Shown: positions 1-64,000 of the stretch, one piece after another
How the letters are laid out: every line of letters starts with the position of its first letter
How positions within the stretch are numbered: the first letter of the stretch is position 1
Assembly (NCBI GenBank): GCA_916610825.1
Contig: OU744452.1
Location: 14,550,110-14,614,109 of the forward strand
Reading direction: 5' to 3'
DNA: 64,000 nucleotides
Source of the DNA: Haliclystus octoradiatus
Taxonomy: Eukaryota; Cnidaria; Staurozoa; Stauromedusae; Haliclystidae
Made by a program: the position numbers and the translations under genes
The notes under the pieces: model-generated
What the model saw: only the letters and a program-made list of their open reading frames with translations
The model's database searches: none
What the model was told of the DNA's origin: nothing

Positions 1-698
1 AACTTTGAAATACGATCTGATTGTATCGTGTTTAAGCGTGATTTCTGAATGATTGTTCTGGATATTGTAATTTGCATCATCAAGTTTTGTTGTTGTTTTT
101 CTATCAATATTCAAAAGCCTGTAGCCTACAGGCGAATTACAAAGAACCCTACAGTTTCAGCCCCGGTTTCAGCTATATAATGGCCCTAGAATGACATGTG
201 ATAACATGTACCATATAAATGTCAAATTTGAGGGGTTAACTCTGGAGTAACGAGACGGTACTTAGTTTGATATCTTTGATTAATCTTCAATAAGGCTAAT
301 TTCATTACTTAATTTGTTATGAAAGTTTGTAAATTTTTGCTAATGCTATAATGCATACTGCTTGAAACAGTTATTATTTGTGGAAAATATTGATGTATTG
401 GCAAGCAGCTATTGGAGCTATACCCTACTGTTTAACAGTGTGTCAAGTAGCAACTTGTACGAAAAATAAAAACGTCCGAACTCGATTGCTAATGAATCAA
501 TAATACAGTAAAGATTCATTCTGTGCTAGAATTATGGGCCTTTATGCTGTTTCTGTCTCATTTTTCGAGTTGTTTGCAACATTGTAGAATATATTATTAT
601 TGGCTATATTGTAATATATATATAAATATTGCTGTATCCAATGGCTATAAAATAAGATTTCAGAAAATAAAATTTTATGAAAAAGTAAAACAATTTAC
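1..698. other. Gene-free AT-rich stretch
   Basis: No exon with splice signals, RNA gene or clear repeat is visible here. It lies beyond the candidate 3' end of the minus-strand lipase gene. Confidence 0.4.
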
Positions 699-917
699 TA
701 TGGCAACGATGGGCCATCATTTAAAAATATTATACTATGGCAACAATGGGCCACGTGGTAAAATTTTTTTTGCTATGGCAACGATGGGCCATCATTTAAA
801 TATATTAGACTATGGCAACGATGGGCCACGTGGTAAAATTTTTTTTACTATGGCAACAATGGGCCATGGCATAAAAATTTTTTCAAGAAAAAACGCTATG
901 GCAACGATGGGCCACCA
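699..917. repeat. Minisatellite, six units of about 37 bp
   Basis: Six tandem units each begin with the core TATGGCAACRATGGGCCA and then an AT-rich spacer that alternates between an ATCATTTAAA type and an ACGTGGTAAAATTT type. The alternation suggests a two-unit higher-order repeat. A 136-codon frame across it is only the translated repeat. Confidence 0.85.
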
Positions 918-1307
918 TAGGCGTGTACAATAAATAATGATCAAATCAAAAATAACAACCCCATATGATAACATATATACACATGGCCTTTATATACAGG
1001 GTTGATTCAACAGAAAACATCATTTCAGACATAGCAGAATTGACCATTATAGACAGGTGGATGCTGTATAGAGGTGGTCGTTATAACAGGGTGTAGATAA
1101 AATAAAATCCTGCATTCTCATTACATTAAATTTCAAAAATAGAAGTTTCATAGGAAAATCCAATCCGTTTAAAAAAAACTATCTATTTCATCAATTGAAA
1201 ATATGTATAGTATTTATTTACAAAACAAAAATTCTTCTAATTAAATTATAATTTGGCGAAATAAAAACATTTTTTATTATATACAATCTGTACATCCAGA
1301 AGAAATA
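918..1307. other. Gene-free stretch with a MITE remnant
   Basis: At about 973-1090 there is a decayed copy of the TA-flanked repeat whose clearest copy is at 52547-52712; the shared phrase is 'tatagacaggtgg...ctgtatagaggtg'. I see nothing else. Confidence 0.4.
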
Positions 1308-1349
1308 TAATTATCAAGATGATAATACATATTATCATCTTGATAATTA
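1308..1349. repeat. Perfect 19-bp hairpin
   Basis: Arms 1308-1326 and 1331-1349 are exact reverse complements around a 4-base loop (ACAT). It could form a cruciform or be the core of a small fold-back element. No T-run or gene end suggests a terminator. Confidence 0.8.
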
Positions 1350-1519
1350 CTGCATGATCATACAAAAACGTATGAATTTAGATATATTTACAATTTGTTC
1401 AAGATTATTGATAATTTTCTTCTTTTTTTGTTGTTGTTGTTACTTTTCACAGACATTTCAACAACTTATTCAAGGTTATTCATAATTTTCTTTTTTTGTC
1501 GTTACTTTTCACAGACATT

Positions 1520-1806
1520 TTACAGAATTGCTGCATCATGGCTATCATCAATACTTAAAAAGTCACTAACAAACTCATCATAAGAGTCATTCATATCATT
1601 ATCACAATGATCCTTAATATCAACATGTCCACACTTCTGTATATACTCTTCGATGTTTGGTGAAAATGTTGCAAGTGCATTATTAAACTTTAAAGAAGCT
1701 TCTGTATCACTTTCAGGAGAATTATTAACTTTTGACACACAATTTGACGAGCATCGAATTGGTACAACTTTCAAATGTTTTGATACCACCTTAATTCGAT
1801 CAGACG
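1520..1806 (-). CDS. Candidate terminal exon of the patatin-like lipase gene
   Basis: This minus-strand frame follows a good acceptor (pyrimidine-rich tract ending TTCTAG at 1812-1807) and stops at 1520. It codes for about 95 acidic, Ser/Asn-rich residues ending in a DDSHDAAIL-type tail with no recognised domain. Strand and position suit the 3' end of the lipase gene. The phase does not: the exon at 5989-6130 leaves two bases, while this exon needs one, so at least one exon would lie between. A possible one near 5152-5214, ending at a GTAAGA donor, has the right exit phase but no entry phase that I could confirm. It could also belong to another gene or be non-coding. Confidence 0.35.
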
Positions 1807-3363
1807 CTAGAATCGTAAATATAAAAATAATAAGAATATAAATAACAATTTTAATAGGGTTTCTGGGTTTCAATAGGATCAGTAGTGCTAGTTGAAGGAT
1901 CTTTTAGAAGACTGTTCTGAGATAGCTTGAGTCAGAATTTTCAAAACTTTAAGTCCGAAATGTCCTAATAGAAGCCCCCTAGCTTAGGGTCTGGCTCAGG
2001 AAATGTAAGAAAATTGACTCGAATTCCTCCTTAAAATTCTATCAGGCAAACCCTAGAAAAGATACGAAAAGATTAATATAGTCTAAAATGCATAGCGAAA
2101 CCGATCTCTATGTTGGAGCATCCAAGCAATTTTCAACTTTTGCAGTGTATATTTCACAAGGATTGTATCTCAGACTCGGGCTTTTTCCTGGCAAAACATT
2201 CACTCCAGTCCTGCTCCTTCTGAAACTGGAATTACAGATAATCTTGCAGAAGTCCAGGAGTTCCTTTACACCTCTGATTCAAACAGTTTTTGAAACATCT
2301 TGTGAACTTACTCTTCTGATAATCGCATTGTAAAATTTTGTAGATTAGTTTTTAAAACTGTAAATTATATGACTTTGTTTGGCAAAAGAGGGTTAAAGAG
2401 AGAAACTATGATTTACACTTCAGTTCACTTGTGATAGTGTGATATGTGATAGTGGTTTATATATATTGTAACTTCTGTTTGTATCAGTCTATCTCTACAT
2501 GTAACAGACCTGAGAATTCAAAACTTGAAGATAGTCTAAAATCTAGGATATCTTGATAAATTTCAATGGGAAAGAGTGATAAATAGAGCTTCACAAAGGT
2601 AAGAAATAGTCTGAAATCCGCTAATAGTCTGGAAATTCTCATATCTGATGTAAATAACTACTGTAATATGTAGTTGTCATCTTTCTATGTCAACCTTTGT
2701 AGAGTCAACATGTTGTTACATGTATCAAATAAATCTTATTCAAAACTCTGCAATAGTCTAAAATGGTAATAAGCTATTTTGTCAGTTAAAGAATAACTCA
2801 ATGATTCTAGTTTTATAAAAAATTATACTGTACCTTCTTTTATGCTGAGAAAGTCTTCGTCATTGAGACTGGGATGTCTAAGAATAAAATATTAAAGATA
2901 AGTTTTCAAAATCAAAGTTGGAACAAATATCAACAAACAAATAATATATTAGCCTGCATATATGCAGACAGATTTTATGTCCGTATTGTATAGTACGCCT
3001 GCATATTGGTGCCGAGTATCGCGTCCTAAGTGTTTGTACTGAATTCATATCATACTGTTCATATATTTTATTACCCAATTACAAACATACTATGAAAAAT
3101 ATGGTAGCGGAAAGAACAATCAGTACACTAAATAAGACGCTAATGCGATTACGGACTATACAAAGAAAACATACAACTGCACGCAGGCTAATAATGTATC
3201 AGCACTCACAGAAACGTGATTGATTATTAAATAGGATAGCATCAACAACAAATACAAAATGTTATAAACTGTTAAAAACTGAATGATCATTTAAAATATT
3301 TAAAATTTAAACCAATATTTTTGCTAAATCTTATTAGTCTGATCCTTCATTGAATATGGCAAT
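1807..3363. other. Gene-free stretch
   Basis: It holds short chance reading frames and AT-rich sequence only. I see no exon with matching splice sites, RNA gene or clear repeat boundary. Confidence 0.4.
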
Positions 3364-3367
3364 TTAA

Positions 3368-3716
3368 AGGAGCAACATTGACCGGCGGTCGCTACGAGCT
3401 CAATTTGAATTAAGCTCAGCGTAAATTCAACAATCAATGTCAGTCAATGTATTCCTCATGGCTTCAAATTTCAAGTTTCAGGCACAGCCCTTGCTAAAAA
3501 AGTTCAGGAGTTCATGAACAGTTCATGAACAGTTCATGAACGTTAAATGGCCCCAAATTTTAATGAATTGTTCATGAACTGATCATGAACTGTCTGTAAG
3601 GGTTCATGAACTGTTCAGGGAAATTGGAGCCATTTAACGTTCATGAAATGTTCATGAAATGTTACAACACGCATGTGACTCTAAGCGCGTAGAGCACACC
3701 GGTCAATTTTGCTCCT
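3368..3716. mobile_element. TTAA-flanked MITE with a nested repeat
   Basis: The terminal inverted repeats begin AGGAGCAACATTGACCGG and end CCGGTCAATTTTGCTCCT. The flanks are TTAA (3364-3367) and TTGA (3717-3720, one base decayed). TTAA targets fit the piggyBac or Kolobok superfamilies. It has no coding capacity. A CATGAA-palindrome repeat lies inside (3488-3665), so the two inserted in succession. Confidence 0.75.
3488..3665. repeat. CATGAA-palindrome repeat, nested copy
   Basis: It holds several GTTCATGAAC palindromes with the family phrase 'ccatttaacgttcatgaa' and its inverse 'ttcatgaacgttaaatgg'. It interrupts the MITE at 3368-3716; the sister MITE at 3844-4041 lacks it. Confidence 0.75.
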
Positions 3717-3843
3717 TTGAAGGTTTCAAATACAAATTATATAAGGTTTGCTTTACTCCTATCAGTAGGCATATATTATACCTGCTATAATTCAACAAAC
3801 ACTCAATCAATAAAACTGATTATTGAAACTAAACATTCCTTAA

Positions 3844-4041
3844 AGGGGCAAGATTGACCGGCGACCGCTGCGAGACAATTTGAATTTATGCTTAGCGTAA
3901 TTCAACCGTCTCGCTTTGAAACTATTGTTATACGCAAGCCTAATTTGTAATAAATTCATGTCAACAATGTACATTGTGTTATAAACAATAAACATGCACG
4001 TGATCCTAAGTGCGGAGCGCCTGTCGGTCATTTTTGCTCCT
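3844..4041. mobile_element. TTAA-flanked MITE, un-nested copy
   Basis: The inverted ends AGGGGCAAGATTGACCGGCG and GTCGGTCATTTTTGCTCCT lie between TTAA copies (3840-3843, 4042-4045). It is the same family as 3368-3716 and shows the shape of that element before the nested insertion. Confidence 0.8.
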
Positions 4042-4308
4042 TTAAGGAAGAGGTCTAAGTGTCTACTGTAATTTAAAAATAAATAATTAGATTACAGAAT
4101 TGAAACAAAGATGCTGCGAGACCATTTACAATAGCTTGGAGTTTCACATGACTATTGTGCACTCAGAGTAAATCATCTGCTGAATTGCATAATAAATTAA
4201 AACATGTTTCGAAAAAGGGTAGGTAGGCCCTATTGTTTCATCATTGTTTCAATCCTATGGTATGAAAATTACAATATGTGTATGCCTACATTGTGAGATT
4301 ACAGTGTA

Positions 4309-4493
4309 CAGTGTAACCCGCTTATGTGCAATTCGGATAAGTGAAATTCCCGCTTATTTGCAACCTGGCTTGGAAGCCTCTTAAACAATTTTTTGGTCAA
4401 GTCCTTGGCAAACAATTTCGGATAACTGCAAATTCGGATAAATCCAATGAAAATCGTTGGCAATTTTGTCTTGCACTTAAGCGGGTTACACTG
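4309..4493. mobile_element. TA-flanked MITE, pogo/Tigger-like
   Basis: Inverted termini CAGTGTAACCCGCTTA...TAAGCGGGTTACACTG lie between TA dinucleotides (4307-4308, 4494-4495). TA targets and CAGT ends are typical of the Tc1/mariner-pogo group. Decayed relatives lie at about 27823-28012 and 36985-37155, in SLC9C1 introns 2 and 10. Confidence 0.8.
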
Positions 4494-4554
4494 TAGCATA
4501 CTACTTAATTATACAAGATTAATAAAAATAGCTCCACTACGCTCGGACTCATGG

Positions 4555-4840
4555 TGAATAATATAATAATCAATTAAACCAATCAATCAATCAAATAATC
4601 AATCAAATAATCAATCAAATTCAATAGAATTTCAAATCAATCAAATCATCATGCAAAGAAAAATAAATAAAATCAAATTCAAAAAAGTAAATCAATCCAA
4701 TCGAATGATATAAAAATCAACTTCAATCAAATAAAATAAATTATAACAATATCCAAATAATATAATAATATAAAGAAAAATATATTCAAATAATAAATCA
4801 AAGAAAAAAGGAAATAAACAAAAAAGTGTTAAGGCAGACA
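4555..4840. repeat. AT-rich low-complexity tract
   Basis: Irregular runs of ATCAATCAA and AATAAT motifs, with no coding or RNA signal. Confidence 0.7.
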
Positions 4841-4997
4841 CCGATGGCTAAAAATTTTGAATAATCACACAGCATGCCCATTGTATTTTTAACAATAAAA
4901 TGGTGTTTCTTGCGCAATCGTTTTTTGTTCGACCTTTGTTAGCACGCAAAGCAGTGTGTTGAACGTTATTTCAAAAGAACAATAGATTTAGTCAAAA

Positions 4998-5027
4998 ATG
5001 AAACGAAATGAAATGAAATGAAATGAA
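4998..5027. repeat. (AAATG)n microsatellite
   Basis: About five AAATG units in tandem. Confidence 0.8.
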
Positions 5028-5465
5028 AATGTTTCCACCATGACAGGATAGACTCAAGGTCACTTACGTAACCATGAGTCAAAAACTAAATTCTATGTTT
5101 ATGAATATTTTGTTACATAATCGATTCTCCCGGAATGAAAATTACAGTCTTACCTTTCATGAACATACCATCCTTTGTATGTTTTACAAACATCAATACA
5201 AAGGGAAACAACTCCAGCTGAATATCGATTACATGATGTTAATTTTGTAAGTCTTGGTAATGTCCATTTGATCCTAATAAACGTAAATTTAAATCCTATT
5301 AAAGGGACAAACCACAACAGCAACATGTACTCATTTAATCTGATTTCTGATATCAGATTTATCTGCACACAAGGTGCTGTCTTTTCTCTTAAAATAGATG
5401 TTGACTTTATTGAATTTTGAATTGATTTTGATAACTTTCAATGCTCAATGGAGCCTACAATAGTA

Positions 5466-5826
5466 ATTGAGACGGTGTCGCCTTACCGAAGGCACCCATA
5501 TTACTCCACTATCTCTAGAGGAGTGGCTCTTTTCGCTGAGAGCAATGATGTTAAATGCTCTTTATTGATCTTAGTCGCAACACTGCAAATCAATTTCAAC
5601 AGATTTCATGGCAGATGGACATCGATTGCAAATGCCCAGCGATGCGCTGAATTACTCACAATGCAATTCCCAATGGACCATTCCATTCGTCATCCTTAGC
5701 TGGTACTCATTTGACGTTTTAGATAAAGTCAAGGCTGATTTGACATCCGGGGGATTTGAACCACAGTAGATTGAATATGATCAGATCTGAAGTTCAGTTG
5801 CTCTGCCATCTGATCGACTTCTCCCT
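5466..5826 (-). repeat. tRNA-derived SINE, near full length
   Basis: Read on the minus strand it has a tRNA-like head (box-B-like GGTTCAAATCC, seen here as GGGGGATTTGAACC), a body containing 'aggtcaactcagccttgac'-type sequence and a tail ending near 'cggtgtcgcc'. It matches the copies at 38007-38372 and 50590-50930 and the partial copies at 7543-7696 and 31208-31300. It lies 3' of the last well-supported lipase exon. Confidence 0.8.
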
Positions 5827-5988
5827 ATCAGTCAACAATGCATGCTAATGTGGTTTTCCAGATCAAGATCCTGCCGTTGCAGAGCTGAACAAAGATTGAA
5901 ATTTGCAATGACAAAGTTTAGAACGGAAAAGTTGTTGGTCCCTATTATCCCTATATGTATATAATGCGGTAATAAATGGATAACTTAC

Positions 5989-6130
5989 GTTTGATGAATG
6001 ACATAGCCAAGATTCTCTGCACTTTCAAAAGCAGGTCTAGTCATCCACTTTAGTAAGCGCTTTAGAATACTGTATAAATACAATGCCCATTGTTCATCTT
6101 TCATAGCATGGTCTCCAGTTGCACAGAAAA
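5989..6130 (-). CDS. PNPLA2-like: Lipase shared exon 5
   Basis: The acceptor TTTTCATAG (ending 6131) and donor GTAAGT (5988-5983) bracket 142 bp reading through [19 protein letters not shown] and ending in a VIHQ stretch. It enters with one base carried from the exon at 7222-7407 and leaves two. It is the last exon I can join by phase. The alternating hydrophobic/basic pattern suggests an amphipathic helix of the C-terminal lipid-droplet region; that is inference. Confidence 0.7.
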
Positions 6131-9100
6131 CTATGAAAAGAATAACAACAATGAAGATGGAGTTGATATTGAATTACAATATACACATGCCAATAAAAGT
6201 TCAGGAGTTCATGAACAGTTCATAAACTCTCACGGACTGCGCTCATGAACAGTTCATGAAAATTTGAGGCCATCTAGCGTTCATGAATTGTTCATGAACT
6301 GTTTTCCGCAGGGTTCAAGATGTGGATAACAATAAGTCAAAGTATTATTATTAGTTGAAAATGCATGATCCAAGATTTTAATGTAGGTTCAATCAATCTA
6401 TGAAACTTGAATTTGTTTTCTCACGAAACATAAATAATAACATTGAAAATTCATTTTATAAACAATTTGAAAGTGCCCTTGAGAGTGTAGAGGGTTGTTA
6501 TATGCCTAGTGTGCCCAACAATTCCATAGGTAGTCTATTCACGTATAGGCCTGCCTTGTAATGTAATAAATTGTGAAGCTTATATATAAAATCAGTGGGT
6601 ATCTATGAAACTTGAACATTATTTTTAGATCTGCTGAGCCTTAAATACTTGCAGTACTTCAAGGGCCAATGTGTAGGTTTTTTGGGCAATTGCCATGCAA
6701 TTCATAAGTGGTGCTCACTGCTCACACACACCCCCGGCCTAAATGGAAGTACCCCGAGAAATCTGCAAGTGTTTTATTTTTAAAAACAAATCTGGGGAGT
6801 ATGCTCCTTAGAGTACAGATTCGTTTAAGCAGAAGGTAAGGCAAGCTTTGGCCTTTATAGTGTCTGCCATTGTTTTGACATGAATTACAATTTGGAATGG
6901 CTATTGGCTAAACCAACAAGTTTTTCTTACTCAGTCCAATATCATATTTTGGCAAACGTTCTAAATTTATAAATAAAAAATCGAAGGTGTTGCAAATATT
7001 AAGTATAAATTTCAAAAGTCAGGCAGGGCTACAAAATGTAAAAAATAGAATGAGTGTCAAAAATGAAACATGCTAGAATTACGCATTAATCATTATTGAA
7101 TCTCATTTTATAAATGCTCTGGAAATTTTTATTGAGCATTGTACCAAGAACTGGTGTGGAACAATCCCACTATTACGATAATAATATTACGATTTATATC
7201 AATGAAGTCACATCAACATACTTTCATTGAGTTCATCAGGATGGATACCACCAACAATTGCATGTCGCTCGGCAATCGCACTTTCAGCCTCACATGTTGA
7301 TTCAGAATCACAAGAATGTATGCTAACTCTATCGTCATCTACACCATGCTCATAACAACATTCTGGCATTTTGATTCTTTCAATACTGAGGTTAAGAAGA
7401 TGTGGATCTGAAATAATAATAAACATGTTTATAAAATAGTAAGAAAAATTGCTTTGGATTTCCTCAATTTTAATTAGTCAATCGATTTCCATTCCAGTGC
7501 ATCAATTTCAACACAGACATAGGCTACTGGCGTTTAGATTGACTATCACTACCAATGAAATCTGTTGAAATCGATCTGCAGTGTCGCGGCAGAGATCAAT
7601 AAAGAGTGTGAAAATTCATTGGTCTCAGCAAAAAAAGCCACTCCTCTAGAAATAGAGGAGTGGTACGGGTTACTTTGGTAGGGCGACACCGCCTACGCAA
7701 ATTTTTTTTAACAAACCCATGAAGCGCATCCCTGGCCATCAACGCATGCGTATAATGAACGAACAGTAACTTGTAAACATTTCGGGACAAATTAAAATTT
7801 CGTCTCGACCAGGACTCGAACCAGCATACCCTGCACTCTCTACCCGTACCCTGCAACTTCGCCTCGACTCAATCCGAATGAGCTACGCCAACCGACGACA
7901 ACTCATGAAACAGAAATGAATTTATACTCGACCGAGTGGTTATCAAGTGACTTGACCCTAACCCTAAACGGGTGGATCACGTGATCGGGTGGATCACGCC
8001 TCATGTTCACCCAAATAGACCAAATGCAAACGAGACAGTTAATATATCTTCATGGGTTTGTTAATAAAAATCTGCACCGCCTACATTACTTTAATATCAC
8101 TACCAACACCAAAACCTTGAAAATGCCATGAAAGTGTTGTGAAAACACCATGAGAATGTAAAATTTTTGTTACTTCAAGTCTCACGCCTAAGCGATCATC
8201 AGGCAATCTAATATACTATATATCTATAGGCTGTATGGTTGATTTATTACTGTACTTACAATGTATGTGCAGATATTTTAATGCATCTCGGAATCCTTGA
8301 CGACACATCTCACATAAAACTTCAGTATTAGGAGGAAAGAAAGCTCTTGACATCCGATATAGGTTGTGAGATGTAAACTGAATGCTTGTATTTTTGAAAT
8401 CAAAATGAAATAAATTTGTGTTCGCATCATCAGGACATATATCACTTTCACCACTAAATGGTGAAACAGTTATTGTTGTTCCTTCAAAATGCTGCGGTAG
8501 ATTGTCTGTAAAGCCACCATCCAAGTATGACTGAAAGAAAACAAATTTAAAATGTCATGCATTTTAAAAACATGCGGGTTGTAGGCTAGCCTATAAACCT
8601 AATACGTCAACATTCTGCCGAGTCATTATTATTGTGTTACTAGCAATTAGAGAAGGTCCAATACTGGACCTTGGATGATAAAAATATCTGATCACTATAT
8701 TGAGGTAACCAATTGCAATTCTGAAAGGCATCGTCATTTGTTTGCTTGAGGGCCATCAAAGCATATAACCTGCTGCAACTTGACACAAAGCAATCGAAGA
8801 GCATAATTGTATTACAAAGGGCAATCGAGAATGAATCACTCGATAAATTTTTATTAATAAATCTTAGCATGTGATCTATGTAATATATTTTATCCCTTTT
8901 TAATTTGTAAAACGCATTCCCTGTAATTGTAACTGGGTCACATTGAAGTACTATCATATACGTTTGACCGACACATATGTGTTATATTATTAAGAATGAA
9001 GTATAGATATATATATTCAATGACTAGTCAGGTAGTTCATGTACTCAAGATGGCTGCTTTATTCTGGTTATTCTGATATGCCACATGGCCTTAAACAAGG

Positions 9101-12100
9101 TGGCCTCATAATGAAGTATAAATGAATCATTATGAGGCAATCTAAGATAATCAAGATTTAGCATTAATCTAATCAGATCTAACATTATAACATCTTCCCT
9201 TTTACTATATTAAAAGCTATTATGTAAATCTTGCTGGTTTTACAATCTGTCGTCTATTGCGTGATGTTGTTGTTGGATCTATTGTATTCCCCATGGCTTT
9301 GTTTTCTTTGTTTACTTCTGTTTCAATGCTTTCATTTTCCTCTCGACTAGTAGATTCAGGTTGACTACTTGTATTGTTTTGCATACGCTGTGGGGTTGAA
9401 TTGTAAGTGAATGAACTGTCCTCATGAATGCTTCTATCTGGGTTGAGATGAGTTCTTGTGCGACGAAGTATCTGACCTGATGGCGTCTGAATGATGTAGG
9501 ATTTTGGCGATGCATCATGACGAATTACAGTAGCAGGCAACCATTGTTTACCGTATCTGTGACGTACTGCCTGGCCAGGCCAAAGTACACTTTTTTCTGC
9601 TGCTGATTGTTGGTAGTACCACGAAGCTTGTCCCTGTCGTTGTGCTAATAAGCTGCGAACAGTAGAAGGTTTCCAGACCTTCGGCTGGAGCTGGTGCGGA
9701 TACTTCTGAAGTCTGTTTCGAAGCACCCGGCCTTGCAGAAGTGTTGCTGGTGAGGGTAAACCACCGCCAATTGGAGTGTTACGCATTGCCATCATAGTCG
9801 CTTGCAAGTCTTTGCCGTCATCTAGCATCTTCTTCAGGTGAATCTTCACATTCTGCACGTGACGTTCCGCAGAACCATTAGATTGTGGATAATGCGGACT
9901 AGATGTTATGTGTTGCATATCTAGTGACTTTCTAAATTCTCTAAATTCTTGGCTTCCAAATTGTGGGCCATTATCACTAATCAGATGCTCTGGAATGCCG
10001 TAGTTAGTAAAATTCTTCAATAAAGATTTTGTCACATTTAATGTTTTTGTTTGAGTCAGTGGAATCACACTTGGCCATTTTGAGTAGAGGTCCACAAGAA
10101 GAAGGTAGTGGTTCCCGTCTAACTCGAACAAGTCTGTCGATACTGTTTGGTATGGGTATTCTGGAATCGGATATTGCATGAGAGGTTCATTAGCGTTGGC
10201 ATTTCTATTTCTCTGGCAGATTCCACATGCCTCTACCATGTCCTTAATTTGAGTAGCATAACCAGGCCAATATACAGCTGTTTTCGCCCTTTCCAAACAT
10301 TTAGAAATACCAAAATGTCCACTATGGATTTGTTTTAGAGTTTCCCTAATGAGTGTGGATGGTATCACCAATTGACTGTTTCTAAACAACATGCCTGAGT
10401 AAAGACAGAGATTGTCCCGCTCTGCCCAATAAGGCTTGACTGCAGCCGGTAGTAGGTCTTTTCTAGCAGGCCAGCCATTATTGACAAAATTTAGTATTGC
10501 TTGCAATGTAGCATCATTTTTGGTGGCTTCTATGATGTCATTTCTTTTTTCTTTGGCTACTACATCACATATTCTGATAATTTCTTGTTCCATTGGATCA
10601 TCATATTCGTTATCTAAATATGCTCTTGACAGTGTGTCTGCTAAGATTAGTTCTTTTCCAGGTTTGTATTCGAGATTAATCTCATATTGTAAACATCTTA
10701 ACCGCATTCTTGCCAGGCGAGGAGAGACATCTGAAATAGGCTTGTTCATTATTCCAAGCAAAGGCTTATGATCCGTTTCTATGGTCACAGCCTGGCCAAA
10801 TACGTACTGGTGAAACCTTGTAGCCCCAAATTGTACAGCTAACATTTCTTTCTCGATTTGAGCATAGTTTTTCTGAGCAGTTGTTAATGTGCATGAAGCA
10901 TACTCAATTGGCCGTCCAGCTTGTATCAATACTGCACCTAAACCCGCTTTTGATGCGTCTACAGATAATGTTACTGGTATTTTGGCATTGAAGAGTCCTA
11001 GCGTAGGTGCTGAGGCAATCATTTCTTTAATTGCTGCTAATGACTGTTCTTGATTCTCATCCCATGTGAATTCAACATCTTCTTTTAATAAATCACGCAG
11101 AGATGAAGCCTTTTCTGACAGATTAGGACAAAATTTTGCAACATATGTTACCATGCCGAGAATTCGTTGCAGATCATCTTTGCTTTTTGGTGATGGCATC
11201 TCACAAATCGCCTGTATACGATTTTGATCGATTCTGATTCCATTGCCACTCACTATCTGTCCAAGATATTTGAGCTCTTTCATACCAAAATTACATTTTT
11301 TCTTGTTTAACTTCAGATTGATTTTTCTACATCTCTTCAAAACAGCTTCCAGTCTCTTGTTGTGTTCCTCTTCATCTTTTCCATGGACAAGTATGTCGTC
11401 AATATAGACTTCTACACCTTCAATATCTGAGAAGTGATCAGCAACTGTTCTATGAAATACTTCAGGTGCTGAGCTGACACCATAAGGAAGACGAAGGAAC
11501 CGATATCGTCCAAATGGTGTTCCAAATGTAGTAATATAGCTACTTTTCTCATCTAGGGCCATTTGCATAAACCCTGTAGTAGCATCTAATGAGGAGAAAA
11601 TAGTCGAGTCATGTATCTTTGCAAATATCTCCTCTGCCGTTGGCACTTGGCAATGTTCACGTTTAATTGCTTTGTTCAAGGAAAGTGGGTCTAGGCATAC
11701 TCTTAATGACCCATTAGGTTTGGAAACCACGACAATTGGATTAACCCATTCTGTTGGAGACGTGACTTTTGTTATCATATTGTTTCTTTCCATGTCAGCT
11801 AATGTTGCCTTTAGTTGGTCACGTATACGGAATGGTATACGACGTGCTGCGTGAATGGTGGGTGTGTGATCTTCCTTCAGTTTAATGGAGTGATTGCCTG
11901 GTAGGCGTCCAGTCCCAGTGAATACAGATTCATATACTTCTGGAAGACTTTCACCAACTGAGTTGATTGTACAAACAGGTAATAGACCCATTTCTTGTAA
12001 GCTGTGATAGCCTAGCAATGTGGCATCAGTATTTTTATGGTCTACAATCACAAATTCAAGGACATAATATTTTCCTTGGTGATAAATCGCAAGGTCTGTT

Positions 12101-15100
12101 TTGCCAACTACTTTTATTTTGGCCCCTCCATAGGCTTCCAAAACTTTGTTACATTTGCTAACTTTAGCCTTTGGGTTGCAGCGTCTGAGAGTTTGAATTG
12201 GTAATACATTGCACCCTGCTCCTGTATCTGCTTTTGTGATGATATGAAATTTACTATCAGCTAGCTCTAATTTTACAGTCAATTGGTCTGATTTTGATGA
12301 TTTGCTGTCCCTTACATTGAATATAATAATACTATCTACGTCTTGTGATTGTATGTCATTGATATTTCCAGACTCTTGTTTCTCTTTGGTCTTTGTAATT
12401 ACTCCTTTAGATCTGCAGACAGTAGCAAAGTGGTTAGGCTTGTCACATGTGAGGCATATTTTTCCAAATGCAGGACATTTACGAGGTATATGACTTCCTC
12501 CACAATATTTACAGTTATCAATCCTTCCTTTTGGCTGTTTTGATTTCATGAGATTTATTTGACTGCTTTCAGTTTGGAGTTCATTCCCTATTCTTATGGC
12601 TCCTTCTTTATGGCGACATATCTGTATGGCTTTTTCTAAATTGAGATTCGTTGTGTATAGCAGCTCTGCTCTGATACTGTCAGAATATATTCCTAACACA
12701 ACCTGATCTTTAAGTAAACGATCTGTAAGTGTTTCTCCATCTTGTGATTGGCATATAGGGTAATTGCAATATGGCAGCTGATTTCTTAAAGCAGTTAGGA
12801 AGTTATCAAAAGGCTCATCTGCTTTTTGTTTCCTTGAAAAGAATTTATGGCTTTCATAGCTGTCATTTTTCTTTGGTGAATAATATTTGTTGAATTTATC
12901 CAGCACTTCATCAAGATCATTCTTATTATTTAATTCTAAACTTCTGTAAATAGTTCTGCCCTCTTGTCCTAATAATGTGAGAAGTATTGCAACTTTTACT
13001 TCACCTGATTTGGACTTCTTGTCAGTGGCCAGAAGATAAAACTTGAAACCTTCCTCCCAATCATTCCAGCTTTGGGCCAAGTTACCACAATTGTCTGCTC
13101 TAAATGGCTTTGGTGGTTTGAAAGTATTCTCTTCTGACATAATGTAGACTTGGATTACTTAGTCTGACACCATGTTATATTATTAAGAATGAAGTATAGA
13201 TATATATATTCAATGACTAGTCAGGTAGTTCATGTACTCAAGATGGCTGCTTTATTCTGGTTATTCTGATATGCCACATGGCCTTAAACAAGGTGGCCTC
13301 ATAATGAAGTATAAATGAATCATTATGAGGCAATCTAAGATAATCAAGATTTAGCATTAATCTAATCAGATCTAACATTATAACAATATGGACAACACAT
13401 TTGTAATTGTGCACAAGAAAATAGAATTGTGGCATATACGCAGCTGTAAGCTTAAGTATTTCAATTGCTATCTTCGAAAATGCACAAGTTTGCAAATTAA
13501 TATCTCAAAATTTTCTTTAATTTTTCTCCAAAATATTATTGGGGAGGTGTCACAACCCCACATCCTCCCAGGAATTATTATTGTGAAAATATTATCTTAA
13601 TAGTAATGGAATGGAGAAAATTATATTGTAAAAGATATACATGATGTTTCAACGTAAAGCAAAGGAAAATAAATGTATAGATTTCTATAAAATAAATTTA
13701 TAGACTTACCACACCACGAAATTTTGGCGGAATAATTCCAGAATAAAACGGTACAAATGCAGAACAAATTAGAGCCTACAACAATACAAAGTACAAACAT
13801 AGTTCAAGAACATTTGGTACCTCGGCATTTAGCCTGTTTGCAGACTTTATGTAGATCAATGGTTTGTTCATATACGGAGATCTGACAACAAACACAAAAT
13901 AAATCTAAATTGAAAGTTGACTGAATGAAATTTGATGAAGACAGCCACAAGATGTAATTCAAAACCAAACAGCTATAACAACAATCAACAATACTAAATT
14001 GTAAGATACAATAATTCTAACATTTTAAACAAAAAACGTAGCTTACATCTATTAAATCTTTGTTTGATGTAAATTCACTAACAATGAGATTGGACATGTC
14101 ACTAACTTTCGTTAACGAAACATGAAGTTTTCCAGAAGCATGAAGATACGCATTTTCAGGTAGAAATCGATTAAATGTTTTACGAATATAATCTGATGGA
14201 TCAAAGTCCGTACTTAATGGTCCAAATGTAGGAGATCTAGCTTTTTCAGCTAATTTCAAGACAAACCGAACACAATCTTCCGTATCATGATTGAACAAAA
14301 TTGAACAAGATGATAAAGCCCCAGCTGAAGCGCCACCGAAATTACTTATATTTGACAATAAACCAGGTGCATGTTGTCTTAAACATCCTATAACTCCGAC
14401 ATGATAGATTGCTAGAAACCCACAGCCGGAGAAAGCAATGTTTAGTTTTTCATTTATTGGAGACATCTTGAAATCTCCAAACCAGCTAAGAGGTAGAAAA
14501 TTTTCAAAAACAATAAGACACCACAACAAACTTTGAAAACTTGGACCTTTACAATAGTATTCAAGTTGTACTCTTCTTCTTCTTATAAATAAACAGACAA
14601 AACAGCTTTGTTATTCTTGATGTGACTTCTCCAAAAAAGAGACCAAGAAACTGCGTCACAGAGGAACTCTTTTTGAAGGTTGTGGAAGTCTTTAAAATTC
14701 CAAACAATATATTATATTAAAATCTTTAAATTATCTTTGATAGCAGAGAACATATGTTAAAATAAGACTTGAATAGTATTCAGTGGATATAAGTGTTACA
14801 AATTGAAGGCCATCGTCGACCGGCGAAAAATCAAAAATCGTTAGGAAAGTTTGAAAGCATGTTTCGTGTTTACGTTTTTGATGATGAGATACCATTCCCC
14901 CTGCACACCCCTGTTTAAGCCAATCGCAATAACTCAAATAGATCATGTGACAAAGCTCAATAACGCCGACAATGAAAAGATCAACATTTTTGAAGTGCAT
15001 GACTTTTTCTTTGACCACGTATTACATAATTTATGATTTATTCCTATCTTATCCTAAAGTTTATCCATGAGGAAATATAATAATAACTCAACCACCAGGA

Positions 15101-18100
15101 AATCATGTAAACTGAGGGTAAAATTAGAAAGAGGATAAAACCTCAAATCTCGCTCAAATGAATAACCATTCATTGTTTTCAACATGTCCGAAAATCGATC
15201 GAGATATCTCAAAATATTTTACATATTTTGTAGCCTGCTCGCAGACTCACTGTCAAAATGTAAACTTGGTAGAATCAGTTACTCAGTAGACTACTTCAGC
15301 TACTGCTCTAGTTTACATTGTGACAGTGAGTCTGAGAGCAGGCTACATAGTATAGTTTGTAGCTAAATGAATTTAGAAAAGCACACGCAAAAACTATGTT
15401 CTGTAAAAACTATTTGATACTCAATTGATAATACAGTAATATATAATGTGATTCAAAATTACCTCTACAAGTTCTTCCTTGGATTCAAACTGCGATACGA
15501 TAACATTCTCTAATTTCGGCATTCCAAATAAAGAATGTTGTGTTACCTGTAGCGAACGCGAGGATGACTATAAATTGAAACCGCCGTTGAATGTCGACTG
15601 GATTACTATTTTATTAGAATTCACTAAACAATGAAAAATACAAGGAATTAATACTATAAGCTGCACATATAACTAACAAGGTATTACATACAACAATGAA
15701 TTAAAGTCTTACATCGGTGAGCTTTTCTCCAACGGTAGTTGATTGAGATTGATATCGATTGTTACTGTTTCTTTGCTATATTTGTAACGGCATCGACGAC
15801 TACATTTCACTATATCTAAAGATTACAATATTACATGCAGCTTTTATAACAATTTTGAGACTAAACTATTTGCTTACTTTACATTTTATAATAATACAAT
15901 TGTTACGCTATGGGAAATTTGTGCTTTCAATGCATATATTTTTACAATTATATGACTTACAAATCATTTATTATTGTTTTCATTTTGCTACGGTCATCTT
16001 GAATTTTGCTGTATCATATTATCATGACGTAATCTATTCACGTGGTTAAATAAGTCTAAATATAAGTTTATAATGTCATTCTTTTTATAGTTCTTTTTCG
16101 AAGTATTTTATTATTTACAATTCAAAACACACCCCGCCATGGAAACCGTTGTTTTCATCATTTCATCAATATTGTTCCTTTGGCAGCAAAAGACATAACT
16201 TTGTAACGGGACGTTTGTATTCGCCATTCTGCGTTTTGACAATTGCGCTTCTTACAAGTCCATCTTTTCCTGGAAACGTCTCTGTAACTTTACCCATACT
16301 CCATTTGCCTCTTGGTATATTTCTCTCCATAAGTAACACAACATCTCCAACTTTCATCGACCTAGATTCTTTAATCCATTTCTTTCGACCAATGATAGTT
16401 GGTACATAATCTACTATCCACTTTTTCCAAAACAGATTGATCGTGCTTTGAACAAATTCGTATCTCTTTGATGGTGAAGGCGAGTCATCGAATGGTCCTT
16501 GTGGCACTGCTGCACTTGCTCTTCCTAGTAATATATGATTTGGTGTCAAATACGTCCCATCGTTGGGATCAGATGACATTGGTGATAATGGTCTTGAATT
16601 AACTAAATTCTCTATTTCACAAAGGTATGTGCATAACTCTTCATGCGTTAGCACTTTGTTGCCAATACTCGACTTCATGGACTTTTTTACCGACTTTACC
16701 ATTGATTCGACCACTCCTCCGTGATGGGGTGCCTCTGGGGTGTTGAATCTCCATACCATTTTATTTTCTGCCGCAAAATCCATCAGCTCCTTTTTGTTCC
16801 ATCCCTCAATCATCGTTTTCAATTCCTTTTCTGCGCCAACAAAATTGCTACCATTGTCGGATACTATCAGTGATGGCTGTCCTCTTCTGGAATAGAATCG
16901 ACGAAGTACTTGGAGGAACGCCTGTGTTGACATGTCTGAAGATGCTTCGATGTGTATAGCCCTTGTGCTGAGACATGTGAAAATCGCCCCATACCTCTTC
17001 TGTCTTCTTGTACGAATTCCCATTTTGACAATGATCGGTCCAAAATAATCAACAGCAACATTGTAAAATGGCGGCGTAAATGGCATAATTCTGAATTCTG
17101 GTAAATCAGCCATCTTCTGCAGTTGCACTTGTTCTCTCAGACGTCTACATGTTATGCATTGGTTGACGATGGACTTCGAAAGTGTTCTACCATTGACAAT
17201 CCAAAAGTACAGCCTGGAATCAGCCAGTGTTCGTTCAACTCCACAGTGGTTGGTCTTGTTGTGATGGTCTTTCATGATTAATCTGCTAATCCAGTTACGA
17301 CGAGGCAAGAGAATTGGATGCTTCTGATCATACGGTAAGCAATTTGCATTTTCCAATCGTCCTCCAACTCTGATTAACCCTTTTTCGTCAACAAATGGTG
17401 TCAGTTGCTCGTAGTTGCCATTCTCTAGTTGTTGAAACATCTCTGCTTGAACAGTCTTCAGTAGGTAGTCTTCTGCATTTGCCAATTCATCTGAGCTCAG
17501 AGGTCCTTTTGAAGCATTCTTGTTCTTTAAACTTTTGCAAAACCTCTGTACATATGCTGTTACCCTTTTCAGTCTTTTCCAGTTACTGAACTTGTTGACA
17601 TCTATAATGCTTTCTTCTTGTATAATTACTGTACATGTGATGACCTTTTTTCTTTTCTCGATGTCTTGATCTTGGTCTTCAAGTCTTGTGGGCTGCATAT
17701 CATCAGGCCATTGATCTTTAGGTTTCGTTAGGAAATCTGGTCCTTTCAGCCATCTCCCTTCCAATTCATTTGTTGTTATGCCTCTTGAGCCATCATCTGC
17801 ACTGTTTTCTTCTGAAGGGCAATGTCTCCAATCTGATGGTATTGAATCACTTTGTATTTCTCCCACTCTTACTGCCACGAATGGTTTGTATTGTCTTGAT
17901 TGACTCTTTATCCATGAAAGGACTATACTGCTGTCACTCCAGTAGGTTGTTTGTAAAATATCTAGTCTTGTTTCTTTTCTGATGGTTTTGGCCAATCTTG
18001 TCCCCAGAACAGCTGCTTGCAATTCAAGTCTTGGTATTGTTAATTGTTTAAGTGGTGCAACTCTTGTCTTTGCTGCAATGAATCTGACATCTATCTTCTT

Positions 18101-21100
18101 TGTTGTTCTGTCTTCACTTCTAAGGTAGGCACAGGTAGAGAACGCTTCTTGGCTTGCATCACAAAATACATGTAATTCCATGATTGCTGAATTTGATTCT
18201 TCTGGTGTTAAGCATCTTGGTATTTTGACATTTTCTAATTTCTCTATGTCCAGCAGCAGTTGTTCCCAGATCTTCTGGTGTTCTTCTGAGACAACATCAT
18301 CCCATTTGTAGCCTGTGCTCCAAAGTACTTGCATCAACATTTTGCCTCTCACCAACATAGCTGCTGCAATACCAATAGGATCAAAGATCTTTGCTATTTG
18401 GCTCAGAATCTCCCTCTTGGTCCAGTTGCCTTCCTTCTTCGATTGTTTAATTCTGAATGTCATGGTGTCATCTCTTGAATTCCAAATTGTTCCAAGGATC
18501 TTTTCTTGTTGTTGGTCAATTTCTTTTTCTTCCTGTCCTTCACTTTGTTCACTCTTCAATTCAGGGCAGTTTGTGACCCATTCCTTTAGTGGAAATCCTC
18601 CTCTTTGTAACACTTCTTCAATGTCACTGGCCAGTTGTGGTACATCTTCTGTAGCTTGAACTGAGTCGCATATGTCGTCTACGTATGTATTCCTTTGGAT
18701 GGTTTCAGCTGCCTTTGGAAATTCTCCTTTGCTGTCTTCTGCTGTTTTCCAAAGTACAGTTTGGGCCATGGCTGGTGCTGGCTTGTCTCCAAATGGCACT
18801 CTCAACATCATGTAGACATCAGGTGGCTTTGTGGTGTCCAAGTTCCTCCAAAGGTATCGATGCATGTGTTGATCTTTTTCAGGTAACTTTATTTGATTGA
18901 ACATTTTCGATATATCATTGCACAATGCCCATTTGTTTTCTCTAAATCTCAAGATGATGCCAAATAATGAATTGAGTAAATCTGGTCCTTTGTATAAGGC
19001 ATCATTGAGGCTTGTTTCTTGGTATGTTGCCGATGAGTCAAAAACAATTCTCAGTGGTGTTGATGGCTTGTCGTGACGAAGGACACCATGGTGTGGGATG
19101 TAGTTAATCGGCCCGTTGTGTGAATCAATTTCCTTTTGCGTCAATTTTCTTGAGAATCCAAGTTCTTCGTTCTTCATTATTTGTGCGTCATAGTTGTTTG
19201 CTAGTTTGTTGTCTTTCATCAGTTTCTTTTCAGTTGAGATCAATCTTCTATATGCCAAGTCGTAGTTGTTAGGCAAAGTAGTTGGAGGCTGTTTCCATGG
19301 TAACCCAATTTGATACCTATCATCAAGCTTTTTACAACTTTCCTTCAGTAGAACTGCAGCGTGCTTGTCATCTGGAGAACCAATCAATGAAGGGTCGCAG
19401 TTGCACGGTGTGGACTTCACTCCAAAGCTCTCAGTCTCCCAAAATGCCTTTATGTTGATGCTTTCTTCAGCCAATGAAACCGTGTTAGTTGATGCAGTGG
19501 AACATTGGATGTCATCATCATCTGTCTTCTTGTTGGCACTTCCTAGCAGTACCCATCCCAATGGGGTCATCATTGCAACTGGCATCCCTGGTTGACCTCT
19601 TCTCATTTCACCGACCAGTAGGTGTGCTTGATCCACGCCAAGTAGTACATCAATAGGGCCAGGTGAGTATGACAGGACAACGTCTTCCAGGTGCTGGTAG
19701 TTCTTTATGTTATCTTTTTGCATGTGCCCAACATCTGCACAGATTTTGTCGAGTTCAACAGCTGTCACTTTATGTTTTTTGCCATCCCCATTGATTGCTT
19801 CGATGATAAAATCAATTTTTCTTGACATCTGCCTTTTCTGATCACCACTAACCACTGACAAGTTTATGAAAGTTTCTTTTCCTTCCAGGCCAAGGGACTC
19901 AGCAAAACCTTTCCTAACCAATGAAATCTGCGAACCACTATCGATCAGAAGATTTGCCTTTCTTGTGATACCATTGTTGCCATTGACTTTCACTTGCAAT
20001 ACCGGTAATGCATTCTTATTCTGGGTGTTTGTTGTGGCATGTGCAGCTGCTGATTCCTTGTGTAGGGCTTCATGGTGAGTCTTGCTGCATTGCTCTTTAC
20101 CACATGTTCTTTTGCCTCTACAATCTCTGGCTGAGTGTCCATACTTTAAGCAACTGAAACATGCTCTACCTTCTTTGACCATCTGCCATCTGTCATCTAC
20201 ATTTGCTTCTAAGAATTGTGGACAGTCAGTAATTACATGCTCCTCTTTACATACCATACATACTTTCTTTTTTTGAGGTTTCTCGTTTGATTGAGTGACG
20301 TTTGTTGCTGCTGATTGCTTTGGTCTTTGAGGCTCTAGAGAATATGCTTGTGATTTGACAATGGATTCCTTCTCCAACCAATCGTCTAAGCCATGAACTG
20401 TTTGTAGCGCTCGACCTTCTCTGACGTCTCTACCCCATCTCTCGCGGTCTTCATCTGTCAGCTTTCTGACTATGCTTTTCAGCAGACCTGTTGATTCTAA
20501 ATCTGCTGTACAACCAGCATTCTTTAACTGTGTGATGATGTCTTGTACTGTGGTTGCAAATTTCAGGAAGCTATAGGCGTCTCCCTTTCGTATCGGCTTC
20601 AGTTCGTCTATCTGCTTGAAACATACATCTGTCAATTGGTCATTTCTTCCGTAGGTGGTATCGAGCTTTTTCCAGGCCATGTCATAATTCTCTATATTGC
20701 AAATCAGCTGATGTGGAATCTTTGCCAGTCTGCCTCTCAGGATGTGCAGTTTTGTGTTTTTATCTGTAGCATCTGGGTCTACCAATGCCTTGAATGCAGT
20801 TTTAAATTGTCTGTAATCCTTTAGAACACCAGAAAAATGTGGCAGTGTTAATTTGTAACGAATTGGTGCTGTTACACTTTTCTCTTGCTTCGTTGATTTA
20901 GCCGACTCTAAATTGTTCGTAGTAGCCGACTCTACTTTGTTCGTTGGTCTTTCAATGACATCATCTTGTTCGTCTTGCGTTTGAATGACGTCATCTGTTC
21001 TTTGATTGTCCGCTTCAGTGGGATTGGCTACATCTTCATCTTCTTCCGTCTGATCGGTTGATTGTTCGGCTGTCATTCCATTGTTTTCTTGTTCGATGTT

Positions 21101-22511
21101 TGTGTCTATCAATTCTTTTGTTTTTGTAGTTTCGTGGCGAGCGGTCTTGTTTTCTTTGACTGTCTGCACGTGCGCTCGTACTTCGAAACGAACATCACAA
21201 ACGTTATCGAACAGTTCGTCTAGCCAATTATCATCATCTAATTCTGCTGTCATCATGTACATTTCGTGGCATTCTTCGGCTCTTTCATAATGTTGGTCTA
21301 ATAGCGTCAGGCTGTTCATCATCTCTTCTATATCGGTTGATCCTTTGCTGATCAACTTGATTGCCTTGTTCGCCATTCTTGTTACTCGTGATTTTGCAAG
21401 TGTTCGTTGTTGAACCATCTGTTTTATTGTCAACGCTTTACCATTCATCGTTGTTAACGTTGATCCTGTTGCTGTTTGTTCATCTGTACTATTCTCTGTG
21501 GAACTCATCATCGCGACTCTGCTTCGTCAGTCGAACGATTGAATTTTTGTAGCGAACGCGAGGATGACTATAAATTGAAACCGCCGTTGAATGTCGACTG
21601 GATTACTATTTTATTAGAATTCACTAAACAATGAAAAATACAAGGAATTAATACTATAAGCTGCACATATAACTAACAAGGTATTACATACAACAATGAA
21701 TTAAAGTCTTACATCGGTGAGCTTTTCTCCAACGGTAGTTGATTGAGATTGATATCGATTGTTACTGTTTCTTTGCTATATTTGTAACGGCATCGACGAC
21801 TACATTTCACTATATCTAAAGATTACAATATTACATGCAGCTTTTATAACAATTTTGAGACTAAACTATTTGCTTACTTTACATTTTATAATAATACAAT
21901 TGTTACGCTATGGGAAATTTGTGCTTTCAATGCATATATTTTTACAATTATATGACTTACAAATCATTTATTATTGTTTTCATTTTGCTACGGTCATCTT
22001 GAATTTTGCTGTATCATATTATCATGACGTAATCTATTCACGTGGTTAAATAAGTCTAAATATAAGTTTATAATGTCATTCTTTTTATAGTTCTTTTTCG
22101 AAGTATTTTATTATTTACAATTCAAAACATTACCTTCGTTAAAGAAACATGGAGCTTTCCATTGACAAGTTTATGCACATTATCAGGTAAAATAGATAAC
22201 AGACCAGCTCTTAATCTACCATACATATCAAACGTTGGCATAAATGGGGCAGTGAACATGCCTAAGTTAAATGGGACTAAATTTCGAGTGTATTTTGCTA
22301 CAGATAATACTCGTCTCGCACAATCAGCAAGACAACATCCTGATAACGCAGATGCAGCGGCCAAAGCACCAGCAGAACAACCTCCAAAATTATTCATTGA
22401 TGCTAATAAATCAGGAGCTTTTTCACTAAATGCTTGTACAACTCCAATATGGTACATTCCTAGGTATCCACATCCAGCAAATGTCATGTTACATATTGGA
22501 TTATTAGCCAT
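5989..22511 (-). CDS. PNPLA2-like: Patatin-like phospholipase / triglyceride lipase gene (gene span)
   Basis: Minus-strand, multi-exon gene of the PNPLA2 (ATGL/brummer) family, which hydrolyses triacylglycerol at lipid droplets with a Ser-Asp dyad. Shared exons are 13775-13710, 8530-8260, 7407-7222 and 6130-5989; each has GT-AG borders and the phases agree. Two alternative 5' coding exons each supply a glycine-rich oxyanion loop and a GxSxG motif: 14466-14047, or 22511-22134 plus 15546-15463. The shared part carries [20 protein letters not shown] with the catalytic Asp, and [13 protein letters not shown], all typical of PNPLA2/3. Introns hold a Gypsy element, a MULE-like MITE and a fold-back. 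The distal 5' exon is split by a BEL/Pao element. The 3' end is unresolved (see 1520-1806). Subfamily assignment is from remembered motifs. Confidence 0.85.
6191..6314. repeat. CATGAA-palindrome repeat
   Basis: It runs from 'caataaaagttcaggagttc' to 'ttttccgcagggtt' with several TTCATGAA palindromes and the shared 'ggccat...gcgttcatgaa' phrase. It lies in a lipase intron. Confidence 0.75.
6315..7221. other. Lipase intron sequence
   Basis: Intron between the exons at 7222-7407 and 5989-6130. I see no clear repeat boundary, exon or RNA. Confidence 0.45.
7222..7407 (-). CDS. PNPLA2-like: Lipase shared exon 4
   Basis: 186 bp between an acceptor (TTATTTCAG, ending 7408) and the donor GTATGT (7221-7216). 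It reads [18 protein letters not shown] and then an acidic Ser/Glu-rich linker ending HPDELNES. One base is carried in and one out, matching its neighbours. It would link the patatin core to the C-terminal region. Confidence 0.75.
7543..7696 (+). repeat. SINE 3' half, interrupted by a MITE
   Basis: The 3' half of the SINE runs from 'actatcactaccaatgaaatc' to 'gcgacaccgcctac'. The SINE tail resumes at 8076 ('accgcctacattac') after the 379-bp element at 7697-8075, so that element landed inside an existing SINE. Confidence 0.75.
7697..8075. mobile_element. MULE-like MITE with tRNA-like and telomere-like cargo
   Basis: The ends GCAAATTTTTTTTAACAAAC... and ...GTTTGTTAATAAAAATCTGC are inverted (identical over AACAAACCCATGAAG inward). 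They are flanked by a 9-bp direct repeat, ACCGCCTAC (7688-7696, 8076-8084). A 9-bp duplication with TIRs points to the Mutator-like group. On the minus strand a tRNA-like segment (about 7905-7800) has an A-box-like TGGCGTAGCTCATTCGGATT and a B-box-like GGTTCGAGTCC, but stems do not pair cleanly and the spacing is long. CCCTAACCCTAAAC (about 7966-7979) matches the animal telomere unit. A relative lies at 26181-26615. Confidence 0.75.
8260..8530 (-). CDS. PNPLA2-like: Lipase shared exon 3, catalytic Asp
   Basis: 271 bp between an acceptor (TTTCTTTCAG, ending 8531) and the donor GTAAGT (8259-8254). It opens [12 protein letters not shown], where the DGG aspartate is the second member of the patatin Ser-Asp dyad. 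[32 protein letters not shown] and a [12 protein letters not shown] stretch follow. This order is strongly characteristic of PNPLA2/3. It enters in phase 0 and leaves one base. Confidence 0.9.
8531..8979. other. Lipase intron next to a Gypsy insertion
   Basis: Unremarkable AT-rich intron sequence. It ends in ATATG (8975-8979), the target copy for the Gypsy element that follows. Confidence 0.5.
8980..9192 (-). repeat. Gypsy 3' LTR
   Basis: 213 bp, TG...CA, identical by eye to 13173-13385. The purine tract at 9193-9203 identifies it as the 3' LTR. Confidence 0.95.
9220..13140 (-). CDS. Gypsy gag-pol polyprotein, 1306 residues
   Basis: Copies the element's RNA to DNA and inserts it. Domains in order: gag-like region (1 to about 200); two zinc knuckles, [13 protein letters not shown] and [14 protein letters not shown] (about 210-243); aspartic protease ADTGAGC (about 307); reverse transcriptase with YIDDILVHG (about 580); RNase [14 protein letters not shown] (about 727); integrase HHCC zinc finger from HSGHFGI (about 938); DDE core with TDLFELDG (about 1003), SDNGPQF (about 1057) and the Glu in GSAERH (about 1090); then a C-terminal region with a WLPATVI stretch. 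Gag and pol share one frame with no frameshift. I see no premature stop or missing catalytic residue, so it could be active. Confidence 0.95.
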   Translation of the reverse strand: MSEENTFKPPKPFRADNCGNLAQSWNDWEEGFKFYLLATDKKSKSGEVKVAILLTLLGQEGRTIYRSLELNNKNDLDEVLDKFNKYYSPKKNDSYESHKFFSRKQKADEPFDNFLTALRNQLPYCNYPICQSQDGETLTDRLLKDQVVLGIYSDSIRAELLYTTNLNLEKAIQICRHKEGAIRIGNELQTESSQINLMKSKQPKGRIDNCKYCGGSHIPRKCPAFGKICLTCDKPNHFATVCRSKGVITKTKEKQESGNINDIQSQDVDSIIIFNVRDSKSSKSDQLTVKLELADSKFHIITKADTGAGCNVLPIQTLRRCNPKAKVSKCNKVLEAYGGAKIKVVGKTDLAIYHQGKYYVLEFVIVDHKNTDATLLGYHSLQEMGLLPVCTINSVGESLPEVYESVFTGTGRLPGNHSIKLKEDHTPTIHAARRIPFRIRDQLKATLADMERNNMITKVTSPTEWVNPIVVVSKPNGSLRVCLDPLSLNKAIKREHCQVPTAEEIFAKIHDSTIFSSLDATTGFMQMALDEKSSYITTFGTPFGRYRFLRLPYGVSSAPEVFHRTVADHFSDIEGVEVYIDDILVHGKDEEEHNKRLEAVLKRCRKINLKLNKKKCNFGMKELKYLGQIVSGNGIRIDQNRIQAICEMPSPKSKDDLQRILGMVTYVAKFCPNLSEKASSLRDLLKEDVEFTWDENQEQSLAAIKEMIASAPTLGLFNAKIPVTLSVDASKAGLGAVLIQAGRPIEYASCTLTTAQKNYAQIEKEMLAVQFGATRFHQYVFGQAVTIETDHKPLLGIMNKPISDVSPRLARMRLRCLQYEINLEYKPGKELILADTLSRAYLDNEYDDPMEQEIIRICDVVAKEKRNDIIEATKNDATLQAILNFVNNGWPARKDLLPAAVKPYWAERDNLCLYSGMLFRNSQLVIPSTLIRETLKQIHSGHFGISKCLERAKTAVYWPGYATQIKDMVEACGICQRNRNANANEPLMQYPIPEYPYQTVSTDLFELDGNHYLLLVDLYSKWPSVIPLTQTKTLNVTKSLLKNFTNYGIPEHLISDNGPQFGSQEFREFRKSLDMQHITSSPHYPQSNGSAERHVQNVKIHLKKMLDDGKDLQATMMAMRNTPIGGGLPSPATLLQGRVLRNRLQKYPHQLQPKVWKPSTVRSLLAQRQGQASWYYQQSAAEKSVLWPGQAVRHRYGKQWLPATVIRHDASPKSYIIQTPSGQILRRTRTHLNPDRSIHEDSSFTYNSTPQRMQNNTSSQPESTSREENESIETEVNKENKAMGNTIDPTTTSRNRRQIVKPARFT
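13173..13385 (-). repeat. Gypsy 5' LTR
   Basis: 213 bp, and next to the primer-binding site, so it would drive minus-strand transcription of the element. Confidence 0.95.
13710..13775 (-). CDS. PNPLA2-like: Lipase shared exon 2
   Basis: A 66-bp micro-exon between an acceptor (TTGTTGTAG, ending 13776) and the donor GTAAGT (13709-13704). It encodes 22 residues, [11 protein letters not shown]...PPKFRGV, the conserved patatin segment between GxSxG and DGG. Both ends are phase 0, so it can join either alternative 5' exon. Confidence 0.9.
14047..14466 (-). CDS. PNPLA2-like: Lipase proximal 5' exon (version A)
   Basis: The start ATG (14466-14464) opens [17 protein letters not shown]; upstream in-frame codons lack a convincing ATG. 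The 140 codons carry the oxyanion loop [13 protein letters not shown], the nucleophile motif GGASAGAL (GxSxG) and [18 protein letters not shown], and end in phase 0 at the donor GTAAGC (14046-14041). Unlike version B it has no interruption at the LTKV position. It is the likely functional 5' exon on this haplotype whether or not the distal one is expressed. Confidence 0.85.
14467..15228. other. Sequence between lipase alternative exons
   Basis: This would hold the 5' UTR or promoter of exon version A, but I cannot place either. I see no RNA gene or clear repeat here. Confidence 0.4.
15229..15347. repeat. Fold-back MITE, arms about 39 bp
   Basis: The segment starts TGTAGCCTGCTCGCAGACTC and ends with its near reverse complement GAGTCTGAGAGCAGGCTACA. 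The arms differ at a few positions. It has no coding content. Confidence 0.8.
15463..15546 (-). CDS. PNPLA2-like: Lipase distal 5' exon (version B), 3' part
   Basis: 28 codons beginning GTAACACAACATTC (VTQHS...) and running through [17 protein letters not shown] to the donor GTAATT (15462-15457), phase 0. It aligns with the [15 protein letters not shown] end of version A. This part is separated from 22134-22511 by the BEL/Pao element. At its 5' side the last LTR bases plus the first G of the target duplication form CTACAG|GTAAC, a usable 3' splice site. Confidence 0.8.
15548..16129 (-). repeat. BEL/Pao 3' LTR
   Basis: 582 bp, exactly 6000 bp from its partner and identical by eye. Its gene-strand end, GTTCGCTACA, gives the AG of the proposed 3' splice site when joined to the G of the target duplication. 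Confidence 0.95.
16166..21511 (-). CDS. BEL/Pao gag-pol polyprotein, 1781 residues
   Basis: Domains in order: an acidic Thr/Glu-rich gag with coiled-coil character (1 to about 400); a Cys/His region including [13 protein letters not shown] and [14 protein letters not shown] (about 419-480); protease with [12 protein letters not shown] (about 520); Pao-type reverse transcriptase with YVDDICDS (about 940); RNase H with [12 protein letters not shown] (about 1117); integrase zinc finger [14 protein letters not shown]...CITC (about 1415); DDE core AVDYFGP (about 1487), VSDNGSNF (about 1553) and [10 protein letters not shown] (about 1600); and the C-terminal [19 protein letters not shown] domain typical of BEL/Pao. 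The order protease-RT-RNase H-integrase with this tail separates it from Gypsy. No stops or frameshifts are seen, and no env-like gene. Confidence 0.95.
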   Translation of the reverse strand: MMSSTENSTDEQTATGSTLTTMNGKALTIKQMVQQRTLAKSRVTRMANKAIKLISKGSTDIEEMMNSLTLLDQHYERAEECHEMYMMTAELDDDNWLDELFDNVCDVRFEVRAHVQTVKENKTARHETTKTKELIDTNIEQENNGMTAEQSTDQTEEDEDVANPTEADNQRTDDVIQTQDEQDDVIERPTNKVESATTNNLESAKSTKQEKSVTAPIRYKLTLPHFSGVLKDYRQFKTAFKALVDPDATDKNTKLHILRGRLAKIPHQLICNIENYDMAWKKLDTTYGRNDQLTDVCFKQIDELKPIRKGDAYSFLKFATTVQDIITQLKNAGCTADLESTGLLKSIVRKLTDEDRERWGRDVREGRALQTVHGLDDWLEKESIVKSQAYSLEPQRPKQSAATNVTQSNEKPQKKKVCMVCKEEHVITDCPQFLEANVDDRWQMVKEGRACFSCLKYGHSARDCRGKRTCGKEQCSKTHHEALHKESAAAHATTNTQNKNALPVLQVKVNGNNGITRKANLLIDSGSQISLVRKGFAESLGLEGKETFINLSVVSGDQKRQMSRKIDFIIEAINGDGKKHKVTAVELDKICADVGHMQKDNIKNYQHLEDVVLSYSPGPIDVLLGVDQAHLLVGEMRRGQPGMPVAMMTPLGWVLLGSANKKTDDDDIQCSTASTNTVSLAEESINIKAFWETESFGVKSTPCNCDPSLIGSPDDKHAAVLLKESCKKLDDRYQIGLPWKQPPTTLPNNYDLAYRRLISTEKKLMKDNKLANNYDAQIMKNEELGFSRKLTQKEIDSHNGPINYIPHHGVLRHDKPSTPLRIVFDSSATYQETSLNDALYKGPDLLNSLFGIILRFRENKWALCNDISKMFNQIKLPEKDQHMHRYLWRNLDTTKPPDVYMMLRVPFGDKPAPAMAQTVLWKTAEDSKGEFPKAAETIQRNTYVDDICDSVQATEDVPQLASDIEEVLQRGGFPLKEWVTNCPELKSEQSEGQEEKEIDQQQEKILGTIWNSRDDTMTFRIKQSKKEGNWTKREILSQIAKIFDPIGIAAAMLVRGKMLMQVLWSTGYKWDDVVSEEHQKIWEQLLLDIEKLENVKIPRCLTPEESNSAIMELHVFCDASQEAFSTCAYLRSEDRTTKKIDVRFIAAKTRVAPLKQLTIPRLELQAAVLGTRLAKTIRKETRLDILQTTYWSDSSIVLSWIKSQSRQYKPFVAVRVGEIQSDSIPSDWRHCPSEENSADDGSRGITTNELEGRWLKGPDFLTKPKDQWPDDMQPTRLEDQDQDIEKRKKVITCTVIIQEESIIDVNKFSNWKRLKRVTAYVQRFCKSLKNKNASKGPLSSDELANAEDYLLKTVQAEMFQQLENGNYEQLTPFVDEKGLIRVGGRLENANCLPYDQKHPILLPRRNWISRLIMKDHHNKTNHCGVERTLADSRLYFWIVNGRTLSKSIVNQCITCRRLREQVQLQKMADLPEFRIMPFTPPFYNVAVDYFGPIIVKMGIRTRRQKRYGAIFTCLSTRAIHIEASSDMSTQAFLQVLRRFYSRRGQPSLIVSDNGSNFVGAEKELKTMIEGWNKKELMDFAAENKMVWRFNTPEAPHHGGVVESMVKSVKKSMKSSIGNKVLTHEELCTYLCEIENLVNSRPLSPMSSDPNDGTYLTPNHILLGRASAAVPQGPFDDSPSPSKRYEFVQSTINLFWKKWIVDYVPTIIGRKKWIKESRSMKVGDVVLLMERNIPRGKWSMGKVTETFPGKDGLVRSAIVKTQNGEYKRPVTKLCLLLPKEQY
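21548..22129 (-). repeat. BEL/Pao 5' LTR
   Basis: 582 bp upstream of the gag-pol start on the minus strand. It directly abuts the broken lipase codon: exon sequence ACGAAGGTAA is followed at once by TGTTTTG of the LTR. Confidence 0.95.
22134..22511 (-). CDS. PNPLA2-like: Lipase distal 5' exon (version B), 5' part
   Basis: The start ATG (22511-22509) opens [20 protein letters not shown]; the upstream in-frame TTG is not a likely start. It contains the oxyanion loop [13 protein letters not shown] and the nucleophile motif GGCSAGAL. The 126 codons end at LTK, exactly where the BEL/Pao element begins. Without splicing the frame runs three codons into the LTR and stops. With donor AAG|GTAATG (22134/22133) it would join 15546 in phase 0 and restore the ancestral exon exactly. 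Compared with version A it has a longer Met/Phe-rich segment ([17 protein letters not shown]), so the two may differ in substrate or location; that is inference. Confidence 0.85.
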
Positions 22512-23051
22512 TTTTGGAGGATTTAGATTCAATGTAGTAATGATTGAGTATATAGACTTAGGAAAAGTAGGATATTTCAGATGAATATATCCTATTGGTA
22601 AATTAGTTGTTAGACTATATGGCGAGTTGATGAACTCTGCACTATCGTCTGATAAAGATGATCATGCCGTTCTTGAATCTTCTCCACCCACTATGTGTAA
22701 AATTGTGCAATGTGCTGTTCATATTAAAATCTATATTGTCAGTAAACTCATTATTTTCACGTTACGTCTTGGAATGCAAATAGTACGTAATATAGAGACG
22801 TGATTCTTATATTATTATTATCAATTGCTTTGAAGTGATGTTTTTATTTTGATACTATTCTTGGTGCTTCTTGCCACTGAGGCGGTGTTGTTTAGAATCT
22901 TTTGAATATATATTGAAATCGTACGGATATAAAGGTCACCCATCCGATAAAATACGTCATTGAAGAGTAGCGTTGAATAATTGAAGTACATACTTTTTAG
23001 CAAATCTTGTTTGGGACGGCAAAATCTATTTCGTGAGTGACTTATTTGTGA
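22512..23051. promoter_or_regulatory. Head-to-head promoter region, lipase exon B / ACTR10
   Basis: About 540 bp separate the minus-strand ATG (22511) from the first plus-strand ATG of the ACTR10 frame (23052). Two divergent starts with no other gene between them imply a shared or back-to-back promoter. I see no reliable TATA box or CpG-rich core. Confidence 0.45.
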
Positions 23052-23198
23052 ATGTTGCTATCTCGTTTACAACAATCACATCAAAAAGAGATCACAACTC
23101 CACCATCGTCCACCATCTTTTCAGCTTTTTGTGAGAAAAGGAGAAAAGGAAATTTAACCCGAGTGAAAACATTAAAGCACACACCTTCTTCTAATAAC

Positions 23199-24443
23199 AT
23201 GTCTCTTTTAGAAATGGTTGGACTAGGAACTCCAAAAGATCCTGTTATATTAGATATTGGTACAGCGTATACAAGACTGGGTATTGCCAATGAGCCTGTT
23301 CCTAGGCAAATAATTCGAACAGAAGTCAAAATATTACAAAATAACACTTGCACGAATGTTCCAATTTTGAAAGGATTTGATAAATTAAATGACGAGGAGA
23401 TACTTCAGCGTTTAAAAAAATTCTTTCATCTTATTTATTTCAAGCATTTGCTTGTTAACCCACGTGAAAGGAGAGTAATTATACTGGAATCAATGTTCTA
23501 TTCAATGAAATTGAAAACTTTTATTACTAAAACATTATTTGATTATTTTGATGTCCCATCTATCCTATTTGCACCTTCTCATTTGTTTGCATTGTTTCCT
23601 CTTGGTATAAGCACAGCGTTGGTGGTTGATTGTGGATATTTTGAATGTACTGTAATACCTGTATTTGAACAAAGTACGTTGTTATCATCTGTGCAATCTC
23701 TCCCGTCAGGTTCAATGCTCGTCCATAAACATTTAAAAGAGAAAATCAATAAAATCAGAGATGCAGATGGAATTGATACAAATGAAAAAATAATTGAAGA
23801 TATAAAAGTTAAATTAGGATTTGTTGGTACACATCCAAATCCATTACCAAATCTGCCGCCAGTAAAATATCCAATTTCGTCAAGTGAAATTTTAAAAATT
23901 GATATTAAAACAAGAGAGAGTTGCTATGACATCATATTTGATAATGATGACGAAGATAGATCAATATCGTCAATTATACTTGATGCAATTATACAGTCAC
24001 CTATCGATTGTCGTAAAAAATTATCAGAAAATATTTTGCTAATTGGTGGTACAACAATGGCTCCTGGATTCCATTATCGTCTCCATACTAATATTAATAA
24101 TTTATTAAATACAACATACAGTGATAAATTAGCTATAAAAAATGTGAAATTTTTACGTCTTCCGATCAAGGCTAATTTTATATCATGGCTTGGAGGTGCT
24201 ATTTATGGTACATTAGACACACTACCAGAAGTATCGTTTACTAAGGAGCAATATAATAAAGGTATTTCATTACCTGATTGGTCAAGTTATCTTAAGACAT
24301 TAGTTGAACCAGCTGAAGCTAAACAATTAGCAAAAGATATCACACCAAGAAGATTGTGGTCTAAGAGGCCAAGTCTACAGAAATCTGTATCAGCTTCACC
24401 ACTACATCAATCAGCATCGTCTAGAAAAATGTCTGCTTCATAA
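23199..24443 (+). CDS. ACTR10: Actin-related protein 10 (dynactin pointed-end subunit)
   Basis: Arp11/ARP10 sits in the pointed-end complex of dynactin, which caps the Arp1 filament and helps dynein adapt to cargo in the cytoplasm. Visible actin-fold signatures: DPVILDIGTAYTRLG (first phosphate loop) near the start, ALVVDCGYFECTVIP (second phosphate loop) mid-protein, and ENILLIGGTTMAPGF (adenosine-site motif) near residue 280. From the chosen ATG it is 414 residues, close to human ACTR10 (about 417). The frame extends to an ATG at 23052 (463 residues), but those 49 extra residues are low-complexity and precede the conserved start. The gene is a single exon beside intron-rich neighbours, so intron loss or retrocopy is possible; no poly(A) tail scar or disruption is seen. 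Confidence 0.9.
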   Translation: MSLLEMVGLGTPKDPVILDIGTAYTRLGIANEPVPRQIIRTEVKILQNNTCTNVPILKGFDKLNDEEILQRLKKFFHLIYFKHLLVNPRERRVIILESMFYSMKLKTFITKTLFDYFDVPSILFAPSHLFALFPLGISTALVVDCGYFECTVIPVFEQSTLLSSVQSLPSGSMLVHKHLKEKINKIRDADGIDTNEKIIEDIKVKLGFVGTHPNPLPNLPPVKYPISSSEILKIDIKTRESCYDIIFDNDDEDRSISSIILDAIIQSPIDCRKKLSENILLIGGTTMAPGFHYRLHTNINNLLNTTYSDKLAIKNVKFLRLPIKANFISWLGGAIYGTLDTLPEVSFTKEQYNKGISLPDWSSYLKTLVEPAEAKQLAKDITPRRLWSKRPSLQKSVSASPLHQSASSRKMSAS

Positions 24444-25626
24444 TCGATTATACAAAGTCTTTTTTTCTATGCTAAAATTATATTGTTATTATTACCTCAG
24501 TACATTTTAGACTTAATAGACCCGGATAGAACTGAATAATCGAAGTCTTTTTGAAGATATTCAAAGGAAATGTCGTACTTGTGGAAACAATAACAAAAAT
24601 ATTAATTAACCAAACAAATTACGTTAGGTCATAGTCCATCAAATATATAGAGAAAAATACATGACAATTCATCGATGCCAAATATTATTGAGTTTCCTGC
24701 AAAGGAATCATAGATAGATCTGATTAGATATAAGATATTCAAATGAATCATTAATTATAAACTTGCAAGTACTGTAGCTCTCTGTTCATATTTTCATATT
24801 GTGAGTGTTCTTCAAACTATCAAAAATTCACAATTTAAAACATGTTTATGACATTTGTCTTCTTTGCATCTACTGTAACTATATTATTCCATACCAGGCC
24901 AACATTATGAAAATCTTCTTTTTTAAGCTAACTGATGTATATGCACTTTCCGTGTCTGTCTACATCTGCAATGAGTTATTTGGTTATTGCAGATAATTGA
25001 CGGCAGAGTTTCTGGTCACCAATCGCCAGTAAAACAATTGATAAGAATGAATAATGATATTCCCCGACTAATTTTTCAGGAGAAACCATTTCATTTCTTT
25101 ACTATGGACAAGTCAATCCCCTGCAAAAAAACAGTTCAAGATTTCATGAACTCAAACATTTTTTCGCAAAGGATATTTAAAACTGAGTTTACTCAGATAA
25201 TCAGAAAATGAATAAGACAATGGTTTAGCCAGTTTCTATTAAATTAACAAAATTAAATTTACTGATGAATTGTGCTGGTAGGATGGGCAACATTCGTATT
25301 ATCACATAATTAACCCTGTAAAGGTAATAATTAGAAAATTTATATTTTATGGAATGTGAATACGGCTGTCGATTATGAACGGCCTGGGCAGATATTGTGG
25401 GAAAGCCATAATGGCGCGAAATTCAAGTATTTCCATTATTTTCAGAAGCGATATTCGAACAAGTTGATTAGTTCGTTAGTGATGTTTGTGACGTCAAATT
25501 CACTACAAAACTCGATTTTCAACACATCAGTGTTCGAAATTCAAACCAAATTGCAAAATGGCGAAGGAGAACTAAACATTTACATGCCATTAGTGCAAAA
25601 TAATTGCACAGAAAACTCCGGTAGCG
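24444..25626. other. Intergenic, ACTR10 to SLC9C1
   Basis: It should hold the ACTR10 3' UTR and the SLC9C1 promoter. A short CATGAA-family remnant lies at about 25119-25172 ('cccctgcaaaaaaacagttc' to 'ttttttcgcaaagg'). I see no canonical AATAAA just after ACTR10. Confidence 0.45.
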
Positions 25627-28600
25627 ATGATTGATCCAACTGCAAACATGAGTGCGTTATTCTTCAATGCAACTTCAATCCACGAAGTGGAACACTCAGA
25701 ACCACACGCTATCCTATTTATATTTGCATCATGCTTGATTGGAGGTAAGTTGGCTTTTGTAAATGCTGAGTGGATTGCTAAGATTTTTAAATGCTAATGC
25801 GCAAATTGAATTGAATGTAGGCCTACTGAATTATACACCAACTTTGAACATGCTTTGAACTACGCTTAGAACTAAGTTGACTTTGAAGTGTGAACATAGT
25901 TGAAATACAATAGTTTAAATTTTGATCTTACTACGCATTCTGCAGCTTACTGTGTTGGTATTATTCTCTATATGTTTTCTAATGGAATCAAATGCTACTT
26001 CGAGCTGCATCAAAGATAAAAATTGAAATAAACATTTTGCAGCACATATTGCATAGGCTATATCTAAAATTTGCCTAGCCTACATATGTGATCCACCCGT
26101 GCAAAACTACATCAGAATTTGGCTTTCAGCCGCACATTTTCGACCTTGGCCGCGCATAATGCATTCCTTCCAATCTGGAGACAAGCGGATAGGTACAACA
26201 CATCGCCCTAGCCAAACTATCACGGCTCAACAGTAGTTCACGGAAGATCATCACGAGACTCGAGATTATATCACGATCAGCCATCACGACCAAGGCTCGA
26301 AACCCGTTAGTGTGTTAGGGTTAGGGTAAAGTCACGTGATACAAACCCGTTAGAGTGTTAGGGTTAGGGTAAAGTCACGTGGTACGATCCGGTCGAGTTT
26401 AAATACCTTTTTTGTCTCGTAACTTTCCATCGATCAAGCGTGGAGCGTATCCAGGTTCGACTCCTGATATCGTCGTAGATAATATTCATTTAGGCCTATT
26501 ATCATTATTTATGTTTCAATAATGTTTCTAAGTTACGTATCGTTCATAATACGCATGCGTTGCTTCAATTAAAAGCGGGAGAGAGAAGGGAGACGTGTTG
26601 TACCTATCCGCTTTTAATCTGGAGTAGGTCGGATGCGTGGATGATATATTGGATTGTTGAGAAGGTTTAGTAGCCTACAAATTTTTTCTGATAAATAGTA
26701 AACTTACTTGCTTTATTCTAAAGACATACAGGTAGTAGTCTGTACACAGGCTAGAAATATAATAGGGGTTTAGGGGTTTCTGTCAAAAGTTTTTGCGGGC
26801 AGATCAAAAGACTTTACATCTTATCCCTGCCGTATGCCTATTCTGCAAACTGGCATGCTACATTAAATCACTTTCCCTTTTTAATATCTAATCAAACTAT
26901 GTATCTGAGAATGGCATAATTTGAAGCAGAAATGACGAAGATATGGCTAAACTAACTTGACTCATTTTGGTCACATATTGGCTATTTTGACATCTTTTCC
27001 AAAAGTTTGAGATGTCATAAAATTATTATTTGTGGAATTTTGATGTAAAATTTTGGATTTTCTGACTTCATTCAACAAGTTTTCCTTATGTACCAAGTTT
27101 CAACAAAATCGGAAAAGTTTCTCAAATGATGATGATATTAATGATGGACGCAGTTTCAGGATGCATCAGCTTAAGATGCTTACTTTATTGCTAATGTTAT
27201 TATACTGAAGCTAATTATTTCTTTCCCTACTGCAAATAAAAGCTGTTGTCCGTCAATTGATGAGCGATTGGCCCATACCTTATACAGTTTTACTAATAAT
27301 ACTTGGAGCGTCATTTGGTGCTGTGTCAAGAACATACTTTGAAGTACAAAGGTAAGATGATTATTTTATATACATATAGGCTACTAATTGCTGCAACATA
27401 TTTTATGTCGCATTTTATAAGCTATAACACCAATGTATGAAACAAACAAGGTCTTCAGAATGAAATTCACAATTTTGTATGTCGGTCATATTTGAGTCTT
27501 TTCAAGCTCTCAGTGCACCATACTGACGTTGTGATTCGTTGTGGTGACATTGTTTTGGGTCATGAATCACATTATTTTAAGTTATTTATTATAATTTAAT
27601 ATCAATCATCAAAAGTATAAAAAACAGGACAGCCATCCTTTATGTAATAGAACGAATCAGGGAAAATCTAGAAATCTACAGGTCTTTAGAGTTAACCCTA
27701 TAGACTTATGGCTATAGGTTACAGGCCAATAAAGTTTAGTCAACTCATCAATCTTATTTCCATTTCATGTTAATTGTTGATTTGTTTTTCACCTGATCTT
27801 CTATCCTGGAGACACAAACAGTGTAACCCGCTCGAGTGAAAGTCGAAATTGCGAACAATTTTGATTGTATTTAACCAAATCTTCACTTATCCAAAGCTGT
27901 ATAAGAAGGGCGTAAGACCATAAAACTGTTTCAAATACTATGGTTTCAAAAATTGGCTGCAGATAAGTGGGAATCTCACTTATTCCAATTGCACTTGTAA
28001 TGCGGGTTGGACTGCAAATTTGCTTAATATCCAGTTAAATATCTGTGCCACAAGACTGACTTTGCAAAATTTGTATTATGTTTATGTCAATTATTTTGTT
28101 TAGCTATACGAAATTAGCAAGTGAGAATCCTCATCTTTTACTGGCAACGTTTCTACCTGTACTGCTATTTGAATCAGCATTTGCAATGGATGTTCATACA
28201 TTCTATAAGATGTTCACACAGGTAAAAACAAATCGATATCTACTTCTTCATACATGCTTAATGCAGTCAATTTGGATGAGGGTCGATTCAGTTGAATACG
28301 GGATGTGAGAATCAAGTTTGATACGGGAGTGTACCATGGGGGGGGCAAAGCTGGCTAACGCAAAGTAGGGCCTACACAATTTAGCACAATTTTCTTCAAA
28401 AATGTATGTATGAATAATTAATTTATAATCACACGAAGAAAGCCCATTTTCCTTCACAAATGATTTAAAGTCGGATATTTTAGCTAATGAATAATGAACA
28501 GAAACTGCTGAAAACGTGGCATAAAAATTTTGTGGTTTTCAAGATTCTGCTTGGGTCCTTTGCGTCAGCCATTATAGATGCCCATGGTTGCCACATGGTT

Positions 28601-31600
28601 CCTTGACTATAGTTAAAGTGGGAATAAACCCCCAGACTATCTTTACATATGTAGTAGAACCCGACGTGAAAAAAACAATGGCGTAATTTTTTTTTCGATC
28701 TGGAAATTATTTCTTGGTGAAAAATGCCTCCAAAGTGGTGTTTTGACCCAAATGTCGCTGAGGAAAAAAAAGGGATTGGATCTAGCTTTATGACGACAAA
28801 GTCACAAGTCGTGTGGTTTTTCTAATAGACTTTAGATCGGATTAATCACGCGATGTTACGTTTGAGATGGCGTAGCTCTGTAACGGCAATCTATTTTTCT
28901 CTCCCACAAAACTGAGGTAAGGAAGAACATATAAACTTAAGAGCAGCAAAATCCCAGATGATTTAATGATTTTAAAGTTCACGAATTTCAAGAAAATAAA
29001 AATCAGAAACTATTTCATTCGTAGCGCGCGTTATACAGATTATATTTTGACATATCATTCTCACACATATTTAACACATATCAAAATATTCTCTGGTGAC
29101 CACAAAAGCTAGCTAAGTAACTTCTGCACTGTATTACCGCATCCTATAAACTACAGATTGTGACGACATGATGCTAACATGTTCCACTTTCTAGCCGAAG
29201 GAATGAAAACTAGACTGGTGAAATCACTTTGTGGCGTATGTATAATCAGGAACGAGACTTCACATTGCAAAACCCTAATTTTGTTAATCAGATAACTGTG
29301 ATAGAGAGGATAATAATTTATGCAATCAAGATATACCCCAAAACCGACAAATGATAAAGAATCTGCATTACTGTAGTTCTAGTATACGGCTGTAAACTTG
29401 AATAAGAACGTCCGATCCCTCTATCATGTAATGTACTGAAGAATTCTCAATGGTACTTTGTTAGACTATAGTATTGAGTATAATATATCTATCTATACAG
29501 TCGTATAAACTATACGATTACATGGTTTAAGTTTTACTATACAAACATCAATTTAAAACTTAAACGTTGAAATGATAATAGTGAAAAATGTCTATTTAAT
29601 AATTTAGTAATACCGGTAGGCCTACTTGAATAAATCCGAAAAAGTATAATTAAAACTTTGCAGACCAACTATCTTGAGGAAAAGTCGTCTGTGCATGCCC
29701 ATGCAAATCAAGTCAGTTTATATTCACATTTAGATCATGAAAAGGATATCCTGTAGAAATATTTACTCAAGAACAACTTGCAGATCATAGAGTTGAAAAT
29801 AGTTAAAACTTAAATAGCGTAAGATCAAGCTATTTTGAAGGGCACTTGTCTACTAATTAAGATTTGAGAAGTACTGCGGTCACACAGAATATGTAACTAA
29901 TATGTGTCACTAGACTAGTCACAAAGGAACACTCGCACTGCCTGACATTTGTGTTAATCCGCAATCTATATCAGATTCATCGCGCTTAATGACGCTACGA
30001 GAAATTATTTCGACTGAGCGTTTCAATAGATTTTATTCTGCTCCTGAAATCACAAATTGTATCTTTTTTACGTAATTCACGAGTATATATGTTTGTTCAT
30101 GGCTCAGCCTTGTCAGAATTTTTTTTTGTGTGACTTCTCGGAGCTAGGTCACCTCAAAGATAACGTCGCGTGATCAGCCCACTCTTGAGTCTGTTAGACA
30201 AACCGCACGACTTGTGACTTTGTCGTCATAAAGCTAGATCCAATCCCTTTTTTTTCTCAGCGACATTTGGGTCAAAACACCACTTTGAAGGCACTTTTCA
30301 CCAAGAAATAATTTCCAGATCGAAAAAAAAATTACGCCATTGTTTTTTTCACGTCGGGTTCTACTACATATGTAAAGATAGTCTGGGGGTTTATTCCCAC
30401 TTTAATTATCTGCTAGTTTGATTACGTAAGGATAAAATTATATTAATTAAATCTCTATCAATGAGTAATAAAGTTCCAATGGCATCTTTATTTCTGTATC
30501 TTACTTGTAGGTTCTTGTATTAGCTCTACCTGGTTTGGCATTAGCTTCGTTCTTGACTGCAGTAATGGCACATTATGTGTTCTATTATGGATGGAGTTGG
30601 AATGAGAGTATGCTGTTTGGTTCAATTGTCAGTGCCACAGATCCTGTTGCGGTTGTGTCGTTGCTTAACAGCCTCGGTGAGCTAACAGCTTCATCTGTTT
30701 ACACTTTACAGTAACCATTTAGACAATATCCAAATGATAGCACTTTATGTATAAAAGCTCCTGTCTGTAGTGGTCTATATTCTTCCTTACTGGCTGTCAT
30801 CAGGGGTAGAAAATGATTGGACCACTGAGACCGGCGGTCGCAGAATTCCTGCTGGCACATTTGGCAAAATTAAAATATTCTTAAACTATAAATAATTCAT
30901 AAAGTTTATTAATGAAACTGAATAAAACGTGTATAAGGATGAAACTAATTACTCTATGTATATTATGGTCTTGCAGGCACTAAAAAAATGTTTTCGACCC
31001 CTAGCTGTTATGCCCCTGTTTTTATATATCCATTTCCATACTTTTTGAACTCATTTTGAAAAAAATATTTGCATAGTTAATTAGAGTTGTCAGTTATAAA
31101 TCAGCTCATACTGCCCCTGCGAAAAACAATTCATGAAAAAGTCAAGTAAAATTGGGCATTTAACGTCCAGAAACTCCTGAACGGTTTCTGTTTTCGCAGG
31201 GTAATGGCAGATATGATTAGCTTAGGTGGCAGAGAAACCTCACTTTGAGTCTGATCGACTGTGGCTCTGACCCGCGAAGGTCAACCCAGCATTGACAATA
31301 TTGGAGCATTAAATGTCTTCTACTTTCTGACAACTGTACATTGACATTTTCGTACAAAAAGTTTGATATAATTATCATGTGTGTTTTCTTTCTAGGTGCA
31401 TCAAAGCAACTTGGTACAATCATAGAAGGCGAATCACTTTTGAATGATGGCGCTGCCATTGTGTTATTCAACATTTTCCTAAATTTATCATTCAAAACAA
31501 TGACTCGTAAGAACACATTTTTAAATTGCTTGACAATGTACTCATGATGTGAAAACATTTCATGAACTTTAGATCCAGTTTTTCATGAACTGTTCATGAA

Positions 31601-34600
31601 CATTTCATCAAAAGGTCTATGGAAAACAGACCTATTACGCGTTCATGAACTAGTCCATGAACTGTTTAGAAGGTTTTTCGTAAACGGTTCATGAAGTTTT
31701 GTAAAGTTCATGAACGGTTCATGAAAAGTCAATCAAAATGTCAATGAAAGACAGGAAATTTGCAATTCATTAACTTTTTATAAGGTTTTCATAAACAATT
31801 CATGAAGTTTCGTAAAGTTCATGAACTTTTCTTCAAAAATTCAAGAAAAACAGGCCATTCGAGTGTTCATGAACTAGTTTATAACTATTTATAAAATGTA
31901 AATAAACAGTTCATGAAGCTTTGTAAATTCATGAACTTGTTCATGAACATTTCATCAAAAATTCTATGGAAAACAGACCTATTACGCGTTCATAAACTAG
32001 TCCATGAACTGTTTAGAAGGTTTTTCGTAAACGGTTCATGAAGTTTTGTAAAGTTCATGAACGGTTCATGAAAAGTTAATCAAAATGTCAATGAAAGACA
32101 GGAAATTTGCAATTCATGAACTTTTTATAAGGTTTTCATAAACAATTCATGAAGTTGCGTAAAGTCCATGAACTTTTCTTCAAAAATTCAATAAAAACAG
32201 GCCATTTGAGTGTTCATGAACTAGTTTATAACTATTTATAAAATGTAAATAAACAGTTCATGAAGCTTTGTAAATTCATGAACTGTTCATGAACAGTTCA
32301 TCAAACAGTCAATGAAAAAATTTGCCATTTAAGCGTTCATGACTAGTTCATGGACAGTTCATGAACAATTGACGATCTTTGAAAACTTCCCTGGACTGTT
32401 CATGATCATCTTATAAAAGTTCTTGAACTGTTCATAAGCTGGTCATAAATATTCCTGCAGTTCATGAACAGTTCATGAAAATTATGTCATTTAATGTTCA
32501 TGAACTGTTTTCACAGGATGGTGAAGTCTGATCAACTTTTGGAATTTATTATAGAATTGTTGCCTCTTTTGTTACGTATATGAATGTTGTAGCCTATACA
32601 TTTTTATCTTTTTACAGCTACTGAAATTGCTCTATATTTTCCACAAGTAGCTCTTGGTGGCTTTGCTTTGGGCCTTGTTGCTGGTAAACTCACAATTTTC
32701 TGGCTACAGCATGTTTTTAACGATGCCATGGTTGAAATCACAATAACATTAGCATCAACATATCTGACATTTTATATTGGAGAAAAAGTGCTTGGTGTAT
32801 CAGGTGTATTAGCAGTTGTGATGCTTGGTATTGAAATTAATGCTCATCGAACAAGTATTAGTCCCGAGGTTGAAGTATTTCTTCACAGGTGAGTTTTACA
32901 ACAATCCACAAGGCGCATTTCCAGACTGAAAAGTTTATTGTGGTCATCTGAGATCTCAGAAGCAAAACAGATTTTGTTACGTACAGATTCAGCTAAATTT
33001 AATTAAATCTCAAGCACGCAAATTGCAATATTTTCAATCGGGGCGTAGCCGAGGTGTGCGTAGATCATTTAATAGAACAACAGCAGGATAGAATACTAAT
33101 TTTACGGTCAAACACTTCTTCCACTGTGAAACAGTTCATGAATGTTAAATGGCTTGTTTTCAATAAACTATATGTGAGCAGCTCATGTAAAGGCTATGAA
33201 AAACAGGACATGAACGTTAAATGGTCAAATTTTATGAACTCATGAACTGTTCGTGATCCTCCTCAACTGTTCATCAACACCCCCGCGAAAAAAAGTTCAT
33301 GAGTTCATGAACGTGAAATTGCCCAAAACTTCATGAACAGTTCATGAACCGGTTCATGAAGTGTTCATGAACTGTTTGTGACTGTTCATGAACTGTTCAT
33401 GAACTGTTCATGAACCAACAAAAAAATGTTCATGAACTCATGGATGTTTTTCGCAAGGGCACCTTTTAAACAGTTCACGGATACTTCATTATCAGTTCAT
33501 AAGCGTTAAATGGTCCAATTTTTATGAACTGTCCATAAACACCTTTTAGACAGTTCATGAATACTCATATATCATACTCATACTCATAATCAACTAATCT
33601 GTCATAGTCAAACCAAGGTCTCTCAATTCGGACTTACAACCTTAAAATTGTTCATTCAGAATCAGATAATACGGTGAACAAAACAAAGTAGCTCCTTTTT
33701 CTCAACTACTTCTTCCAAGTCTAAAACCTATGCAACTTATATTTTTCTTTTGCATAGATTTTGGGAAATGCTTGCTTATCTTGCCAACACTTTGATTTTT
33801 ATTTTGGTTGGTGTTGCAATTATGGAAAAGGCCTTTGAACACATTGAGCAAGAAGATTGGCTTTATATATTGATCGATTATATTGGTATAACTGTTATTC
33901 GGTAAGCAATGTATTATTATGCGTGTGAATTTTAACAGTAAAAAGCACAATAGTGTATTTATATATGTATATGAATCATTTAGAGTTTTAATTAATTATA
34001 GTAACGTTTATAAAGCTACAGCAAACAACCTTTATTGTTGCGAACCCAAATAAAATCCATAAAAATTTTCATACTTTAGGACATATCGATCAAGCTGAGT
34101 GTAAGGAATAAGTAACGTGCATGATAAATTAATATAGTTTATTTATTAACTGCTTTTAGTTGCTAATTCATTGCTATTCTATGCTGTTTGTAGTGCTTTC
34201 GTCATTTTGCTATTCAGTCCATTGTTGACTCGCCTTGGTTATGGATTAACATGGCGTGATGGAGTAATTATGATTTGGGGTGGCTTACGTGGTGCTGTTG
34301 GTCTAGCATTGGCACTTCAAGTCGCTTTGGATCATGACATAGTAGGGAATAAGGTGGGCATAGGGTGACTCTCAATGACATGTCAAAATGCATAGAATGA
34401 TGGGCCATGTTGCTGTTACTAAGTAATCAAATCAATTAATCAATTTATTCTGCCATAGCACGGTTTAAACCACTCTAACACGACTTAGGTTGTGACTTCT
34501 TGAGCACACAGCGCACCGATAACACCACTAAGTAAGGTCTGCAGATATTATAAACCTATAAGGGGATTTATTGTCTTTCATGTCTTTCATTGAATCTTCA

Positions 34601-35230
34601 TAGCAAGAAAAGGATAGTGTCTGTTATAATGGTCACCTCTATATAGTGGCCACTTTGATAATATTTTAAAATCATTATTCTATCAAATCAAGCCTGTATA
34701 TAAAGGCCACTTGTATAGTAGACAATTTCTCTACCTCTCATAGCTAGATTTCATACTGTTCATGAATAATTCATTAACTTTTCGAACATTCATGAACAAT
34801 TCATTAACTTTTCGAACATTCATGAAAACCTTATAAACAGTTCATGAATGCTTAATTCATGAATATAGGGTCATTTAACGTTAATGACCTGTTTTCACAG
34901 CGCAAACTATACAGAAAAACGCTAAATGGTTGATTGTTTGCATCTCTAATCTCAATTGTATTATAGATGTTACTCCACACAGCTGGGATTGTATTGCTTA
35001 CGCTTGTTTGCAATGCAACAACGATCAAACCGCTTCTTAAAATACTTGGGATGTCTGAAATATCTGATGCTAAACTTGTTGCTATGAACAACGCTGTCAA
35101 ACAATTAAATGATACACGTGACCGCTCTTTGGCTATGTTGAAAACCGATCGTTTCCTTGCCGATGCTGACTGGTTGCTAGCCGAGAAGTCATGTGTGTTA
35201 CAGAATCCATATATTGAAGGCAGCGAAGAT
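25627..35230 (+). CDS. SLC9C1: SLC9C1 exons 1-9: exchanger domain
   Basis: Exons 1-9 encode the multi-pass NHE core. Diagnostic stretches: HLLLATFLPVLLFESAF (exon 3), GSIVSATDPVAVVSLLNSLG (exon 4), IIEGESLLNDGAAIVLF (exon 5, with the Asn-Asp pair of the transport site) and WGGLRGAVGLALALQV (exon 8, the conserved Arg segment). After the last membrane segment in exon 9 the chain turns hydrophilic (AKLVAMNNAVKQLNDTRDRS), the start of the cytosolic linker. No frameshifts. Introns 1-8 are rich in mobile elements, listed separately. Confidence 0.92.
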
Positions 35231-38200
35231 GTAAGTTATTGTATTGCTAATGAGATGTATTAATTTATTGTTCTATCATCATATGAAGGGCAGGATGTCA
35301 CAAAGATTGTAACCCTCCATTAACAGAGCTATTGACTTGAGAACATTCCAAGCAGTGCAAAACCCTTGCAAAAAACAGTTCAGGAGTTTATGAAACTTTG
35401 ACCCATTTAACATTCATGAAGTGCTCATGGACTCCTTTAGAATTCCAGGATTCTTGCTTTTGTCGGACCCTGCTACCAAGACTTTTTTCCAAATGTTTTG
35501 AAATTCTAATAAATATAATTAAAAGAGTTTGACTACTTTGTTATTTATTCTGAAACTTGATGGCATGATATTTCAAATAAAACTGAAAGCTTCTACTTTC
35601 TGATTTGTGCTGGTCTTCCGCCCCTACGAAAAACAGTTCAGGAGTTCATGAACAGTTCGTGAACCCTCACAGACAGTTCATGTACAGTTCATGAACAGTT
35701 CATGAAATTTTTGGGCCATTTAACGTTCATGAACTGTTCATGAACCCCTGAACTTTTCTTGCAGGGGTGGAAACAAGATTGGGGGATATCTCACTTTGTG
35801 ACAGATTGATGAAGGGAGACGTATTTAGGGTATCCAAGACAAGAGAAGTTAATATTTTAGGGACTTTGTACTTCCATGTTTTCTAATTTGATACTTCCAA
35901 TTCCGTTTTTTTGGTCGTCTGACCTACATTGCAAAGACAAGACATTATAGAGTAGGAATGACTTGTAAGTGGATAAACGATGGACGCAATATACTGTCCT
36001 GTAAATACATGTGCTAAAAGTAAACAGAGTTGATGAACAGTTCACATTGAGCACATTGTAACATTTCATTAACAGTTAATGAGCACATCCCTGCAAACAA
36101 TTTGTTGAGTTCATGGACAGCTCATGAACGTTGGAAAGCCTCAATTTTCATGAACCTTCTCTGACAGTTCATGAACGATTCATGGAAATTTGGGGCCATT
36201 TAACGTTCTTGGAATGCTTTCACAATCAAGAGTATTCGATGCATGTGTAAACCTACAACATAATTATTTTCAAAATTAATTACAAAAAATATGCTAACTC
36301 AACAGGTCTCTCAAAGCCATGCTGCTTACATTTTACGTCACAGTAAATGTCCAACATGTGCTACAATGGTAGCTAATCAACCATCCGAGAAGGAATTTGC
36401 TGAAATGGTTGAAGAGGGACGCATAGCTATGATCAAAGCTGAAAAAATGAGTTTTTGGCGTCAATTTGAATGTGGTATGCTTTCAAGTGAAGCTGTGCAA
36501 GTATTGAATAATGTTGCTGATACGTGCCTCGATATCAATGGAAGGTAATGAATTACATACCCATATAATAGGGTTGACATAAAAATTCAAAATGTTTACA
36601 TAACTTGTTCCTTGATTACTTTGCCAAGCTATTACGTCTTATTTCGAATTGAGGATTTGCTATAACTATAAACATTTGAATGTGATGTGCTTGAAGTGAT
36701 GGACGAATGCTCGATAGCTGTTGTTTTCAAAGTATGCTATTTAATATTTTTATTAGATATTTAGAGAATTATGTGCTATCCAAATGTGTTTATTAGGACT
36801 TATCATTTTTAGCAGGGCTTGAATTAATTGAGTAAGCATCTTATTCTTAAAGATATATTTAAGATTTTTCCTTTTGACAAAATATTGATACAAATCTTTA
36901 AATTTGAAATATTGTGTGTATCAGCGTTGTGTTCAGATTTCCGAAGCTTTCTCATACATTTATGATGCAAGAAAGAATAGTTATCACTGTAGAATGTAAT
37001 CCACATAAGAGCAATTCGAATAAGTAAAATTCCCACTTATCTGCAACCTCAGGCTTTGAATAACCACTATAAATAATTTTGGAAAAGTGCAAATTCTATT
37101 AAATGCAATGGAATCATTTGCATTTTTATTGGCATTTAAGTGGGTTACAATGTAACTGTATGTCATTCGAATCGCTTTTATCCAACCAAAGTGCTCATAT
37201 TTTTTTTATAATAAATTCCGTCTGAAGAGCGCACAAGCGCGAAACCCAGAGTCACGGTTAAACTTGATTAATCTTTGTTTCATTTATACATAGCTCTACT
37301 TAACTGTATCGAGCACTCTCTTAAATGGTTTGCATATTATTATTATTATTCTTATAATAATTAATATAGTACAAATATACTACTCTTTTATGCCATTATT
37401 GTTGTAAAGTGGTTTAGTATGCAAAGGAATACACAAAACTCAGATCAATACAATCGTGACTGCTCACATTCACTCAACTCTATACTCTTATTTAATCTAT
37501 TGTGTCATGCCGATATGTATGTAACTTGATCTACATGGTTAAAGGGAGAATGCTACATTGTCATATATCAATTATTTCATTTCCTTTTTTTTAAAGCAAT
37601 TTCCATGATTTAATTTAATTTTAATGTTCTCCTTATGTTGGATATCGAGACTGACGTGCTACAAGACTATGAAGTCGGTGACTTTTTTTCGCAAATCACA
37701 AAACTTTCATTAACTGTCTATGAAATCTCAATAACAGTTCATTAAATTTCTACCAAGGCTTTATTGGATTGTTCATATTTTATTTTCAGATTAATCGAAC
37801 TTGGTGATATTCAACATAACTGGAAAGTGCCACACTATTGGGACAAAATTGTAGGTTTTATAAATTGTGCTGTCTTATGCTGGGATTCTACTGTACCGGA
37901 TAGCCAGATATACCAGATAGATTCTAACTTTTATTGGACCCTGATTACAATCCTTTTCAGATTTCTAGGTCTTGAGTTGCAGGCATTGACCCTCTAGGTC
38001 TTGGGGAGGAGGATTAGCTCAGAGTGCAGAGCAACCGAACTTCAGATCGGATCATATCTGATCGACCGTGGTTCAAATCCCCCTAAGGTCAACTCAGCCT
38101 TGACTTTATCTGAAACATCAAATGAGTACCATCTGAGGATGGCGGATGGAATGGTCCAGAGGGAATTGCATTGTGAGTAGCTGCGGCGCATCGTTGCGCA

Positions 38201-41200
38201 TTGACAATCGAGACCTATCTGCCATGAAATCTGTTGAAATTGATCTGCAGTGTCGCGGCTGAGATCAACAAAGAGCGTTTAAAATCATTGCTCTCAGCGA
38301 AAAAAGCCACTCATCTAGAAATAGAGGAGTGATACGGGTGCCTTCGGTAGGGCAACACCGTCTACATTACTTATTACCCTGACTTGCATTAAATTCCTGA
38401 ACATTTTTGTTGTAAACTCAATCATCTTTAATTGTTTCCTATTGAAGTTTGTTTCATTCATGATAATTTGTATGATTTCATTTGTATTTGTAGCGTGGTA
38501 AATTGGAAACATTCCGTCAAGTGAAAGCAAGCGACCGTATTCCGCCACCACGCAATCTCTTTCTCCGTTATAATTACATGATAGCAACGCATGTTGCCTT
38601 TGATGGAATTATGAATCTGTTAATTGCATTGAATATGATACCGATTGCTTTTGAATTGTCTGCTGATGAAGATGCACCTTACTTAGAACATTTAAAGATT
38701 ATCAATTATGTCTATTGCGTTGTTTACATTCTTGAAGCATTGATAAAGGTAATGCATATATTACATCCCCTGCAAAAATAAGTTCATGAACCAGAACATG
38801 AAGTGTTCATAAACTCTCTGTTACTGGCTTACTGTTCATGAAGTGTTCACGAACTGTTTATAAAGTTTATGAATTGTTGACTAAATAATGAAGTATGAAC
38901 TGTAATATTCAGTAAATAAACAGTTTCAGTTACAGACTCCATCTTTAATAATCTGATATTCCCATGTGACTTGTTGCACAATGAGGCTATTCCATAATTA
39001 CAACAGAGAGGCTATGTAATAAAGTAAACATGAACATCACATCTCTCCTTATCTATAAAGTAATGTGCTATGTTAGATGATTAAGTAAAATACATTATGA
39101 TAATGTATTTTATTTATTTGACTATTGAGAGTAATCATCTAACCAGGTAGGCATCCGTGTTTGTCGCGCTGGTCGCTGCCGAGGTACAAAGAGTTCATCA
39201 TCTGTTACTACTCTCTCATTTTCTTCTGACTCTGCAGCTATTGTCGAACTGTCGCTTTCTTCATTGTTGAAGTTATCGAGTTGAACGTCAGTGTTGTGAA
39301 TAGGAATGTCAAAATCATCGCTGCTGCTGCTGCTGATATGTGGTGACATGTTGATCTGCTGTGAAGATTGTTGTTGATGAGGTGCCATGTATGACTTCAC
39401 TTGCGATGAAGTTCGCATAAACTCCTTCTTTTGATTTTCACGCTCATTCACAATTATACTGTTTCCTTTGACAGTGGAGATTACATAGGGAACATTTTTC
39501 CAGCGTGGGGTGAATTTATCACGATGTCTTCTTGTGTCTGCAATTAACACTGGATCCCCTTGCTTTAGAGTATGAGGGCGAGCATGGTTGCGGTGATCAG
39601 CATGTGATTTGATCAAAATCTTCTTGTTCCAATCAGCGTTGATAACATCTCTATTAGCTTCAGGTGGCGTGTTTGTTGGCAGTTTGTCCTTAATGGGTCG
39701 ATTGAACATTAACGTGGCAGGAGCAACACCAGTAGTAGCATGAGGAGTTGTACGATAGGCAAGTAAAAAGTTCTCTAAAACAATACGCCAGTCTTGATGT
39801 TCAGCAATGGCAGCTTGAATTGTTTTTTTTAAGTTCCGATTAAAACGCTCAACTTCTCCGTTTGCTTCAGGGTGATAAGGGGTCACTTTACGATGGGTAA
39901 CTCCAAATTCTGTCATCAGAGCTTTAAATATATTATTTCTTCGAAACTGTGGACCATTATCAGTGACAATGGCATCTGGTGCCCCATATCTGCAGAACAG
40001 CTTTCGAAGTTTCTTTGTAATTTCAGTTGTGTCTATTTTGTGCAAAATTTCAACCTCTGGGTATCGGCTGTAGTAATCAACACAGACAAGGAGATGCTCT
40101 CCAGTGGGAAATGGTCCGCATAAATCACATCCAATTAGTAACCAAGCTCCTTTGGGAATTTTAGTCATTGTCAGTGGCGGTTTTCTTTCTTCTGGTGCTA
40201 CAACCTGGCAGCCATGGCATCGCATAATAAACTCGTCAACATCACGGTTCATGTGTGGCCACCACACTTTTGCTCGTAGACGTTGCTTGGTGCGGACAAT
40301 TCCTTGATGACCTTCATGTGCAACTGTGAGAGTTTCTTTTGTAAGGGAAGAAGGCATAACAATCTTGTTTTTGAACATAAGTGTGTTGTTGACAACACTG
40401 AGATCATGTCTAGATGTGTAGAATGTGTTTGGGAAATCATCTTTTGTGACATGATTTGTTTCAAGACAGTGTTTGACTTTTTGAATATCAACATCTTTTG
40501 CTTGTTCTGAGGCGATGCGAGTTGCAGAAATGAAGATGGGAGTTGATGTAGTATGAACAAAATTGATATATTCTTCGGCCATTCGATGAGTCTTTTCAGG
40601 AGCTGGAACTGGATTTGAACGAGATAAGAAATCTGCACTGTTGAACTTTCCTGGCTCGTATTGAACAGTAAAATTGTATGGCATGAGCCTGGTGATCCAT
40701 CTTTCGATGCGTGGCGGAGAACGGGTATTGCGAGATGCAAAGATATGAACCAATGGTTTGTGATCTGTTTTCACAGTGAATTTCATACCATAAAGATACA
40801 TTTGAAATCTTTCAATGGCGAATAAGATTGCTAAACTTTCTCTTTCTATTTGACTGAAGCGCATTTCCACATGACTAAGAGATCTGCTGGCATAGCTGAT
40901 AGGCTTGATTGTTCCATCAGGTTGTTTTTGTGTGAGAACTGCACCCAATCCAACTGGTGAGGCATCTGTGACAACTTCTGTGTATGAGTTGGGATTGAAG
41001 TAAGCAAGAGTTTCACTAGAAAGCAGCATCTCTTTTAGATGATTGAATGAATGTTGTTGCTTTGATTTCCAATGCCATGGTATGTCTCTTTTCAGCAAAT
41101 TGCGCAAGGGTTCTGTGATAGTAGCAAAATTGGGCAAGAATTTTGAGCAGTAGGTTATCATTCCTAAAAATGATCTCAGTTCCTTCACATTTGTTGGTGC

Positions 41201-44200
41201 TTTTAGGGATGTTATTGCTTGTATCTTTTGTTCATCTGGAGACACACCAGTGGCACTGAGTTTGTGACCCATGTATATGAGTTCATCCTTGAGAAATGCA
41301 CATTTCTTTTTATTAACAGTGAGGTTCTTTTTTTGTAGACGAAGAAAGACTGCCTCCATGCGGTCAAGAAGTTGATCTGCTGTGGTACCGCCAATAATGA
41401 TATCATCTGAGATATTGCGTACACCGGGAAGACCAGCCAAGGCGTGTTCTATTTCTCTCTGATAGATTTCTGCTGCAGAGGACAACCCAAATATGAGACG
41501 CGAATATCTGTACAATCCACGATGTGTTGCAAATGTAGTGAGATCTCTACTTTCTGGGTTGAGAGCTATCTGATGGTATCCTTTATTGAGATCCAATTTT
41601 GTGAATATGGTGCAACCATTTAATTCGTGTAGCAATTCTTCAAGGGTTGGAATTTGGTATGGTTCCCTTATGATGGCAGCGTTAACAGCACGCATATCCA
41701 CACACATCCGTATCTGAGAAGAGTCCTTTTTTGGAACAATAACAAGTGGACTGACCCATGTAGGCGGTGAAGAGACTGGTTCAATGACATCAAGTTCCAA
41801 TAACTTATCAAGCTCCTTGTCTACTTGCTGCTGCATTAGTATTGGAAGCCTACGGGCTTTTTGGGCAACCGGGATGATAGTTTCGTCAACTTGTATTTGA
41901 TGGTTGACATCTTTTAGTTTGCCAAGCCCTTCAAATCGTTCATGGTATTTATGAAGTATTTGGTTCAAACGCTCAGTTTCAGTAGCTACCAGATGGTTTA
42001 CTTGACAATTGCTAGGGCCAATTCGCAATAGATTAAGTAATGTTGCTGTTTCATAGCCAAGAATTGTGGTTTCATTGTCAGGAATTATGATGAACTTTGC
42101 TGAAGATTGCTGTCCAGCTGCATTAACAGTAATCCATGTGCACCCATCAATAGCTAATGGGGTTTTCGTATTGAACGCATACACCCTCTTCGAATATGGC
42201 AATATAATAGGTTGATGAATGAGCTGTTTTAGAGATTGATGACTGATAACATTGACACTGCTTCCACTGTCAATAAGTACATCCATAGTAGTGCTATTCA
42301 TTATGACAGAGTACAGACTTTTTGTACGTTTCATATCAGTTGTAGTGTCTAATGCCAACACAAAATCATCATCAGTTGATTCCTCGGATGATTCATCTGC
42401 AACAATGTAGCGTACACTTCTGTGATTTGTCTGTTGTTGTTGTTGATCATTTAAAGAATCTGGAGAGTTATCTGCAATTATATATCGTACTTGATTGCTG
42501 CGACTTGGTTGTACTTGCTGATCTGATTGGCACATTTTGCTAAAATGTCCAAGTTTGCCACAGTTATGGCATGTCTTGCCTTTAGTTACTTCGCAATTGT
42601 TCGCTAAATGTGATGGATTACCACATCTGTAACAATGTTGACTTTGAGTGTTACTTGTTGTAGGTGTACGAGCAATGCGGCTCTTTGGAAATTTGCTTTT
42701 CTTTGACTTATAGTTAATTTTGTTCACTTCCTCAGTGTCAGATATGCTGACATGTTGATTGTGAATCTGTTCTTTGCCGGTGTATTGTTCAGCCTGATGA
42801 TCAGTTGACTCCATTATAGTTGCCAGTTCTAAAAGTTTGATCAATGTTAGATCATGCTCTTTTAAGATTCTTTTGCGTAATTTCTTTGACAAGCATTTTT
42901 CGATTACTTGGTCAATAATTTCATCACTAGTATCAGCAAACTCGCATGTTTTTGATAGACTTCTGAGGCGAGTAACATATTGTGATATTGGCTCATTTAT
43001 TTTTTGTGAGCAAGTTCTGAAAATGTGTCGTTCATATCGTTTATTTTTCTTTGGCAGAAAGTATGTATTTAGTGCCAAGCAAGTTTTTGTATATTGGTCT
43101 GCAGCGTCTAGATTTGAAAAGTCAGGATGGCTTTCTCTAGTGGGTTCTGGTAGTGTATCAAATAATTCACGTAAATCTTCACCACCACAGTGTAAAATAA
43201 GAGCTTTCTTTTGATTGGCATCAGTAATGCCTGCAGCCATAAGATATAGGTCAAAACCTTGACACCATTTCTTCCATCGAGTACCTAAGCTAGTAATGTC
43301 CCCATGGGTGTTGAAAAGTGAAGGACAAGCAATGTCAACAGATTTGGCCATTTTATTCTTTTATGTAATTCCAAATAAGAATCGGTAATATTCCTGTAAT
43401 AATGGTAACTTGATAGAATAAATTAACAGAAAGAAATTATATAGAATGTAATCTTTTACTTTACAAATGTAGTAGCAATGTATATAATGTTTTAAACCAT
43501 TGAATTCAACCAATGTATATGTGTAAATAATAAAGCAAAGTAAGAGCAGCAGCAAAGCTCAGTAAAACCCTTTGCACTGTCACTATTATTGACAGAAATG
43601 TTGTATGGGGTACAGTAAATTATTTCCAAGTAGAAAATGAAGTAATATGAGATTATTAACTATCTACTGCGCCAATGTAATATTCAGTAAATAAACAGTT
43701 TCAGTTACAGACTCCATCTTTAATAATCTGATATTCCCATGTGACTTGTTGCACAATGAGGCTATTCCATAATTACAACAGAGAGGCTATGTAATAAAGT
43801 AAACATGAACATCACATGAACTCATGGAATTTTTTCGCAGGAGATATCCTGCATACGTCTATGTCAATATGTTTATATGACAATTTCCACCTCAGCTTCT
43901 TTCGACGTCATTAGCCATGCACCGAGTTACAAGCCCTGATACTAAATGTCAACTCATTGAATCCATTAGGAGAAATCGGACAATAACATGTATAAATGCA
44001 AGCTGGCTTAAACTTATATGTTTCTATGTAAATTGATTGTACATAACATATTTAATAACTAACATAACATACTGCAAATTGACAAATAATATATATCATT
44101 TTTTCTGAATTTTATTTTTATTATCACTCTGTATAGATGTTTGCATTCCGAAAATACTATTTCAAAGACTATTGGAATATCTTGGACTTGTTTATTGTTT

Positions 44201-47200
44201 TTCTGTCATTCGTTGATATTATTCTGGATGTGGCTGTTATTGGTGCAATGGGGGATTTTTCACCTGGTGTCCTAAAAGTTGCCAAAGTCTTCCGTGTCCT
44301 GCGAATGGGTAGGATTCTAAAACTCATCAAGGTAAGCTCTTGAAGATAATTTCTACTAAAACAGAAATAAGTTTTAACAATTAAACAAGTAAAGTTTTAA
44401 TCAAATTAATGAAAAGAAATGTTTACATAGACATTAATTTGCATATAATTTTTTTTTTTTTTTTTTTTTTTCACAATAGTTTCAAACTGAAAATAATCAT
44501 AAAATATATACAGGAAATTTGCATATAAATTGATTGGACCATCACATTTGACTATTCAACTGTGGACTTTACAAGTGGCATATTAGTTGTATTCTACAAA
44601 ATCTCATATTATACACTGTTCATGTAATACAATTTATAGAGGTGGGCCGGTTTACCGATTAACCGGCTAATTGATTATGAATTAGACAACCGGTTATCAA
44701 GAAAACAATCGAAGATTTCAATACTACATGATTTGTTAACCTTTTCAACTTAATACAATACAACAATAAAATACAAGAGGTTTTCAATGTTACAATCTTC
44801 TGCCATGTCTACTGAACTCTTAGACAAAATTTGGTAGAATTTGCATGACAATGAGGCATATCGTCAAAAAGAGGTTTCAAAAAAAGTACACTACAAATTG
44901 GTCTCAAAATGAAAGTTTATTCAATCTCTATAAGTACAGCCTCTTTTCTAGTGGTCAAATTTTTTTTTTCATGTCAAAGTTGTAAAGACTTGGACATTTT
45001 GTGAGTTAGGGTTAACCTAACCTATTCAACTTACTGTACTATACAATACAAGCTGTCTCATTCATTACATGTGGGAGAATAATTATTATCAATCATAGAT
45101 GCCCTATTGTTGCTTAACAAAAATAAGCATTTAATTATAACTGAATTCTGTTCTGTAAATAACCCTTGTTTGTCTAGCGTTTGAAAATATTTATGCGTAC
45201 AATGTACATTATAAATTGTCTATTGTTGTTCTTTTGTTCAGTTGTTTGTGTTCAATTAACCAAAAATTAACCGGTTATCAATAACGGTTAATCGGTGCTT
45301 AAAAATCCATAACCGGCCCACCACTAATACAATATAAAATCACTGTAGCACACATTGTATTTTTCTTTCAGGGTATCATTCCTAAAATAATCGATCTTGT
45401 TAACAATCGTATCAATCGTCAATTGAGTTTTGGTTATGACGTTGGTAAAGGATTTGTAATCGCTGAAGATGAAGTCATTAAAATGATTGAACAGCTAGTC
45501 ATGGACAGGAAAATTGCATTAGATCTTAGAATGAGGACAGAATTAAATCGACTTGCTGTTGTTAAGAGTTTAGGTAAGTATTTTGTTTTGTTGTTTTAAT
45601 AATTGTTTTAGGTTCATGAACAGCTCATCATGAACAGTTCATGCATTGTATAATGCAGTGAAACTTGCATAAAGCAACTTGCTAATAAGATGTAGAGAAA
45701 TTGACCTTTATGCAGATGGCTTTCATATGCAGGGTTGATTCAATAAAAAATGTTACGCTACGGTGACCACTGTAGACAGTTGGCCCCTGTACATAGGTGA
45801 TTGCTATAACAGGTTTGACTATACAGTACCATATTATCAATCTATAATGATTTACATACATTCATCTAATGATTGTTAACATGAAGCTGTAGCCTACCAT
45901 TGTACAGTAGAAAGGCGATTGGATAGTTTGGTTCGCAAATATATCTGCTGCGAAAGGGTCCTTGAGTTTGTTAACATTTGTTTGGAGTTCATGAACAGTT
46001 CATGAACATTTGTCTAGGGTTCATAAACAGTTCATGAACATTTGTTTGGAGTTCATGAACAGTTCATGAACATTTGTCTAGGGTTCATGACCAGTTCATG
46101 GACATTTGTTTGGAGTTCATGAACAGTTCATGAACATTTGTCTAGGGTTCATAAACAGTTCATGAACATTTGTTTGTAATTCATGAACATTTGTTTGAAG
46201 TTCATGACCAGTTCATGGACATTTGTTTGGAGTTCATGAACAGTTCATGAACATTTGTCTAGGGTTCATGACCAGTTAATGGACATTTGTTTGGAGTTCA
46301 TGAACAGTTCATGAACATTTGTCTAGGGTTCATAAACAGTTCATGAACATTTGTCTAGGGTTCATAAACAGTTCATGAACATTTGTTTGTAATTCATGAA
46401 CATTTTTTTGAAGTTCATGAGCAATTCATGAACATTTGTTTAGAACTCATGAACAGTTCATGAGCATTTTTTAGGGTCCATGAAAAGTTCATGAATATTT
46501 GTTTGGGGTTCAAGAACAGTTCATGAACATTTGTTTGGGGTTCAAGAACAGTTTGTGAACTTTTGTTTGGAGTTCATGAACAGTTTGTGACATTTGTTTG
46601 GGGTTCATTAACATTTTTTTGAAGTTCATGAGCAGTTATTGAACATTTGTTTAGAACTCATGAACAGCTCATGAACATTTATTTGGAGTTCATGAGCAAT
46701 TCATGAACATTTGTTTAGAGTTCATGAACAGTTCATGAACATTTGTTTGGAGTTCATGAACAGTTCATGAACATTTGTTTGGAGTTCATGAGCAATTCAT
46801 GAACATTTGTTTAGAGTTCATGAATAGTTCATGAACATTTGTTTGGGGTTCAAGAACGGTTTGCGACATTTATTTGGAATTCATGAACATTTGTTTGAAG
46901 TTCATGACCAGTTCATGGACATTTGTTTGGAGTTCATGAACATTTTTTTTAAGGTCCATGAACAGTTTATGGACATTTTTTTAGGTTTCAAGAACAATTT
47001 GTGCACATTTGTTTGGAGTTCATGAACAGTTCATGAGCAATTTTCTAGGGCTCATGAACAATTCATGAACTGGACATTTGTTGGGGTTTAAGAACAGTTT
47101 ATAAATTCATAAACATTCCTTATGGGGGATATTGCTAATCAATCAGTAATTATCATGAATCGATATAAACACCAATTCTCAAAATTATCAACTGTAAAGC

Positions 47201-49958
47201 TAAATTTGAGAAAGCCGCGTTTGAAATTCAATTATCTAAGTACAGTGAAACCTGTAAATAACAGCCAGCTATAAGAGGTAGATAAATTGACCGCTATAGA
47301 CAGGTGGCTGATATATAGAAGTGACTGTTTTAAATAAAGACAACTTTTCAAATTGAAGGTTGCAAAAATCAAGGGAAACGTTGAAATTGCTAGAGAGGGT
47401 TTCATTACTTAATCTGTTGTATTTAGGACTATTGCAAAGAGAACATCCTGGTATTGCAATCTCAGTTAAAACAAGACAAGCTATCCGTTCTGTTCTTAAC
47501 AACACACGTGATAGCCTATCACAGCTACGTTCCAATGGTGTTCTGGATAAAACCGAAGCTGGAAAGCTAGAAAGCGTGAGTTTATATTGGAAAAATCAAC
47601 CAATAACTATGTATAAGTTATAAGTGTCCATATAATTGGTTGATTTTTTTCTATGGGACTATACTCTTACACAGATTGTAGATTTGCTTGCCATAACGTT
47701 TCACTTTTTCAAATTATAGAGTCTAAGCTTTTGTACTTTAATTACAATATAGCTTCTTGAGGAGAAAATGAAACGTCAAATTAATGCCCCATCATCTATT
47801 CCACCGAAGAAACCAGAAACACTGCTACGTAATTTACCATGGCTCAAAGGAATGGAGAAAGAAGCTGTTAAGCATATCACCGCTCAGGCTGAGATGATGT
47901 CATTTGATTATAGTGATGTCATTATTAAACAAGGAGAACCATGTGATGGCGTGTATTTGATTGTATCTGGAATGGTCAAGGTAACTATGCAAGGCAGATT
48001 ATATGAAGTATGATCAGATATTTTAAAAATTAAGTTTAGTAGCAAGACAATTTATAAGAGTCACCCTTTTTAATGTCCCCACATAAAGCTGATTTATATA
48101 TTCTATTGAGCAAATTCGACTGTACTAGTAATGTAGGCTGTGTCACCCTCACCGGAGACACCCCATTGCATTCTTATATTTACAAAGAATTAAGAAATGC
48201 CAGCTGCCTGTAATGCCTCAGAGACAATGATGGCAAATGCCGATCTCGTATCTCAGGCGTGACGTTACGGATCTGCAGACCATCAAACCACATACTTCAT
48301 TGGTGCTCGCTCTAACTTCTGAAGGCTTAGGGTATAGGCTGTTATCGGGAGTGCGAGAAGGAGGAAAAAGGGAAGAAGAAGACTAGGATTTCAAATTACT
48401 TTTCGAGCAATTGAGACCGTGAATTGAATTCTTTCAAAACCGCTCATTCCACAGAAATGATAATAACATAATGATTTCATAAAATGCAATCGTTAACATT
48501 TGTAAATTTATTTAGGCCTACATGAATTTTCAAAATTTCATTTTATTGGCCTTCAAACCCCCGATATCTTCAGTATTGAACTGTTATTGCATGGACGCAC
48601 ACCTGATATCCATGAAAGATGAATAAAGTGAATATTAAATTATTAACTGCTACAGAAATTTTACTTGTGTAGCTGGCCAGCAAAGATTTTATGATATTAA
48701 TTAATGATATGTTCTGATATGCAATTGCTTGAACATTGTCTACCACCATGTATGTATATATCATCCGATGTCAAATAATTATTCTCTAATTGCTAAGTCA
48801 ATTGTTTCCCTTATCCCAAATATTATACTAGCTAGTTATACCTGTTCTACGTGACTATTTTTACTCGGTCGCTAATGACAGGTAGTTATATGGCTTTATT
48901 CTATTTCAGTTGGTTGGCGTTTCAATCACATCTCCTGCATCTGTTGATATGTTGGGAATGAAAAACACGAATTCTGATTTGAACATTTCGACTGATTATC
49001 TTTGTGCTGGTAATGTCATTGGTGAAATGGGTCTGTTGACAAACTCAGTGCGTAACGCATCTGTTTCATGCGAAACCGCTGTCCAGGTTAGTAATCGTAT
49101 ATAGTAATCGATTAATGGTAGAAACTAAGTTAATTATAGAAACATTTAAAAAATTGAATGAGAAGACTGCAGCTTATTTGAGAAATCCGTAATTCTAGAC
49201 AATGCATTTCTCGTCGTGTACATACTTATCTTTTGTCGCTGGTTTACTTAGAAATAGGAGCTCTGTTTCTCCGTACAGACACATGAGTCACGTGACGTTC
49301 ACCTCTTTTAATAGATTAATAGTCACCCTGTATAAAGTGTCGACAACAACAACAACCCTGTATACAAAGGCCACCTGTATATAGCGGTCAATTTATCTGT
49401 ATGCTATATGTGGCCGATATTACATGCTTCATTGTATCAACACATTACTACGTTTTTATTCTTTATGTTAGCCTGTTGTAATCATCCTTGGCTTTGATAT
49501 CTCTCCCTGTAGGCTTATTTTATTCCTGCTGAGAAACTTCTTGAATCAATGTCACGTTATCCTGGTCTAACTGAACGACTATGGCGCGTTTGCAGTATCC
49601 GTATTTCTGTGCCATTGCTTATGGAACAAGCAGCATACAAAGTAAGATTTATATAACATTTATATGTGTCAATTAACACATTTGAACTGTTGGATGTATT
49701 GGAGAAGGAAATGGCTTTCAAATTTGGCTGATGAATCATTTCCAGAATTCAATTTAGACGGTGAAATTTCGTAACAGCTGAAAATGAAAACCTGAATTGA
49801 GAAATAAATAGGAAAAATGACCGCCCAAGTCGTGGAATGTTTTGTACCGTAGTTTCAAAGTTTCTGAAGAATGTCGTAAAATAAATTCCCAAAGATATGT
49901 TTTAATTTATATTTTATGATCACATAAGGTTCTCGCATTTGTTGATTTTTTACTCATT

Positions 49959-49989
<31 letters not shown>

Positions 49990-52335
49990 TTAAAGCTCTG
50001 ATATTTATCATTGAGCACTATACCTACACAAGTGTGGACAACTTCACATCATTATATATCTATTTTACTATTATATATAATAATAATATATGGCGAAAGA
50101 GCTGTAACGAGTTGTAAAGAGTTAAGTTACAGTAAAGAATGTGTATTCTTTGACTCTTTCGCCATATATTATTATTATTTCCCGCTCTGTCAAATGAAGA
50201 CATAGAGCCCTATATTATCTGCTATTAGATAAACATAAATTTTATTTTTACTATTATATATAAATTTATGTTTTACTGGTTTTACTAAACTTGCTCCTAC
50301 ATATGCATCTTAAATTAACATCGTGTAAAATGTCTTTCTTTTTTCAATAGGGATGGACCAAGGATCGTGTTCGTTTGATGTGTGAGAACAGCAACATGGC
50401 TGAATTATCTTCAGAAGCGGATGGTAATGTCTTTGAAGTTAATGACAAAATGAGAGAAATTGTTTTGGTTCGAGGCCAATTGATTTGTCTACATACACGA
50501 GAAACTTTTGACTCACCATGTGTGTTGCCAAAGACAAAGAAAATCTTCAAGTGAGTAGATATACAACAGTACCTATGATGTGATGTACCTAGGAGTATAG
50601 CCAAGATAGTAGGGCAACCAGACTTTAGATTTGATCATATCGGGTCGTCTGTTGTTCAAATCTTCCTATAATGTCAACTCAGCATTGACTTAATCTGAAA
50701 CATCAAATTAGTACATCTTCTGATGGCGTATCGCTTCGCATTGACAATCAAGACATATCTGCCATAAATTCTGTTGAATTTGATCTGCAAATATGTCTCA
50801 TGGCTGAGGTCAGCAATGAGCATGAACAATCACTGCTCTTCTTAGCGAAAAGAGCCACTCCTCTAGAAATAGAAGAATGATACGGGCGGCTCAGTACGGC
50901 AGTATCATCGCCTCGATTACGATGCTGTGATTTGATTGTGCTAATTGATATCATGAAATATGTACAGCTATTTATGATTACGAATATTGACATAAGGCAA
51001 CGATAGATAGCCTGATGGATCACTAAGGTGGAAACTTCAATTGGCAAATATCAACGCCGATGTATGCCGATTTTTGTACGGTGTTCACATATTTTACTTG
51101 CAGGTTCCAATCTGACAACATTCCTAAAGTATTGGCAGTTTGGAAGAAAACAAGCGCTGTGGCTCACAGAGAAGGCGAGACAATAGAAAATCAAACTCAA
51201 GGCATAGAAGGTTTGTGTTGAAATTAAAATTTTTAATATCGTTCCACTTCTAATTGATGGTGTGAAAGACCTGAACAAATTTGAAAAGTGTATATCATTG
51301 AAAAAATGCAAGAATATTTTACTTCATTTAAGATTTTTGTTTTCAAATTATTCGAGCTCTTCTGTCTGAAAATTGGACATCAAAAGTCATTTTTTCTCAA
51401 ACAAGAATTTGGGCTTAAAAAAGGGAAACACGTCTCCATATGACTGTTTGTTTGTTTGTTTTGAGTGACCATTCTCCCAGCCCCAGAGCCATCTATTTAC
51501 AAATAGATGTAAATTTTGTAAATAGATGGCTCTGCCCAGCCCTGCCCAAAAAAGATTAATTTCATTGCTGAAAAGATTGCATTGTTTATTTGTGCATCTT
51601 ATTGAATGAGCATTTGAATTTATAATAAAATTCTGCAACAGAAAAAAATCATTATTAAAATTATTATTAAAAATCTATATGGTTTCTGGAATGGAGGAAA
51701 GATATTCAGAGAAAGACAAAATAAACATTTCAAGGCAAATTTTTTCATGAACCTGCCATAATAGAATTTTAAAATTTGAACTCAAATAATATTGATGATA
51801 TATGTTTTGCTTTAATCTAGATTCTAAAGAGAAGGCTGAAGAGGTTTGTTAAACTTGTTTGAAATAGAGTATATAATTGTCGTTTCATTATATTCTGAAC
51901 TATTGAAACTTTAGTAAAAAATAGATATTTGATGGTAATCATGATGGTAATTTGCGATAAAATCACACAATATAATTGCAAATTTTCGAAATAATCTTAT
52001 TTCATCTTCAGGCAAATTTGCCTGAAGATGAAATGAGATTATTGATGGTAATTGCGATAAGAAACACACAATATAAAATTTTGCCTGAAGATGAAATCAG
52101 ATTATTTCGAAAATTTGCAATTATATTGTGTGTTTTTTATCGCAAATTACCATCATGATATTATTGAAACTTTGACACATTAAATTTAAACCCTTAATAA
52201 TAATATTTAACCATGTATCGATTATTGTTGCATACAAGATAATTTTGACTTCCACAGCTTCAGATGGGCTTTTATCTCGCAATGGAATCGTCACCGTGCG
52301 TTACAATAGCAACGTGTATCATATATTTAGCTTAA
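25627..52335 (+). CDS. SLC9C1: Sperm-type Na+/H+ exchanger with voltage sensor and cNMP domain (gene span)
   Basis: sNHE exchanges Na+ for H+ in the sperm flagellar membrane; voltage and cyclic nucleotides gate it. Exons with GT-AG borders and consistent phases: 25627-25744, 27243-27351, 28104-28221, 30511-30676, 31396-31506, 32618-32888, 33758-33901, 34194-34353, 34967-35230, 36306-36544, 37790-37850, 38494-38748, 44137-44331, 45372-45573, 47427-47575, 47753-47980, 48910-49086, 49513-49641, 50351-50550, 51104-51210, 51821-51843, 52258-52335. The sum is 3504 bp, about 1167 residues, close to human SLC9C1 (about 1177). The start ATG (25627) opens MIDPTANMSALFF. The last exon is the least sure: reading through the donor at 51843 would instead give a stop three codons later. 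Confidence 0.93.
26181..26615. mobile_element. MULE-like MITE with telomeric repeats and tRNA-like segment
   Basis: The inverted ends ACAAGCGGATAGGTACAACAC / GTGTTGTACCTATCCGCTTTT differ at one position. The 9-bp target duplication is AATCTGGAG (26172-26180, 26616-26624). Inside, a ~45-bp unit is duplicated, each copy holding TTAGGGTTAGGG followed by TAAAGTCACGTG. A tRNA-like 3' segment, AGGTTCGACTCCTGAT, follows, then ATACGCATGCGTTG. The last phrase and the tRNA-like and telomeric parts recur in 7697-8075 in the opposite orientation, so the two belong to one family. It sits in SLC9C1 intron 1. Confidence 0.8.
27823..28012. mobile_element. Decayed pogo-like MITE
   Basis: Ends 'cagtgtaacccgctcgag' and 'aatgcgggttggactg' resemble the intact copy at 4309-4493. 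The TA flanks are lost. It is in SLC9C1 intron 2. A second decayed copy is at about 36985-37155. Confidence 0.6.
28617..30401. mobile_element. Non-autonomous TTAA element with long TIRs
   Basis: 1785 bp flanked by TTAA (28613-28616, 30402-30405). Both termini start AGTGGGAATAAACCCCCAGA when read inward. The inverted repeats stay nearly identical for about 215 bp and then fade. No long frame lies between them. TTAA targets suit piggyBac or Kolobok; the end sequence does not settle which. It fills most of SLC9C1 intron 3. Confidence 0.88.
31114..31201. repeat. CATGAA family, short fold-back copy
   Basis: It begins CCCCTGCGAAAAACAATTC and ends TGTTTTCGCAGGG, so the outer inverted ends of the family are clear here. 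It has few internal palindromes and may be close to the unexpanded form. SLC9C1 intron 4. Confidence 0.75.
31208..31300 (+). repeat. SINE head fragment
   Basis: A decayed tRNA-like head ('gattagcttaggtggcagag', later 'gaaggtcaacccagcattgac') of the SINE family seen whole at 38007-38372. SLC9C1 intron 4. Confidence 0.6.
31551..32518. repeat. Expanded CATGAA repeat with a 347-bp tandem duplication
   Basis: Dense TTCATGAAC/GTTCATGAA palindromes fill most of SLC9C1 intron 5. Within it a long unit is repeated once in tandem: 'catttcatcaaaa' at 31601 recurs at 31948, and the following 300+ bases match closely, giving a 347-bp period. It ends with the family's 'tgttttcacagg' terminus. Confidence 0.85.
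33116..33570. repeat. CATGAA repeat cluster
   Basis: Two or three adjacent copies in SLC9C1 intron 6. The best-bounded runs from 'cccccgcgaaaaaaagttc' (about 33283) to 'gtttttcgcaaggg' (about 33459), with many GTTCATGAAC palindromes. Confidence 0.75.
34612..34900. repeat. Two repeat remnants in SLC9C1 intron 8
   Basis: The first part (about 34612-34740) is an inverted, decayed copy of the 52547-52712 MITE ('ggtcacctctatatagtggcc'). The second (about 34757-34900) is a CATGAA-family copy with 'tcattaacttttcgaacat' duplicated in tandem. Confidence 0.6.
35627..35766. repeat. CATGAA family, best-bounded full copy
   Basis: It starts CCCCTACGAAAAACAGTTC and ends GAACTTTTCTTGCAGGGG, inverted ends of roughly 30 bp that include CAGGAGTTCATGAAC and its complement. 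The centre has further palindromes and the 'ccatttaacgttcatgaac' phrase. Other copies in the same intron (9) are at about 35361-35430 and 36086-36222. Confidence 0.8.
36306..37850 (+). CDS. SLC9C1: SLC9C1 exons 10-11: cytosolic linker
   Basis: Exon 10 (36306-36544) and exon 11 (37790-37850) sum to 300 bp in frame. The sequence is hydrophilic and helical-looking (KEFAEMVEEGRIAMIKAEK, then LIELGDIQHNWKVPHYW). In the family this links the exchanger core to the voltage sensor. Confidence 0.88.
38007..38372 (+). repeat. tRNA-derived SINE, best full copy
   Basis: The head reads GGATTAGCTCAGAGTGCAGAGC (A box) and GTGGTTCAAATCCCC (B box). A 5S/7SL-unrelated body follows, and the 3' part includes 'gccactcatctagaaataga' and ends near 'caacaccgtctacatt'. 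At least three other genomic copies occur in this window. It would use an internal RNA polymerase III promoter and a LINE partner for mobility (established for SINEs). SLC9C1 intron 11. Confidence 0.85.
38494..44331 (+). CDS. SLC9C1: SLC9C1 exons 12-13: voltage-sensor domain
   Basis: Exon 12 (38494-38748) encodes S1 and S2 (MNLLIALNMIPIAFELS; NYVYCVVYILEALIK). Exon 13 (44137-44331) encodes S3 (DLFIVFLSFVDIILDVAVI) and S4. S4 reads LKVAKVFRVLRMGRILKLIK, with Lys/Arg at every third place seven times. This regular spacing marks a functional voltage sensor of the kind that gates sNHE on hyperpolarisation (established for sea urchin). The intron between them is 5388 bp because a Gypsy element inserted in it. 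Confidence 0.93.
38766..38900. repeat. CATGAA repeat split by a Gypsy insertion
   Basis: It starts CCCCTGCAAAAATAAGTTC. The repeat resumes at 43817 and ends 'ttttttcgcagga' near 43848. The Gypsy target copy TGAAC lies inside one of its palindromes, so the repeat is older than the Gypsy element. Confidence 0.8.
38901..39041 (-). repeat. Gypsy 3' LTR (141 bp)
   Basis: Identical by eye to 43676-43816. The next purine tract marks it as the 3' copy. Confidence 0.93.
39122..43351 (-). CDS. Gypsy gag-pol polyprotein, 1409 residues
   Basis: A different Gypsy lineage from the element at 8980. Domains in order: gag (1 to about 230); two CCHC knuckles, CYRCGNPSHLANNC and CHNCGKLGHFSKMC (about 237-275); a Gln/Ser-rich linker; protease LIDSGSSVNVIS (about 358); reverse transcriptase with NISDDIIIGG as the active-site box (about 647), where S replaces the usual V before DD; RNase H VVTDASPVGLGAVL (about 792); integrase HHCC finger from HEGHQGI (about 1013); DDE core GCDLCGPF, VTDNGPQF and NGEVERFNR (about 1077, 1132, 1163); and a C-terminal Ser/Gln-rich tail. 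No frameshift or stop is seen. The SDD box is common in some invertebrate Gypsy lineages, so I do not read it as inactivating. Confidence 0.95.
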   Translation of the reverse strand: MAKSVDIACPSLFNTHGDITSLGTRWKKWCQGFDLYLMAAGITDANQKKALILHCGGEDLRELFDTLPEPTRESHPDFSNLDAADQYTKTCLALNTYFLPKKNKRYERHIFRTCSQKINEPISQYVTRLRSLSKTCEFADTSDEIIDQVIEKCLSKKLRKRILKEHDLTLIKLLELATIMESTDHQAEQYTGKEQIHNQHVSISDTEEVNKINYKSKKSKFPKSRIARTPTTSNTQSQHCYRCGNPSHLANNCEVTKGKTCHNCGKLGHFSKMCQSDQQVQPSRSNQVRYIIADNSPDSLNDQQQQQTNHRSVRYIVADESSEESTDDDFVLALDTTTDMKRTKSLYSVIMNSTTMDVLIDSGSSVNVISHQSLKQLIHQPIILPYSKRVYAFNTKTPLAIDGCTWITVNAAGQQSSAKFIIIPDNETTILGYETATLLNLLRIGPSNCQVNHLVATETERLNQILHKYHERFEGLGKLKDVNHQIQVDETIIPVAQKARRLPILMQQQVDKELDKLLELDVIEPVSSPPTWVSPLVIVPKKDSSQIRMCVDMRAVNAAIIREPYQIPTLEELLHELNGCTIFTKLDLNKGYHQIALNPESRDLTTFATHRGLYRYSRLIFGLSSAAEIYQREIEHALAGLPGVRNISDDIIIGGTTADQLLDRMEAVFLRLQKKNLTVNKKKCAFLKDELIYMGHKLSATGVSPDEQKIQAITSLKAPTNVKELRSFLGMITYCSKFLPNFATITEPLRNLLKRDIPWHWKSKQQHSFNHLKEMLLSSETLAYFNPNSYTEVVTDASPVGLGAVLTQKQPDGTIKPISYASRSLSHVEMRFSQIERESLAILFAIERFQMYLYGMKFTVKTDHKPLVHIFASRNTRSPPRIERWITRLMPYNFTVQYEPGKFNSADFLSRSNPVPAPEKTHRMAEEYINFVHTTSTPIFISATRIASEQAKDVDIQKVKHCLETNHVTKDDFPNTFYTSRHDLSVVNNTLMFKNKIVMPSSLTKETLTVAHEGHQGIVRTKQRLRAKVWWPHMNRDVDEFIMRCHGCQVVAPEERKPPLTMTKIPKGAWLLIGCDLCGPFPTGEHLLVCVDYYSRYPEVEILHKIDTTEITKKLRKLFCRYGAPDAIVTDNGPQFRRNNIFKALMTEFGVTHRKVTPYHPEANGEVERFNRNLKKTIQAAIAEHQDWRIVLENFLLAYRTTPHATTGVAPATLMFNRPIKDKLPTNTPPEANRDVINADWNKKILIKSHADHRNHARPHTLKQGDPVLIADTRRHRDKFTPRWKNVPYVISTVKGNSIIVNERENQKKEFMRTSSQVKSYMAPHQQQSSQQINMSPHISSSSSDDFDIPIHNTDVQLDNFNNEESDSSTIAAESEENERVVTDDELFVPRQRPARQTRMPTWLDDYSQ
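43676..43816 (-). repeat. Gypsy 5' LTR (141 bp)
   Basis: Upstream of gag-pol on the minus strand and next to the primer-site candidate. Confidence 0.93.
44637..45326. mobile_element. hAT-like non-autonomous element
   Basis: 690 bp with ends TAGAGGTGGGCCGGTT and AACCGGCCCACCACTA, near-perfect inverted copies; further inverted CGGTTAAT/ATTAACCG motifs lie inside. The flanking direct repeat is ATACAATTTA / ATACAATATA (44627-44636, 45327-45336), one mismatch over 10 bp, longer than the 8 bp usual for hAT. The GGTGGGC start is hAT-like. It has no coding content. SLC9C1 intron 13. Confidence 0.7.
45372..47575 (+). CDS. SLC9C1: SLC9C1 exons 14-15: post-S4 linker
   Basis: Exon 14 (45372-45573) begins GIIPKIIDLVNNRINRQLS right after S4. 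Exon 15 (47427-47575) continues LLQREHPGIAISVKTRQAI. Together they total 351 bp in frame. The charged, helical sequence resembles the C-linker that joins voltage sensor and cNMP domain in HCN/CNG channels (inference by position). Confidence 0.9.
45657..45820. mobile_element. TA-type MITE, decayed copy
   Basis: It starts 'cagtgaaacttgcataaagc' and ends near 'ggtttgactata', matching the family typified by 52547-52712. A deletion derivative is at about 47244-47331. SLC9C1 intron 14. Confidence 0.6.
45965..47115. repeat. CATGAA minisatellite, about 1.15 kb, 32-bp unit
   Basis: The unit is two GTTCATGAAC palindromes and a spacer ATTTGTTTGG or ATTTGTCTAGG, 32 bp long. In the first third the two spacers alternate, making a 64-bp higher-order unit; later units are more divergent and some are truncated. 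It fills most of SLC9C1 intron 14. The palindromes match those inside the dispersed CATGAA elements. It is not a CRISPR array: spacers are repeats themselves and no cas genes are present. Confidence 0.92.
47753..49641 (+). CDS. SLC9C1: SLC9C1 exons 16-18: cyclic-nucleotide-binding domain
   Basis: Exons 47753-47980, 48910-49086 and 49513-49641. Start of domain: LRNLPWLKGMEKEAVKHI, then the first beta-strands VIIKQGEPCDGVYLIVSG. The phosphate-binding cassette is GNVIGEMGLLTNSVRNASV: the Gly-Glu pair and the Arg of RNASV sit where cAMP/cGMP ribose-phosphate contacts lie in HCN, CNG and PKA domains, so binding looks competent. An insert between the strands (SITSPASVDMLGMKNTNSD) is longer than in most channels. 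The C-helix region follows at AYFIPAEKLLESM. Confidence 0.92.
47981..48909. other. SLC9C1 intron 16
   Basis: 929 bp with no clear TIR element. The GC-richer part at about 48120-48370 looks unlike its surroundings and may be an old repeat, but no second copy is in this window. Confidence 0.4.
49959..49993. repeat. (ATTT)n microsatellite
   Basis: About nine TTTA units in SLC9C1 intron 18. Confidence 0.85.
50079..50179. repeat. Fold-back repeat, 23-bp arms
   Basis: AATAATAATATATGGCGAAAG and its complement flank a ~52-base loop. AT-rich borders hide any target duplication. SLC9C1 intron 18. Confidence 0.7.
50351..52335 (+). CDS. SLC9C1: SLC9C1 exons 19-22: C-terminal tail
   Basis: Exons 50351-50550, 51104-51210, 51821-51843 (only 23 bp, DSKEKAEE) and 52258-52335. 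Sequence: GWTKDRVRLMCENSNMAEL, then the basic KFQSDNIPKVLAVWKKTSAV. Phases agree through all four. The final exon encodes LQMGFYLAMESSPCVTIATC and stops at 52333-52335. Its hydrophobic end has no family counterpart that I recall, so the true 3' end could instead be the read-through stop after exon 21 (about 51852). Confidence 0.7.
50590..50930 (+). repeat. tRNA-derived SINE, diverged copy
   Basis: It keeps the head ('tagccaagatagtagggcaa'), the 'gtcaactcagcattgactta' body and the 'gccactcctctagaaataga' 3' part, with more changes than the copy at 38007-38372. SLC9C1 intron 19. Confidence 0.8.
51485..51533. repeat. Perfect 19-bp hairpin
   Basis: AGAGCCATCTATTTACAAA (51485-51503) and its exact complement (51515-51533) around an 11-base loop, in SLC9C1 intron 20. 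Confidence 0.8.
51938..52159. repeat. Long fold-back with internal re-copied arm
   Basis: Outer arms of about 80 bp (from 'atcatgatggtaatttgcg') are nearly perfect reverse complements. Between them sits a second, partial copy of the right arm with an internal deletion, so the phrase 'tttgcctgaagatgaaat' occurs twice on this strand and once inverted. It fills about half of SLC9C1 intron 21. Confidence 0.85.
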
Positions 52336-52546
52336 TTGAAATGTTGAAAGTTGGAACCATGAGAAGTAGGAATTCCCTATTGATCTACGTAAGACAGCAA
52401 TGATCCAGAATCTTCATAGGCGTTCGAACACCTCAAATTTCGAATGACGTCAATTTGGGTGCAACGCAAACCGCTGATACTTGCCAATGATTCCAAGAAA
52501 ATCATAATTTATGTGATCGAAGAATTATATGTGATGGCATACCATA

Positions 52547-52712
52547 CAGTGAAACCTATATATAGCAGTCAGCTATGAAATGTAGAGAAACTGACCGTTT
52601 TATGCAGATGGCCTTTATATACATGGTTGCTTCAATAGAAAATACTATTCTAGGTTCTAGGTATCGCAAGAGTGACCACTATAGACAGGTGGCCGCTGTA
52701 TAGAGGTGACTG
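52547..52712. mobile_element. TA-flanked MITE, reference copy
   Basis: 166 bp, ends CAGTGAAACCTATATATAG and CTATACAGCGG-type complement (reads ...TATAGAGGTGACTG), between TA dinucleotides (52545-52546, 52713-52714). Relatives lie at about 973-1090, 34612-34740, 45657-45820, 47244-47331 and 49316-49395. Mariner/pogo-like by target and CAGT end. Confidence 0.75.
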
Positions 52713-54208
52713 TATATTCATTATAAGATTTCAACACGTTCCCTTCACTCCTCAACCTTCATTCTAGCGTCTGATATTGGTTATAATCATTAGTATAGTT
52801 CATCTACTAATATACGTCGTCTGTGTATCCTATATAATTTTCATGCCCAATATTTGATGGGGCAGGACGAATCATATTTGGACCGGAATCATGACTAGTG
52901 TTGTTATTAATTTTTACTCTTCTATCATTATTTATTCAGGAGACAAAAGAAGCTCATACCTGAAACGCATCAGTGATGCTTATGTACACAAATATATAAA
53001 ATATAATAATGTAATTAACAAAATTGGAATGAAAATAATAAAATTGTATTTATTTATCTATTTATTGAATAAAGATTGTATATATTGTGAAAATTGATAA
53101 TATATATTTATTAACTATATGATAAGTCGTTATAAGTTCGATTTTCTGTGTCAGATAACTATCTCTAAACTAAATTAGAATTCATATGTTCTCATTTGGC
53201 ACTCGTAAGCGATTGAAGCTGCCAAAGAAGTCTGATAATGTGTGTTGATAGGAACATGTAAAATTTTATCTGTTAAGAAATTTCTAAATTTATTAGTCGA
53301 GAACCTTGATTTTAACCCAGTTGTCATAATTGATGAATTATAGCTAAAAAGGATTAACATAAAAACAGTAGCCTAGCCCTACAATGCCCACTTTTTCGCT
53401 GCGGTCATCTATACGAAGCACTGATCTATATAATAACAATAATAACTGCTATTATATAGATCAGTGATACGAAGCGGCCGCAGGTAAAGTGAAGTACAGG
53501 GGCATTGTGGCATAGGTCATAACAAACAGCGTCTTAATGAACTTTACAAAGAGATTTGCGGATCTGCAAGGATAATGTTATCTACAGTTTTCATTTCATT
53601 TATTTATTAGTATATAAAACAAACCATTGAAAGTCTTTTTTATACAGGCAAGCTATGGAAAACTATAAAGTAATATATTTTTAGACTGATATGCAGCCTG
53701 GTATGGCTCTGGGTATAAGTGCTTACAAATAACTCTGGCATTATAAAACGTTAATTGATTCGATCAATCTGATTGGTTTACAGTTATGACGCCAATTCAT
53801 CCTATCAAAACTAGGTTCGAAAACACAATCGATCTTACAATTCAAACTTGACATAACAAATGAGAATTTCCAATTTGATTAGGAGTTTTCAAAAACATTT
53901 TATGAACAAAATGGTCATGTAGATGTTTATAAAAGATTTCCAAATTATGAAGATATAATTATAAATTATCAATCCGAAATTAAAAGCCTCCATTTACATC
54001 ATACAGCCACATGATGTATTATATGTGTGTATTATATACTTACAACACTATAGCTTCATGAAATATCATATAGGCTGTAATACATGACATATATAGTACA
54101 GATCCAAATCGAATGTATAATTGTATCATTATAATTGACTGCTCATAATACTCTCTGAAAGGAATTTAGAGATCCTTACATCGAGATATATATATATATA
54201 TATATATA
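52713..54208. other. Downstream of SLC9C1
   Basis: An AATAAA at 53068-53073 is the first canonical poly(A) signal that I noticed after the SLC9C1 stop, about 730 bp downstream. A fold-back element lies at about 53370-53515, with an inner ACTGATCTATATAATA hairpin and outer ends 'acaatgccca'/'ggggcattgt'. A (TA)n run ends at the transposon boundary. No gene is seen. Confidence 0.5.
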
Positions 54209-54239
54209 TTACGGTGGCCCACAACTGCCACTTACAACA

Positions 54240-54480
54240 ACTTCACTTGCCTGCCACATTAACTTCACTTGCCTGCCACATTAACTTTACTTGCCTGCCA
54301 CAATAAGAAAATCATGCAGCATTAACTTTACTTGCCTGCCACAATAAGAAAATCATGCAGCATTAACTTTACTTGCCTGCCACAACAAAAACATGAATTA
54401 CAACAACTTCACTTGCCTGCCGCATTAAGAACTTACATTACAACAACTTCACTTGCCTGCCACATTAAAAACTTACATTA
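54240..54480. repeat. Subterminal ACTTGCCTGCCACA array, left arm
   Basis: Seven copies of the 14-mer (one with CCGCA) spaced irregularly with AATAAGAAAATCATGCAGC spacers. The right arm has the mirror image at about 59250-59490. Confidence 0.85.
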
Positions 54481-55892
54481 CGGAAGTGTTGCATTCATTA
54501 CGGAAGTATATTCTTCCACGCGTCCGTTTGAAAACGAGATGCTGTGAAGAAATTTTCTATTCTGTGCCTCGGAATTCGGATAAAAAACATGGCCGCTGAT
54601 TGTCTATTATTTTAGTCGATGCAGTTTTCTGTATAAATATAAACTGTGACTGAATGTTATAACAACTCAAAGATAATCAATAACAACCAGGTAAAGCCAT
54701 CATCTGTTTAATCGCCTAGGAACTTGCATGTTTTTTTTGTTATAATTGCAAATCAGTGAAGACAGACAGTGAAGCATAAATTAATCAGATTATCCTGTTA
54801 TCCATGTAGGCTAGACTTTGTATAATGTACATCCACCCTCTCCCTGATCAACTGCTGTTAATATGCTTGCAGATGACTATTTACATTCACCTTGATACAC
54901 TAGTTTGTCATTATTAGGGCTCCGTAGTGCAGAGAACAGTCCCATTATTTCATGATTATATATTCATAAGAAAATATATAGTACATTCACGGCCAAGTGT
55001 TACACGTTCTTGTATTGGAATAATCAATTAATTAACATGGTAATATGTATGAACTGATAATGACTAATAATAATTTATTTCAAAGTTAATAAGTGTATAC
55101 AAGTCACTTGCTGCAATTATTCAATACAAATTTAATATAATTTTTTGTAAGACTTGGTAAATATAACAATCAAATCAAGCTATTCGGCACGAAGGAATCT
55201 TGTAATGGCCGAGTTTGCCAATGGACTCATACAATTTGGGCAGCTTGATGATTTGAAACCGAAGAAAGAAAGCTTGAAATCACTGTTTGGTTTGTACTGC
55301 CAAAAGTGAACTATCACAAATAAAAATATATAAATTATGACCTACCAAATGCCTGTGCATTGAAGTATGCTGTCACAAAAATATCTTTGAATTGATTGTA
55401 TGTTTTTCATATGCTGTAGTTGCAACGATATGGGCTTTCAACGATATGGGTGTGTCTTCGTAAACATATGCAACTTGTCTCGATGGTATACTGCAGACTC
55501 CTCCAATGTACGTTTTGTAGATACAGGAGAAGGAGATGAATAACATGGTTGCAGAATAGATAATATGTAAATGACAGTTGGCTCAAATTGATCGTTCCCT
55601 TTTTGGCAGTAGAAACAGTGGTTTGAATCTTTCTTTCTTCGGTTTCAGATCATCAAGCAATTTGGGCATTGTGTGAGTCCCTTGGCAAACTCAGCCATCA
55701 CCTTCGTGCCGAAAAGCTTGATTTAATCGTTTCCGCTATCGCCTTCTTGTTCGATTCTGCTATGACTCCCTATGCTCCATTATTTCATCAATTCTGTTCT
55801 TCATATCATCCATTATCTCACTAAGAATTTGTTTTTCTTTCTCTGCCAGGGCTTCGTCATCACCATCTGTCACTGGACATGGCTCGAAAATA

Positions 55893-57617
55893 CAGTTATA
55901 TGCTACATCGTCCATGAACTGCTCCGATGGACCACCATGTGCAAGACAAACTGCCACAACTTCTCCACACGTCTGATAGGTTCTATTACTGAATGTATGT
56001 CATCGAGAAGAATGTTATTTTAAAGAGCTCTTCTCTGATTTTTAATATACAAGAGCTCATGAACTCTTTGCCCATGGCTCCTTGATCAATGCCAGCTTCA
56101 CCAAAATACTTGACAGCCTTGACAGTGATTCCTTGCTCTTGGAAAGGAGGCTAGTTGTAGACATCCATACAAACAAACAAACTGCCAATGTCAAGCTGAA
56201 TGTTATGTCACGTCATGGGGGAACGCACCGTAATTACTGATCATTCACTAGAAAAATTTGCTCCGCGCCCTAAATATTTCGAGCTTCGCTATCAAGTCAC
56301 AAAAAGTTTTTAAAAAGAAAGATGAAATCAAACCTCTGAACCTTTATGTATGATTATCCGAAAAGTTATCTACTTTGATATTTTTTGGAATTCAAAGGAT
56401 TTGTATCCTAGTCCAGCTGCTCCTGATCCTTACATAAAATACAACAGCAACAACTATACTTACGAGAATTAATCACAAAATAGTTTGGCCACAAGTTATT
56501 TTGGGAGCAATATTTAGTCTGTGGTATCTCTCACCTGGAAATGGACCCAAAAAAATGACACGTCCCAGTATGGCCATCATTTGGAGGTTACTCTGCGTGT
56601 ACGTAGTATATGATAAGCACATCACATTACAATGAAACAGTAGTCTTACACATAGAGTATATACTGTACTTGATATTTTGAATATATTTCATTTTTGGGT
56701 TATAAATATTGAATTTATAGAGGGTAGCAAAATTAAATTTTTTAAATTGTATATTAAATTTATATGACTGGTGATCCGATGATGAGAAAATGTGTAGTGG
56801 TCATTACTTTAATTAATTGTAAGTCTATATTCATATGAATTGTATTGCTTCACAGTCTCAGTTTTTAGCAAAATTTATACCGACTATAAATCTATAAATG
56901 CTATTGCAAATTTATGTAGAAATCTTAAACAATATATAAATTGATTGAATGATGAGGAATACTACCCGTCATTTCTGGCGAATCCCATTAACTTTTTGTA
57001 TAATTCCAATCCTGTTTTCCAATCATTGGCAGAGTTCTCCTGGCTTTCGTTCATTGCATAAGTAAAATACTCTTCATATTCATCCTCTTGAAGCGGCTCC
57101 AGTACCTGGGTTTTACAAAAAGCAATGTTATCGATACTCGGATACTCTTTGGCAGTCCACCTGATTGCTCAGGAAGATTGTATGATGCATCAGGTCTGCC
57201 AGCAATAGTTTGATACTTGGAATGTCTTATGTAATGCGTATTCCAATGTGGCTGTATCAGCTGGCTTGCATGTCATCAGCTCTGTTATATATGTCTTGCT
57301 CTTCAAGATCCGTAAAGAAATTGATCCACTGTACTCTTGCAGCAATTCCATTTTCTGTTCCCGAATCTGTTAACTTCATTGGAGTACACCTAACCTTTTG
57401 ATTGCATCTAGGTAAAACTGTGCTACAACTTGCGGTGAATTGTTGGATCGTGTGACGTTAAGCCATAACACCTTCCTGCTCCAGCCATCAATACAACCAT
57501 GGATAGTAAACCCAAAAGGTTTTAATTTATCATAGTCATCACAGTGCCAGGCATAGTTTGGGCCAGGGCTGGTATATACCCGTCGCTTGAGCTCATGCGC
57601 CCTCCTAAGTGAGGTGC
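55893..57617. other. Single-copy centre of the fold-back transposon
   Basis: The only part of the element not doubled. Apart from the integrase-like frame entering from the right arm (see 57376-57738) it shows no long frame. Confidence 0.6.
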
Positions 57618-57738
57618 TATTTTCGAGCCATTTCCAGTGACAGATGTTGATGACAAAGCCCTGGCAGAGAAAGAAAAACAAATTCTTAGTGAGATAATGG
57701 ATGATATGAAGAACAGAATGGATGAAATAATGGAGCAT
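56990..57738 (-). pseudogene. Integrase-like (rve/DDE) transposase remnant
   Basis: The minus-strand frame 57738-57376 contains YTSPGPNYAWHCDDYDKLKP, HGCIDGWSRKVLWL and a FYLDAIKRLG stretch, the first part of an integrase-core domain (first catalytic Asp in WHCDD). A stop follows at once, but another frame just downstream reads PMKLTDSGTENGIAAR, the second Asp block, so a frameshift splits the core. Further frames to about 56990 are broken. This integrase family occurs in eukaryotic DNA transposons; I do not assign the superfamily with certainty (IS3EU-like is one candidate). Confidence 0.7.
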
Positions 57739-57829
57739 GGCTACACATGAGTCATAGCAGAATCGAATAAGAAGGCGATAGCGGAAACGATCAAATCAAG
57801 CTTTTCGGCACGAAGGAGTCTGGTGATGG

Positions 57830-58384
57830 CTGAGTTTGTCAAGGGACTCACGCAATTTGGGCTGCTTGATGATCTGAAACCGAAGAAGAAAGATTCAAAT
57901 CACTGTTTCTACTCCCAAAAGGGAACGATCAATTTGAGCCAACTGTCATTTACATATTATCTATTCTGCAACCATGTTATTCATCTCCTTCTCCTGTATC
58001 TACAAAACGTACATTGGAGGAGTCTGCAGTATACCATCGAGACAAGTTGCATATGTTTACGAAGACACACCGGCAGCAGAATCTGAGCCAATGGATGTTG
58101 ACACTTCTGAATCAGAACAAAAAACGGTAACTGTAGAAGCCACATCAGCAGGACTATTGGGATGGCTGACAGGAACACGGCACGTCCCACGGAACAAAAC
58201 ATCTCAGAGCATCATGGTCAGTTTCAATCATGACTGTACAGGAGATACGGCCCATACAATATGCCATCCACTGGTCAGCGCCTGTGAAAAGCCCATATCG
58301 TTGCAACTACAGCATATGAAAAACATACAATCAATTCAAAGATATTTTTGTGACAGCATATTTCAATGCACAGGCATTTGGTAG
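57830..58384 (+). pseudogene. HECT-like accessory gene remnant in the right arm
   Basis: Two overlapping frames. The first reads AEFVKGLTQFGLLDDLKPKK. The second ends with LGWLTGTRHVPRN, SFNHDCTGDTAHTICHP and SACEKPISLQL, then an aromatic run to a stop. The TG...P, HTIC/SACxxP and C-terminal pattern resembles the HECT C-lobe of transposon-borne E3-like proteins; the Cys of SACEKP would be near the catalytic position. Spacing is imperfect, so this is a tentative reading. The left arm has lost the corresponding piece. Confidence 0.45.
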
Positions 58385-59249
58385 GCCATAATTTATATAT
58401 TTTTATTTGTGATAGTTCACTTTTGGCAGTACAAACCAAACAGTGATTTCAAGCTTTCTTTCTTCGGTTTCAAATCATCAAGCTGCCCAAATTGTATGAG
58501 TCCCTTGGCAAACTCGGCCATTACAAGATTCCTTCGTGCCGAATAGCTTGATTTGATTGTTATATTTACCAAGTCTTACAAAAAATTATATTAAATTGGT
58601 ATTGAATAATTGCAACATGTGACTTGTATACACTTATTAACTTTGAAATAATAAATTATTAGTCATTATCAGTTCATACATATTACCATGTTAATTAATT
58701 GATTATTCCAATACAAGAACGTGTAACACTTGGCAGTGAATGTACTATATATTTTCTTATGAATATATAATCATGAAATAATGGGACTGTTCTCTGCACT
58801 ACGGAGCCCTAATAATGACAAACTAGTGTATCAAGGTGAATGTAAATAGTCATCTGCAAGCATATTAACAGCAGTTGATCAGGGAGAGGGTGGATGTACA
58901 TTATACAAAGTCTAGCCTACATGGATAACAGGATAATCTGATTAATTTATGCTTCACTGTCTGTCTTCACTGATTTGCAATTATAACAAAAAAAAACATG
59001 CAAGTTCCTAGGCAATTAAACAGATGATGGCTTTACCTGGTTGTTATTGATTATCTTTGAGTTGTTATAACATTCAGTCACAGTTTATTAAATACAGAAA
59101 ACTGCATCGACTAAAATAATAGACAATCAGCGGCCATGTTTTTTATCCGAATTCCGAGGCTCAGAATAGAAAATTTCTTCACAGCATCTCGTTTTCAAAC
59201 GGACGCGTGGAAGAATATACTTCCGTAATAAATGCAACACTTCCGTAAT

Positions 59250-59490
59250 GTAAGTTTTTAATGTGGCAGGCAAGTGAAGTTGTTGTAATGTAAGTTCTTA
59301 ATGCGGCAGGCAAGTGAAGTTGTTGTAATTCATGTTTTTGTTGTGGCAGGCAAGTAAAGTTAATGCTGCATGATTTTCTTATTGTGGCAGGCAAGTAAAG
59401 TTAATGCTGCATGATTTTCTTATTGTGGCAGGCAAGTAAAGTTAATGTGGCAGGCAAGTGAAGTTAATGTGGCAGGCAAGTGAAGTTGTT
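59250..59490. repeat. Subterminal array, right arm
   Basis: Seven copies of TGTGGCAGGCAAGT, the mirror image of the left-arm array. Confidence 0.85.
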
Positions 59491-59551
59491 GTAAGTGGCA
59501 GTTGTGGGCCACCGTAATATATTGCATGATAATAAAAATCAGAGAATCAGA

Positions 59552-59676
59552 CAGTCATGTTTTCTACTTGAAGTTTCGCTGAGGCGATCATCAGGCAATC
59601 TATTCCCTGATAGATAGCCAATAGATTGCCTGATGATCGCCTGGCGGCGTGAAACTTCAAGTAACAAACATGACTA
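59552..59676. repeat. Fold-back MITE, arms about 50 bp
   Basis: From AGTCATGTTTTCTACTTGAA to its near complement ending AACAAACATGACT, including GCGATCATCAGGCAATCTAT and its inverse. A single arm of the same family lies at about 8155-8206 in the lipase intron. Confidence 0.8.
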
Positions 59677-60418
59677 TGATTTTGCTTTGAGTCCTACATG
59701 TTCAATCAGTAGGACAACGTTTTACAAGTATATTGCATAATTAAACAACCATTTATAATATTTTATTTTCAATTCTAAAACAATAAAATTCAATTGTCAT
59801 TGTGTATTTAGCTGCTGATTTTATTATGTTGCTCAATTAAGAAATAATGAACATTGCAATTCTTATAATTATATCATCACTTTTAACATCCAATTTGAAA
59901 CGAATTCCATTTTTTATTTGTATTATTTTTACATATTGTCGCTCATATAAATGATACATTATAATTCAATTTGGAGATTAATTAATATTTCATATTAATT
60001 CACATTCCAAATTGCTGTTTTCGTTGGACCACGTGTGTATTCATTCACCACACAAAACACATATTACAGTTAAATACATATTACAGTAATATATAAACTG
60101 AATCATAATTAATTATCCAAATAAAGAAATTATTTAAAAGGCTTTGATTGGTCGGTCCACGATGTTTTATGGAATAAATGTAACAACTTGCTTCTATCAA
60201 GTAAAAATTTGCTAATTCAAAAATAATGTTTGTAGAAGTTCATTCACAAACATGATAAACAACAACAAAACGTGACAAAGTAAATAATATTAAACAAATA
60301 GATGTTCAGAAGGATGTTTTATTTCTTCATATAATCTATAGAGCGAACTTTATTTCGATAGTATCTTGACATTTTGACATCTTAGTGATTTTATTTTCAA
60401 CGATTCGTTTTAGAGAAG
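59677..60418. other. AT-rich upstream region of the insulin-like exon
   Basis: No repeat boundary or coding sequence is seen. 'catataatctatag' near 60330 could be a TATA-like element about 90 bp before the ATG; that is weak. Confidence 0.35.
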
Positions 60419-60638
60419 ATGAATATTTTTGTGTTTTTTATAGCTAGTATAATAAGTTTTTCAGTGTTGGTTTATAGTAAGCGATCAACAGGGATAGTTA
60501 ACGAAAATAAACCATCTACAGCGGTTAAAATATGTGGCAGCAATTTTTATGTCGCTATTCAATACTGTTGTGTTGATAGTCCGAGTGGATCGTGTACTAG
60601 TAAATCTTTTGATCCAAGGATGAAGTTGAAAATCAGTG
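60419..60638 (+). CDS. Candidate insulin/relaxin-family peptide, first coding exon
   Basis: The ATG (60419) opens a signal peptide of about 20 residues (MNIFVFFIASIISFSVLVYS). Later comes VKICGSNFYVAIQYCC, which fits the insulin B-chain rule: CGS, an aromatic/aliphatic at +4, Ala at +7 and a Cys 12 residues after the first. Insulin-family genes usually have a phase-1 intron in the C-peptide; this exon ends in phase 1 at a GTAAGT donor (60639). The second adjacent Cys and a further Cys (SGSCTS) are extra, as in some invertebrate insulin-like peptides. No A-chain pattern (CCxxxC) is seen before the Gypsy element at 61.2 kb, so that exon would be beyond the window. A chance secreted Cys-rich peptide is the alternative. 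Confidence 0.5.
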
Positions 60639-61128
60639 GTAAGTTTTTTCATTCTATCAGACATCAGTTCATTTCATTAAAAGTTGATACTAGGTTGAAG
60701 ATTCCCTATGTATCGATCATATATTTATGGCCGCACTACACCCCATATATCACTCAGAATTCTAATCACTGCATTATGGGTATGGATGGTGGATAAATCT
60801 TCATTTGTCGCAAAGACAATTATTAAAAGCTAAAATTTAGAAGAGATTTCACATATTTTAGAAGTCTACGTTTTATTTGATATTTGCGAATGAAATCATT
60901 TTATAATGAATATTTTTTATAATTGCTACACCGCTTTAATTGAGTAAAAACAAGTGAAAATTTATATTAGGAAATTGTTAAAAAAGATTACAAAATACTG
61001 TAATTTTATGACTAAATTCTTGACAAAAAGTTTCAATACTGGAAGATTAAAAATATTTCTTAGAAAAAAACGTATATACACATTGTGCTATTACAACTTA
61101 TTTACATTACAATATTGATATACTTCCT
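60639..61128. other. Intron or flank of the insulin-like gene
   Basis: After the donor at 60639 no exon or A-chain-like sequence is visible up to the LTR element. Confidence 0.4.
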
Positions 61129-64000
61129 GTAAACATAATCGTGTCATTTATAGTTTTAGTTTAGATTCTAATATACTGTTCTGTGATCAACAACGTTTAT
61201 TCTCTCGTCTCAAGTTCTAGCTTATTCACATAATACTACATGGCGCTGCGATTATTCGAACTTTGGGATTGTTATTGTTGATTTGTTATTTATACCTTCG
61301 TCTTCGTTTGGTATATTTATTGGTTCATATTTTTCATTCATCTTACTGTTCGTGTTGTTTACATTATGCCAATGGAGACACGTCAGAATGAAAAAGCTTC
61401 CACAAGCACTGCTGGTGATGAAGAATTCTCTGATAATTCTGATTCTCACGATCCAATAATACCTTTGGCATCTTCTATTAATCTACCTTCAGGAGATATT
61501 CCGCCATGGTTTAACGCCATTTTACAGCAACAACAACAAGCTTTTACCGCCGCTCTGCAATCCGTCGCTAAAGCAACTTCAAAACACAGAAATAACGAAT
61601 CTCACTCGGGTTCAGCCAAAAGAATGGACATACCAACATTAAAAAGTCCTTCGAAGATAACTATTGCCGATTTTCGTGATTGGGAAGAACGATTTTCAGG
61701 TTACGCTGCTGCGACACGTTTGTCAACAGACTGCAATCTCGCTGCTCGAAGAGGCATACTAAGATCTGCAATTCACGACGATTGGTCAAAGTTGTGGACA
61801 GCCAAAGTAATCTTGGTCAACGATATCGACGATACAGACGCAATAATAGACAAATTTAGTCATTATCTTCGAGATAAACGAAATCCACTGCTTGATCGAA
61901 AAGAATTTCACAACAGGGACCAACTTCCTGATGAGACGATAGATCAATACTACGCCGTTCTACGCACGCTTGATGAAAGCTGTGGGTTTTCCCCTGAGTT
62001 AACATGCGAAACATGTCACGCAGACACAGGAATATCACAAAACATGCGGGACGAAAGACTGCGGGACCGTCTAATATGTGGCCTCCGCGATGTTGACACG
62101 CAACAAAAAGTCCTGGCAGAAAAATTTTCTACGCTTACATTAAAGAAAACATTAGACATTTGTACATCTCACGAGGCAAGTAAGACAACACAAGACAAGT
62201 TAGCAACCTCTTCAACAATTAATGTCTCAGCAATCAAAAGCAAGAAGCCTTACAAGAAATCAGAAAAATCAAATACTGGTCGTCAAGACAACAACAGCTC
62301 TAATGAACATACACCTAAATGTTATTTTTGTGGCAAGCAAAAGCATTCAAGAGCCGAATGCCCAGCAAAAGAAGCTATATGTGGATTTTGTGACAAGTTA
62401 GGACACTATCAATCAGTTTGCAAAGCAAAAAAAAGATCATCACATCAACCAAATACTAACCATGTATATCTTAATGCATTGTCAAATACAACTGATACAA
62501 TCAAGCTACTAACTACACATGAACATGGACCCTCATACCTTCATTGGCTACCTGACACTGGTGCTGCATGTGACGTCCTAAGTGTTCAACATTTAAAGGC
62601 ATTAAACTGTGACCTTTTATTAAAGTTGAAGCCAGCTACTGATCAACTATTTACAGCTAATTCAACACCTCTATCAACACTTGGTCGCTGTTCTCTGACA
62701 ATCAAACTTAACAACAATCAATACACTGCTGACATTCATGTGGTGGACGCTGTCAATGCACCATTACTAAGCAAAAAAGGATGCATTGCGTTGGGTCTTA
62801 TTCCTGAAAACTGGCCAGACTTATCAGCAGCTACTCCTGTCAACACTGTGTCTCTATTGGCAAGCACTGACCAAGAAGCTCATCACATCAATCTACCAAC
62901 ACAGCAATCTTCCAACGATGACGCCACACAACTTATAAAGGAATTCTCTTCTGTTTTCACTGACACAGGACCACTACGGAAAATGGATGGCCCTGCAATG
63001 AAGATAGAGCTGACCGAAGACGCCACACCTACTCGCCAATACAAAGCGTATAATATACCGTTTAAGTGGCAGAAATTGGTACAAGCACAACTAGATTCGA
63101 TGATCACAAAGGACATCATAGAAAAAGTTCCTTTGAACGAATCACCACAATGGATTCACCCTATGGTTGTCGTTCCAAAGAAGAACTCTACAGAGCCAAG
63201 AATCACAGTTGATCTCACATCACTAAATCGGTTTGTCAAAAGACCTGGTTATCCATCACGCACACCACGAGATCTGATCGCCAACATCCCGCCTGGAATG
63301 AAATACTTCACTACCTTGGACGCCCGTCATGGCTACTGGCAAGTACCTCTGGCTACTGAATCAAGACCGCTCACTACATTCATCACACCCTGGGGCTGTT
63401 ACCGCTTTAGAAGGAATGTCATGGGTCTTATCAGCGCTGGCGATGAGCACAACCGACGTGGAGATGAAGCATTGGCTGGCATTGACAACCTACAGAAAGT
63501 GGTGGAAGACGTCATCATCTACGACAAAGACTATGACACACACATCAAACGAGTCAAAGACGTCTTAAAGAGATGCTCTGATAATGGTATCACCTTGAAT
63601 AAAAAGAAATTTCATTTTGCTCAATCATCTGCTGAATGGTGTGGGTATGTTATTACTTCAACTGGTTACACGTTAAATCCTCGCCTGGTTACTGCATTGA
63701 CAGAATTTCCACAACCAACATCATTGACGCAACTACGCTCTTTCCTTGGTCTGGTACAACAGTTTGAATCATTTTCATCTGAAATTTCACAACTGGCAAC
63801 ACCACTACGAGCTCTACTGTCACCTTCAACATCTTTCTATTGGAATCAACTCCACCAAGATGCATTCAAAGGCCTCATCAATGAACTAACTAGTCCACGC
63901 ATCCTTGCTCATTTCAATCCACAAGCTCAACTCCGACTTGAAACAGATGCTGCACAATCTAAAGGACTTGGCTATGCTCTATGGTCCGAACAAGATGACA
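61129..64000 (+). mobile_element. Ty3/Gypsy-type LTR retrotransposon, 5' part (cut by the window end)
   Basis: The 5' LTR ends at 61240 in ATACTACA, followed at once by a primer-site candidate TGGCGCTGCGATTATTCG (61241). The LTR start is not provable without its partner; TGTAAAC at 61129 is the nearest TG start that mirrors the TACA end, giving 112 bp, but earlier starts are possible. The 3' half and 3' LTR lie beyond 64000. It may sit in the first intron of the insulin-like gene. Confidence 0.8.
61366..64000 (+). CDS. Gypsy-type gag-pol, partial (878 codons in window)
   Basis: Open from the ATG at 61366 to the window edge with no stop. Order: gag with a Gln run and KRMDIPTLKSPSKITIADF; two CCHC knuckles, CYFCGKQKHSRAEC and CGFCDKLGHYQSVC (about residues 325-355); protease LPDTGAACDVLS (about 398); and reverse transcriptase from KIELTEDATPTRQYK through LDARHGYWQVPL. 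The polymerase box reads VVEDVIIYDKD in place of YVDD: Tyr is replaced by Val and the first Asp by Glu. RNase H starts at LETDAAQSKGLGYAL at the edge. The frame is otherwise intact, so VxED may be a lineage trait, not decay. Confidence 0.9.
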   Translation, partial: MPMETRQNEKASTSTAGDEEFSDNSDSHDPIIPLASSINLPSGDIPPWFNAILQQQQQAFTAALQSVAKATSKHRNNESHSGSAKRMDIPTLKSPSKITIADFRDWEERFSGYAAATRLSTDCNLAARRGILRSAIHDDWSKLWTAKVILVNDIDDTDAIIDKFSHYLRDKRNPLLDRKEFHNRDQLPDETIDQYYAVLRTLDESCGFSPELTCETCHADTGISQNMRDERLRDRLICGLRDVDTQQKVLAEKFSTLTLKKTLDICTSHEASKTTQDKLATSSTINVSAIKSKKPYKKSEKSNTGRQDNNSSNEHTPKCYFCGKQKHSRAECPAKEAICGFCDKLGHYQSVCKAKKRSSHQPNTNHVYLNALSNTTDTIKLLTTHEHGPSYLHWLPDTGAACDVLSVQHLKALNCDLLLKLKPATDQLFTANSTPLSTLGRCSLTIKLNNNQYTADIHVVDAVNAPLLSKKGCIALGLIPENWPDLSAATPVNTVSLLASTDQEAHHINLPTQQSSNDDATQLIKEFSSVFTDTGPLRKMDGPAMKIELTEDATPTRQYKAYNIPFKWQKLVQAQLDSMITKDIIEKVPLNESPQWIHPMVVVPKKNSTEPRITVDLTSLNRFVKRPGYPSRTPRDLIANIPPGMKYFTTLDARHGYWQVPLATESRPLTTFITPWGCYRFRRNVMGLISAGDEHNRRGDEALAGIDNLQKVVEDVIIYDKDYDTHIKRVKDVLKRCSDNGITLNKKKFHFAQSSAEWCGYVITSTGYTLNPRLVTALTEFPQPTSLTQLRSFLGLVQQFESFSSEISQLATPLRALLSPSTSFYWNQLHQDAFKGLINELTSPRILAHFNPQAQLRLETDAAQSKGLGYALWSEQDD

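Follow-up and report, generated by a model that had tools for sequence, protein, structure and literature searches.

Can a retrotransposon that lands in a coding exon turn into an intron by means of the bases that it duplicates on insertion? The origin of introns is an open question, and their births are rarely seen. The window analyzed here is a stretch of 64,000 nucleotides from the staurozoan Haliclystus octoradiatus (contig OU744452.1, positions 14,550,110 to 14,614,109). It contains a BEL/Pao element within a first coding exon of a lipase gene (Table 1). The five duplicated bases start with G-GT, and the element is therefore predicted to be removable exactly by splicing. An initial annotation had marked the range 15463–22511, which spans exon 1A between its start codon and its native donor, as the site of a candidate newborn intron. 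Should splicing occur, the locus would show in an animal that an exact phase-0 intron can be made by an autonomous LTR element, rather than by an introner or a DNA transposon, by way of the element's own target duplication. Without splicing, it would be a clean test of how far splice-site quality beyond GT and AG counts in intron birth.

Table 1. Features of the lipase locus in window coordinates. A slash marks a splice junction.
Feature	Position	Strand	Basis or remark
Exon 1A, upstream part, ATG at 22511	22134..22511	-	Patatin domain
Exon 1A, downstream part, 84 nt	15463..15546	-	native donor GAG/GTAATT comes next
Exon 1B, alternative first coding exon, uninterrupted paralogue of 1A	14047..14466	-	open frame, sequence
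Exon 2, shared	13710..13775	-	
Exon 3, shared, DGG motif	8260..8530	-	
Exon 4, shared, includes stop	7208..7407	-	
BEL/Pao retrotransposon, 6,582 bp	15548..22129	-	LTR identity, target duplication, Pfam domains
5' LTR, begins TGTTTTGAATTG	21548..22129	-	582/582 bp identical with 3' LTR
3' LTR, ends ...CGTTCGCTACA	15548..16129	-	AATAAA at LTR positions 18, 158, 515
Gag-pol-type open frame, single, 1,786 codons	16166..21526	-	stop-to-stop frame list
Target copy 1, GGTAA, upstream edge	22130..22134	-	contains predicted donor
Target copy 2, GGTAA, downstream edge	15543..15547	-	first G finishes predicted acceptor
Rival acceptor TTGTTTAG/T in 3' LTR	15623..15624	-	77 nt upstream of exact acceptor
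Predicted new intron of 6,587 nt in phase 0	15547..22133	-	frame and junction; splicing predicted

If spliced exactly, exon 1A (22511–22134 plus 15546–15463) and exons 2–4 form an open frame of 332 residues, in which Pfam finds a Patatin domain (64.6 bits). This domain, the serine motifs GCSAG and GASAG, and the DGG motif in the translations identify the product as an ATGL/PNPLA2-type lipase. Exon 1B can be joined to the same downstream exons in the same phase. Each of the two first exons has its own serine motif, and one downstream exon set is common to both. Their identity is 38%. When the whole genome was searched with the N-terminal half of isoform A, the four matches obtained were exons of this locus, and no redundant second ATGL-type gene was found elsewhere. 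There was no near-identical protein among the best 120 of 996 matches. A tree of 23 N-terminal sequences places 1B with Hydra, Clytia, and two unnamed proteins (99/96). Exon 1A is found on the opposite side, among sequences from vertebrates, a springtail, and an annelid (95/95), and has the longest end branch. This topology suggests that the duplication is likely old and that 1A likely evolves faster; its long branch may reflect relaxed constraint. Right after the insertion site (15519–15546), isoform A has eight additional codons (TQHSLFGM). These residues are missing from exon 1B and from all 25 aligned homologues, and a search for a relative carrying them gave one hit among 47 candidates, which does not have them.

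The element and the lipase gene are on the same (minus) strand, that is, the element is in sense orientation. A Pfam search of its frame, run as five separate pieces, gave matches above the cut-off for Peptidase_A17 (60.4 and 107.5 bits), RVT_1 (39 bits), Integrase_H2C2 (36.5 bits), and DUF5641 (105.9 bits). DUF1759, Asp_protease_2, and rve were marginally under the cut-off (30.8 versus 32.6 for rve), and the pol frame gave no separate RNase H match at E≤0.001. A Pao-type pol (Peptidase_A17, reverse transcriptase, and integrase), LTRs of the TG...CA type, and a short target duplication are all present. The BEL/Pao identity, sense orientation, and exonic target given in the initial annotation are thus borne out by the domains, the strand, and the open frame on both sides. 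Of 86 candidate family members in the 262-Mb genome, 40 were scored, and all 40 match 353 LTR bases at approximately 100%. Exact 5-bp duplications flank 20 of the 21 copies that were fetched, and the remaining copy was settled via another fetched edge. The insertion is likely recent, because the two LTRs are identical and many near-identical copies exist.

The element splits the lipase codons ACG AAG and GTA ACA, and GGTAA is duplicated on the gene strand, both as first read. With this duplication, one edge carries GT and the other AG, and a splice that joins 22134 to 15546 (donor AAG/GTAATG, acceptor CGCTACAG/GTAACA) would restore the frame. It was also correctly predicted that this splice, if it takes place, removes the element plus one target copy and leaves a phase-0 junction. 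The general rule proposed from this case, that any TG...CA element with a target starting G-GT would do the same, holds but was stated too narrowly. The 5-bp targets that allow exact excision are GGTNN, AGGTN, NAGGT, and NNAGG. The rule is valid in either orientation of the element, because TG...CA is identical on both strands. In a sample of 10,543 coding positions from this genome, exact GT-AG excision of such an element with a 5-bp duplication is possible at 262 (130 GGTNN, 21 AGGTN, 22 NAGGT, and 89 NNAGG). A donor score of at least 7.12 is reached as well at 16 positions, of which two are GGTNN targets, the insertion site being one of these. The resulting fractions of 2.5% and 0.15% are not a significance test, because the site had been picked by its reader as special-looking (post hoc).

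The quality of the two splice sites was scored with a small model trained on 42 donors and 37 acceptors of introns that had been inferred in this genome. The window contributed 20 donors and 16 acceptors, with exon ends inferred via open frames and not from RNA. A further 22 chaperonin introns were derived from PF00118 exon pairs via frame and profile continuity; this set is biased towards the window-derived score, because it was chosen partly with that score. One window acceptor (leave-one-out score −14.4) was dropped as dubious before the 37 were counted. The predicted donor scores 7.13, above 14 of the 42 native donors, and is 10th of the 455 GTs from the exon 1A start codon to exon 2. Its 9-mer, AAGGTAATG, is also found at two inferred exon ends (36542 and 38746) of another gene in the window. 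The predicted acceptor, scored over 20 bases, is below all 37 native acceptors and 43rd of the 639 AGs in the pre-mRNA. Over 15, 12, 8, and 4 bases it scores above 6, 16, 11, and 37 of the 37, respectively. Its weakness is placed in the T-poor stretch beyond −12, because the shorter spans score better. Trained on the smaller window-only set, the model puts it above 6 of 16 native acceptors and 11th of the 639 AGs. The splice sites had been called perfect, with a pyrimidine-rich stretch ahead of the acceptor. GT and AG are indeed in place and the donor is ordinary, but the 20-base acceptor score does not sustain this description. From −20 to −5, 12 of 16 bases are pyrimidines (native mean 72%), but only 5 of 16 are T (native mean 60%). 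Another AG, at 15567, precedes the exact acceptor by 21 nt. The branch-point motif yUnAy has only one match in the last 60 nt before the exact acceptor, and the distance between its A and the splice is 25 nt. No donor in the region scores higher than the one at the end of the 84-nt downstream exon piece.

Both LTRs bring competing sites. The rival acceptor at 15623 has a twin in the 5' LTR at 21623. They score 9.6 and outrank 25 of the 37 native acceptors over 20 bases, and 12 of them over 12 bases. The top-scoring AGs of the pre-mRNA are located in the LTRs, where better-scoring donors are found too. The AATAAA motifs (Table 1) mean that both LTRs hold potential sense poly(A) signals. The predicted outcomes differ accordingly in frame. 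An unspliced transcript would stop after LTKVMF, three codons past LTK. Use of the acceptor at 15623 would give a stop immediately after LTK, and that at 15660 a stop 30 codons further on. The only in-frame rivals nearby are 15567 (+7 residues) and 15489 (−19 residues), and the protein stays open with both. Excision guided by inverted repeats ('SOS splicing') was considered and set aside for repeats of at least 60 nt, none of which is present within 15000–22700.

Among the copies of the family, an exact-excision target is present in two of the 20 with paired duplications, namely the lipase copy and one at C4:31.03. The latter has the target GGTTT and a donor score of −1.2, and lies antisense approximately 99 bp outside an inferred exon. 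No family preference for GGT targets was seen, with two of the 20 paired duplications beginning GGT. Two pattern searches for exact edges each found two. Many family copies acting as introns, as in introners, were not found, since exact-excision targets are confined to these 2/20. Four of 21 copies, the lipase copy included, lie across an open frame of at least 200 codons. Of the other three, one lies antisense in another apparent retroelement, one in a simple repeat of the AAT type, and one in an ankyrin-repeat frame. The ankyrin-repeat copy (L053, L054; G000 C7:5.43 Mb) has the target GATAC, and its host frame has in-frame stops; a frame downstream, named by reading, is presumably kinase-like. 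As these hosts are a retroelement, a repeat, and a stop-bearing frame, the family offers no second natural test.

Several related systems are known. The splice junctions of the 412 element in Drosophila vermilion are reportedly inexact. In vermilion, an exonic 412 retrotransposon is reported to be spliced out of the pre-mRNA (Fridell et al. 1990, cited in PMC2586383). In both cases a full LTR element lies in a coding exon; its removal as an intron was shown experimentally there, whereas here exact removal is predicted and the element is of the BEL/Pao type. ONSEN, a Ty1/copia element of Arabidopsis, provides a second precedent (PMC12112155). There, cDNA reads show the excision of a recent full-length exonic copy as a new intron, in a gene given as AT5G32415 in the results and AT4G34215 in the discussion. 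Besides this one intronization, seven insertions led to partial exonization with disrupted frames. The recent full-length LTR element in an exon is common to both cases, but ONSEN is a copia element in a plant and its RNA was observed. Introners bring one splice site with the insertion and borrow the other from the target duplication (PMC9860276). The lipase element would likewise borrow a splice site from its target duplication. Introners are, however, mostly non-autonomous and DNA-transposon-like and make many introns, whereas the lipase element is a single autonomous-looking LTR copy. Two DM412 insertions, in Strn-Mlck and plexus, led to truncated transcripts (PMC13322080). One lies within an exon and the other between duplicated parts of an exon. 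The LTR element in or beside a coding exon resembles the present case, but the truncated and chimeric transcripts differ from the clean splicing predicted here. The view that such an event is unusual for an intact LTR element is therefore only partly upheld, with the DM412 insertions on its side and 412 in vermilion and ONSEN against it. Spliced exonic LTR elements are already known; the combination of an autonomous BEL/Pao element with exact, phase-0 removal would be new in the open-licence literature, if splicing occurs. We do not claim that the rule itself is absent from print.

Was the site an exon when the element arrived? The frame is open on either side of the insertion, exon 1B crosses the matching position uninterrupted in one frame, and 25 of 25 aligned homologues are colinear on either side of the site in protein alignments, which do not reveal introns. 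Had the element landed in a small intron that already existed, nothing new would have been made. The isoform A stretch after the site is indeed odd, with eight residues beyond all 25 homologues, and the target is donor-like by itself (AAG/GTAAC). However, an intron of 37 or 39 nt would have to use acceptors with scores of −1.8 and −5.1, lower than those of every native one. The 37-nt intron also breaks the frame, a 57-nt intron would remove the conserved residues VIVSQ, and exon 1B is continuous across the position. A small pre-existing intron is rejected on acceptor scores and frame, and we regard this origin as highly improbable. What remains to be weighed is how the exon 1A transcripts fare. 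We favor a leaky proto-intron over a finished intron, with exact splicing restoring the frame in only part of the transcripts; we hold this tentatively, at somewhat short of an even chance. The BEL/Pao insertion into exon 1A, with GGTAA duplicated, has set GT at one edge and AG at the other, and with its ordinary donor the spliceosome likely reaches the exact acceptor in a share of cases. The remaining transcripts would likely be lost to the stronger LTR acceptors (15623 and 21623), to LTR donors, or to LTR poly(A) signals. In the meantime, exon 1B likely maintains lipase activity; through it the gene could stay functional even if the element were never spliced. The exact edges, the 332-residue frame, a donor above 14 of 42, and an acceptor above 16 of 37 over 12 bases count for the proto-intron, as do the strong native donor downstream, the in-frame rivals that keep the protein open, and the rarity of such sites (16/10,543). 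The precedents of 412 in vermilion and of ONSEN in an exon would point the same way by analogy. Against it stand an acceptor that all 37 native ones exceed over 20 bases, its rank of 43rd among 639 AGs, the LTR AGs at the top, and the long branch of exon 1A; the sense poly(A) signals of the LTRs could also end the transcript first, as is reported for two DM412 insertions (PMC13322080). In addition, the allele with the insertion may be rare or heterozygous.

Plain disruption ranks next and is a real possibility, although we rate it below the proto-intron. Exon 1A transcripts would then end in the LTR, stop at LTKVMF*, or use LTR acceptors with immediate stops; isoform A would be lost, and the fitting edges would be a coincidence of target sequence. 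The early read-through stop, the immediate stop after the 15623 acceptor, the better-scoring LTR acceptors and donors, and AATAAA at three LTR places all agree with this reading, as do the redundancy via exon 1B and the truncated transcripts of the two DM412 cases (PMC13322080). Exonic copies need not be spliceable, as the ankyrin-repeat copy has no usable target; the frame of that copy, however, already bears stops. So good an exact-excision target, at 16 of 10,543 coding positions, also sits poorly with coincidence, though the site was reader-picked. An efficient newborn intron, with the element removed exactly from nearly all exon 1A transcripts and the allele neutral, perhaps common or fixed, appears unlikely and is placed below both. 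The exact edges, the frame, the ordinary donor, and an acceptor whose last four bases score above 37 of 37 would suit it, and the insertion is borne by a single-copy gene whose frame is otherwise open. The weak upstream part of the acceptor and the stronger LTR acceptors speak against it, and the AG at 15567 leaves little room for a branch point.

The broadest claim would be that this is a working intron near its birth, an autonomous LTR element removed exactly by a donor and an acceptor that straddle its target duplication. Approximately 1 in 40 exonic LTR insertions in this genome would then be candidate introns, and LTR elements would steadily supply animal genomes with introns that are exact and preserve the frame, a source so far overlooked. 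We consider the claim as a whole doubtful. The rule is simple enough that any genome with long reads and RNA data would serve for a test, in which the share of surviving exonic LTR insertions that have exact-excision targets is compared with the 2.5% expected here.

Other repeats are present in the window. At position 58122, GTAACTGTAGAAGCCA is present without an LTR, and the same sequence flanks the same LTR at C5:14.85, L060, and L062; this is an apparent empty site within another repeated sequence. Additional long Ty3-like open frames occur at 39122–43360 and 61282–63999. One Ty3-like frame is inside an intron of the gene at 27–51 kb, which by reading alone we take to be sodium/hydrogen-exchanger-like. 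Intron 2 of the lipase gene (8980–13385, minus strand) contains a Ty3/gypsy-type element in sense orientation, with a frame at 9220–13158, LTRs identical over 213 nt, and the target duplication CATAT. The lipase gene has thus apparently received two recent sense LTR elements.
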